This document shows positions 1 to 64,000 of a stretch of 64,000 nt of DNA, piece by piece (the stretch's first letter is position 1; the number at the start of each line of letters is the position of its first letter). The translations under genes were made by a program, and so were the position numbers. The notes beneath the pieces were generated by a model, which saw only the letters and a program-made list of their open reading frames with translations, was not told where the DNA came from and did no database searches. Origin of the DNA: Methanobrevibacter sp. V74 (GTDB lineage Archaea; Methanobacteriota; Methanobacteria; Methanobacteriales; Methanobacteriaceae); assembly GCF_963082495.1 (NCBI RefSeq), contig NZ_CAUJAN010000002.1:310001-374000 (forward strand). The letters run 5' to 3'.

Positions 1-363
1 TGTTGACGTTGTAATGACAGGTGTTGCGTCAATTAAGTTGGAAATTTTATGTGTTAACTCGTTTGCACCACCAAGATGACCTGAAAGTGTGGATATTACA
101 AAATTACCATTATCATCAATATTCAATACAGCAGGGTCAGTTACTTTAGATTCTATTAATGGTGCAATAGATCTAATCAATATTCCAGATGCCATAATAG
201 CTACAATTGCATCATATTCATGGAATAATATTGGAAAATAATTTTTAACATTTTTATGATATAAATCAGTTTTAATTATAGTTGAATCTAACTCTAACCT
301 TTTTTTTAAATCAATTGCTAATTTTTGACCTTTATCCGATACAGAAATTATTGCTATTTTCAT
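1..363 (-). CDS. cbiG: Cobalt-precorrin-5A hydrolase CbiG, N-terminal part (runs off window)
   Basis: CbiG opens the lactone ring of cobalt-precorrin-5A in the anaerobic cobalamin pathway. The first 121 residues are visible. They begin MKIAIISVSDKGQKLA and carry the CbiG N-terminal signature GHLGGANELT near residues 95-104, preceded by an IMASGILIR stretch typical of the family. The gene continues leftwards beyond base 1. Its ATG overlaps the stop codon of cbiB by four bases (ATGA), so the two are co-transcribed and probably translationally coupled. The identification is firm for the visible part; the C-terminal half is not in view. Confidence 0.88.
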   Translation of the reverse strand, partial: MKIAIISVSDKGQKLAIDLKKRLELDSTIIKTDLYHKNVKNYFPILFHEYDAIVAIMASGILIRSIAPLIESKVTDPAVLNIDDNGNFVISTLSGHLGGANELTHKISNLIDATPVITTST

Positions 364-1397
364 AATATCACAAATATTAATATAAATAATAAAACAATTG
401 TCAGAGTATATAATGAAATACTTAATTTTGACAATTTAACTGCTTTTGAAATATCTTCCTTAGTTATACATTTGTTATTGTCACCTAAAATATATGTTCC
501 CTTTTTAATCAATTGGATATTCAATGCTCCTGCAGTAGTGGCCATTGTATAACCGGAATTAGGTGAAGGACATTTTCTTGCATCTCTAATCATTACTTTA
601 AATGCATTTTTTCCATCTAACTTAAGCAGATAAGCTGAAAACACGATGAATATTCCTGCAATTCTTGATGGAAGATAATTTAAAACATCATCGATTTTAG
701 CTGGAAAAAAACCAATGTTGATCAGTTCGTCTGTTTTATAACCAATCATCGCATCAAGTGTATTTGAAATTCTATACAACATTGGAATTAACAACAAATA
801 AAACAACTGATTATTTATAGTACAATGCAATATTACTATGCCGAAAATAAAATAATAGAAAATTGGAGCAACATATGAATCTGTTATATTTTCAGTTAGA
901 CTTTCAATTGCAGCTGAAACAATAAATGATTCTGTTAATTCATCAGTATCACGACTTACAAGATATGATACTAACTGTCTTGCTTTATCAATATTATCGT
1001 ATAATGCGGTTTTAATGTCAGCAGCAGTTTGTAAAAGCATGTTAACAGAAAATGTGGATGACAACAGTATTGTGAATATGATAAATAAAAATATGATGTT
1101 TATTGATGAAATTAAATATATAATGTATAATATTACACTTGAGACACAGCACACACAAGCAATAACCAACAATCCGGATAATCTGTTTTCAATTTTTATA
1201 AATATTTTTTTGAAAAAATTGGCTATTAATCCTATTATAACAACAGGATGAATTTTTGTTGGCAATTCACCAAATACAATATCAATAGCTAATGAAAATA
1301 TTAAAGCTGAAACAATAAATATAAATATGTTTAGAGAGGTGATATTGTTTATTTTTATTAATAATATATCATTAAATAAATTAATATATTCAATCAT
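360..1397 (-). CDS. cbiB: Adenosylcobinamide-phosphate synthase CbiB/CobD
   Basis: This 345-residue integral membrane enzyme attaches the aminopropanol (phosphate) arm to adenosylcobyric acid late in cobalamin synthesis. Several hydrophobic helices lie in the N-terminal half. The conserved family segments are present: FGELPTKIHPVVIIG near residues 42-56, ESLTENITDSYVAPIFYY in the middle, and RDARKCPSPNSGYTMATTAGAL towards the C-terminus. The length is normal for the family. It is the first gene of a leftward cobalamin operon with cbiG. A short AT-rich divergent promoter region (1398-1461) separates it from the gene at 1462. Confidence 0.93.
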   Translation of the reverse strand: MIEYINLFNDILLIKINNITSLNIFIFIVSALIFSLAIDIVFGELPTKIHPVVIIGLIANFFKKIFIKIENRLSGLLVIACVCCVSSVILYIIYLISSINIIFLFIIFTILLSSTFSVNMLLQTAADIKTALYDNIDKARQLVSYLVSRDTDELTESFIVSAAIESLTENITDSYVAPIFYYFIFGIVILHCTINNQLFYLLLIPMLYRISNTLDAMIGYKTDELINIGFFPAKIDDVLNYLPSRIAGIFIVFSAYLLKLDGKNAFKVMIRDARKCPSPNSGYTMATTAGALNIQLIKKGTYILGDNNKCITKEDISKAVKLSKLSISLYTLTIVLLFILIFVIL

Positions 1398-1461
1398 AGT
1401 TTAATATATATAATAAAAAAATAAATAATTTATTATATATTTTTTTAAATAAGATGATATT

Positions 1462-1944
1462 ATGAGCATTGAAGAAAATGTAAAACAATGGTTATCTGAA
1501 GAAGATTTCATACGTGAAGTCAGATATGATGAAAATGCAGATTTTCATTTTATTATTGAGTTTCCAAAAGATAATATAATGGAAGTTATTAAACCAAAAG
1601 GTAAAGATTTTATTCTTATTGCCTGTGCTACTAAAGTTGCTCAAGAACATTTAAATTTAATGAATAATGCTGACGCTTTAACTAAAAAGGATTTCATCAT
1701 GGCATTAAATTTTAGTTTAAACAGTTATTTAGTTGATTTTGAACTTAGAGTTGTGCAAGATATATTACAACAATTTGTTGTTACAGATCAGATATTTGAA
1801 GATGGTTTGACCAAACATGAATTAATTAAAACCATTAAAAGAGTATTTAAAGCTAAATTACAATGTGTTTGGTTAATTGACCAAAAATTCACCAGACCTA
1901 ACATTACTGGAACTTCCTCTAATGAAAATGACATGTTCATTTAG
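1462..1944 (+). CDS. DUF2299-like protein of unknown function
   Basis: This soluble 160-residue acidic protein has no signal peptide or membrane segment. The pattern (WLSEEDF at the start, DFHFIIEFP, a VIKPKGKDFILIACAT strand region, then IFEDGLTKHELIKTIKRVFKAKLQCVWLI) matches my memory of the DUF2299 family found in methanogens. That assignment comes from recall, not a search. No catalytic motif is evident. A TATA-like run (tttattatatat) lies about 25-35 bases upstream of the ATG, so the transcript probably has a short leader. It sits directly left of the origin region and diverges from cbiB. Confidence 0.7.
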   Translation: MSIEENVKQWLSEEDFIREVRYDENADFHFIIEFPKDNIMEVIKPKGKDFILIACATKVAQEHLNLMNNADALTKKDFIMALNFSLNSYLVDFELRVVQDILQQFVVTDQIFEDGLTKHELIKTIKRVFKAKLQCVWLIDQKFTRPNITGTSSNENDMFI

Positions 1945-1959
1945 AGACAGGGGGGTGCA

Positions 1960-1971
1960 TTTCAAGTGTAA
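1960..1971 (-). repeat. Mini-ORB box 1
   Basis: Exact 12-mer TTACACTTGAAA on the minus strand. It is preceded on the plus strand by a G-run (gggggtgca), like the G-rich flank of longer archaeal origin recognition boxes. Probable Orc1/Cdc6 binding site. Confidence 0.82.
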
Positions 1972-2005
1972 CCTTTTTGAGGATATATTAAGATTGAAGA
2001 GGTGT

Positions 2006-2029
2006 ATTTCAAGTGTAAACACTTGAAAT
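2006..2029. repeat. Palindromic double mini-ORB (boxes 2 and 3)
   Basis: Two mini-ORB half sites face each other. An 11-base arm (2006-2016) is followed by two bases (AA) and then its exact reverse complement (2019-2029). The left half is the full 12-mer on the minus strand. The right half lacks the canonical leading T. This may be a paired initiator site at the origin. Confidence 0.8.
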
Positions 2030-2120
2030 TTATCTTTATTATTTTTTCTTATTTTTTAATTTAAAGAATTTTTATTTATTATCTATTGATTTAAAGTATT
2101 TTCACGCGATTTTGATTTTT

Positions 2121-2132
2121 TTACACTTGAAA
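2121..2132 (+). repeat. Mini-ORB box 4
   Basis: Exact TTACACTTGAAA in the spacer before orc1/cdc6. Probable initiator binding site. Confidence 0.82.
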
Positions 2133-2168
2133 TGTATGTCTTCATTTTAGCTTTTCACATGAAAAGCA

Positions 2169-2180
2169 TTACACTTGAAA
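2169..2180 (+). repeat. Mini-ORB box 5
   Basis: Exact TTACACTTGAAA followed by tacacctc. It is the right arm of the 20-bp inverted repeat that frames the origin core. Confidence 0.82.
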
Positions 2181-2278
2181 TACACCTCTCTCTGTTAATG
2201 TTAAATGATGATAATATTTTTGAAATTAATATTTTTAGGCTAATCTAAAAGTTAATAGATACTATTTTTCTCAAAAAA

Positions 2279-2290
2279 TTACACTTGAAA
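2279..2290 (+). repeat. Mini-ORB box 6
   Basis: Exact TTACACTTGAAA. A degenerate copy (atatttgaaa, 2301-2310) follows on the same strand. It borders the most AT-rich part of the spacer. Confidence 0.8.
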
Positions 2291-2584
2291 TTGTTATCTT
2301 ATATTTGAAATTGTACTATTTCATATTTAAAATTTAATTTTCTTATATTTATTTAAAATAAGAATAAATTAATATTAATACTAATTTCATGGTTATAATT
2401 GATTTTAATTAGTATTTCATTAAACTAATCAATTTAATTAAAATAATTTTTCATAAATAATGTTTTTTTCATACATTTTTACAAGTTTGTAATAAAAAAC
2501 TTTATTAAATATTTTTTTAATATATTAACACTGGAAATTATACTTATCATATTTTTTTATAATTTTATTTTTTTAGGTGAAAAC

Positions 2585-3754
2585 ATGGGAAATATTTTTG
2601 AAGATGAAAACTTTATTGGGAGGTCTAAGAAAAACAATATTTTTAAAAATAAAACACCTCTTGATCATAGATTCTTACCAGATAAATTACTACATAGAGA
2701 TGAACAAATAAGGCAAATTGCAAAATGTTGGGTTGATGTATTAGATGGTGTTACTCCATCAAATGTTACTTTATATGGTAAAACAGGTACTGGAAAAACA
2801 GCTACCTCTAAATTTGCAAGAGAACAACTGCTGGAATTTGCAAATAATGAAAATGTATTTGTTAAAATTGAACATATTAGATGTACTGATTATACAACAG
2901 AATATCAAGTCATTGCTGAGTTATGTAATAGACTTGGACGTGATGTACCAAATCGTGGCTGGACAAAAGCTGAAGTTGTAAATACATTTAGAAATATTTT
3001 TAAAAGACCAAGTATCCGTAGAGGTAAATTACTTTTAATTGTTATTTTAGATGAAATTGATATATTGCTTGATAAAGATGGGGATGGGATTTTATATACC
3101 CTGACAAGAACAGATAATGTATCGGTTTTATCAATTAGTAATTATTTGGACTTTAAAAATTTAATTAAATCAAGAGTAACAAGTAGTTTAAATGATAAAG
3201 AAATAGTATTTCCACCATATGGAGCAGATCAGTTATCAGATATTTTATCTGAAAGAGCTGAGCTATCATTTAAGGATAATGTTTTAGAATCTGATGTGAT
3301 TCCATTATGCTCAGCAATGGCCGCTAAAGAAGAAGGTGATGCAAGATATGCTCTAGATTTACTTAAAAATGCTGGTGAATTAGCATTTGACGAATCTTCA
3401 AAAAAAGTGACAAGCAATCATGTAAGAAAAGCTAAAGATAGAATAGAACACAATAAAGTCAGTGAAATTTTATCTACATTACCACTTCAACAACAAAGAC
3501 TTTTAGAAGCTATTTTGAATTTAACAAAGAAAAATGAAGAAATTACCTCAGGTAAACTATATGAGACATACACAGATATTTCTAAAAAAGACGCTGTAAC
3601 TTATAGAAGAATATTTGATTTTATTAATGACCTTGAATTATTAGGTTTAATATCAACCAACACGGTTTCACGTGGACGTGGAAAAGGAAGAACCAATATT
3701 ATCAAACTTCAATGTGATGAAAACTTACTGGAAACAGCTTTTTATACTATTTAG
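2585..3754 (+). CDS. cdc6: Orc1/Cdc6 replication initiator
   Basis: This 389-residue AAA+ ATPase recognises archaeal origins and helps load the MCM helicase. Walker A (GKTGTGKT) is at residues 65-72 and Walker B (ILDEID) at about 154-159. A sensor-1 region ([11 protein letters not shown]) and a sensor-2 arginine context ([11 protein letters not shown]) follow. The C-terminal 100 residues (from about [12 protein letters not shown]) form the winged-helix DNA-binding domain. The start is supported by ggtgaaac just upstream of the ATG. It lies immediately downstream of mini-ORB repeats, the usual archaeal initiator-origin linkage. Its end overlaps the convergent pyrB by 8 bp. Confidence 0.96.
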
Positions 3755-4673
3755 GATTGTTTTTAATTAATGTTTTTAAAATTGCCATTCTCACAGGTAC
3801 TGCATTTGCAGCTTGTGTGAAATATTTATTGTATTTAGTATTATCCACATCACTGTCAATTTCATCAATTCTAGGTAAAGGATGCATAACTATCAAATCT
3901 TTGCCTTCCAACATTTTTTTGTTAATAACATAAGCACCTTTAATTTTCAAATACTCTTCAATGTCACCAAAACGTTCCTTTTGAATTCTGGTTATATATA
4001 AAATATCAATATCATCAATAACATCTTCAATGTTATCTGATTCTTCATATCTGACATTGGTTTTATTTAAATCATGAAGAATTTCTTGAGGCATTCTAAG
4101 TTCAGGTGGAGATACTAAATAAATTTTAATATTTTCAAATAATCCTAAAGCATTTGATAGGGAGTGCACTGTACGACCAAATTTCAAATCTCCAATTAAA
4201 GCTATTTTCAAATTATCAATTTGACCTATTTCTCTTTTAATTGTGTATAAATCAAGCAATGTTTGAGTTGGGTGTTGTCCTGCACCATCACCTGCATTGA
4301 TAACCGGAACATCCACAATATCTGATATGAATTTTGAAACCCCTTCAAGTTCATGTCTAATAACTAAAGCGTCACAGTATCCTTCAAACATTTTAGCAGT
4401 ATCAGCAATACTTTCACCTTTTGACACGGAACTGGATCTACTATTTTCAAAACCAATGCCCTCTCCACCTAAACGTTTCATAGCTGTTTCAAATGACATT
4501 CTTGTTCTTGTAGATGGTTCAAAAAACATTAAACCTAATATTTTTCCTTTTAATTCCTCTGAAACTTCTTTTGATTTAGCAATATTTTCTAGTTTAGATG
4601 CTTCTTCGAGAATATATTCAATATCTTCTCTTTCAAAGTCTTTTATTGAAATTATATTTTTTAATCTAAACAT
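3747..4673 (-). CDS. pyrB: Aspartate carbamoyltransferase catalytic chain
   Basis: PyrB makes N-carbamoylaspartate from carbamoyl phosphate and aspartate, the committed step of pyrimidine synthesis. The 308-residue length is standard. The carbamoyl-phosphate motif FEPSTRTR is at residues 51-58. [12 protein letters not shown] lies in the middle, and the C-terminal aspartate-domain motif HPLPRIDEI distinguishes it from ornithine carbamoyltransferase. No pyrI regulatory chain lies next to it. It sits 57 bp downstream of hisG on the same strand, so read-through is possible. The 3' end overlaps the convergent cdc6 by 8 bp. Confidence 0.96.
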
Positions 4674-4730
4674 TTAATCAAATCCTTTTTATATAACTAT
4701 TTTAAACTTTGATGTTCCTAGTAATAATGT

Positions 4731-5594
4731 TTATATTATTCTTTCAATTGGCACAACTAAAATATCACGAGCACCAGCATTTCTTAAATCGTTTACAAGT
4801 TCAAATACTTGTTTTTCATCAATTACAGCTTGTACAGCAACAGTATTTTCACCAGATAATACTTTAGACATTGTTAAACCACCCATTGATGGCATAACTT
4901 CTTTGACTTTATCTAAATCAATTTCATCAACATTCATCATAATTAATTTTTTCCTATCAGCATCAAGCACACCTCTGATACTTGTGCTGACAGCTTCAAT
5001 TAACTCTTTTTTCTCAGATAAGCTATCATGATTTGCAATGAGTTTAATGGTACTGTCCAAAATCGAATCGATAATTTTTAAATGATTCATTTTAAGAGTT
5101 GTTCCAGTGCTTGTTAAGTCAGTAATTAAATCTGCAATGCCAATAAATGGAGCTGCTTCAGTAGATCCACTTAATTTAACAATTTTCAAATCCAATCCTT
5201 TTTCATTTAAGTATTTTCTAGTCAAAACTGGAAATTCAGTAGCCACTTTCATGTCTTCTTTAATGTCTTTAATTGAATTTATATCAGATTCTTCAGGAGC
5301 AGCAAAGACTAATTTTGTTTGTCCAAATCTTAAATCAAGTAATTCACTAACATCTGATTCGCTTTCTTTAATTAAGTCAACACCAGTTATTCCCATATCT
5401 GCAATACCATCATTGACGAATTCAGGTATATCAGACGCTCTTGCAAACATGACTTCTATATTTTCATTAAATGTTTTAGAAATTAATTTACGATTATTTT
5501 TATCGATTAATCCTAAACCTGCTTTTTCTAATATGTTTATAGAAGGTTCACTAATTCTTCCTTTTGAAGGAACGGCAATTTTAATTTTCATCAT
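4731..5594 (-). CDS. hisG: ATP phosphoribosyltransferase, long form
   Basis: HisG condenses ATP and PRPP, the first step of histidine synthesis. The protein begins (M)MKIKIAVPSKGRISEPS. It has the substrate-binding segment DLTSTGTTLKMNHLK and a C-terminal ACT/PII-like regulatory region ending in NAGARDILVVPIERII. At 286-287 residues it is the long, histidine-feedback-regulated form that does not need HisZ. Two consecutive ATG codons leave the exact start ambiguous by one residue. A second histidine gene, hisD, lies at 25.8 kb, so the pathway is scattered. Confidence 0.95.
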   Translation of the reverse strand: MMKIKIAVPSKGRISEPSINILEKAGLGLIDKNNRKLISKTFNENIEVMFARASDIPEFVNDGIADMGITGVDLIKESESDVSELLDLRFGQTKLVFAAPEESDINSIKDIKEDMKVATEFPVLTRKYLNEKGLDLKIVKLSGSTEAAPFIGIADLITDLTSTGTTLKMNHLKIIDSILDSTIKLIANHDSLSEKKELIEAVSTSIRGVLDADRKKLIMMNVDEIDLDKVKEVMPSMGGLTMSKVLSGENTVAVQAVIDEKQVFELVNDLRNAGARDILVVPIERII

Positions 5595-5727
5595 ATCTTC
5601 TCAGATTTTTTTTATTGATAATAATATATTAATCATTTTATTAATATTTTATTAACTTTTAGATTTATTTTTATTTTATCTCTAATTTTTATAACTCATT
5701 TTTAAATTATAACTGAAATTAAACAAA

Positions 5728-5740
5728 ATATTTAAATATT
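5728..5740 (+). promoter_or_regulatory. TATA box of the histone gene
   Basis: The AT-rich palindrome atatttaaatatt fits an archaeal TATA element. A start site about 25 bp downstream (near 5757-5762) would give a leader of roughly 60 bases that contains the hairpin at 5763-5793. This is inferred from spacing only. Confidence 0.5.
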
Positions 5741-5762
5741 AAGATGTATTATATTGTTATTT

Positions 5763-5793
5763 AACTTATTATTAATGGTACTAATAATAAGTT
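5763..5793 (+). promoter_or_regulatory. Perfect 12-bp inverted repeat in the histone leader
   Basis: The 12-base arms at 5763-5774 (aacttattatta) and 5782-5793 (taataataagtt) are exact reverse complements separated by 7 bases. It would form an mRNA hairpin about 17 bases before the ribosome binding site, or serve as a protein-binding palindrome near the start site. The function is unknown. Confidence 0.6.
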
Positions 5794-5820
5794 ATAATTG
5801 AATTTTGTGAGGTGAAAACT

Positions 5821-6027
5821 ATGTCTGAAATACCAAAAGCTCCTATCGCAAGAATCATTAAAGAATCTGGTGCTGAAAGAGTCAGCGAAGATGCAAAGGA
5901 TGAATTAGCTGCATACTTAGAAGAAGTTGCACGTAATGTTGCTAAAGAAGCAAACAGCGTTGCTAAAATCGCAAAACGTAAAACTGTTAAAGCAGAAGAT
6001 ATTAAATTAGCTATCAAAAACTTATAA
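5821..6027 (+). CDS. Archaeal histone (HMf/HMt family)
   Basis: This 68-residue histone-fold protein wraps and compacts chromosomal DNA. The sequence follows the HMf pattern: an N-terminal [19 protein letters not shown] segment, a central helix [23 protein letters not shown], and the C-terminal [13 protein letters not shown] with the conserved K-A-E-D dyad-contact region. An upstream in-frame GTG at 5812 falls inside the ribosome binding site GAGGTG (5809-5814), so the ATG at 5821 is the real start. The gene is monocistronic and sits near the origin. T-runs just downstream (6035-6062) probably terminate it. Confidence 0.96.
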
Positions 6028-6072
6028 ATAGTTTTTAACTAACTTTTTTTTATTTTTTTTTAAGGTGTTATT

Positions 6073-7374
6073 ATGTATAATACTATATTAATCAAAAATG
6101 CATTAATTTTAAACCCAAATAATTTTGAAAATAAGAAACAATCACTATTGATTAAAAATGATTTAATAGCAGAAATTTCCGATGAAATTGATGAAAGTAA
6201 TATTGATAAAGTAATCGATGCAGAAGGTAAAATATTACTTCCAGGATTTATTAATACTCATACTCATTTATCCATGACTTTATTTAGAGGTTTAGCAGAT
6301 GATTTAAGTCTTGATAGTTGGTTAAATGATCATATTTGGTCAATAGAAGCAAATCTTAATGGTGATTATTGTTATATTGGTGCTCTTTTAGCAGCAGTTG
6401 AATTAATTAAATCAGGAACAACAACCATTAGTGACATGTATTTTTATATGGAGGATGTTGCACATGCAATTGATGTCTCTGGTTTAAGGGCAGTTTTGTC
6501 ATATGGAATGATAGACTTCGGGGATGCTGATAAAAGAGAATCTGAGATTAAAGAAAATTTAGCTTTATACAATGCCTGCAATGCCATGGCAGATGGAAGG
6601 ATTAAAGTTTTCTTTGGCCCACATTCTCCATATACTGCTTCTGAAGAATTATTAATTAAAGTTCGTCAATTAGCGGATGAATATAATATGGGAATTCATA
6701 TTCATGTTTCTGAAACTCAAAAAGAAATAAAGGATATTTTAGAAGAAAAAGGTCTAAGGCCATTCGAATATTTAGAAAAAATAGGATTTTTAGGTCCGGA
6801 TGTTATAGCAGCACATTGTGTATGGCTCAGTGACGAAGAAATTGAAATAATTAAAAAACACAATGTTAAAGTTTCACATAATCCCTGCAGTAACATGAAA
6901 TTAGCTTCAGGAATTGCACCTATTTCAAAATTAATTGAAAATGATATTTGTGTGGCTATTGGAACAGACGGCGCTTCTTCAAATAATAATTTGGATTTGA
7001 TAGAAGAGTTAAAAACAGCAAGCTTGCTTCAAAAAGTATCTACATTTGATCCTAAAGTTCTAAATTCAGATGAAGCAATTGAGATGGCAACCATTAAAGG
7101 TGCTGAAGCTTTAGGTTTAAGTGAGGAGGTTGGTTCTATTGAAGTCGGCAAAAAAGCAGACCTTATTTTAATTGACACGGCTTCAGCTAATATGACACCA
7201 GATAGTTCGGCTTTGTCATCTAATATTGTTTATTCAGCAAACGGTTCTAATGTTGACACCACTATTTGCAATGGTAAAATTTTAATGGAAAATAAAAAAT
7301 TAACTACTTTAGATGAAGATGAAATTTATGCCAAAGCCAGACAAGCTATAAAAGAATTAAAAGAAGCTATCTAG
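6073..7374 (+). CDS. dadD: 5'-deoxyadenosine / S-adenosylhomocysteine deaminase
   Basis: This 433-residue amidohydrolase deaminates 5'-deoxyadenosine, S-adenosylhomocysteine and methylthioadenosine, the by-products of SAM chemistry. The Zn ligands appear as THTHLSMT (His63 and His65), the GIHIHVSETQKE segment, AAHCVWLSDEE, and the catalytic Asp in GTDGASSNNNLDL. Length and order match the MtaD/DadD family, including the methanogen enzyme MJ1541. Choosing among deoxyadenosine, SAH and MTA as main substrate is not possible from sequence. It overlaps the convergent tfrA by 8 bp. Confidence 0.9.
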   Translation: MYNTILIKNALILNPNNFENKKQSLLIKNDLIAEISDEIDESNIDKVIDAEGKILLPGFINTHTHLSMTLFRGLADDLSLDSWLNDHIWSIEANLNGDYCYIGALLAAVELIKSGTTTISDMYFYMEDVAHAIDVSGLRAVLSYGMIDFGDADKRESEIKENLALYNACNAMADGRIKVFFGPHSPYTASEELLIKVRQLADEYNMGIHIHVSETQKEIKDILEEKGLRPFEYLEKIGFLGPDVIAAHCVWLSDEEIEIIKKHNVKVSHNPCSNMKLASGIAPISKLIENDICVAIGTDGASSNNNLDLIEELKTASLLQKVSTFDPKVLNSDEAIEMATIKGAEALGLSEEVGSIEVGKKADLILIDTASANMTPDSSALSSNIVYSANGSNVDTTICNGKILMENKKLTTLDEDEIYAKARQAIKELKEAI

Positions 7375-9016
7375 CTTCGAATTTTATTTCATTTTTATTT
7401 ATTACTATGCTCTTTTTCCATTCATCTTTGGTTTCAGGAAAATCGCTTCTATAATGTGCCCCACGACTTTCTTTTCTCAATATTGCTGATTTCACAGTTA
7501 AAATACAGATATCGACCATATTAATTATTTCCAACACGGTTAATAGATCATCATTATATTGCTTTGTATTTTTAACATCTAAATTAACAATTTCTTTTTT
7601 CATTTCCTGAAGTTGGGCTAATGCTTCATTTAAGGTTTTTTCGTCACGTACAATAGCTACTTTTTCCCACATCAATTTTTTAATATTATTTTTAAATTCT
7701 TTTGGTTTAATCGAACCTTTTTTGATTAAAGATTCTATTCTTGATGCTTCTGCTTTAACCATTTCATAGTTGCTTTTCAGTTCAGTTGTTTTAGCTATTT
7801 CACTTGCACTTTCACCTGCGATTTTACCGAATACTTGGGTATCAGCTAAAGCATTTCCACCTAAACGGTTAGCTCCATGAACTCCTCCACAGACTTCACC
7901 CGCTCCAAAAAGATTTTTTAATGAAGTTGATGCATCAGGATTGATTTTCAAACCACCCATAAAGTGATGTGCTGTTGGAGCAACTTCAATTGGGCCATGC
8001 TTAATATCTACACCAACATTTTCAAATTGTAAAACCATTGTTTCTAATTTTTCTTCAATATACTCATCATCTAAATGTGAAATATCAAGGTATACTCCAC
8101 CATTTTCAGTTCCCCTACCTTCTACGATTTCCTGATAGATAGATCTTGCAACAACATCACGTGTTGCCAATTCCATTTTTTCAGGAGCATATTTACTCAT
8201 GAATCTTTCACCATCACGGTTTATGAGTTTTCCCCCTTCTGCCCTTACAGCTTCTGTAACAAGCACTCCTTTTTTGGATTCCGGTGCTACCATACCCGTT
8301 GGGTGAAATTGCACTTGTTCCATATCTAATAGATCAGCTCCAGCATGATAAGCTATTGCATAACCATCTCCGTTTTTTTGAAAGGTATTGGATGTTACAG
8401 GGTATAATTGTCCAGCTCCTCCACTTGCAAGGATAACGGCTTTAGCTTTAAAGTATATTATGGTGGAATCTTTTAATCTAAGGCCTATTGCACCGATAAC
8501 TTGGTTTTTATCACTAACTAAAGAGGATATCATAACCTCTTCGATACATTCAATGTCTCTTTTAATAATTTCTTCTTTAAGTGCATTTAATAATTCTGCA
8601 CCAGTTCTATCTCCCTGATAACAAGTTCTTCTATAGGTTTGACCTCCAAAAGGTCTTTGGTCTATTTTTCCTGATTCTTGACGGTCAAATAATGCGCCGT
8701 AGTTTTCAAGGTCAATTAGCCTTTTCGGAGATTCATTTACAAGAATTTCGACTAATTTTTCATCATTTAAATAGCTTCCACCTTTTAATGTGTCAAATAT
8801 ATGTGCATCAGTTGAGTCGTCTTTATCAACAGTTTTGAATACTGCATTGTATCCTCCTTCTGCCATTCCGGTACAGCCAGACCTAAATGACAGACCTTTT
8901 GACACAATTATTGCTTTTAAACCTGAATCATCAACTTCAATAGCTGCCCTTGAACCTGCTCCGCCAGATCCGATAATTAATACATCTGTTGAGATAGTTT
9001 TTATTTCCATTTCCAT
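7367..9016 (-). CDS. tfrA: Fumarate reductase / succinate dehydrogenase flavoprotein, probably thiol:fumarate reductase subunit A
   Basis: This 549-residue flavoprotein begins with an FAD Rossmann motif (DVLIIGSGGAGSRAAIE, about residues 11-27). It has the covalent or active-site region YRRTCYQGDRTGAELL, the substrate loop QVQFHPTGMV, the RAEGGKLINRDGERFM segment, and the FAD-binding HGANRLGGNALADTQVFG. In Methanobacteriales the corresponding protein is TfrA, which reduces fumarate with coenzymes M and B to give the heterodisulfide. No tfrB lies next to it, as the FeS subunit is often encoded elsewhere. L-aspartate oxidase (NadB) is the main alternative, but the length and C-terminal domain favour TfrA. 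Confidence 0.83.
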   Translation of the reverse strand: MEMEIKTISTDVLIIGSGGAGSRAAIEVDDSGLKAIIVSKGLSFRSGCTGMAEGGYNAVFKTVDKDDSTDAHIFDTLKGGSYLNDEKLVEILVNESPKRLIDLENYGALFDRQESGKIDQRPFGGQTYRRTCYQGDRTGAELLNALKEEIIKRDIECIEEVMISSLVSDKNQVIGAIGLRLKDSTIIYFKAKAVILASGGAGQLYPVTSNTFQKNGDGYAIAYHAGADLLDMEQVQFHPTGMVAPESKKGVLVTEAVRAEGGKLINRDGERFMSKYAPEKMELATRDVVARSIYQEIVEGRGTENGGVYLDISHLDDEYIEEKLETMVLQFENVGVDIKHGPIEVAPTAHHFMGGLKINPDASTSLKNLFGAGEVCGGVHGANRLGGNALADTQVFGKIAGESASEIAKTTELKSNYEMVKAEASRIESLIKKGSIKPKEFKNNIKKLMWEKVAIVRDEKTLNEALAQLQEMKKEIVNLDVKNTKQYNDDLLTVLEIINMVDICILTVKSAILRKESRGAHYRSDFPETKDEWKKSIVINKNEIKFEAR

Positions 9017-9236
9017 TACCCTGTAAAATTTTTATTAATAACTTGTTATGTTTTTTTATTGTTAAATAAATTTCTTCAAAAATATTTATTAATCAAAAAT
9101 AATTAATTATTAGTATTGAATCTATATTTCTCAGATAATATTTAAGTGTTTAATATTTTAATATTGTTTAATTGAAGATATGGTAAAAATTTTTTATAGT
9201 CTTGTCTATTTATGTAATTTAATTGGAAGGTATTTG

Positions 9237-9617
9237 ATGAAAATTGAGGGTGAAGTTACAACGGGTTTTGGAAAAGCGGCATATTTTTTATCACAGGAAT
9301 TTTACACTAAAGAGTTTGAAAAAAATTTGGGATTTATACCATTTCCTGGAACATTAAATTTAATTATTAATGAAAAGTATTTAGACAATATAAATGAACT
9401 GAAAAACAATTGTAAAAACTTAATAAAACCTGATGAAGGTTTTGGTGCTGTAAAATATATTAAAGCCATTTTAAATGATGAAATTAAAGGAGCTATTGTG
9501 TTTCCAGCTAAAACAACTCATGAAGAAAATTATTTGGAATTTATATGCAAGGATAAGCTAAGGGATATAAAATCTATTAAGGATGGTGACATTTTATCAA
9601 TAGAGTTTTTTTTGTAA
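9237..9617 (+). CDS. ribK: CTP-dependent riboflavin kinase
   Basis: RibK phosphorylates riboflavin to FMN using CTP, an archaeal enzyme unrelated to bacterial RibF. The 126-residue protein shows the family pattern: VTTGFGKAAYFLS at the N-terminus, the glycine-rich FIPFPGTLNLII, and EGFGAVKYIKA, ending DGDILSIEFFL. I chose the ATG at 9237 over an upstream one at 9180 because ggaagg (9225-9230) is well spaced and the family starts here. It lies 43 bp upstream of an FMN riboswitch controlling ribB, so the flavin genes are clustered. Confidence 0.9.
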   Translation: MKIEGEVTTGFGKAAYFLSQEFYTKEFEKNLGFIPFPGTLNLIINEKYLDNINELKNNCKNLIKPDEGFGAVKYIKAILNDEIKGAIVFPAKTTHEENYLEFICKDKLRDIKSIKDGDILSIEFFL

Positions 9618-9659
9618 TACCATAAAGTATTTTATCTATTAATAATATATTTGATAATA

Positions 9660-9783
9660 CGTTCTCAGGGCGGAGTGAAAGTCTCCACCGGTGGTGATTT
9701 TAAAAAAATAAGTCCACGAGCACAACGGTGTTGATTTGGTGAGATTCCAAAACCGACGGTGATAGTCCGGATGAAAGAGAAGA
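9660..9783 (+). ncRNA. FMN riboswitch (RFN element)
   Basis: The conserved RFN core is readable in order: a closing stem ttctc (9662-9666) with gagaa (9777-9781), agggcggagtgaaagtctcc, accggtggtgat, agtccacgag, the ttgatttggtgagattccaa hairpin, accgacggtgatagtc, and cggatgaaagaga. All the near-invariant segments are present in order and on the coding strand of ribB. It should sense FMN and control ribB transcription or translation. The 49 bases between aptamer and ATG hold the ribosome binding site aaggag (9817-9822). This class is overwhelmingly bacterial, so its presence in an archaeon is notable. Confidence 0.95.
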
Positions 9784-9830
9784 TAATAGTTATTTTTAGC
9801 CCTGGTTCTAGTAAATAAGGAGATATTACT

Positions 9831-10514
9831 ATGAATCATGAAACAAAATTAGAGAAAGCTTTCGAAGCAATTAGAAATGGAGAATTTGTACTGGTTTTCG
9901 ATGATGATGATAGGGAAGGGGAAGTTGATATGATTATCGCTTCTGAATTTGTAAATCCTAAATCAATTGCAACCATGAGAAATGATGCTGGTGGTTTAAT
10001 CTGCAATTGCCTGCATTCTGATTTTTGTGATGAAATTCATTTGCCGTTTATGGTTGACATTATGCAAGCAGCTAGTGAAAAATATCCAGAACTTAGTGAA
10101 CTTGCACCAAATGATATTCCATATGATGATAGGTCATCATTTTCCATTTGGGTTAATCACAGAAAATCTTTCACTGGCGTAACAGATTATGACAGAGCAA
10201 GAACCATAAGTGACATGGCTTTAATGATGAAGGAAAAAAGATTTGATGAATTCGGTGCAACATTTAGATCCCCAGGTCATGTGTGTCTTTTAAGAGGAGC
10301 AGATGGACTTGTTAAAAATAGGCAGGGACATACTGAAATCGGCCTTGCATTATGTGAAATGGCTGGAGTTACTCCTGTTTGTGTGGTTTGTGAGATGATG
10401 GATGGTGAAACCGGAAAAGCCACTTCAATATCCGATGCTTGTAAATATGCAGAAAAAAACAATCTTATATTGCTTAAAGGCGAAGACATCATCAATGAAT
10501 ATTTAAAAGAATAG
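9831..10514 (+). CDS. ribB: 3,4-dihydroxy-2-butanone 4-phosphate synthase
   Basis: RibB converts ribulose 5-phosphate to dihydroxybutanone phosphate and formate for riboflavin synthesis. The 227-residue protein has the acidic metal-binding loop DDDDREGEVDM (about residues 25-35), a central FSIWVNHRKSFTGVTDYDRART segment, and the C-terminal signature RSPGHVCLL...GHTEIGLALCEMAG. It is the stand-alone archaeal form without a GTP cyclohydrolase II domain. The ribosome binding site aaggag lies 8 bp before the ATG. The FMN riboswitch upstream makes feedback control by the pathway end product likely. Confidence 0.95.
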   Translation: MNHETKLEKAFEAIRNGEFVLVFDDDDREGEVDMIIASEFVNPKSIATMRNDAGGLICNCLHSDFCDEIHLPFMVDIMQAASEKYPELSELAPNDIPYDDRSSFSIWVNHRKSFTGVTDYDRARTISDMALMMKEKRFDEFGATFRSPGHVCLLRGADGLVKNRQGHTEIGLALCEMAGVTPVCVVCEMMDGETGKATSISDACKYAEKNNLILLKGEDIINEYLKE

Positions 10515-10916
10515 CTAGCTTTTACTAGCTATATAATCTGAAATAAATTTTGTATTTTGTTTAATTTTATAGGAATTATAAATGCTGAATGAGACGTATT
10601 TTCCGTCTCTCATTTTAATTTCTAAACCGTCACGAACTTCTTTTGAATTGTTTATTTCAACTACTTTATCATATGATATTCTCAATGTTTTATTTTTAAG
10701 TGCTTTTTCAATGTGAATTCCATCATCTAAAATTTTTACAATTTTTACAGCACGACGATTTTTATCGGAAGCTATTTGAATATTGCCTTCACCGTCAAAA
10801 GTATATTCCGGTATTAAACAAGTTGCTTTCCAACCATGCTTCATTTTTTTTAAAATATGAGTTTTGTCTTTTTTAGTTAGTTTGACTCCTTTTTCAGGAC
10901 TTAAATTAAGTGCCAT
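10515..10916 (-). CDS. Uncharacterised 133-residue protein
   Basis: I do not recognise this protein. It is basic and soluble with no signal peptide or membrane helix. The N-terminus is lysine-rich (SPEKGVKLTKKDKTHILKKMKHGW). The body alternates strands (IQIASDKNRRAVKIVKILDDGIHIE, LEIKMRDGKYVSFSIYNSYK), which suggests a small beta-rich fold, possibly PH-like. Its ATG overlaps the stop codon of the upstream CobQ-like gene by one base (TAATG), so the two are translationally coupled and may act together. The stop codon abuts the convergent ribB stop. Confidence 0.7.
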   Translation of the reverse strand: MALNLSPEKGVKLTKKDKTHILKKMKHGWKATCLIPEYTFDGEGNIQIASDKNRRAVKIVKILDDGIHIEKALKNKTLRISYDKVVEINNSKEVRDGLEIKMRDGKYVSFSIYNSYKIKQNTKFISDYIASKS

Positions 10917-12409
10917 TATATCACCTTACTTTTAATTTCATCAAATGAGTAAATTTTATTAAATTCAACTTCATGGGCCATATTAATTACTGAATCGATA
11001 TCTAAGTTATTTTCTATTAAATCCATTGCATGTGAAGTAAATAAATCATATCTTATTTCAACTTCTGGAATAAATCCACGCATATCTCCAGATTTTAATT
11101 TTGGAAGTTTTAAAACATTTTCAACATGTGTGTTGTTTTTAATATAAGGAACTACATTATCAAATATCTTATCATTGTAGACCTTGTTAAGTAAAATTGC
11201 TTCTACTGAAACTCCAAGTTTTTCCAGCATATTCGCATGGGAAACTAAATCGATTGCTGCAGATTCAATTCCACCTTTATTCACGCCTGATGCAAGAATC
11301 ATAGGTATATTTGATGACATTGCAATTTCAGCAGCTGAAAAAGGAACTTTTTCATTTAAAATACCAGTAAACACGCTCATTACTCCTTCAATAAGTACAA
11401 TATCATAGTCCGAATTATTCAACCTGTCTATTGTAGATTCAATATCTGCCCAACCTAAATGTCCAATTTTGACAGATGCGAAGTCCTCCATTTTTCCTTT
11501 GGTCAAATATAATCCAGGTATAATGTCACGTACATCTGGACCTACTTTTAGAAGGGCTACTTTATAACCTCTTTTTGTTAATGCACCTGCAAGACCGGTT
11601 AAAATGAAAGTCTTGCCAGAGTCAGACCCATTACTTCCGATCATTAAGTATTTTGGCATTTTATTTCCTTTAATCGACGGTATTTTAATACCTGTATTGA
11701 TTCCGATCTCACCTTTTAAATATTTTTTAACCTCCTTGTTTCTATTGTAAATTTCATCAGTATTTGTAGCATCTATTTGTTCTAATAGATTGTTTACAAT
11801 AATCGGATTTTCATCTAAAATTCCATGAATCATTGTTCCTATAACATTGCCATCATCGTTACATGCACCTGAAAAGAGGTTATAATCACCTTTTTTGTTA
11901 GTGTCGCCATAATTCATTCTTTGAACTTTTGAATAAAACAGAATTTTAGCATCACCTTCTACTTTACCATAAGTGTGAGTATGAAAACCAGTCACATCTT
12001 CTTTTTGGTTTTTTACTAAAAATGAGTTATTATATACTTTTGCAACTACACGGTCACTTGTAATCAATGGTGAGAAATCAACATCAATTATTCCAAGACC
12101 TTCTTTAAGAATCGGCACCGGAGATTTACGGCCGATATCTATTTGATTTGATAATAATTGAAATCCTGCACATATGCCAATAATAGGTTTTCCATCACGT
12201 GCCATATGTTTAATTTCTCTGTTTAATGGAATATCAATCTCATTTGATTCAATTAATGTTCCACCAGGTATTATTAATGCATCAAGTTCTTTTGAAGCTT
12301 TATTACCATTAACTAATCCGTTTTCACCTACAACATCGGTTGGCAAGTTTCCAAAATCTTCAAATCCTGGAACAGCTCCATTAATATAGGCAAGTCCAAT
12401 CTTTGTCAT
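10916..12409 (-). CDS. CobQ/CbiA-like protein with permuted order: glutamine amidotransferase then P-loop synthetase domain
   Basis: The N-terminal half (about residues 1-210) is a class I glutamine amidotransferase-like domain with the nucleophile elbow GICAGFQ and a late histidine in GTMIHGILDENP. The C-terminal half (about 250-497) is a dethiobiotin synthetase/CobQ-type P-loop domain with GSNGSDSGKT, KVGPDVRDIIPGLY and IVLIEGVMSVF. In classical CobQ, CobB and CbiA the order is the reverse, P-loop first. It probably amidates a carboxylate using glutamine and ATP. The substrate is unknown; corrinoids or other tetrapyrroles are possible because other cobalamin genes occur in the window. It is coupled to the gene at 10515. 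Confidence 0.75.
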   Translation of the reverse strand: MTKIGLAYINGAVPGFEDFGNLPTDVVGENGLVNGNKASKELDALIIPGGTLIESNEIDIPLNREIKHMARDGKPIIGICAGFQLLSNQIDIGRKSPVPILKEGLGIIDVDFSPLITSDRVVAKVYNNSFLVKNQKEDVTGFHTHTYGKVEGDAKILFYSKVQRMNYGDTNKKGDYNLFSGACNDDGNVIGTMIHGILDENPIIVNNLLEQIDATNTDEIYNRNKEVKKYLKGEIGINTGIKIPSIKGNKMPKYLMIGSNGSDSGKTFILTGLAGALTKRGYKVALLKVGPDVRDIIPGLYLTKGKMEDFASVKIGHLGWADIESTIDRLNNSDYDIVLIEGVMSVFTGILNEKVPFSAAEIAMSSNIPMILASGVNKGGIESAAIDLVSHANMLEKLGVSVEAILLNKVYNDKIFDNVVPYIKNNTHVENVLKLPKLKSGDMRGFIPEVEIRYDLFTSHAMDLIENNLDIDSVINMAHEVEFNKIYSFDEIKSKVI

Positions 12410-12463
12410 AAAATAACCTCTACTACTCTATTGTTTTTTATTAGTATAATATTTAAAGGTATA

Positions 12464-12475
12464 TTTCAAGTGTAA
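12464..12475 (-). repeat. Isolated mini-ORB 12-mer
   Basis: Exact TTACACTTGAAA on the minus strand (seen as tttcaagtgtaa), about 10 kb from the origin cluster and within the promoter side of the CobQ-like gene. It may be an extra Orc1/Cdc6 site. Confidence 0.6.
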
Positions 12476-12763
12476 AAAATCATGAAATTTATATAATTTT
12501 CAAAAAAGTTCAAGTTCAATTATACCTAAAAAAGCTCTTTAACTTTCAGCTTTTATTATTTAAACAGAAATGCTTAAGATCCTATAGAGAAATGTGAATT
12601 CATGAATTGCATAAATAATTGATGAAATGGATTAAAACTACATGTATTTTAGGTAATTCAGTAGAAAAAAGCAGTGGTTGAAGAGTCATTGTTATTCATT
12701 AGTACGACAGCAGTTCTTTTGATAAAATAAAAGGAATAATGGATTATCTATAAATCAATTAAT

Positions 12764-12794
12764 TAAAAAAATATGCAGATGGGAAAGTCCCATC
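12764..12794 (-). terminator. Terminator of gatA
   Basis: A perfect 7-bp stem with a 3-base loop (gatggga / tcccatc, 12778-12794) lies 40 bp past the gatA stop. Reading on the minus strand it is followed by a run of seven T (complement of 12765-12771). Confidence 0.7.
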
Positions 12795-12833
12795 AGAGTA
12801 ATATTGCTTTTGAAGACAAAACTTTGAAATGGT

Positions 12834-14204
12834 TTATTTTGTGTTTTCAAAAACACTCATGGCCTTAATAATTTTTAAATCATCTAATGGTTTTGCTTGA
12901 ATTTGCAAACCAACAGGAATAGAATCCACTTCACCTGCAGGGATGCTTGCTGCCGGAATACCTGCTAGATTGGCTATCACTGTTAAAATATCGTAGGCAT
13001 ACATTTCCATAGGCTCTAACTTTTCACCAATTTCATGAGGAAGTTTAGGAACAGTAGGACCAACAATTAAATCAACATTTTCAAGCATTGAGGTAATTTC
13101 TCCTCTGATTACAGACCTTGCTTTTAATGCCTGTTTATAATATTTTCCACTAAATTCAGCTTCTGCAATATGTGAACCAATTTTAATTCTTCTTAATACT
13201 TCATTTCCACATACATCTTCGATTCTAGAACCATAATCCCTTCCATCATATTTTCTAGTAGCAGAGAAGAATTCTACATAGTTAATTAAGTAGTAAGTAG
13301 GTAAACACAAATCAATATAATCAAAACTCATTTCAACAAGTTCAGCACCAGCTTCAACTAATTTATTAATGGCTTTATTTACAGTTGCGTTAATTTCATC
13401 ATCTGTAACCTCAATAAATTCTTTACATACAGCTATTTTCATACCTTCTAAGGAAGTGTCTTTTAATACTTCAGTAAAGTCCGGTTTATCCCAGTTGAGA
13501 GTTGTACATTCAGTTTGGTCATATTTTGCAATAGTATTTAATGCTAGTGCAATTCCACTCACATCATTTGCCAAAGGTCCAATTTGATCCAGACTCATTG
13601 ATAAGTCAAGTAAACCTTGTCTTGAAACAGCACCATATGTTGGTTTGAATCCAATAACACCACAGTGAGATGCAGGATTTCTAATGGATCCTCCAGTATC
13701 CGAACCAATGGATATATCACACATTTGAGCTGCAATAGCTGCCGCACAACCACCAGAGGAACCTCCAGGAATCCTGCCCATGGCCGCCGGGTTTTGAGTA
13801 GGTCCATAGTAAGAAGTTTCGGTTGAACTTCCTGCTGCAAATTCATCCATATTCAATATACCAATGATTATACCATCTTCAGAAAGGATTTCTTCAACAG
13901 CAGTTGCGTTATAACTTCCAATATAATCTTCTAAGGTTTTGGAAGCTGCAGAAATAATTAAATCTTCAACATTAATGTTTGCTTTTATACCAAATACTAA
14001 TCCAGCCAAAGTACCAACTTCATCGCCTTTTGCTATTTTTTCATCAATAGCTTCCGCTTGTTTCAATGCATTTTCTTTGTTTAATTCAATAAATGCATTA
14101 ATTTCTTCGTTATTTTCATCGATAACTTTAATGAAACCTTCAACATTTTCTTTAGCTGTCATTTCTCCATGTTTAATGGAGTTTAATTTTTCAATAACGT
14201 TCAT
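12834..14204 (-). CDS. gatA: Aspartyl/glutamyl-tRNA amidotransferase subunit A
   Basis: GatA releases ammonia from glutamine for transamidation of mischarged Asp-tRNA(Asn) or Glu-tRNA(Gln) by GatCAB. The amidase-signature triad is visible: Lys74 in GIKANINVED, cis-Ser149 in RIPGGSSGG, and nucleophile Ser173 in SDTGGSIRNP. The 75 and 24 residue spacings match known GatA enzymes. The length is 456 residues. gatB and gatC are not adjacent, which is common in archaea. The archaeal aspS at 48.2 kb may supply the mischarged substrate if it is non-discriminating. Confidence 0.94.
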   Translation of the reverse strand: MNVIEKLNSIKHGEMTAKENVEGFIKVIDENNEEINAFIELNKENALKQAEAIDEKIAKGDEVGTLAGLVFGIKANINVEDLIISAASKTLEDYIGSYNATAVEEILSEDGIIIGILNMDEFAAGSSTETSYYGPTQNPAAMGRIPGGSSGGCAAAIAAQMCDISIGSDTGGSIRNPASHCGVIGFKPTYGAVSRQGLLDLSMSLDQIGPLANDVSGIALALNTIAKYDQTECTTLNWDKPDFTEVLKDTSLEGMKIAVCKEFIEVTDDEINATVNKAINKLVEAGAELVEMSFDYIDLCLPTYYLINYVEFFSATRKYDGRDYGSRIEDVCGNEVLRRIKIGSHIAEAEFSGKYYKQALKARSVIRGEITSMLENVDLIVGPTVPKLPHEIGEKLEPMEMYAYDILTVIANLAGIPAASIPAGEVDSIPVGLQIQAKPLDDLKIIKAMSVFENTK

Positions 14205-14472
14205 TAAAACACCTTAATAATCGTAAATTATAATACTATTACTCTATTTTTCAAGGTTTATAAAGTTGCTTTTTTACACTCATTTAGTCTTGTGACAGAT
14301 TATTTTTTGATTAATTTACCCACTTAAATCATTTCAAGATAGTGGATGTATTGGCTTTAAATTATAAAAATCAACCAAAACGTCATGAAAAACTTGTTTA
14401 AAGAAATCACCTAGTTTTTAAATGAAAACTTTTTCACAAATTTTAAATATTTTTTTAAATAGTATTATAATC

Positions 14473-15267
14473 ATGAAAAAGGCAGTGGTGTTTGATAACT
14501 CAGGAACATTGATTGAAAGGTATAGGGTTATTAAAGATGTGTTAAATGGTAATGTATTTACGGATATTAATTCTTTGGAAATTATAGAAGCGGCAGACGC
14601 TCTTGCTTTAGTTGTTCTTCAATTCAATACTAACAAACTCTTGGAACTTGATCAAAATACTTTAATTTCAGATGTTATTAAACAATTCAATATTGATTTT
14701 GACATTAGTTTCTCTACCAAGCAGGTTTCTAAGGCGGAAGTTAAAGAAATTCTTGACAATGAAAAAACAGCTGCAATCTATGATATCACCGACGGATTCG
14801 ATATTTTACGTGAAAAGATTCCTACTATGGAATTGTGCAACGGGTCAGCTTTAATTGTTGACATGGATTTGGGCCAGGTTGCATATACCATTACTTCAGC
14901 AGGCAAATTTTTCCCAAAAGTTTTAGAAACGATTGAAATATTAAAGTCCCGCGGCATTGAAATATATATTGCATCAGGAGATAGAAAGGGAGCAATTAAT
15001 AAATTGGCTAACATGTTAGATGTTCCCGAAGAAAATGCATATGGAACTGTTTCTACAAGAGGCAAATGTGAAGTTGTTTCTATTCTAAAAGAAGGAGGTT
15101 ATAAAGTCATGATGGTTGGAGATGGTCTTAATGATATTTTAGCCTTTAAAAAAGCGGATATTAGTGTTTTAACAATCGAGCAACAGGAAGAAGTATCTCC
15201 AAAGATGTTGGATAAGACGGATTATGTTATAAATGATATTTTTGAAGTCACCAATATTGATTTTTAA
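14473..15267 (+). CDS. HAD-superfamily phosphatase of the soluble P-type-ATPase-like group
   Basis: This 264-residue cytosolic protein starts MKKAVVFDNSGTL. It contains the nucleophile motif D8-N-S-G-T, a later IYIASGDRKGAINKLA segment, and the Mg-binding GDGLNDILAFKKADIS motif. The sequence DNSGT resembles DKTGT of P-type ATPases more than DxDGT of ordinary HAD phosphatases, because the second Asp is Ser. This matches the soluble P-type ATPase-like proteins of methanogens such as MJ0968, as I recall. An ATG at 14422 gives a longer frame, but the motif position and a TATA-like tract near 14440-14460 favour 14473 with little or no leader. The substrate is unknown. Confidence 0.78.
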   Translation: MKKAVVFDNSGTLIERYRVIKDVLNGNVFTDINSLEIIEAADALALVVLQFNTNKLLELDQNTLISDVIKQFNIDFDISFSTKQVSKAEVKEILDNEKTAAIYDITDGFDILREKIPTMELCNGSALIVDMDLGQVAYTITSAGKFFPKVLETIEILKSRGIEIYIASGDRKGAINKLANMLDVPEENAYGTVSTRGKCEVVSILKEGGYKVMMVGDGLNDILAFKKADISVLTIEQQEEVSPKMLDKTDYVINDIFEVTNIDF

Positions 15268-15282
15268 CTTTATTTTTTTAGC

Positions 15283-15340
15283 TATTTTAACTTATAACTT
15301 ATATCTAATAACTTATAAAAAAATAATTAATTATAAGTTT
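15283..15340. repeat. Small cluster of AACTTA/TAAGTT motifs
   Basis: The 63-bp gap between two convergent genes holds AACTTA at 15289, 15296 and 15310 and TAAGTT at 15334. These are the same short motif that fills the spacer before parA (20884-21262). Four copies in about 50 bp exceed chance even in AT-rich DNA. Confidence 0.5.
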
Positions 15341-16044
15341 TCAATGACTTTTTTACTTTTTAAGACATTATCAAAGTTGTTTAATTCGATAATTGCTGTA
15401 TCTATTTTTTTAAGCAAATTCAAATCAAGTGTACCTTTGCCTAAGGTAATATGTTGATCTTTTTTACCATCATTATCATTTAAGTGACAATAGCTGATAT
15501 TTTTTAAAGATAACATTTCTTCAAGGTTTCCGCATGTGTTTCCATGACCGGTGTCAATTGTCAAACAGCACCCAGTTTCTTTTTGAATCATCTCAATTTC
15601 TTCAACTTTATTGCCTAAAAATTTTCCATTGACCGGCATGTTTTCAACCGAAATTTCAACATTGGTATTGTCAATTATCTCCCCAATACTTTCAACAGCA
15701 TATTCAAGTGCCCATTTCCTAAGATGAGGCTCATTTCTTCCAATGATTCCAGGATGCACAGTTATTGTATTCGCATTAATGCTTTCAGCATAGTGTCCAC
15801 ATTCAATCATTTGTTTAACACTTTCCAGTCTTATCCCTTTGTTTAGACTTGCTATGTTTATGTCAACTGTTGCAGCATGAATTCTCACATCAAGACCGCA
15901 GTCTTTAAACTCACCATTGTCATTTTCATAAAAGGGATCTTCACCTAAAATCTCAATTATTTCAAATCCGTGTTTTTTTGCCAGGTCTATGATTTTATTG
16001 TTATCTTCCATGAACACAGCTAGTGTTGTAAAACCAAGTTTCAT
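15331..16044 (-). CDS. TIM-barrel sugar-phosphate isomerase/endonuclease-like protein
   Basis: This 237-residue protein of the AP endonuclease 2 / xylose isomerase-like TIM-barrel superfamily begins MKLGFTTLAVF. Likely metal ligands are in VRIHAATVDINIA, ANTITVHPGIIG, VEISVENMP, LTIDTGHGNT and ISYCHLNDNDGKKDQHITLGKGTLDL, in the normal barrel order. It may be an isomerase or epimerase or a nuclease; the substrate cannot be read from sequence. It stands alone, convergent with the HAD gene and divergent from leuA. Confidence 0.82.
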   Translation of the reverse strand: MKLGFTTLAVFMEDNNKIIDLAKKHGFEIIEILGEDPFYENDNGEFKDCGLDVRIHAATVDINIASLNKGIRLESVKQMIECGHYAESINANTITVHPGIIGRNEPHLRKWALEYAVESIGEIIDNTNVEISVENMPVNGKFLGNKVEEIEMIQKETGCCLTIDTGHGNTCGNLEEMLSLKNISYCHLNDNDGKKDQHITLGKGTLDLNLLKKIDTAIIELNNFDNVLKSKKVIENL

Positions 16045-16108
16045 ATTAATGTATTTGTAATGTATTTATATTAAATTATTATATAATATTCTTAAAGGTG
16101 GAGTATTT

Positions 16109-17638
16109 ATGAAAAATATAGAAACATTAAAAAAAGAAAATATGAATTTGTCTGAAAAAATTTATATTTTTGATACAACCTTAAGAGACGGTGAGCAGAC
16201 ACCCGGTGTTGCACTAACTGTTGATGAGAAAATCCAAATCGCTCAAAAACTCAATAACTTAGGGGTTGATAAAATAGAAGTGGGGTTTCCAGCTTCTTCA
16301 AAAGGCGAAATTGAATCTGCAAGAAAAATCAAATCTCTAGATTTGGATTCTACTTTGGTTGGTCTTTCAAGGTCTCTTAAAAGTGATGTTGATGCAGTTC
16401 TTGATGCTGATTTAGAATATATTCATACTTTTATAGGTACTTCCCCATTGCATCGTGATTATAAATTGAAAATGTCTAAATCAGAAATTATAGCAAAAGC
16501 TTGCGAGGCTGTTGAATATGGAAAAGACCATGGTTTGACTGTTGAGTTTTCAGCTGAAGATGCAACAAGAACAGAAAGGGATTTTTTAGTTGAAGTTTAC
16601 AGAGAGGTTGTAAGTTCAGGAGCTGACTTTTTAGATGTTCCTGACACAGTCGGTATTTTAACTCCAATTTTAACTCATGAATTAATCACAGATTTAAAGG
16701 ATAGTTTCAAAATCCCTTTAAGTGTCCATTTCCACAATGATTTTGGTTTAGCAACTGCAAATACTTTGACAGCTATTGAATGCGGTGTTAATCAGGCACA
16801 TGTCACTGTCAATGGTTTAGGTGAGAGAACAGGTAATTGCTCTTTAGAGGAGTTAGTCATGACTCTTAAAGCTTCATATGATATTGATTTGGGACTTGAT
16901 ACAACAAGATTATATAGTTTATCTAATTTGGTTGGACGTTTAACCGGAGTAAAAATGCCTGTTAACAAACCTATTGTTGGAGCCAATGCTTTTGCCCATG
17001 AATCTGGCATTCATGTTCATGGTATTTTAAATAATGCTTCTACTTATGAACCAATGTCACCTGAAATGGTAGGTCATTCTAGAAGAATCGTTTTAGGAAA
17101 ACATACTGGAGCCAATGCTTTAAAATCAAAATTAAAAAAATATCACATTGATTTAAATGATAAGCAATTTGAAAAGGTTTTCAGTGAAATTAAATCTTTA
17201 GGGGATAGTGGCAAATGTGTTACTGATGATGATTTGGTTGCTATTGCCATTACTGAACTTGGATCTGCTCGTGAAACTCCAATCATTATGAAAGGTTTAA
17301 GCATTTCAATGGGAGGCAATGTTTCTCCCACTGCAACAGTTAAATTGGAAATTGATGGGAATGAAAAAGAGGCTTCAAGCACTGGTGTAGGTCCGGTTGA
17401 TGCCGCTTTAAATGCAATTCGTTTATTGGTTAAGGACACCGTTGATATTAAACTTGAAGAATATAATCTAGAAGCTATCACCGGAGGTACTGATGCATTA
17501 GCTGAGGTATTCGTTATCAGTTCAGATTCAGATGACAACAAATCAACCGGCAGATCCACTAATCAGGACATTGTTATGGCCAGTATTTTAGCAGTTCTTG
17601 ATTCCATGAATAAATTATTGTTAATTAAAAGAGCGTAA
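16109..17638 (+). CDS. leuA: 2-isopropylmalate synthase (LeuA family)
   Basis: This 509-residue HMGL-like barrel enzyme condenses acetyl-CoA with a 2-keto acid. The active-site motif [13 protein letters not shown] is at residues 21-33. The metal-site segment is [15 protein letters not shown], followed by [14 protein letters not shown]-terminal LeuA dimer/allosteric domain (from about residue 380) with [11 protein letters not shown] and [14 protein letters not shown] supports feedback control. The [10 protein letters not shown] segment resembles leuA paralogs rather than the HLVVPTSPIH of citramalate synthase, so leucine synthesis is favoured. CimA remains possible. Met12 is an alternative start. 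It diverges from the TIM-barrel gene. Confidence 0.85.
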
Positions 17639-17776
17639 TTTAGATATTTTCATGCATGCACTTAGAACAAACAGGATATGTTTAAATGTTATTTTAATTC
17701 TGATTTTAAAAATAGAATGAAGCAATAATGTATTATATGGTGTTGATGAGGGTTATAAGATAAACAAAGAGTTTTA

Positions 17777-18433
17777 TCAAAATCTCTTTAATACATTTCT
17801 TTCAAAGAGGTATTTTGAAAGCAATATGTTTGAAGTTCCTTTTCCATGAGCCTCTACATTACTTTTTAATATAGCTTTTAAGACACTGTCTATATCTTTT
17901 TCACAATCAATTAAACTAAAACAATCACCGACAAATTTCCAGTAGTGTGCATCACTAGCACCTAATGTTGGAATGTTTTCCTTTTTTGCTAATTTTTTTG
18001 CTTTATTGTTGCAATATCCAATAATAAATCTTGCATTTTTAGTTTCTATCGCATCAATTTTCAAGTTCTTGTAATCAATTTTACATAAAAGGCCGTGTCT
18101 ATAAAAACAATATGGATGAGGTATTATTGCAAGACCTCCCAAATCATGAATTTTATCTATTGTTTCTTCAGGTGATAAGTCTCTAGGTATGTTTTCCTCA
18201 CACCCGAAACCAAGAATATGGCCGAGTGTGGAAGAGATTTCTATTGACGGAATTGCTAGTATATCGGTGTTCCTAGTTTTTGCCAAAACTTCGCTAGTTC
18301 CATCAACGGTATTGTGATCACTTATAGCTATTATGTCAATATTTTCCTTTTGTGCGGTTTTTAAAATATCATCAATTTTTGAGTTGGAATCGGGAGAGTA
18401 TTCACTGTGAATATGGGAGTCCATCTTAAGCAT
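17777..18433 (-). CDS. PHP-domain metal-dependent phosphoesterase
   Basis: This 218-residue protein shows the PHP motifs in order: DSHIHSEYSPDS (residues 5-16), AISDHNTVDG, IEISSTLGHILGFG, IPHPYCFYRHG and a late GASDAHYWKFVGDCF. These residues coordinate three metals in phosphoesterases related to the polymerase PHP domain and histidinol phosphatase. The substrate is unknown; nucleotide-derived phosphodiesters are typical for short PHP proteins. The ATG lies 6 bases after the stop of the DUF1786-like gene, so the two form an operon. Confidence 0.85.
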   Translation of the reverse strand: MLKMDSHIHSEYSPDSNSKIDDILKTAQKENIDIIAISDHNTVDGTSEVLAKTRNTDILAIPSIEISSTLGHILGFGCEENIPRDLSPEETIDKIHDLGGLAIIPHPYCFYRHGLLCKIDYKNLKIDAIETKNARFIIGYCNNKAKKLAKKENIPTLGASDAHYWKFVGDCFSLIDCEKDIDSVLKAILKSNVEAHGKGTSNILLSKYLFERNVLKRF

Positions 18434-18438
18434 TTTAT

Positions 18439-19467
18439 CTATCCTTGAATTGTTTTAATCAAGCCAATTGTTCCGGTCATCATAACATCTCCACCGGGAG
18501 CAGCATGATGCCAATCTAGATTTGTTTTTTCTATTAGCTCTCTTTTAGGTCCGCTAACAATAACTCTCTCAATTTTTGATATTGGATTTAATACATGTGC
18601 GCCATGTCCATGGTCATTATAAACTTCTTCATTAGTAATTTCACCAGAAGCTAAACGTTTTATGTATCTTTCAAGGGATTCGTCTGTTAAACTGGAGGTA
18701 TGATGTTCAAATACTCCTTGAATTTTACCATCTTCGATTGATGCTGCTGTTGTATGGCCATTTCCAATATCTATTACAATAAAACTATTTAATTTTTTAG
18801 CTACTTCGTCAAAACACATTCCAGCTATTGAAGCAAATTTTGTATCCATTAATAATGGTGTTTTAGTGATGCCTTCATTTTTCAAGATTCTTCGCACAGC
18901 CTGCATTCTTGTCAAATATTCAGGTAAATTGTCTCTAAATCCAAATTCCAATGGGGAAATAGGTTCTGAGATTTTTTCTCTTATTTTTTCGAATCTAAAA
19001 TCTCTGTCTCCCATATTTTCATTATAACCATGATCCTGTACTGCAATTGCAATTTCATCAAAATCAAATTCCAAATCATATCCAAGTAAAAATTTGGATA
19101 ATTTTGTAATGTTTATATCTCCCATGGAGATTTTTGAATAGGTCGAATAATCTTTTGAATCATCTGATAGTTCTATTCCAAATGATTTAACCTGTTCTAG
19201 GTTGTCACGAATTGTCTTAGCACACACAGGTTCCATTACTACATTATAACCTTTATCCATGTGCTCTAAAATAGAACGTTTAATTTTTCCTCCACCCATT
19301 ATTTCTCCTTCAAAGTAAATGTCATTTTCAATTTCTCTTATTTGTTGAGAGATATATAGGTGAGGGGATGGAAGAACAAGTTTAATAGCGTTTTCTAATT
19401 CTTTTTCACTATCATAAATCATCATATCTTGAGTTCCAGTTCCAACATCAATAGCTAAAATTCTCAT
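18439..19467 (-). CDS. DUF1786-like ASKHA-fold protein
   Basis: This 342-residue soluble protein has the phosphate-1-like motif LAIDVGTGTQDM at residues 4-15 and a second nucleotide-site-like motif FIVIDIGNGHTTAA near residue 230, as in actin/Hsp70/sugar-kinase folds. The overall sequence agrees with the DUF1786 family, sometimes annotated as pyruvate formate-lyase activating-like without real support. The C-terminal HHAAPGGDVMMTGTIGL segment is distinctive. Function is unknown. It is the first gene of a two-gene operon with the PHP protein and diverges from trpB2. Confidence 0.75.
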   Translation of the reverse strand: MRILAIDVGTGTQDMMIYDSEKELENAIKLVLPSPHLYISQQIREIENDIYFEGEIMGGGKIKRSILEHMDKGYNVVMEPVCAKTIRDNLEQVKSFGIELSDDSKDYSTYSKISMGDINITKLSKFLLGYDLEFDFDEIAIAVQDHGYNENMGDRDFRFEKIREKISEPISPLEFGFRDNLPEYLTRMQAVRRILKNEGITKTPLLMDTKFASIAGMCFDEVAKKLNSFIVIDIGNGHTTAASIEDGKIQGVFEHHTSSLTDESLERYIKRLASGEITNEEVYNDHGHGAHVLNPISKIERVIVSGPKRELIEKTNLDWHHAAPGGDVMMTGTIGLIKTIQG

Positions 19468-19507
19468 GGTTAAACATTATTGTTGTTTATATTATTAATA
19501 ATTAAAG

Positions 19508-19523
19508 TGTACACATTTGTACA
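19508..19523. promoter_or_regulatory. Two TRP boxes (candidate TrpY operator)
   Basis: The palindrome TGTACA occurs at 19508-19513 and again at 19518-19523, spaced by 10 bp (one helical turn), directly upstream of the trpB2 TATA box. TGTACA is the published TRP-box sequence bound by TrpY in Methanothermobacter, where trpB2 is also a TrpY target. Repression by tryptophan through a TrpY homologue is therefore likely; the trpY gene itself is not in this window. Confidence 0.78.
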
Positions 19524-19530
19524 ACAAACC

Positions 19531-19538
19531 TTTATATA
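19531..19538 (+). promoter_or_regulatory. TATA box of trpB2
   Basis: tttatata is centred about 26 bp before the trpB2 ATG at 19561. This predicts a transcript beginning at or very near the start codon, so the mRNA is probably leaderless. No ribosome binding site is visible. Confidence 0.65.
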
Positions 19539-19560
19539 GTACATTAATGTAATTATTAGT

Positions 19561-20862
19561 ATGAATTACAAAATAACTTTAAACTCAAATGAAGTGCCTA
19601 AGGAATGGTACAATATTAATGCTGACTTACCTGTTGAACTTCCAATGCCTAAAAATAGTGAAGGAAGAGATCAAATTGCTTCACTTCAAAAAGCATTTAC
19701 CAGAGCAGGTTTAGAACAAGAGTTTTCACAAGAAAGATATATCAAAATACCTAAAGAGGTTAGAAAACTTTACATGCAAATGGGAAGGCCTTCTCCTTTA
19801 TTTAGAGCTACTAAATTGGAAGAGTACCTCAATACTCCTGCTAAAATTTATTATAAACGGGAAGATACTTCTCCAACGGGTTCGCATAAGCTAAATTCAG
19901 CAATACCTCAAGCATACTTTGCCAAAAAAGAGGGTGTTGAAAGATTGACTACTGAAACCGGTGCAGGACAATGGGGAACCGCTTTATCTCTTGCATGTAA
20001 CCTTTTAGATTTAGATTGTACAGTTTACATGGTTAAAGTTTCCTTTAATCAAAAGCCTGATAGAAAAAATATCATGAATATCTATAACGGTAACGTTTAT
20101 GCATCCCCTAGTGAAAATACTAAGATTGGACGTGAAATTTTAGCCAAAAATCCTGATCACCCAGGTTCACTTGGTGTTGCAATTTCAGAAGCTATGGAAG
20201 AAGCACTGGAAAATGAAGAAGTCAAATACACATTAGGCAGTGTTCTTAACCATGTAATGCTACATCAATCAATCATTGGTCAAGAACTTAAAAAACAATT
20301 GGAAATTGCAGATGAAACTCCAGATGTCATGATTGCTTGTGCTGGTGGTGGAAGTAATCTTTCTGGGTTTTTATTCCCGTTTATAAAAGATAAAATCGAT
20401 GGCAAATCAGATACCCAGTTCATTGCTGTTGAACCAAGTGCTTGCCCTACATTAACCAAAGGTAGTTATGAATATGATTTTGGTGATGTAAGTGGATTTA
20501 CTCCAATGCTTAAGATGTTCACGTTAGGCCACGACTTTGTAGCTCCAGCAGTTCATGCTGGTGGATTAAGATACCATGGAATGTCTCCACAGGTTTCCCT
20601 TTTAACTAAAGAAGGGTATATTGAACCTAGATCTGCCCATCAAAGAGAGGTATTTGAAGCAGGAATTACTTTTGCTCGCAATGAAGGTGTTCTACCTGCT
20701 CCTGAAACTACTCATGCTATTAAAATAGCCATTGATGAGGCATTGAAATGTAAAAAAACTGGTGAGGAAAAAACTATTGTTGTAAACTTCTCCGGTCATG
20801 GAATGTTAGATTTAAAAGGATATGCTAGCTATTTTGAAGGTAATATGCCTGATGCTAAATAA
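19561..20862 (+). CDS. trpB2: Tryptophan synthase beta chain, TrpB2 type
   Basis: TrpB2 is a PLP enzyme that makes tryptophan from indole and serine and may work without TrpA. The 433-residue length and the long N-terminal segment mark the TrpB2 class, not TrpB1 (about 400 residues). The PLP lysine lies in SPTGSHKLNSAIPQA. ETGAGQWGTALS is the substrate loop, and the glycine-rich ACAGGGSNLSGF phosphate-binding loop is near residue 260. It is separate from any trp operon and preceded by two TRP boxes. An iteron-like spacer and parA follow it. Confidence 0.94.
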   Translation: MNYKITLNSNEVPKEWYNINADLPVELPMPKNSEGRDQIASLQKAFTRAGLEQEFSQERYIKIPKEVRKLYMQMGRPSPLFRATKLEEYLNTPAKIYYKREDTSPTGSHKLNSAIPQAYFAKKEGVERLTTETGAGQWGTALSLACNLLDLDCTVYMVKVSFNQKPDRKNIMNIYNGNVYASPSENTKIGREILAKNPDHPGSLGVAISEAMEEALENEEVKYTLGSVLNHVMLHQSIIGQELKKQLEIADETPDVMIACAGGGSNLSGFLFPFIKDKIDGKSDTQFIAVEPSACPTLTKGSYEYDFGDVSGFTPMLKMFTLGHDFVAPAVHAGGLRYHGMSPQVSLLTKEGYIEPRSAHQREVFEAGITFARNEGVLPAPETTHAIKIAIDEALKCKKTGEEKTIVVNFSGHGMLDLKGYASYFEGNMPDAK

Positions 20863-20883
20863 TCCTTTTTTATTTTTTTATAT

Positions 20884-21262
20884 TTTTTTAGTTATAACTT
20901 ATAACTTTTAACTTATTACTTTTAATTCATTAGTTATAACTTATAAGTGTTAACGAATAACTAATAACTTATTTGTGAAAACAAATAATTTATAAGGAAG
21001 AAGTTATAAAATATAACTTATTTGTTAAAAGTTAGTTATGATAAGTTATTTCTTAAAACTTATTTTTTATAATTTAGAAGTTTTAACTTAAAACTTAATT
21101 CCTATCCCTTAGAAGTTAGAACTGATAAGTTATTTCATTTAAGTTTTAAATTGAAAGATATGACTTATTTCTTTTAACTTATACTGGATAACTTAAATGT
21201 TATTCTTTAGCATTTTGAATTTTTAAGTTATAACTCATAACTATTAACTTAAAACTTATCAA
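20884..21262. repeat. Dense AACTTA/TAAGTT motif array upstream of parA (candidate centromere or operator)
   Basis: This spacer contains at least 16 copies of AACTTA or its reverse complement TAAGTT in about 380 bp, many embedded in longer forms such as TTATAACTTATAA. For DNA with about 30 percent GC I would expect roughly one copy or fewer in this length. The copies lie in both orientations with irregular spacing and end about 20 bp before the parA ribosome binding site (aggaga). Arrays of short repeats next to parA genes commonly serve as partition sites or autoregulatory operators. Function here is inferred. Confidence 0.68.
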
Positions 21263-21280
21263 ATTTAGGAGAATTCTTTA

Positions 21281-22147
21281 ATGAGTGAAGTAATTGCAGT
21301 GATGAATCAAAAAGGAGGATGCGGTAAGACAACAACTGTTGTAAATACTGCAACATCCCTAGCGGTAATGGGTGAATCTGTTTTAGTTGTGGACATGGAT
21401 CCTCAAGCTAATGCTACTACAAGTTTTGGCATTGATAAAACTAAAATAGAAAATACAATATATGATGCTATCATTGGGGATATAAATGTAAAAAAAGCAA
21501 CAATTCCTACGTTTATTAAAAATTTGTTTATTATCCCAAGTAACATATCCCTTAGTGGTGCCGGAATGGAGCTTTCTCAACGTGAAAATTATCATATAAT
21601 TTTAAAAGAAACTCTTGAAGAGGTTGTACCATTATTTGACTATATATTCATCGATTTACCTCCTTCATTAGGTGTAATAACCGTTAATGCATTAGTAGCT
21701 TCCGATAGTGTATTAATCCCTATTCAAGCTGAGTATTATGCACTTGAAGGGGTAGCAGATTTAATTAATACAATAAAATTAGTTGAAAAAAGACTTAGAA
21801 GTCCCACTCCAATTAAAGGAATTCTCCTCACTCTATTTGATAAAAGAACTCGACTTAGTAAAGACGTTTACAAAGAACTTAAAAATTATTTTGGCGGAAC
21901 TGATCTGCTGTTTAAAACTATCATTCCAAGAAATATTAGATTAGCTGAAGCACCTAGTTTCGGTAAACCTTGTTTAGTTTACGATCCAGAAAGTACTGGA
22001 ACAAAAGCGTATCTTAGATTAGCTAAAGAAATTATTCAAAGAGATGAAAACCTTAGTTTGAATGAAGCTAAATCAAAAATAGATATTAATGACAAGTCTC
22101 AATCTAAAATTGTAAAAAATTCAGAAAAGAGTGAGAGTGGTGCATAA
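21281..22147 (+). CDS. parA: ParA/Soj/SegA-family partition ATPase
   Basis: This 288-residue deviant Walker ATPase drives DNA segregation by ATP-dependent nucleoid binding. The deviant Walker A KGGCGKTT is at residues 11-18, with switch I VDMDPQANATTSFG and Walker B IFIDLPPSLG. The C-terminal SFGKPCLVYDPESTGTKAYLRLAKEI region is characteristic of chromosomal Soj-like proteins, and a lysine/serine-rich tail follows. Its stop overlaps the ATG of the next gene by one base (TAATG). Upstream lies the AACTTA array. The gene is about 19 kb from the predicted origin, consistent with chromosome segregation. Confidence 0.93.
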   Translation: MSEVIAVMNQKGGCGKTTTVVNTATSLAVMGESVLVVDMDPQANATTSFGIDKTKIENTIYDAIIGDINVKKATIPTFIKNLFIIPSNISLSGAGMELSQRENYHIILKETLEEVVPLFDYIFIDLPPSLGVITVNALVASDSVLIPIQAEYYALEGVADLINTIKLVEKRLRSPTPIKGILLTLFDKRTRLSKDVYKELKNYFGGTDLLFKTIIPRNIRLAEAPSFGKPCLVYDPESTGTKAYLRLAKEIIQRDENLSLNEAKSKIDINDKSQSKIVKNSEKSESGA

Positions 22148-22764
22148 TGGTTAGAAAAGGACTTGGAAAAGGTTTAGATTCATTAATTCCAGATTTTTAT
22201 AATGAAGATTTTGATAGTAATTCACCTCAATCTCTTGAAGACATGCTTAAAGAAAATGATGATGATGCTGTTGATGATATAGAAAATAAACAAGATGCTG
22301 TTGAAGAAGTTAAGGATATAAAATCTACACAAGACGATATCGAGAATACAGAATCTAAACAAGAGGATAAAGAAGAAATTGTAGCCGATAGTGATGATAA
22401 AAAAGATAATTCAACTTCAGAAGGAAGTGGAGGAGTCAAAGAAGAGAGTCCAGAGGAAAAAACAGATGAAGAAACTCAAGAGGGCAGTGAATCATCTGAA
22501 AATTTATCTGGTGATAAAAGCAGTGAAGGTTCTCTACAAACATCACATGAACTTGAAATCCAACAAAAACATGTAGAAGAAGTTAAAAAGATTGTTGATA
22601 AAAATCCAAGGATTACCTTATGGTCTTCAAAATCTTCTGCGGTATTTAGATATTTAAGAAAAACTGAGCCGGAATTTAGCATTTCTAAAGAAGCTTCTGT
22701 TTTAATTGAAGAAGTTGTTTCTAAAAAATATCCTGAAATTTGGGCATTATTCGATGAAAATTAA
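22147..22764 (+). CDS. ParA partner with ParB-like N-terminal peptide and acidic linker; novel C-terminal domain
   Basis: This 205-residue protein begins MVRKGLGKGLDSLIPDF, which closely resembles the N-terminus of bacterial ParB (KRGLGRGLDALI type), the peptide that contacts ParA and stimulates its ATPase. Residues about 20-135 are a low-complexity acidic stretch rich in Asp, Glu, Lys and Ser, probably disordered. The C-terminal 65 residues (HVEEVKKIVDKNPRITLW to the end) look helical and folded. No ParB CTPase motif and no helix-turn-helix is present. It is translationally coupled to parA. I infer it is an archaeal segregation partner; how it contacts DNA is unknown. Confidence 0.72.
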   Translation: MVRKGLGKGLDSLIPDFYNEDFDSNSPQSLEDMLKENDDDAVDDIENKQDAVEEVKDIKSTQDDIENTESKQEDKEEIVADSDDKKDNSTSEGSGGVKEESPEEKTDEETQEGSESSENLSGDKSSEGSLQTSHELEIQQKHVEEVKKIVDKNPRITLWSSKSSAVFRYLRKTEPEFSISKEASVLIEEVVSKKYPEIWALFDEN

Positions 22765-22783
22765 ATGTATCGTATAATATGTT

Positions 22784-22795
22784 TTACACTTGAAA
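22784..22795 (+). repeat. Isolated mini-ORB 12-mer after the par genes
   Basis: Exact TTACACTTGAAA, 19 bp downstream of the ParB-stub stop codon and about 20 kb from the origin cluster. Possible additional Orc1/Cdc6 binding site. Confidence 0.6.
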
Positions 22796-22917
22796 TCATT
22801 ATCAATAGATTTAATATAATCTATTGTTTCTAATTTTTTTTCTATTATTTCATTAATTTAATGATAAATTATTTTAAAAACATTTTTCTCTAAAACTCAT
22901 TTAATAATACCCACAGT

Positions 22918-24030
22918 CTAAAAACCAAAAGTTGTTTGATATTCGCCACTTATTTTTATATAAGGTTCAGCTCTATCAACTACAACACCTAATTTTCTCA
23001 ACTGTTCTTTATTGGAGAATGGTATTTTTTTACGAATAGATATGATTTCACGAGCTGATTTCATACCAATTCCTGGAACTCTTATCAATTCTATAAGTGG
23101 AGCTCTGTTGATTTCTACAGGGAAAATATTCATATTTTCTGCAGCTAGAATTTTCGGATCTTGGGTTAATAATAAATTATCATTATCATCAAAAACTAAC
23201 TCTTTAACATCGTAGTGATAGTCATTCAGTAAACTATCAGCATTATAAAGTTTTGATGTTCTATCAGTTGAACATGATTCTTTATTTGAAAATTCAGTTT
23301 CTTGAACAGGAGTAAATGCTGAGAAATATGTTCTTTTTAATTCTGATTTTTTGTATATTTTTTCCATTCTACTAAGTATTTCCCTATCACTTTCATTGTT
23401 TGCTCCAATAATTAATTGTGTAGTGTGAGTAGAATTTGGATATGTGGTGCTTTTATGTTGTAGATTATTTATCCAGGATAATCTTTTCAATATATCTTTA
23501 TTATAATCCTTTGTAGATGATAGTTCTGCAAGTCCTGAAGGTGTTGCAGCTTCAATATTTATACTAACTCTGTTTGCTAGAGCCATTGCTCTTTTAATTG
23601 AGTCTTTACTTGCTCCAGGTACTATTTTTAAATGAATATAATCATCATATCCATATTTTTTCCTTAAAAGATGGACAGTTTCTATTTGGTTTTCCATAGT
23701 AGATTCTACATCACTTGAAATTCCCGAACTTAAAAACAATCCATTAACTAATCCTCTGTTATAATATCCAAGAAATGCTTTTGCAAGCTCTTCAGGTGAA
23801 AGTTCTAATCTGGTAAAATTTCTTTTTGATTGGTTAATGCAGTATTTACAATCATTTTTACATTTATTAGTTTGCAGTGTTTTGAAAAGAGGAATCTTAC
23901 ATCCATTATGACCAATAGCTTCATATATTCCTGGAAGATTTACTTGTGAGCTTTTATGATGACTTACATAGTCACATAAATCATATTGTGCCGAATCTGT
24001 TAGAATTTTCATTTTTTCTAGTGTGGTCAT
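22918..24030 (-). CDS. Radical SAM protein with C-terminal helix-hairpin-helix, putative DNA modification/repair
   Basis: This 370-residue protein has a radical SAM cluster motif in KCKNDCKYCINQSK (Cx3Cx2C near residues 57-64), then an LSSGISS segment and an IHLKIVPGA barrel strand. The C-terminus carries a helix-hairpin-helix (IRVPGIGMKSAREIISIRKKIPF), which binds DNA non-specifically. This layout matches the family described as linked to uracil-DNA glycosylases (TIGR03916 as I recall). No glycosylase gene is next to it here. The chemistry is unknown. It is convergent with the par operon and divergent from ilvD. Confidence 0.85.
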   Translation of the reverse strand: MTTLEKMKILTDSAQYDLCDYVSHHKSSQVNLPGIYEAIGHNGCKIPLFKTLQTNKCKNDCKYCINQSKRNFTRLELSPEELAKAFLGYYNRGLVNGLFLSSGISSDVESTMENQIETVHLLRKKYGYDDYIHLKIVPGASKDSIKRAMALANRVSINIEAATPSGLAELSSTKDYNKDILKRLSWINNLQHKSTTYPNSTHTTQLIIGANNESDREILSRMEKIYKKSELKRTYFSAFTPVQETEFSNKESCSTDRTSKLYNADSLLNDYHYDVKELVFDDNDNLLLTQDPKILAAENMNIFPVEINRAPLIELIRVPGIGMKSAREIISIRKKIPFSNKEQLRKLGVVVDRAEPYIKISGEYQTTFGF

Positions 24031-24152
24031 AAGTAATAATATGTGTTCTTATATTTAATTAATGTTTTTGAAAGAGCCATGTTTTTTTTGCAAATATTTT
24101 AAAACATATTAATTCCATATATAATACTGAATTGATTAAATTGTGTGATTAA

Positions 24153-25802
24153 ATGAAAAGTGATAGTGTAAAAAATGGAATTCAAAGAGCCCCACATAGG
24201 TCTTTATTAAGAGCGTGTGGTTTAAAAGATGATGATTTTGAAAAACCATTTATTGGTATTGCTAATAGTTTCACTGATATTGTACCGGGACATATTCACT
24301 TAAGAGAACTGGTTGAATTTGTAAAAGATGGAATTGAAGCTGCTGGAGGAATTCCATTTGAATTCGACACAATGGCAGTTTGTGATGGAATTAGTATGAA
24401 CCATGAAGGAATGAAATATTCCCTTCCTTCACGTGAAATTATTGCAGCTACGGTAGAGTCTATGACTAAAGGCCATGCTTTTGATGGTTTGGTTTTAATT
24501 CCAAGTTGTGATAAGGTTGTTCCTGGAATGATTATGGGTGCAGCAAGAGTGAATGTTCCGTCAATTGTTGTAACTGGAGGACCTATGGAATCTGGAGAAT
24601 ATGATGGCAAACCAGCAGATTTAATTACTGTATTTGAAGCTGTTGGTGCACATGCTGCAGGTAAAATGTCTGAAGAAGAAGTACTTGAACTTGAAAGATG
24701 TGCTTGTCCTGGAGCTGGAAGTTGTTCTGGACTGTTTACAGCTAATACGATGGCTTGCATAACTGAAACATTTGGCCTATCTCTTCCAAATTGCGCTACA
24801 ACACATGCAAGAACTGAAGAAAACAATCAAATTGCTTACAACTCCGGTCGCCAAATAATTGAATTGGTTAAACAAGATATTAAACCGTCAGATATTTTAA
24901 CCCAAGAATCTTTCAACAATGCTATTGCAGTTGATATGGCCTTAGGCGGATCATCTAATACTGCTTTACATATTCCAGCTATTGCTAGTGAAGTTGAAGG
25001 TTTAAGTGTTGATTTGGATTTATTTGATGAAATTTCAAGAAACGTACCTCATATCACTCTTATTTCCCCTGCTGGTGAAGATTCAATGATGGATTTGCAC
25101 TTAGCTGGTGGTATTCAGGCTGTTCTTAAAACTCTTGGAGATAAAATTAACACAGATCAATTAACCGTAACAGGTAAAACCATTAAAGAAAACTTAAAAA
25201 CTGTTGAAAATAAAAACACTGATGTAATCCATACATTAGATAATCCGGTTCATGCTGATGGAGGTATTGCAATTCTTAAAGGTAATTTAGCACCTAATGG
25301 TAGTGTTGTTAAAAAAGGTGCTGTTGCAGACCATTTAATGCATCTTAAAGGACCTGCTAAAGTTTATGACTCTGAAGAAGAGGTTACAAAAGCTATATTT
25401 GGTCATGAAATCGGTGAAGGTGACATTGTAGTTATTAGATATGAGGGTCCAAAAGGAGGTCCGGGCATGCGTGAAATGTTAAATCCAACATCTGCCCTTG
25501 CAGGAATGAATATTAAAGATGTAGGATTAATAACTGATGGAAGATTTTCTGGAGGAACTCGTGGGCCATGTATTGGCCATGTATCTCCTGAAACAAGAGA
25601 AAATGGACCAATTGCAGCAATTCAAAATGGAGATATAATTGAAATTGATATTGAAAACAGATCTATCAATGTAGAATTATCTGATGAAGAAATTGAAGCA
25701 AGATTAAAAGATGTAAAACACCCTGAAAGTGATGTTTCAGGTTGGTTAGCGTTATATCAAAAATTAGTTCACTCAGCAGACACTGGAGCTATTTTAAGGT
25801 AG
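24153..25802 (+). CDS. ilvD: Dihydroxy-acid dehydratase
   Basis: IlvD dehydrates dihydroxy acids in valine, isoleucine and pantothenate synthesis using an FeS cluster. The 549-residue protein shows the family cysteines in [28 protein letters not shown] and [19 protein letters not shown]. The C-terminal domain has [12 protein letters not shown] and [20 protein letters not shown]. hisD follows 7 bp after the stop, so they are probably co-transcribed. ilvB and ilvN lie at 61.4 kb. Confidence 0.97.
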
Positions 25803-25809
25803 TGTCAAA

Positions 25810-27087
25810 ATGGAAATATTAAAATACTCTGAAATCAATTTACAAGAGACTGTTAAAAGGTCGGAACAAGACGTCAACAATGTTTTAGGCACCGTATCTG
25901 AAATTTTAGAAAATGTTCGTGTAGATAAGGATCAAGCTATTCGCAAATATACAGAAAAATTTGATGGCGTACTAATAGAAAATTTAAAAGTATCAAAAGA
26001 TGAAATTAAAGAGGCTTATGATACTTTAGATGATGAATTATTGACTGCCTTAAAAAATGCAGCATCAAACATTGAAAAATTTCACAAAAAGCAAATTCCA
26101 ACTGAATGGGAAATGAAAGTAAATCCAGGAATTGTTGCAGGGCAAATTGTAAGGCCTATTAACTCAGCCGGCTGTTACATACCCGGCGGTAGAGCTGCTT
26201 ATCCTTCTTCAATATTGATGACTGTAATACCTGCTAAAATCGCAGGAGTTGAAAAGGTGGTATGTGTAACTCCACCTCAAAAAGATGGCAAAATATTAGA
26301 TGCTATTTTAGTGGCTGCTGATATTGCAGGTGCTGATGAAATTTATAAGGTTGGTGGAGCACAGGCTATTGCTGCACTGGCTTATGGAACCGAATCTGTT
26401 TGTCAAGTAGAAAAAATTGTAGGGCCAGGAAATATATTCGTTACTGCCGCTAAAAAATTAGTTTATGGACAAGTAGATATCGAGTTTCCAGCAGGTCCAT
26501 CAGAAGTCTTAATTTTAGCTGATGAGTCTGCAAATCCTGAATTTTTAGCCACAGATATATTAGCTCAAGCAGAACATGACCCTAATGCTTCCTGCTTTTT
26601 AGTAACTGATAGTGAAAATTTGGCTTTTGAAGTTGATGAACATGTTAAAAAACTAACGGAAATTGCACCTAGACGTGAAATTATAGAGGAATCACTGTCT
26701 AAAAGCGGAAAAATTATTATTACAGATACTTTTGATGAAGCTATTCAGGTTACAAATGAATATGCTCCCGAACATTTAATCATAACTACTAAAAATGATG
26801 ATGAAATCCTATCATGCATTAACAATGCAGGTTCTATCTTTTTAGGAGCTTATTCTCCTGTTGCCGCTGGAGATTATGGGTCCGGTACAAACCATGTTCT
26901 TCCAACCGGAGGGGGAGCTAAAATGTATTCAGGTCTTTCAACTGAAGCTTTTATTAAAAAACCAACTGTTCAAAGATTAACTAAAGATGGTTTAAAAGAA
27001 TTGTCTAAAACATCTGTTCCTATTGCTGAGTATGAGGGTTTCTTTGCTCATGCAAATTCATTTAAAACAAGATTAAGAGACGATTAA
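25810..27087 (+). CDS. hisD: Histidinol dehydrogenase
   Basis: HisD oxidises histidinol to histidine in two NAD-dependent steps. The 425-residue protein has the conserved [15 protein letters not shown] near residue 124, [15 protein letters not shown], the Zn and substrate segments [15 protein letters not shown] and AQAEHDPNA, and the C-terminal EYAPEHL and [13 protein letters not shown] motifs. It is 7 bp downstream of ilvD. Beyond it lies decayed sequence that begins the accessory island. Confidence 0.97.
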
Positions 27088-27380
27088 TTGGGTTTTGAAC
27101 ATATTGATATTGAAGATATGGGTGAGGATGATTTAATTAGGAGCGATATGAAACAGAACTAATTTCCAATTTTAATTACACATTTGCCAAGATCAGATAA
27201 ATGCATTGAAATCATTGAAGAGTTATTTGACCTTGGCGGAAATTCCTTTGTTATGGTACATGCTGCTGGTGCAGCCTTTTATAAATTCACATTCCATAAA
27301 ATGCAGAGCCAATGAAAACCCGTTGGAAATATACTGTCACTGTCTATTGCTATGATGGCACTGTTTATTTAAATATTTAT
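27088..27380 (+). pseudogene. Decayed coding remnant of unknown origin
   Basis: Immediately after hisD, short open stretches suggest a broken gene: LGFEHIDIEDMGEDDLIRSD, a stop, then about 50 readable codons in one frame including ITHLPRSDKCIEIIEELFD and NSFVMVHAAGAAFYKF, another stop, and KPVGNILSLSIAMMAL. The composition looks protein-like and is less AT-rich than the DNA that follows. I do not recognise the family. The rest of the spacer to 27575 shows nothing. Confidence 0.35.
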
Positions 27381-27574
27381 ATTCTATATTTAATACTTCA
27401 AAATAACACTACCAAAATATAAAACGAATTTAAGAACCATAAATGGATAATGTGGTGGATAAATCTACGAAACAGATGTATTGAAAGAAATTCCCCCCAT
27501 AAAAAACCCAAAAATCAATCAAAAAATGAAAATACATCATGATAATTTTTGGTATACCAAAAAACTAACAAAAT

Positions 27575-27725
27575 TGACAATCCTTTTTAAAAAAACAATG
27601 TCAAAATCAAGAAAACAAATTTTCAAGATAACACAGGGTATTTTAAAACGAATTTATCCCAAAAATTTAATTTGGAATGAAAATCGAATAATTAATTTTA
27701 AAAATCCACAAAATTTTTGAAAGTG
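27575..27725 (+). pseudogene. Transposase-like C-terminal remnant, copy A
   Basis: The reading frame ending here (TQGILKRIYPKNLIWNENRIINFKNPQ) resembles the C-terminal end of a transposase. Its DNA is clearly related to 31225-31372: both contain ctttttaaaaaa or ccttttaaaaaa, then gtattttaaaa or gtgttttaaaa, agatttaatttggaatga-like and attttaaaaatc tracts. It is a decayed fragment with no terminal repeats in view. The 400 bp from 27726 to 28128 is otherwise AT-rich spacer. Confidence 0.45.
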
Positions 27726-28128
27726 CTTTATAATCCGAAAGATTTAATTACTTTGAAAACATATGGATAATCGAAAAATAAGTATTTTTATTATTCATAT
27801 TAATATTTATTCTTCATTTAAATTATATAACACATGTTTTTTTAATACGATGTGAAATTTCAAATACAATATTGGCACTTGAATTTAAAAATACTTTTCA
27901 TTAAATTGAGTAAAAATAAAAAAATTAATATCAAAAAATAATAAAAATTGTTAGTCATTCACAAAAATAGAATTTTTAAAAAACTTTTTGCAATAATCAA
28001 ATAATATTTTATAAAACCTTACTTTTAATATTTATAATAGAAAGGATTGTACTGTAACGGTGCATTCCCTGTTATATATATTAAACTGAGATTGTTTAAT
28101 TAAATTAACAAAATATGAGGATTTTAAA

Positions 28129-31044
28129 ATTAGATTAAAAAAATTAATTATATTAATCGTAATATTTTCTTTTGTTTTTTGTATCATATCTACAGCATCT
28201 GCAACAGATATTAACAATTTAACTAATGATGATATATCAACTATGAATGCACCAATTATGGATGAAAAAAATGAGCATAGTCCCCTTTTATCTAGAAATG
28301 AAGGTTCTTTTACTGATTTAAAAGAATTAATTAATCAAAATACTAATGGTACTTTAGATTTATATAGGAATTATAAATTTAATAGTCATGTTGACAGTAG
28401 TTTGAGTAATGGAATTGAAATTAATAAGAATTTGGTTATAAATGGAAATAACTTTGTCATTGACGGTAATCATGAAAGTACTATATTTAAAAATTCAAGA
28501 TCTATTAATTATTTAATTATTAATAACTTGTCTTTAATTAATGCTAATTCTAATGTATGGGGAGGAGCATGTAATTTTATTAGTGTAAAAAATAATATCA
28601 CTTTTAATAATGTAAATTTTACAAATAATTTCGCTAAATTTGTGCTGGAGCTATTTATGCACCAGCATGTACAGATGTAACCCTTATCAATTCATATTTC
28701 AATAATAATTCTGTTAATCCTCTCCCCATTAATGGAGGATATGGAGGAGTCATTATTGCAAATAATAATTTAAAAATTAGTAATTGCTATTTTATTAATA
28801 ATTTTGCAAACCGTGATGGAGGAGTTATTTATACTATGACTGGACGTAATTTGACAATTAACAATAGTAGATTTATCAATAATTCCGCAAAATCTTATGG
28901 AAACATTTTCTTTGGAGGATCAATTAATATTAATAGTTCTATTTTTATTAACAACTTCGCAGAAAGAGGAGGAGTTGTTTATAGTAGTAGTGGATTTATT
29001 AATATTTCAAACTCCGAGTTTGATAATAATTTTTCAAGGGGAGAAAATATAAGTTATGGGGGCTGTATTTATGCAGAAGGATATTATAATCAATCAATAG
29101 ATATTACAAATTCTAAATTTACCAATAACTCTGTAATAAGTAACCGAGATTGTTATGGGGGGTGTATTTTTGGAGGGAAATATGTTAATATTACCAACAC
29201 CGAATTTACCAATAACTCTGCCCAATCTAAAACAAACACAAGTTATTCAGGAGTTATTTGGACTAGTTATTTAAGTTTAAATAATTCAACCTTTGTAAAT
29301 AATAGTGGTCCTTCATCAATTATACAGTCTACTGTATTAATCATGTCAGATTCTTTTATTGAAGGAAACATTGCAGAGTATCGTGCAATAATTAAAGCAA
29401 CTAATAGTACAGTTACAAATTCATGCATCTCAAACAATCATGGCAGATATGGTATTTTGTACACTGAGAAAGGACAAATTTCAAATTCAAAATTTAAAAA
29501 TAATATTGCGGGAAAAAGTGCAGGAGTAACTGCCGATAATATATCAATTTTTAATTCTACTTTTACAGACAATATTGGAAATTTTGCTGGTGCGGTTCTT
29601 TCAATAAACGCTATTATTTCTGATTCTAATTTTACCAATAATCAAGGATATTTATCTAAAGACATTATTGCATTAACTCAATTAAATTCTATTAATAATT
29701 TATTTGATGATGCTAAAGTTTATAAGAGTTGGGGATGTGAATAATACTAAAATCTTAGATAATGGAACCTTAAAAATCTTTAATTTTTCCATTGCATTAA
29801 CTCCGCTAGGACAGTCTATTTTAACATATAATTGTAGTTATGTTAATCCAACTGATCTTATAATCAGCAAGGTTGCTAATGAATCATGTGTTCTTAATGG
29901 TTCTTTAGTGTCTTGGAACATTACTGTCTGGAACAACGGCAGTATTGATGCATTTGATGTAATTGTAAATGATACATTGCCAGAAGGATTTATATTAAAA
30001 AATAGTTCTAGTAATCTTATTTGGAATATTGGAACTTTACTTGCAGGTAATAGTATATCTTTCACTATAGAAACCATAGCTATTAAAGTAGGAAATTGGA
30101 CGAATATTGCGAAAGTAACTACAAGCACACTAGAAACTAACTATACAAACAATGAGGATAATGATACCGTTCAAGTAATCAAACCTGATATTGCTGTTGA
30201 GAAATTATCTTTGAATAAAACTGTTTATATTAGTAATCAGACTGTGTTTACAATTATTGTTCGCAATACTGGTGATTGTGATTTGGGCAATGTCTTTGTT
30301 GTTGAAAAAATTCCTAAAGGTTTAGTTTACAATTCATTTAAAGGTATTAATTGGTCTTATAATAATAGTCGATTTATATATGGTGGAATTTTAAAAGTTG
30401 GCAAGTCTGTTAGCTTTAATATAGTCTTTGACACGGTTAGTCCAGGTAATTGGACCAATGTTGTTGTTGCAGGTTCAAATGGAACAGGTAACAAAACCGC
30501 TAATAATACTACTGAAGTTTATAAACCTGGCCTAAATGTGGAAAAAATCACTTTAAATCCAGTAGTGAATGTTGGCGAAATTACTTCATTTAAAATTATC
30601 GTAACTAATACTGGGGATTGTAAACTTGGAAATGTTTTTGTACATGAGGATAGCTATAAAGGTTTAAAATTCCATAGTTTCTTTGGTAATAACTGGAAAC
30701 AAAAAGGAGATAATTTCTATTATCAGGGGATTTTAAACCCTGGTGAGTCAGCATCATTTATCGTATCATTTACTACTTTAACGCCTGGAAATTTCACAAA
30801 CATTGTTACTGCTGGTTCAAACATTACTGCTAATAAAACCGCTGAAAATAAAACCGAAGTAATTAAAGAAAATCCTCATAACCCAAATAATAAAACTATA
30901 ATAATTAAAGAGAATCATACTAAAACAGATAATGGCCATGATATTAAAGTGCATACTTCAAGAGCAACAGGTAATCCATTATTCGCATTATTCCTGGTTC
31001 TATTAATGATTAGTATGACTTCTGTTAGAAAATTTAAAAAATAA
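28129..31044 (+). pseudogene. Adhesin-like surface protein, frameshifted (beta-helix plus DUF11 repeats)
   Basis: Three frames together encode about 970 residues. An N-terminal hydrophobic signal (LKKLIILIVIFSFVFCIISTASA) is followed by repeated NSxFTNNSA-type right-handed beta-helix units, then two or three DUF11-like domains (TVWNNGSIDAFDVIVNDTLP), and a C-terminal RATGNPLFALFLVLLMISM membrane anchor with a basic tail. The frame breaks near 28641 (the following codons GAGAIYAP continue in another frame) and near 29730 at a GGGG run. The apparent first codon after GAGG (28117-28120) is ATT at 28129 instead of ATG. It is either a decayed gene or one affected by sequence errors. Confidence 0.8.
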
Positions 31045-31054
31045 AACATAAATT

Positions 31055-31090
31055 TTAAGAGTATCTTTTTTAAAACTCTTAATTTTTTAT
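31055..31090 (+). terminator. Terminator hairpin after the first adhesin gene
   Basis: The 8-base arms ttaagagt (31055-31062) and actcttaa (31075-31082) are exact complements and are followed by a T6 run. Confidence 0.6.
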
Positions 31091-31224
31091 TCTTTCAATA
31101 TTCGCCAATTTTACACTCTCCTTTCACCTGTAAGTTATAAAATTATTAGAAAATCAATCACTCTCAGATATAAAAGCTTTATTTACAATTTAAAAGATAA
31201 AATTGAAGAACACAAGCAAACATT

Positions 31225-31372
31225 GAAATGCCTTTTAAAAAACCACGCTAAAATCCAGAAAAGGAATATTTAAGACAGCATGAGGTGTTTTAAAATGAAT
31301 TGGCCTCAAAGATTTAATTTGGAATGACAATCGTAAACATGATTTTAAAAATCAACAAAGTTTTGAAATAGG
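31225..31372 (+). pseudogene. Transposase-like remnant, copy B
   Basis: This is a diverged homologue of 27575-27725, with multiple stops in every frame. Together the two copies bracket the first adhesin-like gene. The surrounding spacer (31045-32078) is otherwise very AT-rich, with TATA-like tracts but no recognisable gene. Confidence 0.4.
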
Positions 31373-32078
31373 CATCGATTTATTTATATATATGAAAGTA
31401 TAGATGTTTATAATAGTTATAATATCTTTATGGATTTTGTATACTTATATAAAAAAAGTTAATATGAATTATATAATTGTAGGGATGCTTTTGAAAATTA
31501 AACATTTTGCTTTTTTATGATTTGTATATTATATGAATTAATTATAATTGGTCGAGCTTTTTTATATGAATTGGACAGATAAATATAAATCAATATTTTA
31601 TAGCGATATTATTAATGTGTATTCAGATTCGGATGATTGAATTTCAAAAAAATTTTATATTATCTTTATTATTTTAATATAGGATATTATTCTGGTTAGG
31701 CTAGTAAAAATAATATGATTACTAATTGTCTCATTTAATATATGTTTTAATGATTGCTAAGAAAAGGTGACAATAAAAATATTATTAAGTAATTGTCTAT
31801 TATATAAAAATAAAGATGAGATTTTTTATATCATGATTTAATAAATATAGAAATTGTAAATAATCATATTGTTCTTATTTTTTAGAGTGTTTTTTATATA
31901 AACTATTATATGTTCATTGTTTCTTTTTTTTTATTTGAGTTATATGATTTTTCATGTTTTCTTATTGTAACTAATTATTATATAACAATATTTTATTTGA
32001 CTAATCATTTTTAGTTTAGAATAATGTTTGTTTAATTAATAATCATTATAATTATTAAATAATGAGGTTTTAAGTATA

Positions 32079-35000
32079 ATGTTAATAAATAATAAGAGTG
32101 TCATGTATTTGTCGTGTTTGCTATTACTTTTGTTTTTAGTATCAGCTGTAGCAGCACAAGATACAAACATGACGAATAATAATGAGGATCTTACAACAAG
32201 TAATACTGATAGTGTTGTAAGTGTTCAAAATGATGATCCCTCTTCCAATGGTTTGACAACGAATAATGGTCAAAATACCTCGAGGGGGGGGGGGCGCGAG
32301 CATTTTAAAAGCTCCCTCAAATAATGAAAATCTAAGAGCGGCAAATATTCATGTAACAGGAACTACTTTTGCAGATATACAAGCTGCAATTAATTCTGCT
32401 AGTTCTGGAGATAATATTTTTCTAGATGGGAAGGTTTATTCTATTGGTTCTGGGCATCCTATTGTTGTTAATAAAATTTTGAATATTTATGGTGGTAGTA
32501 GTGTGTCAGACCCAACAATGGCAGTGTTAGATTCTTTATCTAGGGATCATGTAATTCGTGTAACTGCTAACAATGTTTGTCTTAAATATTTAACAATTAC
32601 AAATGGTCTTTCTTTAAAAAATAGTTATCAAAATTATTATAATGGTGGTGGGTTGCGAGTATGGGGTAATTCACAATTGTCATCTTTAAATAATTTTAAG
32701 TTAATAAATTGCATCATACAAAACTGTAAGTCTATGCCTTCCTCAATTCCGATTAATAAATATTATTCTGGTGGTGGGGCATATATTGTATCTGATAATT
32801 TTTTAATTCAGAATTGTGAGTTTAAAAATTGTAGTGTATATAATGTTGGTGGAGGATTTTATGCGAGGGGTAATGGTAATGTGTTAAACTGCACATTCAA
32901 AGATAATCACCAAGTGGCTGGTGCAGGTACAGGATTCCAAATAAATTTACCCGCATCTCATTTTGGACAGGTATATGTTGATAATTGTAAGTTTGATAAT
33001 AATTACAATGAAAGAGGACATGGTGCATCAATTTGTTTTGTAGGAACTAGTAGTAAAGTTCATGTTAATAATTCTGTTTTTACTAATAATTTTGTTGGTC
33101 TTGGAGATTTAAATCATTGTGGGGGAGGAGGCATTCTTTTCCATTATGGTGGTGGAGCCTACAACTGTACTTTTATTAATAATACTGCACTCGAACATGG
33201 TGGAGCAATATCAGGTCTTTCCACTGAAGATGTTAATTTAGAGATTGTTGATTGTAGGTTTATTAATAATACTTCTCCTGAAGGTGCTGCTATATATATT
33301 AATGGTAATGGTGTTAAAGTTGATTCTTGTAACTTTACTGGGAATAATGCAAGTAATTTTGGTGCAGGTATCTATGTTAGAGGGGATCGTGCAGAAATAA
33401 CTAATTCTATTTTTAATGAGAATATTGCAACAAGTGGTGCTGGTGTTTATGTTCAAGGTATTAATGCTAAAATTTTGAATTCAAACTTCACAGATAATAA
33501 TGCATTTAATGTTGCTGGTGGAGTATTTATAAAAGGAAGTAATGCTCTTGTTAATACATGTAATTTTAATGATAATCTTGCTGTTGATGGGGGTGGTGTT
33601 TATATTGATGGTGCTTCTGCTCAGGTTCGGAATTCCAATTTCACAGGTAATAATGCTTCTAATCGTGGTGGTGGAGTATTTATAAAAGGAAGTAATGCTG
33701 TTTTATATAGTAATAATTTCACTTGTAATCATGCTAATCCTTCTGATATGATGCCGAATGGTATTGATGGTCTTGGTGGAGGATTATTTATTGATGGTAA
33801 TAATAACCAAATATTAAAATCTATTTTCAACTATAATACTGCTCGTAATGGGTCTGCTATTTATACTAATGGTATAAATGCTATTATTAAGGATACTGTT
33901 TTGCTTCAAAATCAGGCATGGAGTTACTTGTTGACTACTGTCGCTGCACCTCCAAGTAGCATTTACAATACTGCTGATGAGAATATTACTATGGTGCTTG
34001 TTGGTGGTGATAATATTGCAAATGCAATTTATAATAATGTATTACCTAGCCAAATCTCATTTTACACTGTAACTTATTCAACATCTAGATATGGTACCAA
34101 AACTACTACTCTTAGTGAAGTTCACCCTGTATGGGGTGCTGAAAACAGTAATGGTGGAAGACTATTGTATCAGGATAGTCGTGAGGATTATCAGACAATC
34201 ATATTACGGGTGATTAATGATGAAACAGGACAGATTGTTTATAACAATATTAATTTGAAAACTGATATTTATGGTAATGTTACTGTGATTATTCCTAAAG
34301 GTTTACAACCAGAAAATTATACTGTTTATGCTTCTCACCCTGAAGATTCGTTATATAAAGCAATTAACAATACAACTAAATTCAGAATAATACCTGTCGT
34401 TGATGTTAGTGTTACTAAAAACAGTGACAAAAACCTTTATGTATTAGGTGAAAACGTAATCTACACTATTGTAGTTACAAATAATGGTCCAAACATTGCT
34501 CATAATGTTACTTTGTGTGATGTTTTGCCAAGCACACTTACTTTAATATCCTTAAATAATGTTGGTTATGATAGCAGTACTGGTGTTTGGTATATTGGAA
34601 CAATGAATGTTGGAGCAAGTGTAACTTTAACAATTACTGCAAAAACAACTACTCTCGGAACTGTAAACAATATTGTAACTGTATCTAGTTATGAAAATGA
34701 TACTAATTTAACTAATAACCAAGCTAATAAAACTATTAATGTTGTTATTTATGGTGGTAAAACTGTTAATAATCCATATCCAACTTTAAGTGAAACTATC
34801 CAATATAACTTGACTATTAGAAATACTGGTAATACACTATATCAACACGATATAGAGATTGAGGATTTCTTGCCTGATGGTGTTACTTTCAAAAGTTTCA
34901 CTTTTACTAACGCTAGTCTTGTTAATTATAATTGGGGAGGTAATCATTATTATTTCACTATAACTGATATTAATGGTAATACTACTGCTGTTATTACCAT

Positions 35001-38000
35001 AAATGCTGTAGTTAATAAAAATGGTACTTGGACCAATACTATGCTTTTAGGTGGTCGCAATTATACTGCTAATATTACTGTTGTAGATATCGAGAAAACT
35101 GTGAATAATTCTAATCCTGTTGTGGGTGAGGTTATTGAGTATAATTTGACTGTTAATAATACTGGTAGTGTTGTTATTTCTGATAATGTTACTTTGGTTG
35201 ATTCATTGCCTGATGGTCTTGTTTATGCTGGTGATTATAGTGTTGTTGGTGGTAAGGTTGTTAAGTTCGCGCAATCTGGTAATAAGTTGATTTGGGTTGT
35301 TAGTGATATTGCTCCTGGTAGTTCTATGATCATTACTGTTAAGGTTAAGGTTGTTAGGGATGGTAGTTGGACTAATAATTTGACTTTGAATGGTAATTTT
35401 ACTGTTAATGCTACTGTTACTACTGTTAATCCAATTAAGACTGTGAATAATTCTAATCCTGTTGTGGGTGAGGTTATTGAGTATAATTTGACTGTTAATA
35501 ATACTGGTAGTGTTGTTATTTCTGATAATGTTACTTTGGTTGATTCATTGCCTGATGGTCTTGTTTATGCTGGTGATTATAGTGTTGTTGGTGGTAAGGT
35601 TGTTAAGTTCGCGCAATCTGGTAATAAGTTGATTTGGGTTGTTAGTGATATTGCTCCTGGTAGTTCTATGATCATTCACTGATAAGGTTAAGGTTGTTAG
35701 GGATGGTAGTTGGACTAATAATTTGACTTTGAATGGTAATTTTACTGTTAATGCTACTGTTACTACTGTTAATCCAATTAAGACTGTGAATAATTCTAAT
35801 CCTGTTGTGGGTGAGGTTATTGAGTATAATTTGACTGTTAATAATACTGGTAGTGTTGTTATTTCTGATAATGTTACTTTGGTTGATTCATTGCCTGATG
35901 GTCTTGTTTATGCTGGTGATTATAGTGTTGTTGGTGGTAAGGTTGTTAAGTTCGCGCAATCTGGTAATAAGTTGATTTGGGTTGTTAGTGATATTGCTCC
36001 TGGTAGTTCTATGATCATTACTGTTAAGGTTAAGGTTGTTAGGGATGGTAGTTGGACTAATAATTTGACTTTGAATGGTAATTTTACTGTTAATGCTACT
36101 GTTACTACTGTTAATCCAATTAAGACTGTGAATAATTCTAATCCTGTTGTGGGTGAGGTTATTGAGTATAATTTGACTGTTGAAATAATACTGGTAGTGT
36201 TGTTATTTCTGATAATGTTACTTTGGTTGATTCATTGCCTGATGGTCTTGTTTATGCTGGTGATTATAGTGTTGTTGGTGGTAAGGTTGTTAAGTTCGCG
36301 CAATCTGGTAATAAGTTGATTTGGGTTGTTAGTGATATTGCTCCTGGTAGTTCTATGATCATTACTGTTAAGGTTAAGGTTGTTAGGGATGGTAGTTGGA
36401 CTAATAATTTGACTTTGAATGGTAATTTTACTGTTAATGCTACTGTTACTACTGTTAATCCAATTAAGACTGTGAATAATTCTAATCCTGTTGTGGGTGA
36501 GGTTATTGAGTATAATTTGACTGTTAATAATACTGGTAGTGTTGTTATTTCTGATAATGTTACTTTGGTTGATTCATTGCCTGATGGTCTTGTTTATGCT
36601 GGTGATTATAGTGTTGTTGGTGGTAAGGTTGTTAAGTTCGCGCAATCTGGTAATAAGTTGATTTGGGTTGTTATGATACTTTGCATGATTACTGTTAAGG
36701 TTAAGGTTGTTAGGGATGGTAGTTGACTAATTTTGACTGGTAATTTTACTGTTAATGCTACTGTTGTTGTTAATCCAATTAAGAGTGAGTATAATTTGAC
36801 TGTTAATAATACTGGTAGTGTTGTTATTTCTGATAATGTTACTTTGGTTGATTCATTGCCTGATGGTCTTGTTTATGCTGGTGATTATAGTGTTGTTGGT
36901 GGTAAGGTTGTTAAGTTGCAATCTGGTAATAAGTTGATTTGGGTTGTTAGTGATATTGCTCCTGGTAGTTCTATGATCATTACTGTTAAGGTTAAGGTTG
37001 TTAGGGATGGTAGTTGGACTAATAATTTGACTTTGAATGGTAATTTTACTGTTAATGCTACTGTTACTACTGTTAATCCAATTAAGACTGTGAATAATTC
37101 TAATCCTGTTGTGGGTGAGGTTATTGAGTATAAGGTTTTGACTGTTAATAATACTGGTAGTGTTGTTATTTCTGATAATGTTACTTTGGTTGATTCATTG
37201 CCTGATGGTCTTGTTTATGCTGGTGATTATAGTGTTGTTGGTGGTAAGGTTGTTAAGTTCGCGCAATCTGGTAATAAGTTGATTTGGGTTGTTAGTGATA
37301 TTGCTCCTGGTAGTTCTATGATCATTACTGTTAAGGTTAAGGTTGTTAGGGATGGTAGTTGGACTAATAATTTGACTTTGAATGGTAATTTTACTGTTAA
37401 TGCTACTGTTACTACTGTTAATCCAATTAAGACTGTGAATAATTCTAATCCTGTTGTGGGTGAGGTTATTGAGTATAATTTGACTGTTAATAATACTGGT
37501 AGTGTTGTTATTTCTGATAATGTTACTTTGGTTGATTCATTGCCTGATGGTCTTGTTTATGCTGGTGATTATAGTGTTGTTGGTGGTAAGGTTGTTAAGT
37601 TCGCGCAATCTGGTAATAAGTTGATTTGGGTTGTTAGTGATATTGCTCCTGGTAGTTCTATGATCATTACTGTTAAGGTTAAGGTTGTTAGGGATGGTAG
37701 TTGGACTAATAATTTGACTTTGAATGGTAATTTTACTGTTAATGCTACTGTTACTACTGTTAATCCAATTAAGACTGTGAATAATTCTAATCCTGTTGTG
37801 GGTGAGGTTATTGAGTATAATTTGACTGTTAATAATACTGGTAGTGTTGTTATTTCTGATAATGTTACTTTGGTTGATTCATTGCCTGATGGTCTTGTTT
37901 ATGCTGGTGATTATAGTGTTGTTGGTGGTAAGGTTGTTAAGTTCGCGCAATCTGGTAATAAGTTGATTTGGGTTGTTAGTGATATTGCTCCTGGTAGTTC

Positions 38001-41000
38001 TATGATCATTACTGTTAAGGTTAAGGTTGTTAGGGATGGTAGTTGGACTAATAATTTGACTTTGAATGGTAATTTTACTGTTAATGCTACTGTTACTACT
38101 GTTAATCCAATTAAGACTGTGAATAATTCAAATTTAATCCTGTTGTGGGTGAGGTTATTGAGTATAATTTGACTGTTAATAATACTGGTAGTGTTGTTAT
38201 TTCTGATAATGTTACTTTGGTTGATTCATTGCCTGATGGTCTTGTTTATGCTGGTGATTATAGTGTTGTTGGTGGTAAGGTTGTTAAGTTCGCGCAATCT
38301 GGTAATAAGTTGATTTGGGTTGTTAGTGATATTGCTCCTGGTAGTTCTATGATCATTACTGTTAAGGTTAAGGTTGTTAGGGATGGTAGTTGGACTAATA
38401 ATTTGACTTTGAATGGTAATTTTACTGTTAATGCTACTGTTACTACTGTTAATCCAATTAAGACTGTGAATAATTCTAATCCTGTTGTGGGTGAGGTTAT
38501 TGAGTATAATTTGACTGTTAATAATACTGGTAGTGTTGTTATTTCTGATAATGTTACTTTGGTTGATTCATTGCCTGATGGTCTTGTTTATGCTGGTGAT
38601 TATAGTGTTGTTGGTGGTAAGGTTGTTAATGTTCGCGCAATCTGGTAATAAGTTGATTTGGGTTGTTAGTGATATTGCTCCTGGTAGTTCTATGATCATT
38701 ACTGTTAAGGTTAAGGTTGTTAGGGATGGTAGTTGGACTAATAATTTGACTTTGAATGGTAATTTTACTGTTAATGCTACTGTTACTACTGTTAATCCAA
38801 TTAAGACTGTGAATAATTCTAATCCTGTTGTGGGTGAGGTTATTGAGTATAATTTGACTGTTAATAATACTGGTAGTGTTGTTATTTCTGATAATGTTAC
38901 TTTGGTTGATTCATTGCCTGATGGTCTTGTTTATGCTGGTGATTATAGTGTTGTTGGTGGTAAGGTTGTTAAGTTCGCGCAATCTGGTAATAAGTTGATT
39001 TGGGTTGTTAGTGATATTGCTCCTGGTAGTTCTATGATCATTACTGTTAAGGTTAAGGTTGTTAGGGATGGTAGTTGGACTAATAATTTGACTTTGAATG
39101 GTAATTTTACTGTTAATGCTACTGTTACAAGTTACTGTTAATCCAATTAAGACTGTGAATAATTCTAATCCTGTTGTGGGTGAGGTTATTGAGTATAATT
39201 TGACTGTTAATAATACTGGTAGTGTTGTTATTTCTGATAATGTTACTTTGGTTGATTCATTGCCTGATGGTCTTGTTTATGCTGGTGATTATAGTGTTGT
39301 TGGTGGTAAGGTTGTTAAGTTCGCGCAATCTGGTAATAAGTTGATTTGGGTTGTTAGTGATATTGCTCCTGGTAGTTCTATGATCATTACTGTTAAGGTT
39401 AAGGTTGTTAGGGATGGTAGTTGGACTAATAATTTGACTTTGAATGGTAATTTTACTGTTAATGCTACTGTTACTACTGTTAATCCAATTAAGACTGTGA
39501 ATAATTCTAATCCTGTTGTGGGTGAGGTTATTGAGTATAATTTGACTGTTAATAATACTGGTAGTGTTGTTATTTCTGATAATGTTACTTTGGTTGATTC
39601 ATTGCCTGATGGTCTTGTTTATGCTGGTGATTATAGTGTTGTTGGTGGTAAGGTTGTTAAGTTCGCGCAATCTGGTAATAAGTTGATTTGGGTTGTTAGT
39701 GATATTGCTCCTGGTAGTTCTATGATCATTACTGTTAAGGTTAAGGTTGTTAGGGATGGTAGTTGGACTAATAATTTGACTTTGAATGGTAATTTTACTG
39801 TTAATGCTACTGTTACTACTGTTAATCCAATTAAGACTGTGAATAATTCTAATCCTGTTGTGGGTGAGGTTATTGAGTATAATTTGACTGTTAATAATAC
39901 TGGTAGTGTTGTTATTTCTGATAATGTTACTTTGGTTGATTCATTGCCTGATGGTCTTGTTTATGCTGGTGATTATAGTGTTGTTGGTGGTAAGGTTGTT
40001 AAGTTCGCGCAATCTGGTAATAAGTTGATTTGGGTTGTTAGTGATATCTGGTAGTTCTAATCAAGTTGAGGTTGTTAGGGATGGTAGTTGACTAATAATT
40101 TGACTTTGAATAATGGTAATTTTACTGTTAATGATACTACTGTTAATCCAATTAAGACTGTGAATAATTCTAATCCTGGTAGTTCTATGATCATTACTGT
40201 TAAGGTTAAGATAATGTTGTTATGGGATGGTAAGGTTGTTAGTTGGACTAATAATTTGACTTTGAATGGTAATTTTACTGTTAATGCTACTGTTACTACT
40301 GTTAATCCAATTAAGACTGTGAATAATTCTAATCCTGTTGTGGGTGAGGTTATTGAGTATAATTTGACTGTTAATAATACTGGTAGTGTTGTTATTTCTG
40401 ATAATGTTACTTTGGTTGATTCATTGCCAGTGATGGTCTTGTTTATGCTGGTGATTATAGTGTTGTTGGTGGTAAGGTTGTTAAGTTCGCGCAATCTGGT
40501 AATAAGTTGATTTGGGTTGTTAGTGATATTGCTCCTGGTAGTTCTATGATCATTACTGTTAAGGTTAAGGTTGTTAGGGATGGTAGTTGGACTAATAATT
40601 TGACTTTGAATGGTAATTTTTGTTAATGCTACTGTTACTACTGTTAATCCAATTAAGACTGTGAATAATTCTAATCCTGTTGTGGGTGAGGTTATTGAGT
40701 ATAATTTGACTGTTAATAATACTGGTAGTGTTGTTATTTCTGATAATGTTACTTTGGTTGATTCATTGCCTGATGGTCTTGTTTATGCTGGTGATTATAG
40801 TGTTGTTGGTGGTAAGGTTGTTAAGTTCGCGCAATCTGGTAATAAGTTGATTTGGGTTGTTAGTGATATTGCTCCTGGTAATAATTTGTTAAGGTTAAGG
40901 TTGTTAGGGATGGTAGTTGGCACTAATAATTTGACTTTGAATGGTAATTTTACTGTTAATGCTACTGTTACTACTGTTAATCCAATTAAGACTGTGAATA

Positions 41001-44000
41001 ATTCTAATCCTGTTGTGGGTGAGGTTATTGAGTATAATTTGACTGTTAATAATACTGGTAGTGTTGTTATTTCTGATAATGTTACTTTGGTTGATTCATT
41101 GCCTGATGGTCTTGTTTATGCTGGTGATTATAGTGTTGTTGGTGGTAAGGTTGTTAAGTTCGCGCAATCTGGTAATAAGTTGATTTGGGTTGTTAGTGAT
41201 ATTGCTCCTGGTAGTTCTATGATCATTACTGTTAAGGTTAAGGTTGTTAGGGATGGTAGTTGGACTAATAATTTGACTTTGAATGGTAATTTTACTGTTA
41301 ATGCTACTGTTACTACTGTTAATCCAATTAAGACTGTGAATAATTCTAATCCTGTTGTGGGTGAGGTTATTGAGTATAATTTGACTGTTAATAATACTGG
41401 TAGTGTTGTTATTTCTGATAATGTTACGTTTGGTTGATTCATTGCCTGATGGTCTTGTTTATGCTGGTGATTATAGTGTTGTTGGTGGTAAGGTTGTTAA
41501 GTTCGCGCAATCTGGTAATAAGTTGATTTGGGTTGTTAGTGATATTGCTCCTGGTAGTTCTATGATCATTACTGTTAAGGTTAAGGTTGTTAGGGATGGT
41601 AGTTGGACTAATAATTTGACTTTGAATGGTAATTTTACTGTTAATGCTACTGTTACTACTGTTAATCCAATTAAGACTGTGAATAATTCTAATCCTGTTG
41701 TGGGTGAGGTTATTGAGTATAATTTGACTGTTAATAATACTGGTAGTGTTGTTATTTCTGATAATGTTACTTTGGTTGATTCATTGCCTGATGGTCTTGT
41801 TTATGCTGGTGATTATAGTGTTGTTGGTGGTAAGGTTGTTAAGTTCGCGCAATCTGGTAATAAGTTGATTTGGGTTGTTAGTGATATTGCTCCTGGTAGT
41901 TCTATGATCATTACTGTTAAGGTTAAGGATTGTTAGGGATGGTAGTTGGACTAATAATTTGACTTTGAATGGTAATTTTACTGTTAATGCTACTGTTACT
42001 ACTGTTAATCCAATTAAGACTGTGAATAATTCTAATCCTGTTGTGGGTGAGGTTATTGAGTATAATTTGACTGTTAATAATACTGGTAGTGTTGTTATTT
42101 CTGATAATGTTACTTTGGTTGATTCATTGCCTGATGGTCTTGTTTATGCTGGTGATTATATTGGTAAGGTTGATGGTCTGGTAATAAGTTGATTTGGGTT
42201 GTTAGTTATTGCTGGTAGTTCTATGATCATTACTGTTAAGGTTAAGGTTGTTGGATGGTAGTTGGACTAATAATTTGACTTTGAATGGTAATTTTACTGT
42301 TAATGCTACTGTTACTACTGTTAATCCAATTAAGACTGTGAATAATTCTAATCCTGTTGTGGGTGAGGTTATTGAGTATAATTTGACTGTTAATAATACT
42401 GGTAGTTGTTGTTATTTCTGATAATGTTACTTTGGTTGATTCATTGCCTGATGGTCTTGTTTATGCTGGTGATTATAGTGTTGTTGGTGGTAAGGTTGTT
42501 AAGTTCGCGCAATCTGGTAATAAGTTGATTTGGGTTGTTAGTGATATTGCTCCTGGTAGTTCTATGATCATTACTGTTAAGGTTAAGGTTGTTAGGGATG
42601 GTAGTTGGACTAATAATTTGACTTTGAATGGTAATTTTACTGTTAATGCTACTGTTACTACTGTTAATCCAATTAAGACTGTGAATAATTCTAATCCTGT
42701 TGTGGGTGAGGTTATTGAGTATAATTTGACTGTTAATAATACTGGTAGTGTTGTTATTTCTGATAATGTTACTTTGGTTGATTCATTGCCTGATGGTCTT
42801 GTTTATGCTGGTGATTATAGTGTTGTTGGTGGTAAGGTTGTTAAGTTCGCGCAATCTGGTAATAAGTTGATTTGGGTTGTTAGTGATATTGCTCCTGGTA
42901 GTGTATCTATGATCATTACTGTTAAGGTTAAGGTTGTTAGGGATGGTAGTTGGACTAATAATTTGACTTTGAATGGTAATTTTACTGTTAATGCTACTGT
43001 TACTACTGTTAATCCAATTAAGACTGTGAATAATTCTAATCCTGTTGTGGGTGAGGTTATTGAGTATAATTTGACTGTTAATAATACTGGTAGTGTTGTT
43101 ATTTCTGATAATGTTACTTTGGTTGATTCATTGCCTGATGGTCTTGTTTATGCTGGTGATTATAGTGTTGTTGGTGGTAAGGTTGTTAAGTTCGCGCAAT
43201 CTGGTAATAAGTTGATTTGGGTTGTTAGTGATATTGCTCCTGGTAGTTCTATGATCATTACTGTTAAGGTTAAGGTTGTTAGGGATGGTAGTTGGACTAA
43301 TAATTTGACTTTGAATGGTAATTTTACTGTTAATGCTACTGTTACTACTGTTAATCCAATTAAGACTGTGAATAATTCTAATCCTGTTGTGGGTGAGGTT
43401 ATTGAGTATAATTTGACTGTTAATAATACTGGTAGTGTTGTTATTTCTGATAATGTTACTTTGGTTGATTCATTGCCTGATGGTCTTGTTTATGCTGGTG
43501 ATTATAGTGTTGTTGGTGGTAAGGTTGTTAAGTTCGCGCAATCTGGTAATAAGTTGATTTGGGTTGTTAGTGATATTGCTCCTGGTAGTTCTATGATCAT
43601 TACTGTTAAGGTTAAGGTTGTTAGGGATGGTAGTTGGACTAATAATTTGACTTTGAATGGTAATTTTACTGTTAATGCTACTGTTACTACTGTTAATCCA
43701 ATTTGTGAATAATTCTAATCCTGTTGTTAGGTTATTGAGTATAATTTGACTGTTAATAATACTGGTAGTGTTGTTATTTCTGATAATGTTACTTTGGTTG
43801 ATTCATTGCCTGATGGTCTTGTTTATGCTGGTGATTATAGTGTTGTTGGTGGTAAGGTTGTTAAGTTCGCGCAATCTGGTAATAAGTTGATTTGGGTTGT
43901 TAGTGATATTGCTCCTGGTAGTTCTATGATCATTACTGTTAAGGTTAAGGTTGTTAGGGATGGTAGTTGGACTAATAATTTGACTTTGAATGGTAATTTT

Positions 44001-46274
44001 ACTGTTAATGCTACTGTTACTACTGTTAATCCAATTAAGACTGTGAATAATTCTAATCCTGTTGTGGGTGAGGTTATTGAGTATAATTTGACTGTTAATA
44101 ATACTGGTAGTGTTGTTATTTCTGATAATGTTACTTTGGTTGATTCATTGCCTGATGGTCTTGTTTATGCTGGTGATTATAGTGTTGTTGGTGGTAAGGT
44201 TGTTAAGTTCGCGCAATCTGGTAATAAGTTGATTTGGGTTGTTAGTGATATTGCTCCTGGTAGTTCTATGATCATTACTGTTAAGGTTAAGGTTGTTAGG
44301 GATGGTAGTTGGACTAATAATTTGACTTTGAATGGTAATTTTACTGTTAATGCTACTGTTACTACTGTTAATCCAATTAAGACTGTGAATAATTCTAATC
44401 CCTGTTGTGGGTGAGGTTATTGAGTATAATTTGACTGTTAATAATACTGGTAGTGTTGTTATTTCTGATAATGTTACTTTGGTTGATTCATTGCCTGATG
44501 GTCTTGTTTATGCTGGTGATTATAGTGTTGTTGGTGGTAAGGTTGTTAAGTTCGCGCAATCTGGTAATAAGTTGATTTGGGTTGTTAGTGATATTGCTCC
44601 TGGTAGTTCTATGATCATTACTGTTAAGGTTAAGGTTGTTAGGGATGGTAGTTGGACTAATAATTTGACTTTGAATGGTAATTTTACTGTTAATGCTACT
44701 GTTACTACTGTTAATCCAATTAAGACTGTGAATAATTCTAATCCTGTTGTGGGTGAGGTTATTGAGTATAATTTGACTGTTAATAATACTGGTAGTGTTG
44801 TTATTTCTGATAATGTTACTTTGGTTGATTCATTGCCTGATGGTCTTGTTTATGCTGGTGATTATAGTGTTGTTGGTGGTAAGGTTGTTAAGTTCGCGCA
44901 ACTTCTGGTAATAAGTTGATTTGGGTTGTTAGTGATATTGCTCCTGGTAGTTCTATGATCATTACTGTTAAGGTTAAGGTTGTTAGGGATGGTAGTTGGA
45001 CTAATAATTTGACTTTGAATGGTAATTTTACTGTTAATGCTACTGTTACTACTGTTAATCCAATTAAGACTGTGAATAATTCTAATCCTGTTGTGGGTGA
45101 GGTTATTGAGTATAATTTGACTGTTAATAATACTGGTAGTGTTGTTATTTCTGATAATGTTACTTTGGTTGATTCATTGCCTGATGGTCTTGTTTATGCT
45201 GGTGATTATAGTGTTGTTGGTGGTAAGGTTGTTAAGTTCGCGCAATCTGGTAATAAGTTGATTTGGGTTGTTAGTGATATTGCTCCTGGTAGTTCTATGA
45301 TCATTACTGTTAAGGTTAAGGTTGTTAGGGATGGTAGTTGGACTAATAATTTGACTTTGAATGGTAATTTTACTGTTAATGCTACTGTTACTACTGTTCA
45401 TAAGGCTGATTTAGTCATTATTAAGAATGTGTCTAATAAATCTCCGAATTATTTAGACAAGATTGCCTGGTCTATTACTGTGGTTAATCTTGGTCCTAAT
45501 AGTGCTCATGATGTTGTTGTCACAGATTTATTACCTAATGGTCTTGTTTACCTTGGTTATGATGCTGCTAAAGGTGCTTATAATCCAATTACTGGTTTGT
45601 GGAACATTGGTGTTTTAAATGTAGGTGAACGTGTTGTTTTAACTATCTATTCATTAGTGGATGTTTCTAACTCTACTATTATTAACTTAGCTGTTGTTAA
45701 TAGTACTACTTATGACCCAAACATGAGTAATAATAAAGATAATGAATCTATTGTTGTTTCTCCTGCTGCAGATCTTGAGGTTATTAAAGTGTCTAATGTT
45801 GATTTTGCTGTTGTTGGCGATACTGTGATTTGGACTATTACTGTTATTAATCATGGTCCTGATAATGCTACTAATGTTAGGTTATTTGACTTATTGTCTT
45901 CTAGTTTAAAATTAGTCAATTTCATTGTTAGTAGGGGTAGTTTTAATAAATTTACTGGTGTTTGGAGTCTTGGTGAGTTGAAAGCTGGTGATAATGCTAC
46001 TATTCGCATTATTACTATTGCTTTGGTTAGTGGTCATGTTGTGAACTTTGCTAATGTTACTAGTGATGTTTATGATCCGAATATGACTAATAATAAGGAT
46101 AATGCTACTGTTAATGTTATTAATAAGACAATACCTCCAGAATCTCCAGAACCTTCTAAACCTTCAAAACTTCCTGTTCATTCAATGAGGGCTACAGGTA
46201 ATCCAATCTTAATGGTGTTAATGGCATGTCTATTAATTGGATCTTCTATTGTTTATAGAAGAAGGAAAAATTAA
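32079..46274 (+). CDS. Giant adhesin-like surface protein locus (about 4,700 codons if frames are restored)
   Basis: A ribosome binding site (gaggt, 32064-32068) precedes ATG at 32079 and a signal peptide (residues 2-27, VMYLSCLLLLLFLVSAVAA). After a short Asn/Thr-rich linker an 11-G tract shifts the frame. The remainder encodes a right-handed beta-helix region (about 32340-33900), two diverged DUF11 domains (about 34400-35090), about 31 near-identical 114-residue repeats (35101-45399), two further DUF11 domains, a proline-rich stalk (PPESPEPSKPSKLP), and RATGNPILMVLMACLLIGSSIVYRRRKN as the anchor. Numerous indels split the repeats into many frames. Some or all may be assembly errors. Role: cell-surface attachment, inferred from architecture. 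Confidence 0.82.
32284..32294 (+). repeat. Poly-G tract (G11), candidate phase-variation switch
   Basis: Eleven consecutive G sit between the signal peptide and the passenger of the giant adhesin, in DNA that is otherwise about 70 percent A+T. With G11 the signal-peptide frame runs into a stop at 32324. With G10 (or G13) it joins the long downstream frame, reading TSRGGGASILKAPSNN. Slipped-strand changes of one base would switch the protein off and on. Confidence 0.72.
35101..45399 (+). repeat. Tandem array of about 31 copies of a 342-bp DUF11-type unit
   Basis: Unit starts (gtgaataattctaatcctg) occur at 35101, 35443, 35786, 36128, 36472, then every 342 bp or so to 45072. About 13 of the 30 intervals between starts are exactly 342 bp, and the DNA is nearly identical including synonymous sites. 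Units near 36472-36790, 40045-40318 and 42158-42337 are shortened or scrambled. Each unit encodes 114 residues with the core VGEVIEYNLTVNNTGSVV and DSLPDGLVYAGDYSVVGG. The last copy ends at 45399, where the sequence changes to HKADLVIIKN. Confidence 0.93.
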
Positions 46275-46514
46275 ATTATATGGGGTGGTGGGGAAACACT
46301 CCTCATCATTACTTTCTTTTTTTAAAGTAACACTTATTTAAACATAGTTCCATGAATAAACTATTATTTTATTTTACCATGCTTTTTATTATTCTAATAT
46401 GTCAAATGTTTTGAGTATATTCCTGTTTATTCATATAAGGTTTTTCCTAATGAAATTTTTTAATTATTATCATTATTAATAACACTGTTATATCACTTTT
46501 AGACGAAATTTAAT

Positions 46515-47900
46515 CTCTTTCAAAAACTTGTGTGATTTGAATTTTTACTATTTTTTGAGCCACGAAATTTTTTCGTTTTAATTTTTTCTTTATTTTTAAT
46601 TTAAAAGTATTAAAATTAATATATAAGGTGGAACTTAAATATTAATATGAATAACAACAATATTAAAGCTCCATATGAATGTATGGAGTTAAAAGAATAT
46701 AAACTTTCCGATTTTATTCCAGAGTTTTTTCTGAATTCCGTCAATCTGATGATCTTTCTCGATTTGGTTGTGAAAAATATTGCTGATAATCTATATATTA
46801 GACTGGAAAAAAAGAGGTAAAACTTATTTTTGAAAAATAGAATTAGTATTTTATCCAAGTTGTAAATCAAAAGATGCTGTTAAAAATGGAACTTACGAAA
46901 GGAAACTAATCTTTTTTTAAGAATTGGAGAACAAATGTGCACTATTCAAAAATATAAATGCAAAAAAATGCGGCAAAGTTTTTTTATACTGATTTATCCT
47001 CACTTTTTTATCCTAATTCTAATATTACATTGCCCGTTATTGATTGTATTGAAAATTTATATCAAATTTTATGGTGCAGGGCTCCACAAAATACGATTTG
47101 ACTTAAAAAATCAACACAACATCGAAATCTCACACCAAAGCATAGAAAACATATTATTAAAACTCAAATTATCAATTTAACTATCCAAATTGGACTTATT
47201 TATGGTTTATTATTTATTTGACAGTCTTTGGGTTAAAATTAATGGGATTTGGATATTATATTTTTAGCATTATTCGACGTTAAACTGAATACTTTAGTTT
47301 CAGTCAAATTAGTCGAATCAGAAGATTACAAGACCATTTATCAATTCTTAAACGAATCACTAAGAAATCAAAAGAAAATATCAATATGAACATGACTTAA
47401 AACATGAATATCGAGAAGCAATGAGATAGATAAACTAAAAGTAAAACATCATTTCTGCAAATTTCACGTGAAACAAAACATAAACAAAAGATTTAAAGAC
47501 TATTTTAATAAAAACCAACTAACAGATGAAGAAAAAGAAATCTTAACAGAATTAAAACAAGACATTTATAAAAATATTGGATGCAGAAACACTCAATGAT
47601 GCTAAAAAAACTACGTGACATGTTAATTGATAAAAAAATACCCTCCAAACAACTTCACAATACAAAATCCTATGGAAATTCATCATTCCTTACTTTAAAA
47701 AATTAACGAACCACCTTGAAAACACGAATATTCCATCGACAAACAATAAAATCGAAAACATCTTCCAAAAAGTATTCCCAAAACATATAAAAAGAACAAT
47801 GAAGATAAAACAAGGACTTTTAACAAGATTCATGCTAAAACTAAATTATTGGAACATAAAAAATGAAAAAGAAAAAAAATCACACAAGTTTTTGAAAGAG
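46515..47900 (+). mobile_element. Decayed insertion sequence with 21-bp perfect terminal inverted repeats
   Basis: The 21 bases at 46515-46535 (ctctttcaaaaacttgtg...) recur exactly as the reverse complement at 47880-47900. Between them is a broken transposase gene of about 1.2 kb. Size and single-ORF structure resemble ISM1-like elements known from Methanobrevibacter, but I cannot confirm the family. No target-site duplication is obvious. The right end continues into a 19-bp-arm hairpin (47885-47930). The 46275-46514 spacer shows only a possible terminator and no gene. Confidence 0.7.
46647..47880 (+). pseudogene. DDE-type transposase pseudogene with N-terminal zinc ribbon
   Basis: Pieces are readable across frames: MNNNNIKAPYECMELKEYKL at the start after a ggtgg ribosome binding site, a zinc-ribbon trace (CKSKDAVKNGTYERKLI... 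KYKCKK), an HTH-like SHQSIENILLKLKLS, then IFALFDVKLNTLVSVKLVES, HHFCKFHVKQNINKRFKDYF and the C-terminal NIPSTNNKIENIFQKVFP with GLLTRFMLKLNYW. Several frameshifts and stops interrupt it, so it is inactive. The family is not assigned with confidence. Confidence 0.65.
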
Positions 47901-47930
47901 CCCAGTTTCTAGGGCTATTTCAAAAACTTG
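47885..47930. repeat. 19-bp-arm hairpin at the right end of the IS
   Basis: Arms 47885-47903 and 47912-47930 are reverse complements with one mismatch and an 8-base loop. The left arm is part of the IS terminal repeat. It may be a remnant of two abutting ends. Confidence 0.6.
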
Positions 47931-48068
47931 GAAAAGGTGATTTAAACATCTGCAAGTTTTTTATTAAAAACTTTTTCTTAATATTTGGAGTTATTTTTAT
48001 AATTTAAAGCTAATTAATCAGTTATTTTGAAAAATTTAAATGAATAGATTAATCGAAAAAATTAGTTA

Positions 48069-48089
48069 TCACACAAGTTTTTGAAAGAG
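48069..48089. repeat. Second copy of the IS right-end sequence
   Basis: The 21-bp terminal sequence recurs exactly here, and the next bases (ccagtttctagg) also match the end at 47901. It marks a second, mostly deleted IS insertion, 104 bp before aspS. Confidence 0.65.
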
Positions 48090-48192
48090 TCCAGTTTCTA
48101 GGAATGCTCATATTTATTAAACATTAAAACATAAATTAACTTTATAATGAAAATTTTATCATTATTTTATTTTTATAATCGAGGTGAATAAT

Positions 48193-49512
48193 TTGCAAGG
48201 TTTATTAAATGATTGGAGAAGAACTAATTATGCTAGTCAATGCAGTTCAGAAATAGCTGGTAGTGACATTATTATTATGGGTTGGGTACATGAAATCCGT
48301 GATTTCGGTGGAATAATGTTCGTTATCATCCGTGATATAACTGGCAGAGTTCAAGTTACCGCTCCAAGTAAAAAAGTAGACTCAGAAATTTTAGAACAAT
48401 TAAGAGAACTTAGAAAAGAATCTGTTGTAGCTATTAAAGGTTTAGTACAAGAAGCAGGAAAGGCTCCGAATGATGTTGAAATTATTCCTAAAGAAGTTAA
48501 AGTCTTGAACTTGGCTAATCAACCTTTACCTATGGATCCAACCGAAAAAGTTAAGGCTGGAATTGATACAAGATTGGATTCAAGATTTTTAGATATTAGA
48601 AAAGAAAATGTTTCAGCTATTTTCAAAATTAAAGGTCAAATGTTCCATACTGTCCGTGATTTCTTCTATGATAATGGATTTTATGAAATTAACACACCTA
48701 AACTTGTAGTGTCCGCTACTGAAGGAGGAACAGAATTATTCCCAATCACTTACTTTGAAAGAGAAGCGTTCCTAGGTCAATCACCGCAATTATACAAACA
48801 AATGATGATGGCTTCTGGAATGGATAAAGTATTTGAAATTGGTCAAATTTTCAGGGCAGAAGAGCACGATACTTTAAGACACTTAAATGAAGCAGTTTCA
48901 ATTGATGCTGAAGCTTCATTTGCCGATGACGAAGATGTAATGAAAATATTAAATGACATGATTGTTCAGGTCTTAAAAGATGTCAATGAAAATTGTGCTA
49001 ACGAGTTAGAAATTTTAGGTCATGAATTGGAAGTGCCTACCACTCCTTTCCCTAATGTAACTTATGATGAAGCTGTTGATATTGTAAATTCCAAAGGGGT
49101 ATCAATGGAATGGGGAGAAGACTTATCTCGTGAAGCTGAAAAAGTTTTAGGAGATACTATGGGGGGATTTTATTTCTTAACTAGATGGCCTTCTGAAATC
49201 AAACCGTTTTATGTAATGCCTGTTGAAGGTGAAGAGCAATACGCTCATGCGTTCGATTTGATGTACAATAACTTAGAATTATCTTCTGGCGCTACTCGTG
49301 TACATCAATTTGATCTTTTAGTTAAACAAATCGAAGAAAGAGGACTAAATCCTGCCGGATTTGGAAGTTACTTAAAAGCATTTGAATACGGTATGCCTCC
49401 TCATGCTGGTTGGGGAGTAGGTGCTGATAGATTAACCATGGTACTTACTGGTGCCGAAAACATCCGTGAATGTGTGCTCTTCCCAAGGGACAGACACAGA
49501 TTAACTCCATAG
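48193..49512 (+). CDS. aspS: Aspartyl-tRNA synthetase, archaeal type (TTG start)
   Basis: This class II synthetase of 439 residues has an N-terminal OB-fold anticodon domain ([22 protein letters not shown]), motif 2 region [21 protein letters not shown], and motif 3 [15 protein letters not shown] near the C-terminus. The frame is open from a GTG at 48184, but that GTG lies inside the ribosome binding site GAGGTGA (48181-48187), so TTG at 48193 is the likely start. Methanogens that lack AsnRS use a non-discriminating AspRS with GatCAB; gatA is present in the window, but discrimination cannot be read with certainty. Confidence 0.95.
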
Positions 49513-49518
49513 ATAAAT

Positions 49519-50709
49519 ATGGAAAAATTTGATATAGCTATTATTGGCGGAGGTCCTGCTGGAATCATGGCTGCAATTGCCGCCAGTAGGACTTCACGTG
49601 TAATATTACTTGAAAAAAATCCCTCACTTGGCTGTAAACTATTGTTAACAGGTGGGGGGAGATGTAATATTACTAACGGAAAACCGATTAAACAGCTATT
49701 GACTTTTTTTAACAATAAAAATTTTTTAAAACACTCATTTTATACATTTACTAATGAGGATTTGCTTTCTCTATTTGATTTGGACTTTATCAGTGAAGAA
49801 GATGACAGAATTTTTCCAAAGTCTGGAAAATCCAGTGATATCTTAAAAGGTTTAAATGATTTGTTAGAAGATGTAAGTATATGTTATAACTTTGAAGTTA
49901 AAAGCATCAGTGATGATTTTGTTATAAATGATAAGTTAAAAGCAGATAAGATTATCATCGCTACAGGTGGCGTAACTTATCCAAAGACAGGTTCAGGTAT
50001 TTATAATTACAGTTTAACCTCACAACCCATAACCGATATTAGATATGGTCTATCTCCATTAGTAACCAAAAAAGATTTATCTGATATTGCGGGTGTAACA
50101 ATTAGGGATGTTGTTATAAGTTATAAGAAATCTAAGGTTCGCGGTGATGTTTTATTTTCACATGTTGGCCTAACTGGTCCCGGAATAATTAACATAAGTA
50201 ATGAAATCTCAGAAAGTATAAGTTATAACTTATTAGAATCACAGCCTGATATTGATTTAGAAATAGCTATTGACTTATGCCCGGAATTATCCCGTGATGA
50301 TTTAAAATTTAAATTCACAAATGATTTTCAAAAAAAGGGCAAAACACGCTTAAAAAATTACCTGAAGCTGTTCTTAACAAATAGTTTTACTGATTTCTTT
50401 TTAGATGAAATAAATTTGGATGGTAATTTGGAATTATCCAGAGTAAATAAAAAAAGTAAAAATCGTCTTGTTGAAAATTTAAAAAGATTTACATTTGAAA
50501 TAACAGATTTTAACAGTAATTTAGCTAAAGTTACTATCGGCGGCATTGATCTTACCCATGTTAATCCAAGAACAATGGAATCAACTTTGACACCAGGGCT
50601 TTACTTTGCAGGTGAAGTTTTAAATCTACATGGTCCGACTGGTGGCTATAATTTAAAAATTGCATTTTCAACAGGTTATCTGGCAGGAATCTCCGCCAGT
50701 GAAAAATAA
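49519..50709 (+). CDS. HI0933/YhiN-family FAD-dependent oxidoreductase
   Basis: This 396-residue flavoprotein starts with the dinucleotide motif DIAIIGGGPAGIMAAIAAS (residues 5-23). It has the family signature CKLLLTGGGRCNITNG, an IIIATGGVTYPKTGSG second FAD segment, and the C-terminal GGIDLTHVNPRTMESTLTPGLYFAGEVLNLHGPTGGYN. The biochemical role of this widespread family is not established. It begins 6 bp after aspS. An exact 16-bp AT palindrome lies inside the coding sequence at 50218-50233. Confidence 0.88.
   Translation: MEKFDIAIIGGGPAGIMAAIAASRTSRVILLEKNPSLGCKLLLTGGGRCNITNGKPIKQLLTFFNNKNFLKHSFYTFTNEDLLSLFDLDFISEEDDRIFPKSGKSSDILKGLNDLLEDVSICYNFEVKSISDDFVINDKLKADKIIIATGGVTYPKTGSGIYNYSLTSQPITDIRYGLSPLVTKKDLSDIAGVTIRDVVISYKKSKVRGDVLFSHVGLTGPGIINISNEISESISYNLLESQPDIDLEIAIDLCPELSRDDLKFKFTNDFQKKGKTRLKNYLKLFLTNSFTDFFLDEINLDGNLELSRVNKKSKNRLVENLKRFTFEITDFNSNLAKVTIGGIDLTHVNPRTMESTLTPGLYFAGEVLNLHGPTGGYNLKIAFSTGYLAGISASEK
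50218..50233. repeat. Perfect 16-bp palindrome containing the AACTTA/TAAGTT motif
   Basis: ATAAGTTATAACTTAT is its own reverse complement and joins the two orientations of the motif that fills the pre-parA spacer. It lies inside the HI0933-like gene, so it may also be chance codon usage. Confidence 0.4.
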
Positions 50710-50780
50710 TTTTAACATTTTTTAAAATTTATTTTTCAATAACAAAATGTTTAACATATATTTAATTCAAAAAGTATACT

Positions 50781-51410
50781 ATGACAGACAAAATGTTCAT
50801 GGGTGCATCAACTAAACAAGGTTTGGATATTGCAAATAAAAGTAGAGAAATTATCCGAAGCCTTATTGGAGATGATGTTAAAGATTTAAAACCTATAGAA
50901 AAAGACATCGTTGAAAGGATTGTTCACTCAACTGCCGATCTTGAATATGCAAAATTAGTCAGAATCAGTTCTGACTTTGTAGATGCAGCTATGACTTCCC
51001 TTAAAAATAATGAAACTATTTTAACTGATATTAACATGGTTAGATATGGAATTACCAGATATGAAGGGGAAGTTGAGTGTTACATTAAAAACGAAGAAGT
51101 AATTAAAATTGCAAAAGAAAATCAAATCACAAGGGCGGCAGCTGCAATGAGATATGCTGCAGCAAATGATTTTGAAGGCATAGTCATTTCAGGTAATGCT
51201 CCAACTGCTGTTTTTGAAGCGATGGATTTATATGCAAAAGGTGAAATGAATCTTAAAGCTATTGTTGGAGTTCCCGTTGGTTTTGTAGGGGCTGCTGATT
51301 CAAAAGAAGCACTACATAATTCTAATATTCCCAATATTATTGTTGAAGGGCCAAAAGGTGGAACACCGATTGCGGTAGCATGTGTGAACTCATTAATTCA
51401 ACATTTGTAG
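50781..51410 (+). CDS. cbiC: Cobalt-precorrin-8 methylmutase
   Basis: CbiC moves the C11 methyl to C12 to form cobyrinic acid in anaerobic cobalamin synthesis. The 209-residue protein has the catalytic-histidine motif ERIVHSTADLEYA (about residues 48-60). TDINMVRYGITR, the MRYAAANDFEGIVISGNAPTAVF stretch and VPVGFVGAADSKEAL follow. It is well away from cbiB and cbiG at the left end. The coding region starts near a TATA-like element and lies 9 bp before hemL, so the two tetrapyrrole genes are probably co-transcribed. Confidence 0.94.
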   Translation: MTDKMFMGASTKQGLDIANKSREIIRSLIGDDVKDLKPIEKDIVERIVHSTADLEYAKLVRISSDFVDAAMTSLKNNETILTDINMVRYGITRYEGEVECYIKNEEVIKIAKENQITRAAAAMRYAAANDFEGIVISGNAPTAVFEAMDLYAKGEMNLKAIVGVPVGFVGAADSKEALHNSNIPNIIVEGPKGGTPIAVACVNSLIQHL

Positions 51411-51419
51411 TGTGATAAA

Positions 51420-52694
51420 ATGTATTCTGAAGAATTATTCAATGAATCAAAAAAATATTTTCCTGGTGGGGTAAATTCACCTGTAAGGGCTTTTAAACCT
51501 TGTCCCTTTTTTGTTAAAAGTGCTGGTGGTTCAAAACTCACAGATGAAGATGGTAAAACTTACATAGATCATTGTTTAGCTTATGGGCCATTAATATTAG
51601 GTCATTCTAATCCAAAAGTTGTAAGGGAAGTTTCTAACCAATTAACTATCGGAACTGCTTATGGTGCTCCAACTGAAAATGAAATAACTCTTGCAAAAGA
51701 AGTAATAGATAGAATTCCTTCTGCTGAAATGGTAAGATTCTGTAATAGTGGTACAGAAGCTACTATGAGTGCAATTAGACTTGCAAGAGGTTTTACTGGT
51801 AGAGATAAAATTGTTAAATTTGAAGGCGCATATCATGGAGCACATGACTATGTTCTTGTAAAAGGGGGTTCTGGTGCAGCAACTTTACCTGACAGTCCAG
51901 GTATTCCAGAAGACACTACTAAAAATACATTATCGGTTCCATTTAATGATGAAGAAGCTTTAACAGATCTTATTGAAAAAGAAGGAGAGAATATTGCTTG
52001 TATTATCATGGAAGTAGTTATGGGTAATGTTGGTTGTATTGAACCTAAACCGGGATTTTTAGAATTTATTCGTAAAATTACAGAAGAAAACGGCATTATA
52101 TTAATTTTTGATGAGGTAATCACTGGTTTTAGAGCTTCACGTGGTGGTGCACAAGAATATTATGGTGTTACTCCTGATTTGACAACTCTTGGTAAAATTG
52201 TTGGCGGTGGTCTTCCAATGGGAGCTTTCTGTGGCAAAGCCGAAATCATGGAATTAATCGCACCGCAAGGTCCGGTTTATCAGGCAGGTACCTTTTCAGG
52301 CAATCCTATTTCTGTTCAAGCAGGAATTTCTACTTTAACACAATTGGATGATGCATTCTATAAAGAATTAGAACGTAAAGGAAACTTCCTTAGAGGAAAT
52401 ATTGAATCAATAATGGATCATGAAGAGTATAACATTCATCCTGTTGGTATTGCTTCAATGTTTCAAATTTATTTCAATCCGGCACCAGTTTACAATTATG
52501 CTGATGTTCAAAAATCTGACAGAAGACAATTCTTAAGATACTTTAAAACCTTGTTAAAACAAGGAGTGTTTATTCCCCCATCTCAATTTGAATGTAATTT
52601 TATTTCAAATGCTCATACTATGGAGGATTTACAAAAAACTTCTGATGCTATTGAATTAGCACTGGAAGCCGCATTTAAGAAAAGAAGAAGGTAA
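51420..52694 (+). CDS. hemL: Glutamate-1-semialdehyde 2,1-aminomutase
   Basis: HemL converts glutamate-1-semialdehyde to 5-aminolevulinate, feeding all tetrapyrroles (F430, corrinoids, siroheme). The 424-residue class III aminotransferase starts [24 protein letters not shown]. It has [19 protein letters not shown] for cofactor binding, [11 protein letters not shown], and the PLP lysine in [17 protein letters not shown]. It lies 9 bp after cbiC and 4 bp before the signal peptidase gene. Confidence 0.96.
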
Positions 52695-52698
52695 TACT

Positions 52699-53124
52699 AT
52701 GGATATTGATTTTAAAGAGGTTGTGGGTTATGCAATTGTTCTCATCATTGTTTTAATTGCAGCTCAACACTTGAATGTTGTTGTTTCAGGAAGTATGGAA
52801 CCTGCATTTTACAGAGGAGACATTGTAATGGTTGAAAAAGCAGATTTCTTAGGTATTCATGAATTTGATCCTAGTAATGTAAAAATTGGAGATGTAGTTG
52901 TTTATGATGCTGCATGGTATGACCAACCAGTAATTCATAGAGTTATTAATATTACGGATATTAATGGAACCACGATGTATGTGATTAAAGGGGATAATAA
53001 TGACCATGTGGATCCTTATTATGTTACTGCTGACCAAATTCAAGAAAAAGTTGTAACATTTGGGGATAATTTAGTTGTGATTCCAAAAATTGGATATCTT
53101 TCCATATGGTTAAGAGGTTTATAA
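52699..53124 (+). CDS. Signal peptidase I, archaeal/ER (Sec11) type
   Basis: This 141-residue membrane-anchored protease cleaves secretory signal peptides. One N-terminal membrane helix (residues 8-30) is followed by the catalytic serine motif VSGSMEPAFYRGD (Ser32) and VIHRVI (His80), with His replacing the bacterial Lys as in Sec11. The acidic residue in KGDNNDHVDPYYV completes the expected triad or dyad. It lacks the long bacterial domain II. It probably processes the adhesin signal peptides among others. It sits between hemL and argS in a tight cluster. Confidence 0.93.
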   Translation: MDIDFKEVVGYAIVLIIVLIAAQHLNVVVSGSMEPAFYRGDIVMVEKADFLGIHEFDPSNVKIGDVVVYDAAWYDQPVIHRVINITDINGTTMYVIKGDNNDHVDPYYVTADQIQEKVVTFGDNLVVIPKIGYLSIWLRGL

Positions 53125-53143
53125 TTATTATTAAGGTGAATTA

Positions 53144-54844
53144 ATGTATTTTGAAATTGAAAAACAAGCTATTGATGCTATTAACAAAGCATTAGATCAA
53201 TATGATGTAGAAATTGATAGGGATTTTAGATTGGATTTTCCACCAAATCCCGATTTAGGTGACCTTGCAAGTACTATTGCATTTGCACTTACTAAAAAAT
53301 TAAGGACTTCTCCTCCGGAAGTTGCAAAAGAACTAGTTGAAAAAATTGAAATTCCTGAAATTTTTTCTAAAGTACAGAACTTCGGTCCTTATGTAAATTT
53401 CTTCATTGATTATAATAAATTCTCTAAATTATTATTGGAAAAGGTCGATGAAAACTATGGTCAACTTCCTGCATATGGTGAAAAAATTGTATTGGAGCAT
53501 ACTTCAGCCAATCCAAACGGCCCGCTACATATTGGACACATCAGAAACTCTATTTTTGGAGATTCACTTTCAAGACTTTTAAAATTAGCTGGAAGGGAGG
53601 TTACTACTCAATATTATGTAAATGATATGGGCAGACAAATTGCAATCATTGTTTGCGGTATAACTGAACTTGGCCTAAAAATTGAAGATTATGAAGGAGA
53701 TAAAATAGATCATAAGGTTGGCAAGTTATACTTCGATGCTAATAAAGCAGTTGAAGAAGATGAAAATCTTTCAGCAAAGGTAGATGAGTTAATTCAAAAA
53801 TATGAAGAAGGTAGTGACAGTGAATTAAATGAAATCTTCGAGCATGTAGTTTCAAGTTGTATTTCTGGAATGAAGGAAACACTTAAAAGAATTAATATAA
53901 CTCATGATGATTTTGTATGGGAAGGGCAATTTGTAAGAAGTGGAGAAGTAGATGAACTTGTAAAATATATTAAAAAAGAAGGATTCACTCGTGAAAATGA
54001 TGTTTTATACATCGATTTAACTGACTTTAACATAGAAAAAGAATTTGTTTTGCTCCGTTCTAATGGAACATCTCTTTATTCTACTCGTGATTTGGCATAT
54101 CATAAATATAAATCTACTTTAGGCGATACTGTACTTGATATTTTAGGTTCAGATCATAAATTAGCCGCTAAACAAATTAAAGTTATTTTTGAAGAGATAT
54201 TTAGGCAAACTCCTCCTGAAGTAATCTTTTATGAATTCATTACTCTTCCTGAAGGGTCAATGTCAACTCGTAGAGGTAAATTTGTATCAGTTGATGAATT
54301 AATTGATGAGGCGGTTTCAAGAGCTCATGGCGAAATCAAATCAAGAAATCCTGATTTGACTGAAGAAGAGATAACTCTAATGGCTGAAGAAATAGGTGTT
54401 GGTGCGGTTAGGTTCTTTATTGCAAAATTATCGCCTGAAAAACACTTAACCTTTAAATGGGATGAAGCTTTAAGTTTTGAGAGAGGTTGTGCTTCTATTC
54501 AATATGCGCATGCTAGAGCATGCAAATTACTTAATAAATCTGGTAGGGATATTGCTTCTTTAAGTGTTAGTGATAATTGGGTTCCTAATGATGTTGAAAA
54601 GGATTTAGTAAGACAAATAGCTAAATTCCCACAGGTTGTTGAAGATTGTGCTAATAAACAAAGAGTTCACAACATTACTCAATACAGTCAGGATTTAGCA
54701 AGTTCATTTAACAAATTCTATAAATCAGAACAAGTTATCGGGTCTGACGTTGAAGATACAAGACTTATTTTAGTTGATAGAGCTAAAACAACTATTAAAA
54801 ACGCTTTAGATATTTTAGGTGTTTCAGCACCTGAAAAAATGTAG
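53144..54844 (+). CDS. argS: Arginyl-tRNA synthetase
   Basis: This 566-residue class I synthetase has an N-terminal Add1 domain and HTSANPNGPLHIGHIRNS, which carries HIGH near residues 132-135. A KMSKS-equivalent GSMSTRRGKFVS follows, then the C-terminal anticodon-binding DALR domain with SIQYAHARACKLL and HNITQYSQDLASSFNKFY. The ribosome binding site aaggtga lies upstream of the ATG. A terminator hairpin overlaps its stop codon. Confidence 0.97.
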   Translation: MYFEIEKQAIDAINKALDQYDVEIDRDFRLDFPPNPDLGDLASTIAFALTKKLRTSPPEVAKELVEKIEIPEIFSKVQNFGPYVNFFIDYNKFSKLLLEKVDENYGQLPAYGEKIVLEHTSANPNGPLHIGHIRNSIFGDSLSRLLKLAGREVTTQYYVNDMGRQIAIIVCGITELGLKIEDYEGDKIDHKVGKLYFDANKAVEEDENLSAKVDELIQKYEEGSDSELNEIFEHVVSSCISGMKETLKRINITHDDFVWEGQFVRSGEVDELVKYIKKEGFTRENDVLYIDLTDFNIEKEFVLLRSNGTSLYSTRDLAYHKYKSTLGDTVLDILGSDHKLAAKQIKVIFEEIFRQTPPEVIFYEFITLPEGSMSTRRGKFVSVDELIDEAVSRAHGEIKSRNPDLTEEEITLMAEEIGVGAVRFFIAKLSPEKHLTFKWDEALSFERGCASIQYAHARACKLLNKSGRDIASLSVSDNWVPNDVEKDLVRQIAKFPQVVEDCANKQRVHNITQYSQDLASSFNKFYKSEQVIGSDVEDTRLILVDRAKTTIKNALDILGVSAPEKM

Positions 54845-54878
54845 ATGAGTTGTTGGCTCATCTTCAATCTCTTTTTTT
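54843..54878 (+). terminator. Terminator of argS
   Basis: A 7-bp perfect stem (agatgag 54843-54849 with ctcatct 54857-54863) is followed by a T7 run at 54872-54878. It overlaps the TAG stop. Confidence 0.68.
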
Positions 54879-55009
54879 ATGGGTGTTTTGATTTTCAGTT
54901 AGTTTTTATTTTACTAAAAACTATTTGGCATAGTTTGATAAATTAAAATTCCCTTGTTCTAATTGAAAAAATTGTATATTTAGAAATTTTAAGAAGACGC
55001 CGTATTTAC

Positions 55010-55543
55010 TTAATCCACATAATGGATGTAATCCTCTTTTCTAGGTTGTGGTTCTGGTGCTTCTGTATCCGCATAACCCAATACTACATGACCAATTCCT
55101 TCATAGCTTTCAGGAATTCCCCATTCTTTAAGCAATGCTTTCCCTTTCTTTGATGAAAATTCATCACGTGCACGGTGAACCCAGCAAGATGCAACACCAA
55201 CAGCATGAGAGGCATTAACAAGCACTGATAAAACACTCACTCCATCTTCAACATAAGTTGGAAGTTCACTATTGGCCAGCACAATCAACAACGTTTTCCC
55301 GCCATAAAATGGATCCATATCTTCAGGCATTTCATTTGGAAAGTAGCTTCTGTTCCATGCTGAAAATTCTTTAATAGTTTCTGGATTTTGAATTACAACT
55401 ATTTTTGGTGATTGTGCACCTCTTCCTGTTGGTGCATAAGTTCCAGCTTCTAAAATGGTTTTTAACTCTTCATCACTGATTTATTCATCTCTAAATTTGC
55501 GTATGCTTCGTCTAGTTTTAATGTTTTCTATTGTTTCATTCAT
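55010..55543 (-). pseudogene. Nitroreductase-family gene interrupted by an in-frame TAA
   Basis: From ATG at 55543 the frame reads MNETIENIKTRRSIRKFRDE, then TAA (55481-55483), then ISDEELKTILEAGTYAPTG and on to the end. The family expects a polar residue such as Gln at the stop position, so a single CAA-to-TAA change explains it. The RRSIRKF FMN-binding N-terminus and the C-terminal GIGHVVLGY are typical of small FMN nitroreductases (177 codons). The start overlaps the marR stop by 4 bases. It is the third gene of the MATE-marR operon. Re-initiation at an internal ATG near 55330 would lose the FMN site. Confidence 0.82.
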
Positions 55544-55956
55544 ATTAAACCCTCACAGATTTTTATGAGAATATCTCTAAAATTCTTAAATTCTTCCTCG
55601 GTTAACTCTTTTTTAATTATATTGTCCCATTTTGCATCATAGTTCATGATTTGTCGAGCGATGTCGCTACCTTTTTGAGTTACACTAACGATTTTTTTTC
55701 TTTTTTCCGGAGTTCTTGTTATTAATCCTTTCTTTTCAAGTTTATCAAGATTTCTAGTCACTGTACTTTCATTGATATGGATTTCATCCGCTAATTCTTC
55801 CTGACTAATTCCTTTATTTATGTATGATTTTACTAACAAAGGATATAATCCCGAACTTAAATTTACCTCTTTTAATTTTTGATTAAGATAATTTGTCTGT
55901 TTTCTAGAAAGCAGAGAAACAAGAGGGGAAGTAGGAATGTCACTATCAAATGTCAT
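55540..55956 (-). CDS. MarR-family transcriptional regulator
   Basis: This 138-residue winged-helix regulator has the recognition region GISQEELADEIHINESTVTRNLDKLEKKGLI (about residues 53-83), followed by a beta-wing RTPEKRKKIVSVTQKG and a dimerising C-terminal helix. It overlaps the end of the MATE transporter gene by 11 bp and the start of the nitroreductase by 4 bp, so all three are one operon. It probably represses that operon in response to a small molecule. A candidate operator lies at 57327-57340. Confidence 0.92.
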   Translation of the reverse strand: MTFDSDIPTSPLVSLLSRKQTNYLNQKLKEVNLSSGLYPLLVKSYINKGISQEELADEIHINESTVTRNLDKLEKKGLITRTPEKRKKIVSVTQKGSDIARQIMNYDAKWDNIIKKELTEEEFKNFRDILIKICEGLI

Positions 55957-57316
55957 GGCTCTGACTCCTAATTAATCTATTGATGTAAAGTTCAATACAT
56001 GCATAACAAATCAGCGAACCGATTCCTCCACCTAAAAGCATTCCGTAGTATATTCCGGTTTCTCCCATATCAAATATAAATCCGAGTATATATGCAAAAA
56101 TTAACACTAATACAAATTCCCTAAATGTTGTTAAAACAAATGAAATTGTTCCTTTTCCAACACCTTGGAATACATTTCCTGCACTTGCTCCAAAAGGTAC
56201 ATATAATATAAATAAGCACATTAATTGTAAGAAACTTGCGATTAATGGTTCTAATTGGGCACTGTTTTCTGAATATGAGAATATAAATGCGATTTGATTT
56301 GCAAATATATTTAGAGCTATGCAAACTATTATGGATGCAACTAGTGCGATTTCAACAGCATATCTGGCTGTAACTCTAAGATTTTCATATTTTCTTGCAC
56401 CATATGAAACTCCCGCAACCGAAATTGATGCTGTTCCAACTCCAATTGCTGGAAGCATTCCTAAATTAATAATTCTCCAACCTGCAGTATATACGGCTAC
56501 TGCAACCGGACCTGAAACAAGTGTAAGCATAAAGTTAACCACGATGGTTAGTGCAGATAATATTAATTGTTCTAAACTTGCTGGAATACCAACGACTAAA
56601 ATATCTTTATATATGTTTAAATCATTGTGGAAGTTGTCACAGTTATATTTTAAGTATGTGTCCTGTTTAATCAGCATCCAGTAAATCATCACTAAAACCG
56701 ATAAAATGTGTGCAATAACTGTTGCCCATGCTGCTCCTGCGACCCCTAAATTTAATGTATAAATAAAAATTGGGTCAATAGACATGTTAATTATAGCTGT
56801 GATTGCAATCGGTATTGTTGCTCTTTTAACGTCTCCTTCTGCTCTAAATGCCCCTCCAAATATTGGTGGAAGCAACATTGCAAATGAAAAAGAGAATATT
56901 ACAACTCCATAATCCATCGCATAACTTAAAACGCTGGTTGCACCCATTATTTTAAGTAAAGGTTCTAAAAATATTAATAAGATAATTGACACGATTATTG
57001 ACAATATGACTCCTAGAATTAAGTTATGTATTGCCGCGTTATTTGCTGAAGTTTTGTTTTCAGCTCCAATGTAACGTGATATTAATGAATTACCTCCAGC
57101 ACCAATTCCATTTCCGATTCCAATAAGTACCATGAATAATGGCGTAATGTATCCTAGTGCAGCTAATGGGTCTGCACCTAATCCTGCCACCCAAATACTG
57201 TCGATGATATTATTTGAAAAGATTAGAAACATACTGGCTATAATTGGAATTGATAATTTGTTTATTGCCTTTTTAGGATCTCCTGTAAGCATTTTGATAT
57301 TCTGATTTTTATCCAT
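55946..57316 (-). CDS. MATE-family multidrug/Na+ antiporter
   Basis: This 456-residue membrane protein has about 12 hydrophobic segments. The N-terminal half contains the MATE-type PIIASMFLIFSNNIIDSIWVAGLGADPLAALGY stretch and GNGIGAGGNSLISRYIGAEN. The second half repeats the pattern with VPASLEQLILSALTIVV and GVGTASISVAGVSYGARKYE. It probably exports organic cations or drugs. It is first in the operon with marR and the broken nitroreductase, and is preceded by a TATA-like tract and an imperfect palindrome. Confidence 0.93.
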   Translation of the reverse strand: MDKNQNIKMLTGDPKKAINKLSIPIIASMFLIFSNNIIDSIWVAGLGADPLAALGYITPLFMVLIGIGNGIGAGGNSLISRYIGAENKTSANNAAIHNLILGVILSIIVSIILLIFLEPLLKIMGATSVLSYAMDYGVVIFSFSFAMLLPPIFGGAFRAEGDVKRATIPIAITAIINMSIDPIFIYTLNLGVAGAAWATVIAHILSVLVMIYWMLIKQDTYLKYNCDNFHNDLNIYKDILVVGIPASLEQLILSALTIVVNFMLTLVSGPVAVAVYTAGWRIINLGMLPAIGVGTASISVAGVSYGARKYENLRVTARYAVEIALVASIIVCIALNIFANQIAFIFSYSENSAQLEPLIASFLQLMCLFILYVPFGASAGNVFQGVGKGTISFVLTTFREFVLVLIFAYILGFIFDMGETGIYYGMLLGGGIGSLICYACIELYINRLIRSQSHDI

Positions 57317-57326
57317 ATTTATCTCT

Positions 57327-57340
57327 CTTGTATATGCAAG
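57327..57340. promoter_or_regulatory. Candidate MarR operator upstream of the MATE operon
   Basis: CTTGTATATGCAAG is a 14-bp near-palindrome (12 of 14 positions symmetric) 11 bp before the MATE start codon. The minus-strand TATA-like gatatatttaaata lies at about 57347-57360, so the palindrome sits at the predicted transcription start, where a repressor would block. The remaining spacer to 57661 shows only AT-rich sequence and the purD promoter. Confidence 0.5.
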
Positions 57341-57661
57341 TGTTAATATTTAAATATATCGCAAAATTTGAAAATAAAAAAAGAAGAGGTATATCAGATT
57401 TCATTTTTTATCAATTTTAAAGGCGAGTTTTCAAGGTGGGATTCCTTAAAAATTAATTCGAGTATTATTTTCATGTGAAATGGCAAAAACTTCCAAATTG
57501 CAATAATAATGATTATTATAATAACTAGTATCCTATTTTTATTCATTAGACCGGTATATTAACATTTAGCGCCCATATTTTATAAACTTAAAAAACTATA
57601 GGTTTTCATTACATAAATTTTAATATTTATAAAAATATACTTTATACAAGGAGAATTAATT

Positions 57662-58972
57662 ATGAAGGTTTTAGTCGTTGGAACTGGTGCCCGTGAACAT
57701 GCCATTGCAGATGGCTTAAAAGATGATGTAGAATTATATTGTTACATGAGTAAAGTAAACCCTGGTATGTCCAAAATCGCCGAATTTAAACAAGGTGATG
57801 AAGGGGAAGTTGAAAAAGTAGCTGAATACGCTGCTGAAAAAGGCATAGATATTGCCTTTATTGGTCCTGAAGCTCCACTTGGAAAAGGAATTGTAGATGA
57901 ACTTCAAAAAAATGGAATTAAATGTGTTGGACCAACTCAGAGTGCAGCTAGAATTGAAACTGATAAATCGTTTATGAGAAAACTCTTTGAAGACTATGAA
58001 ATTGAAGGGTCTTTAATTTACAAAGTATTTGATAATTCTGAAGACGTTTCTAAATTCCTAGATGAATTTGACCGTGATGTTGTAGTAAAACCTGTCGGAT
58101 TGACTGGCGGTAAGGGAGTTAAGATTGTTGGAGACCATCTTAAAGATAATGAAGAAGCAAAAGAATACTCCTGTGAAGTTATTGATCATGTAATGGGAGG
58201 ATTTGCTCAAGTTATAATTGAAGAACGATTAATTGGTGAAGAATTCACTATCCAAGCATTCTGTGATGGCAAACACTTAGCGCCAATGCCTGCAGCACAA
58301 GACCATCCTCATGCATTTGAAGGAGATGTAGGTGCAATAACAGGTGGAATGGGTTCATACTCTGATGTTGATGGCCTATTACCATTTTTAAGCCAGAAAA
58401 ATTATGATAAGGCCGTAAAAATCATGCAAGATACTATTGAAGCCATTGCAAAAGAAGCTGAACCATACAAAGGCATTTTATATGGCCAGTTCATGTTAAC
58501 ATCTGATGGGCCAAAACTAATTGAATATAATGCAAGATTTGGAGATCCTGAAGCAATGAATGTATTGCCTCTTTTAAAAACTCCTCTTGTAGATGTTTGC
58601 AAATCTATTGTAGACGGAAATTTAGATACAGTAGAATTTGAAAACAAAGCCAGTGTATGTAAATACATTGTACCTGATGGATATCCTGAAACGGAATATG
58701 CTGGAGAACTAATAGAAGTGGATGAAGTAGCTATCGAAAAATTCGGTGCAAAAGTGTTTTATGCAGCTGTTTCAGCTGAAGATGATGGAATTCACTTATC
58801 TGGTTCAAGAGCATTAGGTATTGTAGCTAGTGGAGAATCTATTGAAGAAGCAGAAAAAGTAGCCGAAAAAGCATGTGAATTTGTTAAAGGCAATGTTTAC
58901 CATAGACGTGATGTGGGAACCGCCGAGTTAGTAAATAAACGTGTTGAACATATGAAAGAAATTTTAAATTGA
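57662..58972 (+). CDS. purD: Phosphoribosylamine-glycine ligase
   Basis: PurD forms glycinamide ribonucleotide, the second purine step. This 436-residue ATP-grasp enzyme starts [19 protein letters not shown]. It has [16 protein letters not shown], the ATP-grasp segment [35 protein letters not shown], and [18 protein letters not shown] near residue 280-297. An aaggag ribosome binding site (57649-57654) precedes the ATG and a TATA-like tract is upstream. Confidence 0.97.
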
Positions 58973-59013
58973 AATTTCTATTTTTTAATTTTTTGTGGTA
59001 ATGTGGCTGGGGA

Positions 59014-59826
59014 ATGATGGATAACTTAAAAACAGAACTAGTTCAGCATATTGAAAAACTCAAGGAAAATACTGTTGATGATAATCAAGTAAAAAAATTA
59101 GATGCTATGGCTGAACACATATCTAATATTGATTTTTCTTCTGTTAGTAGTGATAAATCTAAATTCTATAAAAAAATTAAGGAAGGAATGACATTTTTTG
59201 ACAAATTCAAAATATCTCTTGAAAGTAATATTGATATTGATCCTGGAAGAATATTAGGTTTATCTGATGGTATTTTTGGAATGGTAATGACTCTTTTAGT
59301 ATTTTGCATGGCATTGCCTAATGTTCAGTTATTCACCACTAATGATTTTATTTCATATATTCAATCAAACATACAGGTTTTTGGTTATACTTTAGTCAGT
59401 TTTATTCTTGTTAGTTCATTTTGGATTTATTACCATGAATTTATTAAAATCAATGATTTAAACATACCTTATTTATGGCTTAATATATTGTTTTTAGGTT
59501 GTATATCATTTATTCCATTTACAACTTCTCTAATCGGAACTTATTCTCATTTTTTCTATTCAGAAGTGATTTTTGGTTTAAATATACTTGTTACTATAAT
59601 TTCTTTCATGTTAATGGTTTCTTATGCACATAAAAGAGGATTTTTAATAAAAAAGCTATCTAAAAATGAGGAAAAATATATTAATAATACTTTTTCCATG
59701 ATAATGGGTCTTACTGTCATTGTAAATCTCTTAGATTTCAATGTTTCAAGTAATTTCATATATCTGTTCTTGTTAGTTCCAGTAATATCTACATTAAGGG
59801 ATATTAATTTTAAAATGAAATCATAG
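59014..59826 (+). CDS. TMEM175-like (DUF1211) membrane protein, putative potassium channel
   Basis: This 270-residue protein has a hydrophilic helical N-terminus of about 85 residues, then RILGLSDGIFGMVMTLLVF (about residues 87-105), matching the TMEM175 signature RxxxFSDGxFAIxxTLL. Four or five further hydrophobic helices follow. Prokaryotic TMEM175 proteins are K+-selective leak channels that work as tetramers with one such six-helix unit each. The long N-terminal soluble extension is unusual. Two adjacent ATGs (59014, 59017) leave the start ambiguous by one residue. It sits between purD and argF. Confidence 0.8.
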   Translation: MMDNLKTELVQHIEKLKENTVDDNQVKKLDAMAEHISNIDFSSVSSDKSKFYKKIKEGMTFFDKFKISLESNIDIDPGRILGLSDGIFGMVMTLLVFCMALPNVQLFTTNDFISYIQSNIQVFGYTLVSFILVSSFWIYYHEFIKINDLNIPYLWLNILFLGCISFIPFTTSLIGTYSHFFYSEVIFGLNILVTIISFMLMVSYAHKRGFLIKKLSKNEEKYINNTFSMIMGLTVIVNLLDFNVSSNFIYLFLLVPVISTLRDINFKMKS

Positions 59827-59882
59827 AAACATTTAATATATATAAATAAGAAATATGTTATTTTCTTATGAGGGGATTATAA

Positions 59883-60791
59883 ATGGCGAATAGTTTATTA
59901 TCAGTTAATGACATCAAGGACGATGTTAAGTATATTTTAGATTTAGCTAGTAAAATTAAAGCAGGGGATATTGAGGATAAACCTCTTGAAGGTAAAACAT
60001 TAGCAATGATTTTCCAAAAATCATCTACTCGTACTAGAGTATCTTTTGATGTTGGAATGTACCAATTAGGTGGAAGAGCAATCTTTTTATCATCTAATGA
60101 TTTGCAAATGGGAAGGGGAGAACCAATTTCCGATACTGCAAAAGTTTTAAGTCGTTTTGTTGATGGAATAATGATTAGAGCTATTAAACATGAAGATGTA
60201 GTTAAATTAGCTAAATATTCTGATGTTCCTGTTATTAGCGGATTAACTGATTTAGAACATCCTTGCCAAGCACTTGCTGACATGTTAACGGTAAAAGAAC
60301 ATTTTGGCAGTTGTGAAGGCCGTAAAATCTGCTTTGTCGGTGATGGAAATAATGTATGTAATTCCCTTTTATTAATTGCTCCATTACTTGGTATGAATAT
60401 ATCTGTTGCTTGTCCGAAAGGTTATGAAACTTCTGAAGATATTTTAAACACCGCACGTGAATATGCGACTGAAAATAATACTGAAATCATTGTTAGCGAC
60501 GATATTGAGGTAGCTTTAGAAAATGTTGATGTTGTATATACTGATGTTTGGGTAAGTATGGGTGATGAAGCTGAAGCTGCTCAAAGAAAAATCGATTTTG
60601 CACCATTCCAAGTCAACACAGATTTAATGAGTCTGGCTAATGATGATGCAATATTCATGCATTGTTTACCGGCTATTAGAGGTCAGGAAGTAACTAGTGA
60701 TGTCATCGATTCTGACTGTTCTGTTATTTATGATGAAGCTGAAAATAGGATGCACGCTCAAAAAGCTGTTTTATATTACTATTTAAAATAG
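59883..60791 (+). CDS. argF: Ornithine carbamoyltransferase
   Basis: ArgF makes citrulline from ornithine and carbamoyl phosphate. The 302-residue protein has the carbamoyl-phosphate motif FQKSSTRTRVSFDVG (about residues 43-57), then HPCQALADMLTV, and the ornithine-type DVWVSMGDE and MHCLPAIRGQEVTSDV motifs, which separate it from the pyrB at 3.7 kb. The 3' end overlaps the convergent zinc-ribbon gene by 9 bp. Confidence 0.97.
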   Translation: MANSLLSVNDIKDDVKYILDLASKIKAGDIEDKPLEGKTLAMIFQKSSTRTRVSFDVGMYQLGGRAIFLSSNDLQMGRGEPISDTAKVLSRFVDGIMIRAIKHEDVVKLAKYSDVPVISGLTDLEHPCQALADMLTVKEHFGSCEGRKICFVGDGNNVCNSLLLIAPLLGMNISVACPKGYETSEDILNTAREYATENNTEIIVSDDIEVALENVDVVYTDVWVSMGDEAEAAQRKIDFAPFQVNTDLMSLANDDAIFMHCLPAIRGQEVTSDVIDSDCSVIYDEAENRMHAQKAVLYYYLK

Positions 60792-61043
60792 GCTGGCTAG
60801 CGCAAATATTATAAAAATAACAATTAAACAACCGCAACAGCATTTCCAGTCATCATCAGATGAATTATTATTGCTATTTGTTGTTTGAGTATTGTTGGGT
60901 ATATAAGTGTAATTGGAGTTATGGTTTATATTTTCTGATTCAATCACGGTTGTTTTCTTAGCTTCTTCTTTTAATTTAATTCCGCAGTTTTTACAATAGA
61001 TAGCATTTTCCGGATTTTTTTCACCGCATTCTCTACAATACAT
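60783..61043 (-). CDS. Small zinc-ribbon protein with C-terminal membrane helix
   Basis: This 86-residue protein starts with a double-CxxC zinc ribbon MYCRECGEKNPENAIYCKNCGIKL (Cys3, Cys6, Cys17, Cys20). A polar Asn/Ser/Thr-rich linker follows, and the protein ends in WKCCCGCLIVIFIIFALASLF, a short membrane segment preceded by a CCCGC cluster that could be lipidated or metal-binding. The ribbon would face the cytosol if the C-terminus is inserted. Its start overlaps the end of the DUF2085 gene by 11 bp, so they are co-transcribed. The specific function is unknown. Confidence 0.75.
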   Translation of the reverse strand: MYCRECGEKNPENAIYCKNCGIKLKEEAKKTTVIESENINHNSNYTYIPNNTQTTNSNNNSSDDDWKCCCGCLIVIFIIFALASLF

Positions 61044-61365
61044 TCAAACCCCACCTCATTATTATTTTTAAAAAAATTATTAAACCTACACCACCAATAA
61101 AACCTGTGGTGAATCTTAAATTATTTTTACTTTCTCTTGGACCAAAATATTGGCTCAAACCATCAATTGCCACAGGAATCATTAAAATCATTGAGATTAT
61201 AAGCATTTCTAGATTATATTCGTGAGGATAGAAGTAATTCACAATCAAATACAGGGCTAAACCGGTATAAAATCCACTACATCTTGCACAAACTGGAAAC
61301 TGATGGCCTTTGATAAAGAAACCCCTCTCGGGGATTCTATGGCAAAAATATTTACCAATATTCAT
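61033..61365 (-). CDS. DUF2085-like membrane protein
   Basis: This 110-residue protein has an N-terminal CHRIPERGFFIKGHQFPVCARCSGFYTGL region with conserved Cys and His, then two or three hydrophobic helices including IDGLSQYFGPRESKNNLRF. This pattern (CHxxP..S, CaRCxGxY) agrees with the DUF2085 family of unknown function, from recall. The Cys and His residues could bind a metal at the membrane. It is translated first in a two-gene operon with the zinc-ribbon protein and diverges from ilvB. Confidence 0.78.
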   Translation of the reverse strand: MNIGKYFCHRIPERGFFIKGHQFPVCARCSGFYTGLALYLIVNYFYPHEYNLEMLIISMILMIPVAIDGLSQYFGPRESKNNLRFTTGFIGGVGLIIFLKIIMRWGLNVL

Positions 61366-61444
61366 ATTAATCCTTTAAGTTAATTATATATATTTTTATA
61401 TTCATATGTAACTGTATAATATAAAATATAAAAAGGTTTTTAAT

Positions 61445-63139
61445 ATGAGAGGTGGAGAAGCAATAATTGAATCCCTTAAAAATATGGGAGTTAAAACAAT
61501 CTTTGGTTATCCTGGTGGACAAACCATACCCTTCTACGACATGTTATATGATGCAGACATTGATCATATACTAGTTAGACACGAACAAGCCGCAGCTCAT
61601 GCAGCTGACGGCTATGCAAGAGCATCTGGTCGTGTGGGAGTGTGTTTGGCAACTTCCGGTCCTGGAGCAACCAATCTTGTAACTGGTATAGGAACAGCTT
61701 ACATGGATTCTTCTCCAATTGTGGCAATTACCGGCCAAGTTCCAAGTCATTTAATTGGAAATGATGCATTCCAAGAAGCGGATATTATTGGAATTACAAT
61801 GCCGATTGTTAAACATAGTTTTCAACCTAAAGACCCTGATTTAATACCTTCCATGATTAAATCTAGTTTTGAACTTGCTATTTCTGGAAGACCTGGTCCA
61901 ATTTTAATTGATGTTCCAAAAGAAGTTCAAGAAGGAGAGCTAACTGAATTTAGTGACGATTTAATTACTACTCCTGGTTATAATCCGACATTGAAAGGAA
62001 ATCTCAGGCAAATTAAAAAAGCTAGTAATTTAATTAAAAAAGCTAAAAAACCAATTATTTTAGCTGGTGCGGGAGTTATAATTTCAAATGCATGCTGTGA
62101 GTTACAAAAACTTGCAGAAACTATTAATGCACCTGTCATGACATCTTTATTAGGTAAAGGAGCTATTGATGAAACTGCCGATTTGTCATTGGGTATGCTT
62201 GGTATGCATGGACGTAAAGTTTCAAATGATACAATCAACGAATCTGATTTGTTAATAGCTGTAGGTATTAGATTTTCAGATAGGACTACTGGAAGATTGG
62301 ACAGTTTCGTTCCAGATACTAAAATTATTCATATTGATATTGATCCGGCTGAAATTGGTAAAAATGTAGATGTGGACTTGCCAATAGTTGGAGATGCAAA
62401 AAATATACTTAAATCACTTAATAAGACTTTAAATGGTTATAAATATTCAGATGAAGTAAGATCTTGGACTGATAATCTTATTAAGGCTAAAAAAGAATTG
62501 CTTCCAAGAGTAAGTTATAATAATGTTCCATTAAAACCTCAAAGAGTTATAAAAGAGATTTCAGAAGTTTTAAATGCTGATGCAATCCTCACAACTGATG
62601 TAGGTCAAAACCAGATGTGGGCAGCACACTTTTATGATACACAAAAACCGCGTAAATTCATCTCATCCGGAGGACTTGGAACAATGGGATTTGGATTCCC
62701 AGCAGCTATTGGAGCAAAAGTAGCATGTCCAGAAGAGGTTGTTGTATCTATTAATGGTGATGGTGGATTTTTGATGGTTTGCCAGGAACTTGCAACAGTT
62801 CATGATTATGACTTGCCGGTTATTGCTATTGTCTTGGAAAATAGAACATTAGGAATGGTATATCAATGGCAAAGTTTATTGTATAATGAAAGACACTCAC
62901 AAACTAAATTTAAGGATTCACCAGACTTTGTAAAACTTGCAGAAAGTTTTGGAATAAATGCAGAAAGAATAACTAAACCTGGTGAAACTCGTGATGCCTT
63001 ATCAAAAGCTATTAAAGATAATGAAGCAATAGTTCTTGATATTGTTATTGACCCAGAAGAAGCATTGCCTATGCTTCCACCAGGAGCGGGAATTAATGAA
63101 ATGATTGGTGAGTATAAGCTTGAAAAGGATGTGATTTAA
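61445..63139 (+). CDS. ilvB: Acetolactate synthase large subunit
   Basis: IlvB forms acetolactate or acetohydroxybutyrate for branched-chain amino acids. The 564-residue ThDP enzyme has the glutamate-containing VRHEQAAAHAADGYARASG (about residues 40-58), an FAD/pyruvate-domain region GKNVDVDLPIVGDA, and the ThDP motif NGDGGFLMVCQELATV...VLENRTLGMVYQWQ. ilvN begins at the very next base after the stop codon, indicating a single operon. Upstream is a short AT-rich promoter shared divergently with the DUF2085 gene. Confidence 0.97.
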   Translation: MRGGEAIIESLKNMGVKTIFGYPGGQTIPFYDMLYDADIDHILVRHEQAAAHAADGYARASGRVGVCLATSGPGATNLVTGIGTAYMDSSPIVAITGQVPSHLIGNDAFQEADIIGITMPIVKHSFQPKDPDLIPSMIKSSFELAISGRPGPILIDVPKEVQEGELTEFSDDLITTPGYNPTLKGNLRQIKKASNLIKKAKKPIILAGAGVIISNACCELQKLAETINAPVMTSLLGKGAIDETADLSLGMLGMHGRKVSNDTINESDLLIAVGIRFSDRTTGRLDSFVPDTKIIHIDIDPAEIGKNVDVDLPIVGDAKNILKSLNKTLNGYKYSDEVRSWTDNLIKAKKELLPRVSYNNVPLKPQRVIKEISEVLNADAILTTDVGQNQMWAAHFYDTQKPRKFISSGGLGTMGFGFPAAIGAKVACPEEVVVSINGDGGFLMVCQELATVHDYDLPVIAIVLENRTLGMVYQWQSLLYNERHSQTKFKDSPDFVKLAESFGINAERITKPGETRDALSKAIKDNEAIVLDIVIDPEEALPMLPPGAGINEMIGEYKLEKDVI

Positions 63140-63625
63140 ATGAATGGAAATTGTCACGTTATTTCAACATTAGTAGAAGACAGACCTGGTGTTTTACAGA
63201 AAGTAGCTGGTTTATTTAATAGAAGAGGTTTTAATATTGACAGTATCACAGTTGGCCAATCAGAAGTAGCAGGCCTATCTCGTATGATAATCACTGTTCA
63301 TGCAGACCAAAAAGACCTAGAGCAAGTTACAAAACAATTAAATAAATTAGTTGACGTTATCAAGATTAAAGATATTACTGAAACTGCTGTTCAAAGGGAA
63401 TTATGCCTTATTAAAGTGAATGTTCCTGATCAAAAAGCAAGAGCAGAAATAATGCAATATACAAATATTTTCAGAGCAAAAATTATTGATGTTACTGATC
63501 AAACACTATTAATTGAATTAACTGGAGATAGGAAAAAAATTAATGCATTTATATCTTTAGTAGAAAGTTACGGGATTAAAAAAATTGCCCGTACCGGCCT
63601 TACAGCAATTGCAAGGGGAGTATAG
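63140..63625 (+). CDS. ilvN: Acetolactate synthase regulatory (small) subunit
   Basis: This 161-residue protein activates the large subunit and gives valine feedback sensitivity. The N-terminal ACT domain starts HVISTLVEDRPGVLQKVAGLFNRRGFNIDSITVG (residues 5-38). The C-terminal half has AKIIDVTDQTLLIELTGDRKKINAFI and ends in ARTGLTAIARG, the standard IlvN/IlvH tail. It follows ilvB with no gap. The next gene starts 2 bp after its stop. Confidence 0.97.
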   Translation: MNGNCHVISTLVEDRPGVLQKVAGLFNRRGFNIDSITVGQSEVAGLSRMIITVHADQKDLEQVTKQLNKLVDVIKIKDITETAVQRELCLIKVNVPDQKARAEIMQYTNIFRAKIIDVTDQTLLIELTGDRKKINAFISLVESYGIKKIARTGLTAIARGV

Positions 63626-63627
63626 TT

Positions 63628-64000
63628 ATGACCATTTTGGAAGATGTATTAAAAGACAATAAAGAATTTGTTGAAAATTTTGAAGGCACAGAGATGTCAC
63701 ACCATGCGCAAAAAAAATTAGCAATCCTTACTTGTATGGATTGTCGGTTAATAGACTTTTTTGAACCAGCACTTGGTCTTAAAAGAGGCGATGCAAAAAT
63801 AGTTAGAAATGCAGGAAACTCAATTGTAGGCGAAGATGCAATTAGATCAATCGGAGCAGCTTTATATAATTTAGGTGCTGAAGAAGTAATGGTTGTAGGT
63901 CACACTGAATGCGGTATGGCTGGTGCAGATGCTGAAGCCCTTAAAGCTAAAATGCTTGAAAGAGGTATTGCAGAGGGAGATATTGCAAAATATAATCTTG
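63628..64000 (+). CDS. Beta-class carbonic anhydrase, N-terminal part (runs off window)
   Basis: About 124 residues are visible. The Zn site is read as CMDCRL (CxDxR, about residues 32-36) and HTECGMAG (HxxC, about residues 91-98), with the family segment KIVRNAGNSIVGEDAIRSIGAAL between them. This is the beta class, like Cab of Methanothermobacter. It interconverts CO2 and bicarbonate, useful to a CO2-reducing methanogen and to carbamoyl phosphate synthesis. The ATG lies 2 bp after ilvN. The C-terminus lies outside the window. Confidence 0.93.
   Translation, partial: MTILEDVLKDNKEFVENFEGTEMSHHAQKKLAILTCMDCRLIDFFEPALGLKRGDAKIVRNAGNSIVGEDAIRSIGAALYNLGAEEVMVVGHTECGMAGADAEALKAKMLERGIAEGDIAKYNL

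Follow-up and report, generated by a model that had tools for sequence, protein, structure and literature searches.

A candidate SegAB chromosome segregation locus of Methanobrevibacter with a long heptad lattice upstream of segA

The window analysed in this study is a stretch of 64,000 nucleotides (64 kb) from Methanobrevibacter sp. V74. Towards its first third, the window contains an array of short DNA motifs in AT-rich, intergenic DNA, followed by two genes on the forward strand. The array (20889..21259, no strand assigned) consists of 53 consecutive 7-bp units of the forms AACTTAT and AAGTTAT in one register, and represents a candidate operator or centromere of the protein SegB. The first gene, segA or parA (21281..22147, + strand), is followed by segB (22147..22764, + strand), the ATG of which shares one base with the segA stop codon at 22147 (TAATG). 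Within the lattice, at 20989..20996 on the + strand, lies the TATA-like box TTTATAAG, which, judging from the sequence, is probably the TATA element of the segA promoter. The main orc1/cdc6 gene, which marks the origin, is located at 2585..3754 (+ strand), with its match to orc1/cdc6 at 2639-3709, about 17 kb from the array. An earlier note on this DNA had described at least 16 AACTTA/TAAGTT motifs in about 380 bp, a complete Soj-type ParA, and a coupled gene that starts with a GLGKGLDSLIP peptide, and these three descriptions were borne out by the present analysis.

The segA gene encodes a Soj-type deviant Walker ATPase of 288 aa with the motif KGGCGKT. The protein matched Pfam AAA_31 at 1.7e-62, and its best PDB chains were ParA 8ray (1e-70) and Soj 6iub (2e-63), whereas Sulfolobus SegA (7dut) was matched with an E-value of 1e-16. 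The ATPase is thus nearer to Soj/ParA than to the Sulfolobus SegA. In addition, it was found to be 44% identical to a bacterial ParA encoded on a foreign contig. In one related genome (G148, locus L170) the segA frame stops shortly past the Walker motif, which is not the case in genome G144 (L169). These two loci share identical upstream DNA, and the difference in segA of L170 reflects either strain variation or a sequencing error.

The product of segB is a protein of 205 aa with a ParB-like N-terminal peptide, an acidic linker and a C-terminal domain (22579..22755, + strand). By itself, this protein had no significant match to any Pfam or NCBIfam family. A profile built from 48 C-terminal domains, however, matched the PDB structures of Sulfolobus SegB (7duv and 7dv2) with an E-value of 1e-10, and a full-length profile that included divergent relatives matched 7duv with an E-value of 2.4e-15 in an alignment reaching the SegB N-terminus. 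On the evidence of these profiles, the second protein is SegB and its C-terminus is a ribbon-helix-helix domain. The earlier note had instead regarded this region as a new helical domain on an unrelated DNA- or chromatin-binding protein, a view that had to be given up, because the domain belongs to a known archaeal family of centromere-binding proteins. What holds of its segregation-cassette reading is the cassette as such, the ParB-like peptide on a protein other than ParB, and an array in keeping with an operator or a centromere; the novelty of the protein does not hold. Its statement that the protein lacks a ParB CTPase or HTH domain was correct, since ParB_N, HTH_ParB and ParB_C were all absent from the Pfam and NCBIfam matches up to an E-value of 10. 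Three other identities of the second protein were considered and rejected. A histone fold at the C-terminus was dismissed since H2B chains were matched with E-values of only 0.08-0.9 as compared to 1e-10 for SegB, a new C-terminal domain was excluded by the SegB profile match, and a bacterial ParB was excluded by the missing ParB domains, all of which Pfam did recognise (ParB_N, HTH and ParB_C) in the bacterial ParB of locus L219. The latter locus, which is located on contig C57 of the archaeal MAG G025, has a ParA along with a true ParB and is a probable bacterial contamination.

The peptide GLGKGLDSLIP (22159..22191, + strand) comprises residues 5-15 of SegB and is of the ParB type. It resembles the N-termini of bacterial ParB proteins in general; the ParB of L219, for example, begins with MTVKRGLGMGLSDLLG, and the SegB of genome G148 with MTQKKGLGMGLDALIQ. 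The pattern LGxGLxxL[IF] was present in 109 of the 110 distinct complete frames with an NPR-type domain motif, a set to which L176, L210 and L211 do not belong, and the one remaining frame has GLGKGINSLF. Searching with the N-terminal peptide gave no match among PDB chains at an E-value of 10, and among plasmids a single match (E-value of 5) in a frame that is not ParB. The full-length SegB profile pairs ELDFLLKKK with GLDALIKKK, but 7duv was aligned only from its residue 3, such that the ParB-type LGxGL peptide sets the present protein apart from this Sulfolobus SegB. The acidic linkers differ strongly among the SegB relatives. For bacterial ParB, the N-terminal peptide has been described as necessary and sufficient for ParA binding and, together with DNA, for stimulation of the ATPase (PMC12462528).

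SegB was detected in 123 of 138 genomes of the family and in 135 of 151 genomes of the phylum, covering 20 of 20 genera. A ParA gene lies beside segB in 30/30, 20/20 and 18/19 loci of three sets, the nineteenth locus of the last set starting at a contig end. In 14 of the 16 genomes without SegB, no ParA was found at 1e-20. Of the other two genomes, one (G095) has a stretch of N where the gene would lie, and the other (G025) yielded no ParA except the bacterial one located on a foreign contig. Most of the genomes without SegB probably represent assembly gaps, but one of them, G085, has a completeness rating of 99%. A segB contig of Methanobrevibacter-like kind is also present in a record with the title 'Bacilli bacterium' (L061), which is a probable case of mis-binning. 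In its own genome, segB is located 18 kb from the main orc1 gene. In 16 further genomes this distance was 9-41 kb in 13 cases, 84 kb in G019, approximately 202 kb in G138 and approximately 309 kb in G140, where contig circularity was assumed for G019, G116, G122, G138, G140 and G150. Altogether, segB was found at most 41 kb from the main orc1 gene in 14 of 17 genomes, the own genome included. Short AT-rich tandem repeats, which are perhaps part of the origin, lie shortly before the main orc1/cdc6 gene, at 2038-2351 of the window.

The most conspicuous property of the array is its strict 7-bp register, the central regularity of the locus, which is absent from the earlier note. Between positions 20896 and 21258 there are 16 exact AACTTA/TAAGTT hexamers, 12 in forward and 4 in reverse orientation, and all 16 share a single 7-bp register across 363 bp. 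If phases are independent, the chance of one common phase is about 7 to the minus 15. The same hexamers occur 126 times in the 64-kb window as compared to 84 ± 9 in dinucleotide shuffles. When the array was read in frame, 39 of the 53 heptads matched AACTTAT or AAGTTAT at no fewer than five of the seven bases, against a background of 4.9%. The period-7 score of the region 20884-21262 was 0.256 (z 19.7), a value reached by none of 2000 dinucleotide shuffles, the maximum of which was 0.055, and the other periods tested from 5 to 12 scored below zero. In agreement with this, the self-match of the array amounted to 0.55-0.60 at lags of 7, 14, 21 and 28, and to 0.28-0.39 at the remaining lags up to 29. 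Period 7 was also significant separately on each side of the TATA-like box, with z 11.5 upstream and z 14.9 downstream, and in the same frame. In a sliding scan of the window the array reached a period-7 score of 0.279, while the next best place, among windows starting outside 20600-21300 and outside 32000-46500 (the 342-bp repeat gene), reached only 0.040. Since the two heptad forms are near mirror images within one frame, the lattice is readable in both orientations.

Both the array and the N-terminal peptide were found to be kept in relatives. A lattice score based on the heptads that lie in frame ahead of parA, over a maximum of 700 bp, exceeded the maximum of 127 background windows in 56 of 68 loci, which, being related, are not independent cases. 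The window and 29 other loci of the genus Methanobrevibacter have 13-61 heptads, the value of 13 stemming from a locus of which the upstream DNA is limited to 169 bp, and four further loci of the window's genus have 22-75. At least 31 heptads were counted in 32 of the 34 loci of this genus. The numbers ranged from 18 to 71 in several sister genera, and Methanothermobacter-like loci (families f2 and f3) displayed 8-10 heptads around a TATA-like box similar to the one in the window. In the other 12 of the 68 loci, which belong to genera g2, g12 (Methanosphaera), g14-g17 and g20 (read as Methanothermus), the lattice score did not exceed the background maximum, and most of these loci still have two to seven units near parA. 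One of them (L164, read as Methanothermus) has segAB with no convincing lattice upstream, as evidenced by a score of 3 and a best period-7 score of 0.060 within 5 kb. The share of core hexamers in a single register was 26/26 in L178, 18/18 in both L002 and L179, 12/20 in L027 and 9/14 in L003, where the regions of relatives such as L003 and L027 include upstream DNA or genes. The counts of register and lattice score leave aside L168, the available stretch of which includes no ParA, and the paralogous locus L176.

For a closer comparison, 20 sequences including the window were aligned; the eight loci L018-L024 and L027 of the other clade were omitted by choice, as were L003 and L028, in which the TATA-like pattern was not found. 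The TATA-like box is kept in all 20 sequences. Directly after this box lies a nearly invariant lattice core (20999..21072, no strand assigned), in which 72 of the 74 columns are identical. The window differs from its 19 aligned relatives by 14 indels of 1-4 bp, none of them a multiple of 7, and all of these are located in the 3′ third of the array or after the array. The invariant share per heptad position was 26-33 of 40-41, which revealed no clear effect of position.

Periodic DNA was also encountered beside more distant relatives of SegB. A tblastn search of plasmids identified one such relative, WP_013195750.1 (annotated as 'hypothetical protein'), on the Methanohalobium evestigatum plasmid pMETEV01 (L211), and nothing beyond Methanohalobium; a phage search with one query yielded nothing. 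The partner of the plasmid protein is an AAA ATPase other than ParA, and upstream of this pair there are ACTATAA-like units with a period of 7 (z 7.1). A scan of viral contigs revealed a single segAB pair on the uncultured contig L210, where CCTTTAG-like 7-bp units occur upstream (z 11.1) and, in addition, in the DNA encoding the segB linker (z 13.3). This linker-coding stretch (L210 3781-3975) is periodic like the upstream array, as if the gene itself carried binding sites. The ATPase-coding regions, which served as controls, showed no period 7 (z 1.1 and 0.8). Furthermore, a second and divergent segAB pair is present in genome G134, at about 1981-3251 of locus L176 (C1:475500-481500), and is preceded by TAACTNNN units. 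Here, the period is 8 bp, with a score of 0.239 against a maximum of 0.077 in shuffles that preserve single-base rather than dinucleotide content; 9 of 9 AACT motifs share one phase modulo 8, and nothing was detected at period 7. Apart from a fragment in G103, no further second copies of this kind were among the matches listed for the 151 genomes. The predicted DNA-facing strands of these SegB proteins vary (RITLW, SIAIW, RVGAW and KIGVW), and such differences are compatible with a drifting specificity, as far as four cases can indicate.

In a DNA search of the own genome, with scores computed for 40 of the 111 first-look candidates, no second long lattice was seen. A possible satellite site (15289..15316, no strand assigned) between two convergent ORFs consists of AACTTAT AACTTAT ATCTAAT AACTTAT in register, and may have arisen by chance. 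A two-heptad pattern matched the genome at 18 places, 12 of them within the window, 8 of which lie in the array. The reversed pattern, used as a control, gave 30 matches, and isolated heptad pairs therefore carry little meaning. For the 12-bp palindrome AAGTTATAACTT, the genome has a single occurrence, at 50220 of the window, within an ORF and outside the array.

SegAB has been reported in Crenarchaea as well as in some of the Euryarchaea (PMC5120986; PMC12284271). As in the Sulfolobus/Saccharolobus system described there, segA and segB overlap at the present locus, the SegB domain is shared (E-value of 2e-15), and the putative sites lie upstream of segA and near an origin. Sulfolobus/Saccharolobus, in contrast, is described as having separate 13-bp sites, whereas the present lattice extends to up to 75 units with other letters. 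The published Sulfolobus site, TCTAGA-S-TCTAGA, is composed of two hexamers with a 7-bp step (PMC12284271). The corresponding motif TCTAGASTCTAGA is absent from the array, and the window has 4 matches with 3 mismatches, which is fewer than expected by chance. This motif was not taken as defining, because SegB sites in Euryarchaeota are expected to differ from those in Sulfolobus (PMC12284271). SegB is described as a ribbon-helix-helix centromere-binding protein that wraps DNA as a left-handed helix, resembling the omega protein of pSM19035 (PMC9178275). In pSM19035, one dimer occupies each 7-bp unit, activation of the ATPase requires a minimum of 4 contiguous units, and there is overlap between the sites and promoters (PMC9499535). 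The present locus is similar to delta/omega of pSM19035 in that a ribbon-helix-helix protein accompanies 7-bp units that adjoin one another, occur in both orientations and cover a putative promoter, a likeness confined to architecture. The pSM19035 units read WATCACW, with 7-10 per site, whereas the array has other letters, and no WATCACW pair was found here with up to 1 mismatch allowed. Omega was not among the significant PDB matches of the domain profile, which were SegB only. With bacterial ParABS, the locus shares the Soj-type ParA and an N-terminal peptide of the same type, but the ParB_N, HTH_ParB and ParB_C domains of that system are missing from the second protein. The bacterial parS site follows the pattern TGTTTCACGTGAAACA. 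No good site of this pattern was present in the window, the nearest places being 25580 (3 mismatches) and 47460 (2 mismatches), both outside the cassette. The expected number of such places was 0.44, and 5 of 100 shuffles reached 2. The place at 47460-47475 is probably due to chance.

We consider it likely that the locus is a chromosomal SegAB system of Methanobacteria, in which SegB coats the lattice, represses segAB and triggers the ParA/SegA ATPase through its peptide, so that the lattice is segregated. By analogy with the systems described above, SegB dimers would bind the heptads side by side via their ribbon-helix-helix domains, presumably one dimer per heptad, and the bound SegB may wrap the lattice DNA into a continuous helix. 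As the lattice spans the putative segA promoter, SegB bound to it would repress the segAB operon. The crowded, flexible N-termini of SegB with the GLGKGLDSLIP peptide would then engage DNA-bound ParA/SegA and trigger its ATPase, whereby the SegB-coated, origin-proximal lattice would be pulled along the nucleoid and act as a centromere. SegAB itself is known, and the present locus is a variant of it: the ATPase is of the Soj type, the peptide of the ParB type and the SegB domain archaeal, and a long and strict lattice of heptads lies close to orc1, the marker of the origin.

The main rival explanation holds that the lattice is solely an autoregulatory operator of segAB, that its genus-specific length tunes repression, and that segregation, if any, proceeds via other sites. 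The Methanothermobacter-like families, with just 8-10 heptads around the TATA-like box, would suit such an operator, as would the result of the own-genome search for a second long lattice. However, the lattices of at least 31 heptads in nearly all loci of the window's genus are far above the need of an operator, and the locus lies near orc1 in most genomes examined. Moreover, operator and centromere are described to coincide in pSM19035 (PMC9499535). On balance, we regard a pure operator as unlikely. Considerably less probable is that the heptads are read by a DNA-binding protein other than SegB. This idea could draw on the array letters, which are unlike the Sulfolobus SegB motif, but periodic arrays also accompany the SegB relatives on the Methanohalobium plasmid and the uncultured contig as well as the divergent paralog. 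Since the neighbouring ATPase on the plasmid is not ParA, SegB is the element shared beside these arrays.

It is also conceivable that the part of the array downstream of the TATA-like box is a structured RNA leader that governs segA translation. Indeed, this part folds better than shuffles (z -4.35, 0/200), and in a structure derived from the alignment 14 of 1600 cells were broken, with both sides changed in 10. Hairpins, however, arise automatically from inverted heptads in one register, and the lattice keeps this register on the other side of the TATA-like box as well (z 11.5), in upstream DNA that should not give rise to a leader RNA. In addition, 120 of 1794 cells were broken in the window's own MFE structure, and no Rfam family was matched at its gathering score. 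An RNA leader is accordingly a very improbable explanation. A neutral origin of the array, as low-complexity DNA produced by slippage, might be imagined for a short unit in an AT-rich genome, but it is contradicted by the conservation of 72 of 74 columns across the 20 aligned sequences and by the period-7 score, which dinucleotide shuffles never reached while other periods from 5 to 12 remained below zero. This explanation is hardly credible.

Returning to the SegAB reading, a wider and more tentative proposal, which we would not put quite at even chances, is that SegB proteins read lattices of a step set by the protein, with letters that drift by lineage. The step would be 7 bp in Methanobacteria, the methanosarcinal plasmid, the uncultured contig and the published Sulfolobus site, and 8 bp for the paralog of G134. 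In this proposal, the Methanobrevibacter lattice would have grown to at least 50 units and be a true chromosomal centromere, and SegB would carry the ParA-activating peptide of ParB. If so, one peptide would serve two unrelated DNA-binding folds. The form of archaeal centromeres and the variation of SegAB in Euryarchaeota are among the open questions named in a 2016 review (PMC5120986), and an array of this kind is unreported in the titles and abstract openings of the SegB and Methanobrevibacter ParA literature that was searched, a scope outside which the main SegB structure paper (Yen 2021) lies. The lattice offers a single, short and conserved candidate for an archaeal centromere in widespread methanogens, and the lattice model makes sharp predictions on the register, the minimal number of contiguous units and the dependence on the peptide.

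Elsewhere in the window, 342-bp repeats that are nearly identical (97-98% matches) extend in a long series over positions 32266-46274, which is split into many ORFs. This series looks like either a giant repetitive protein, the reading frame of which is interrupted, or a problem in the assembly.
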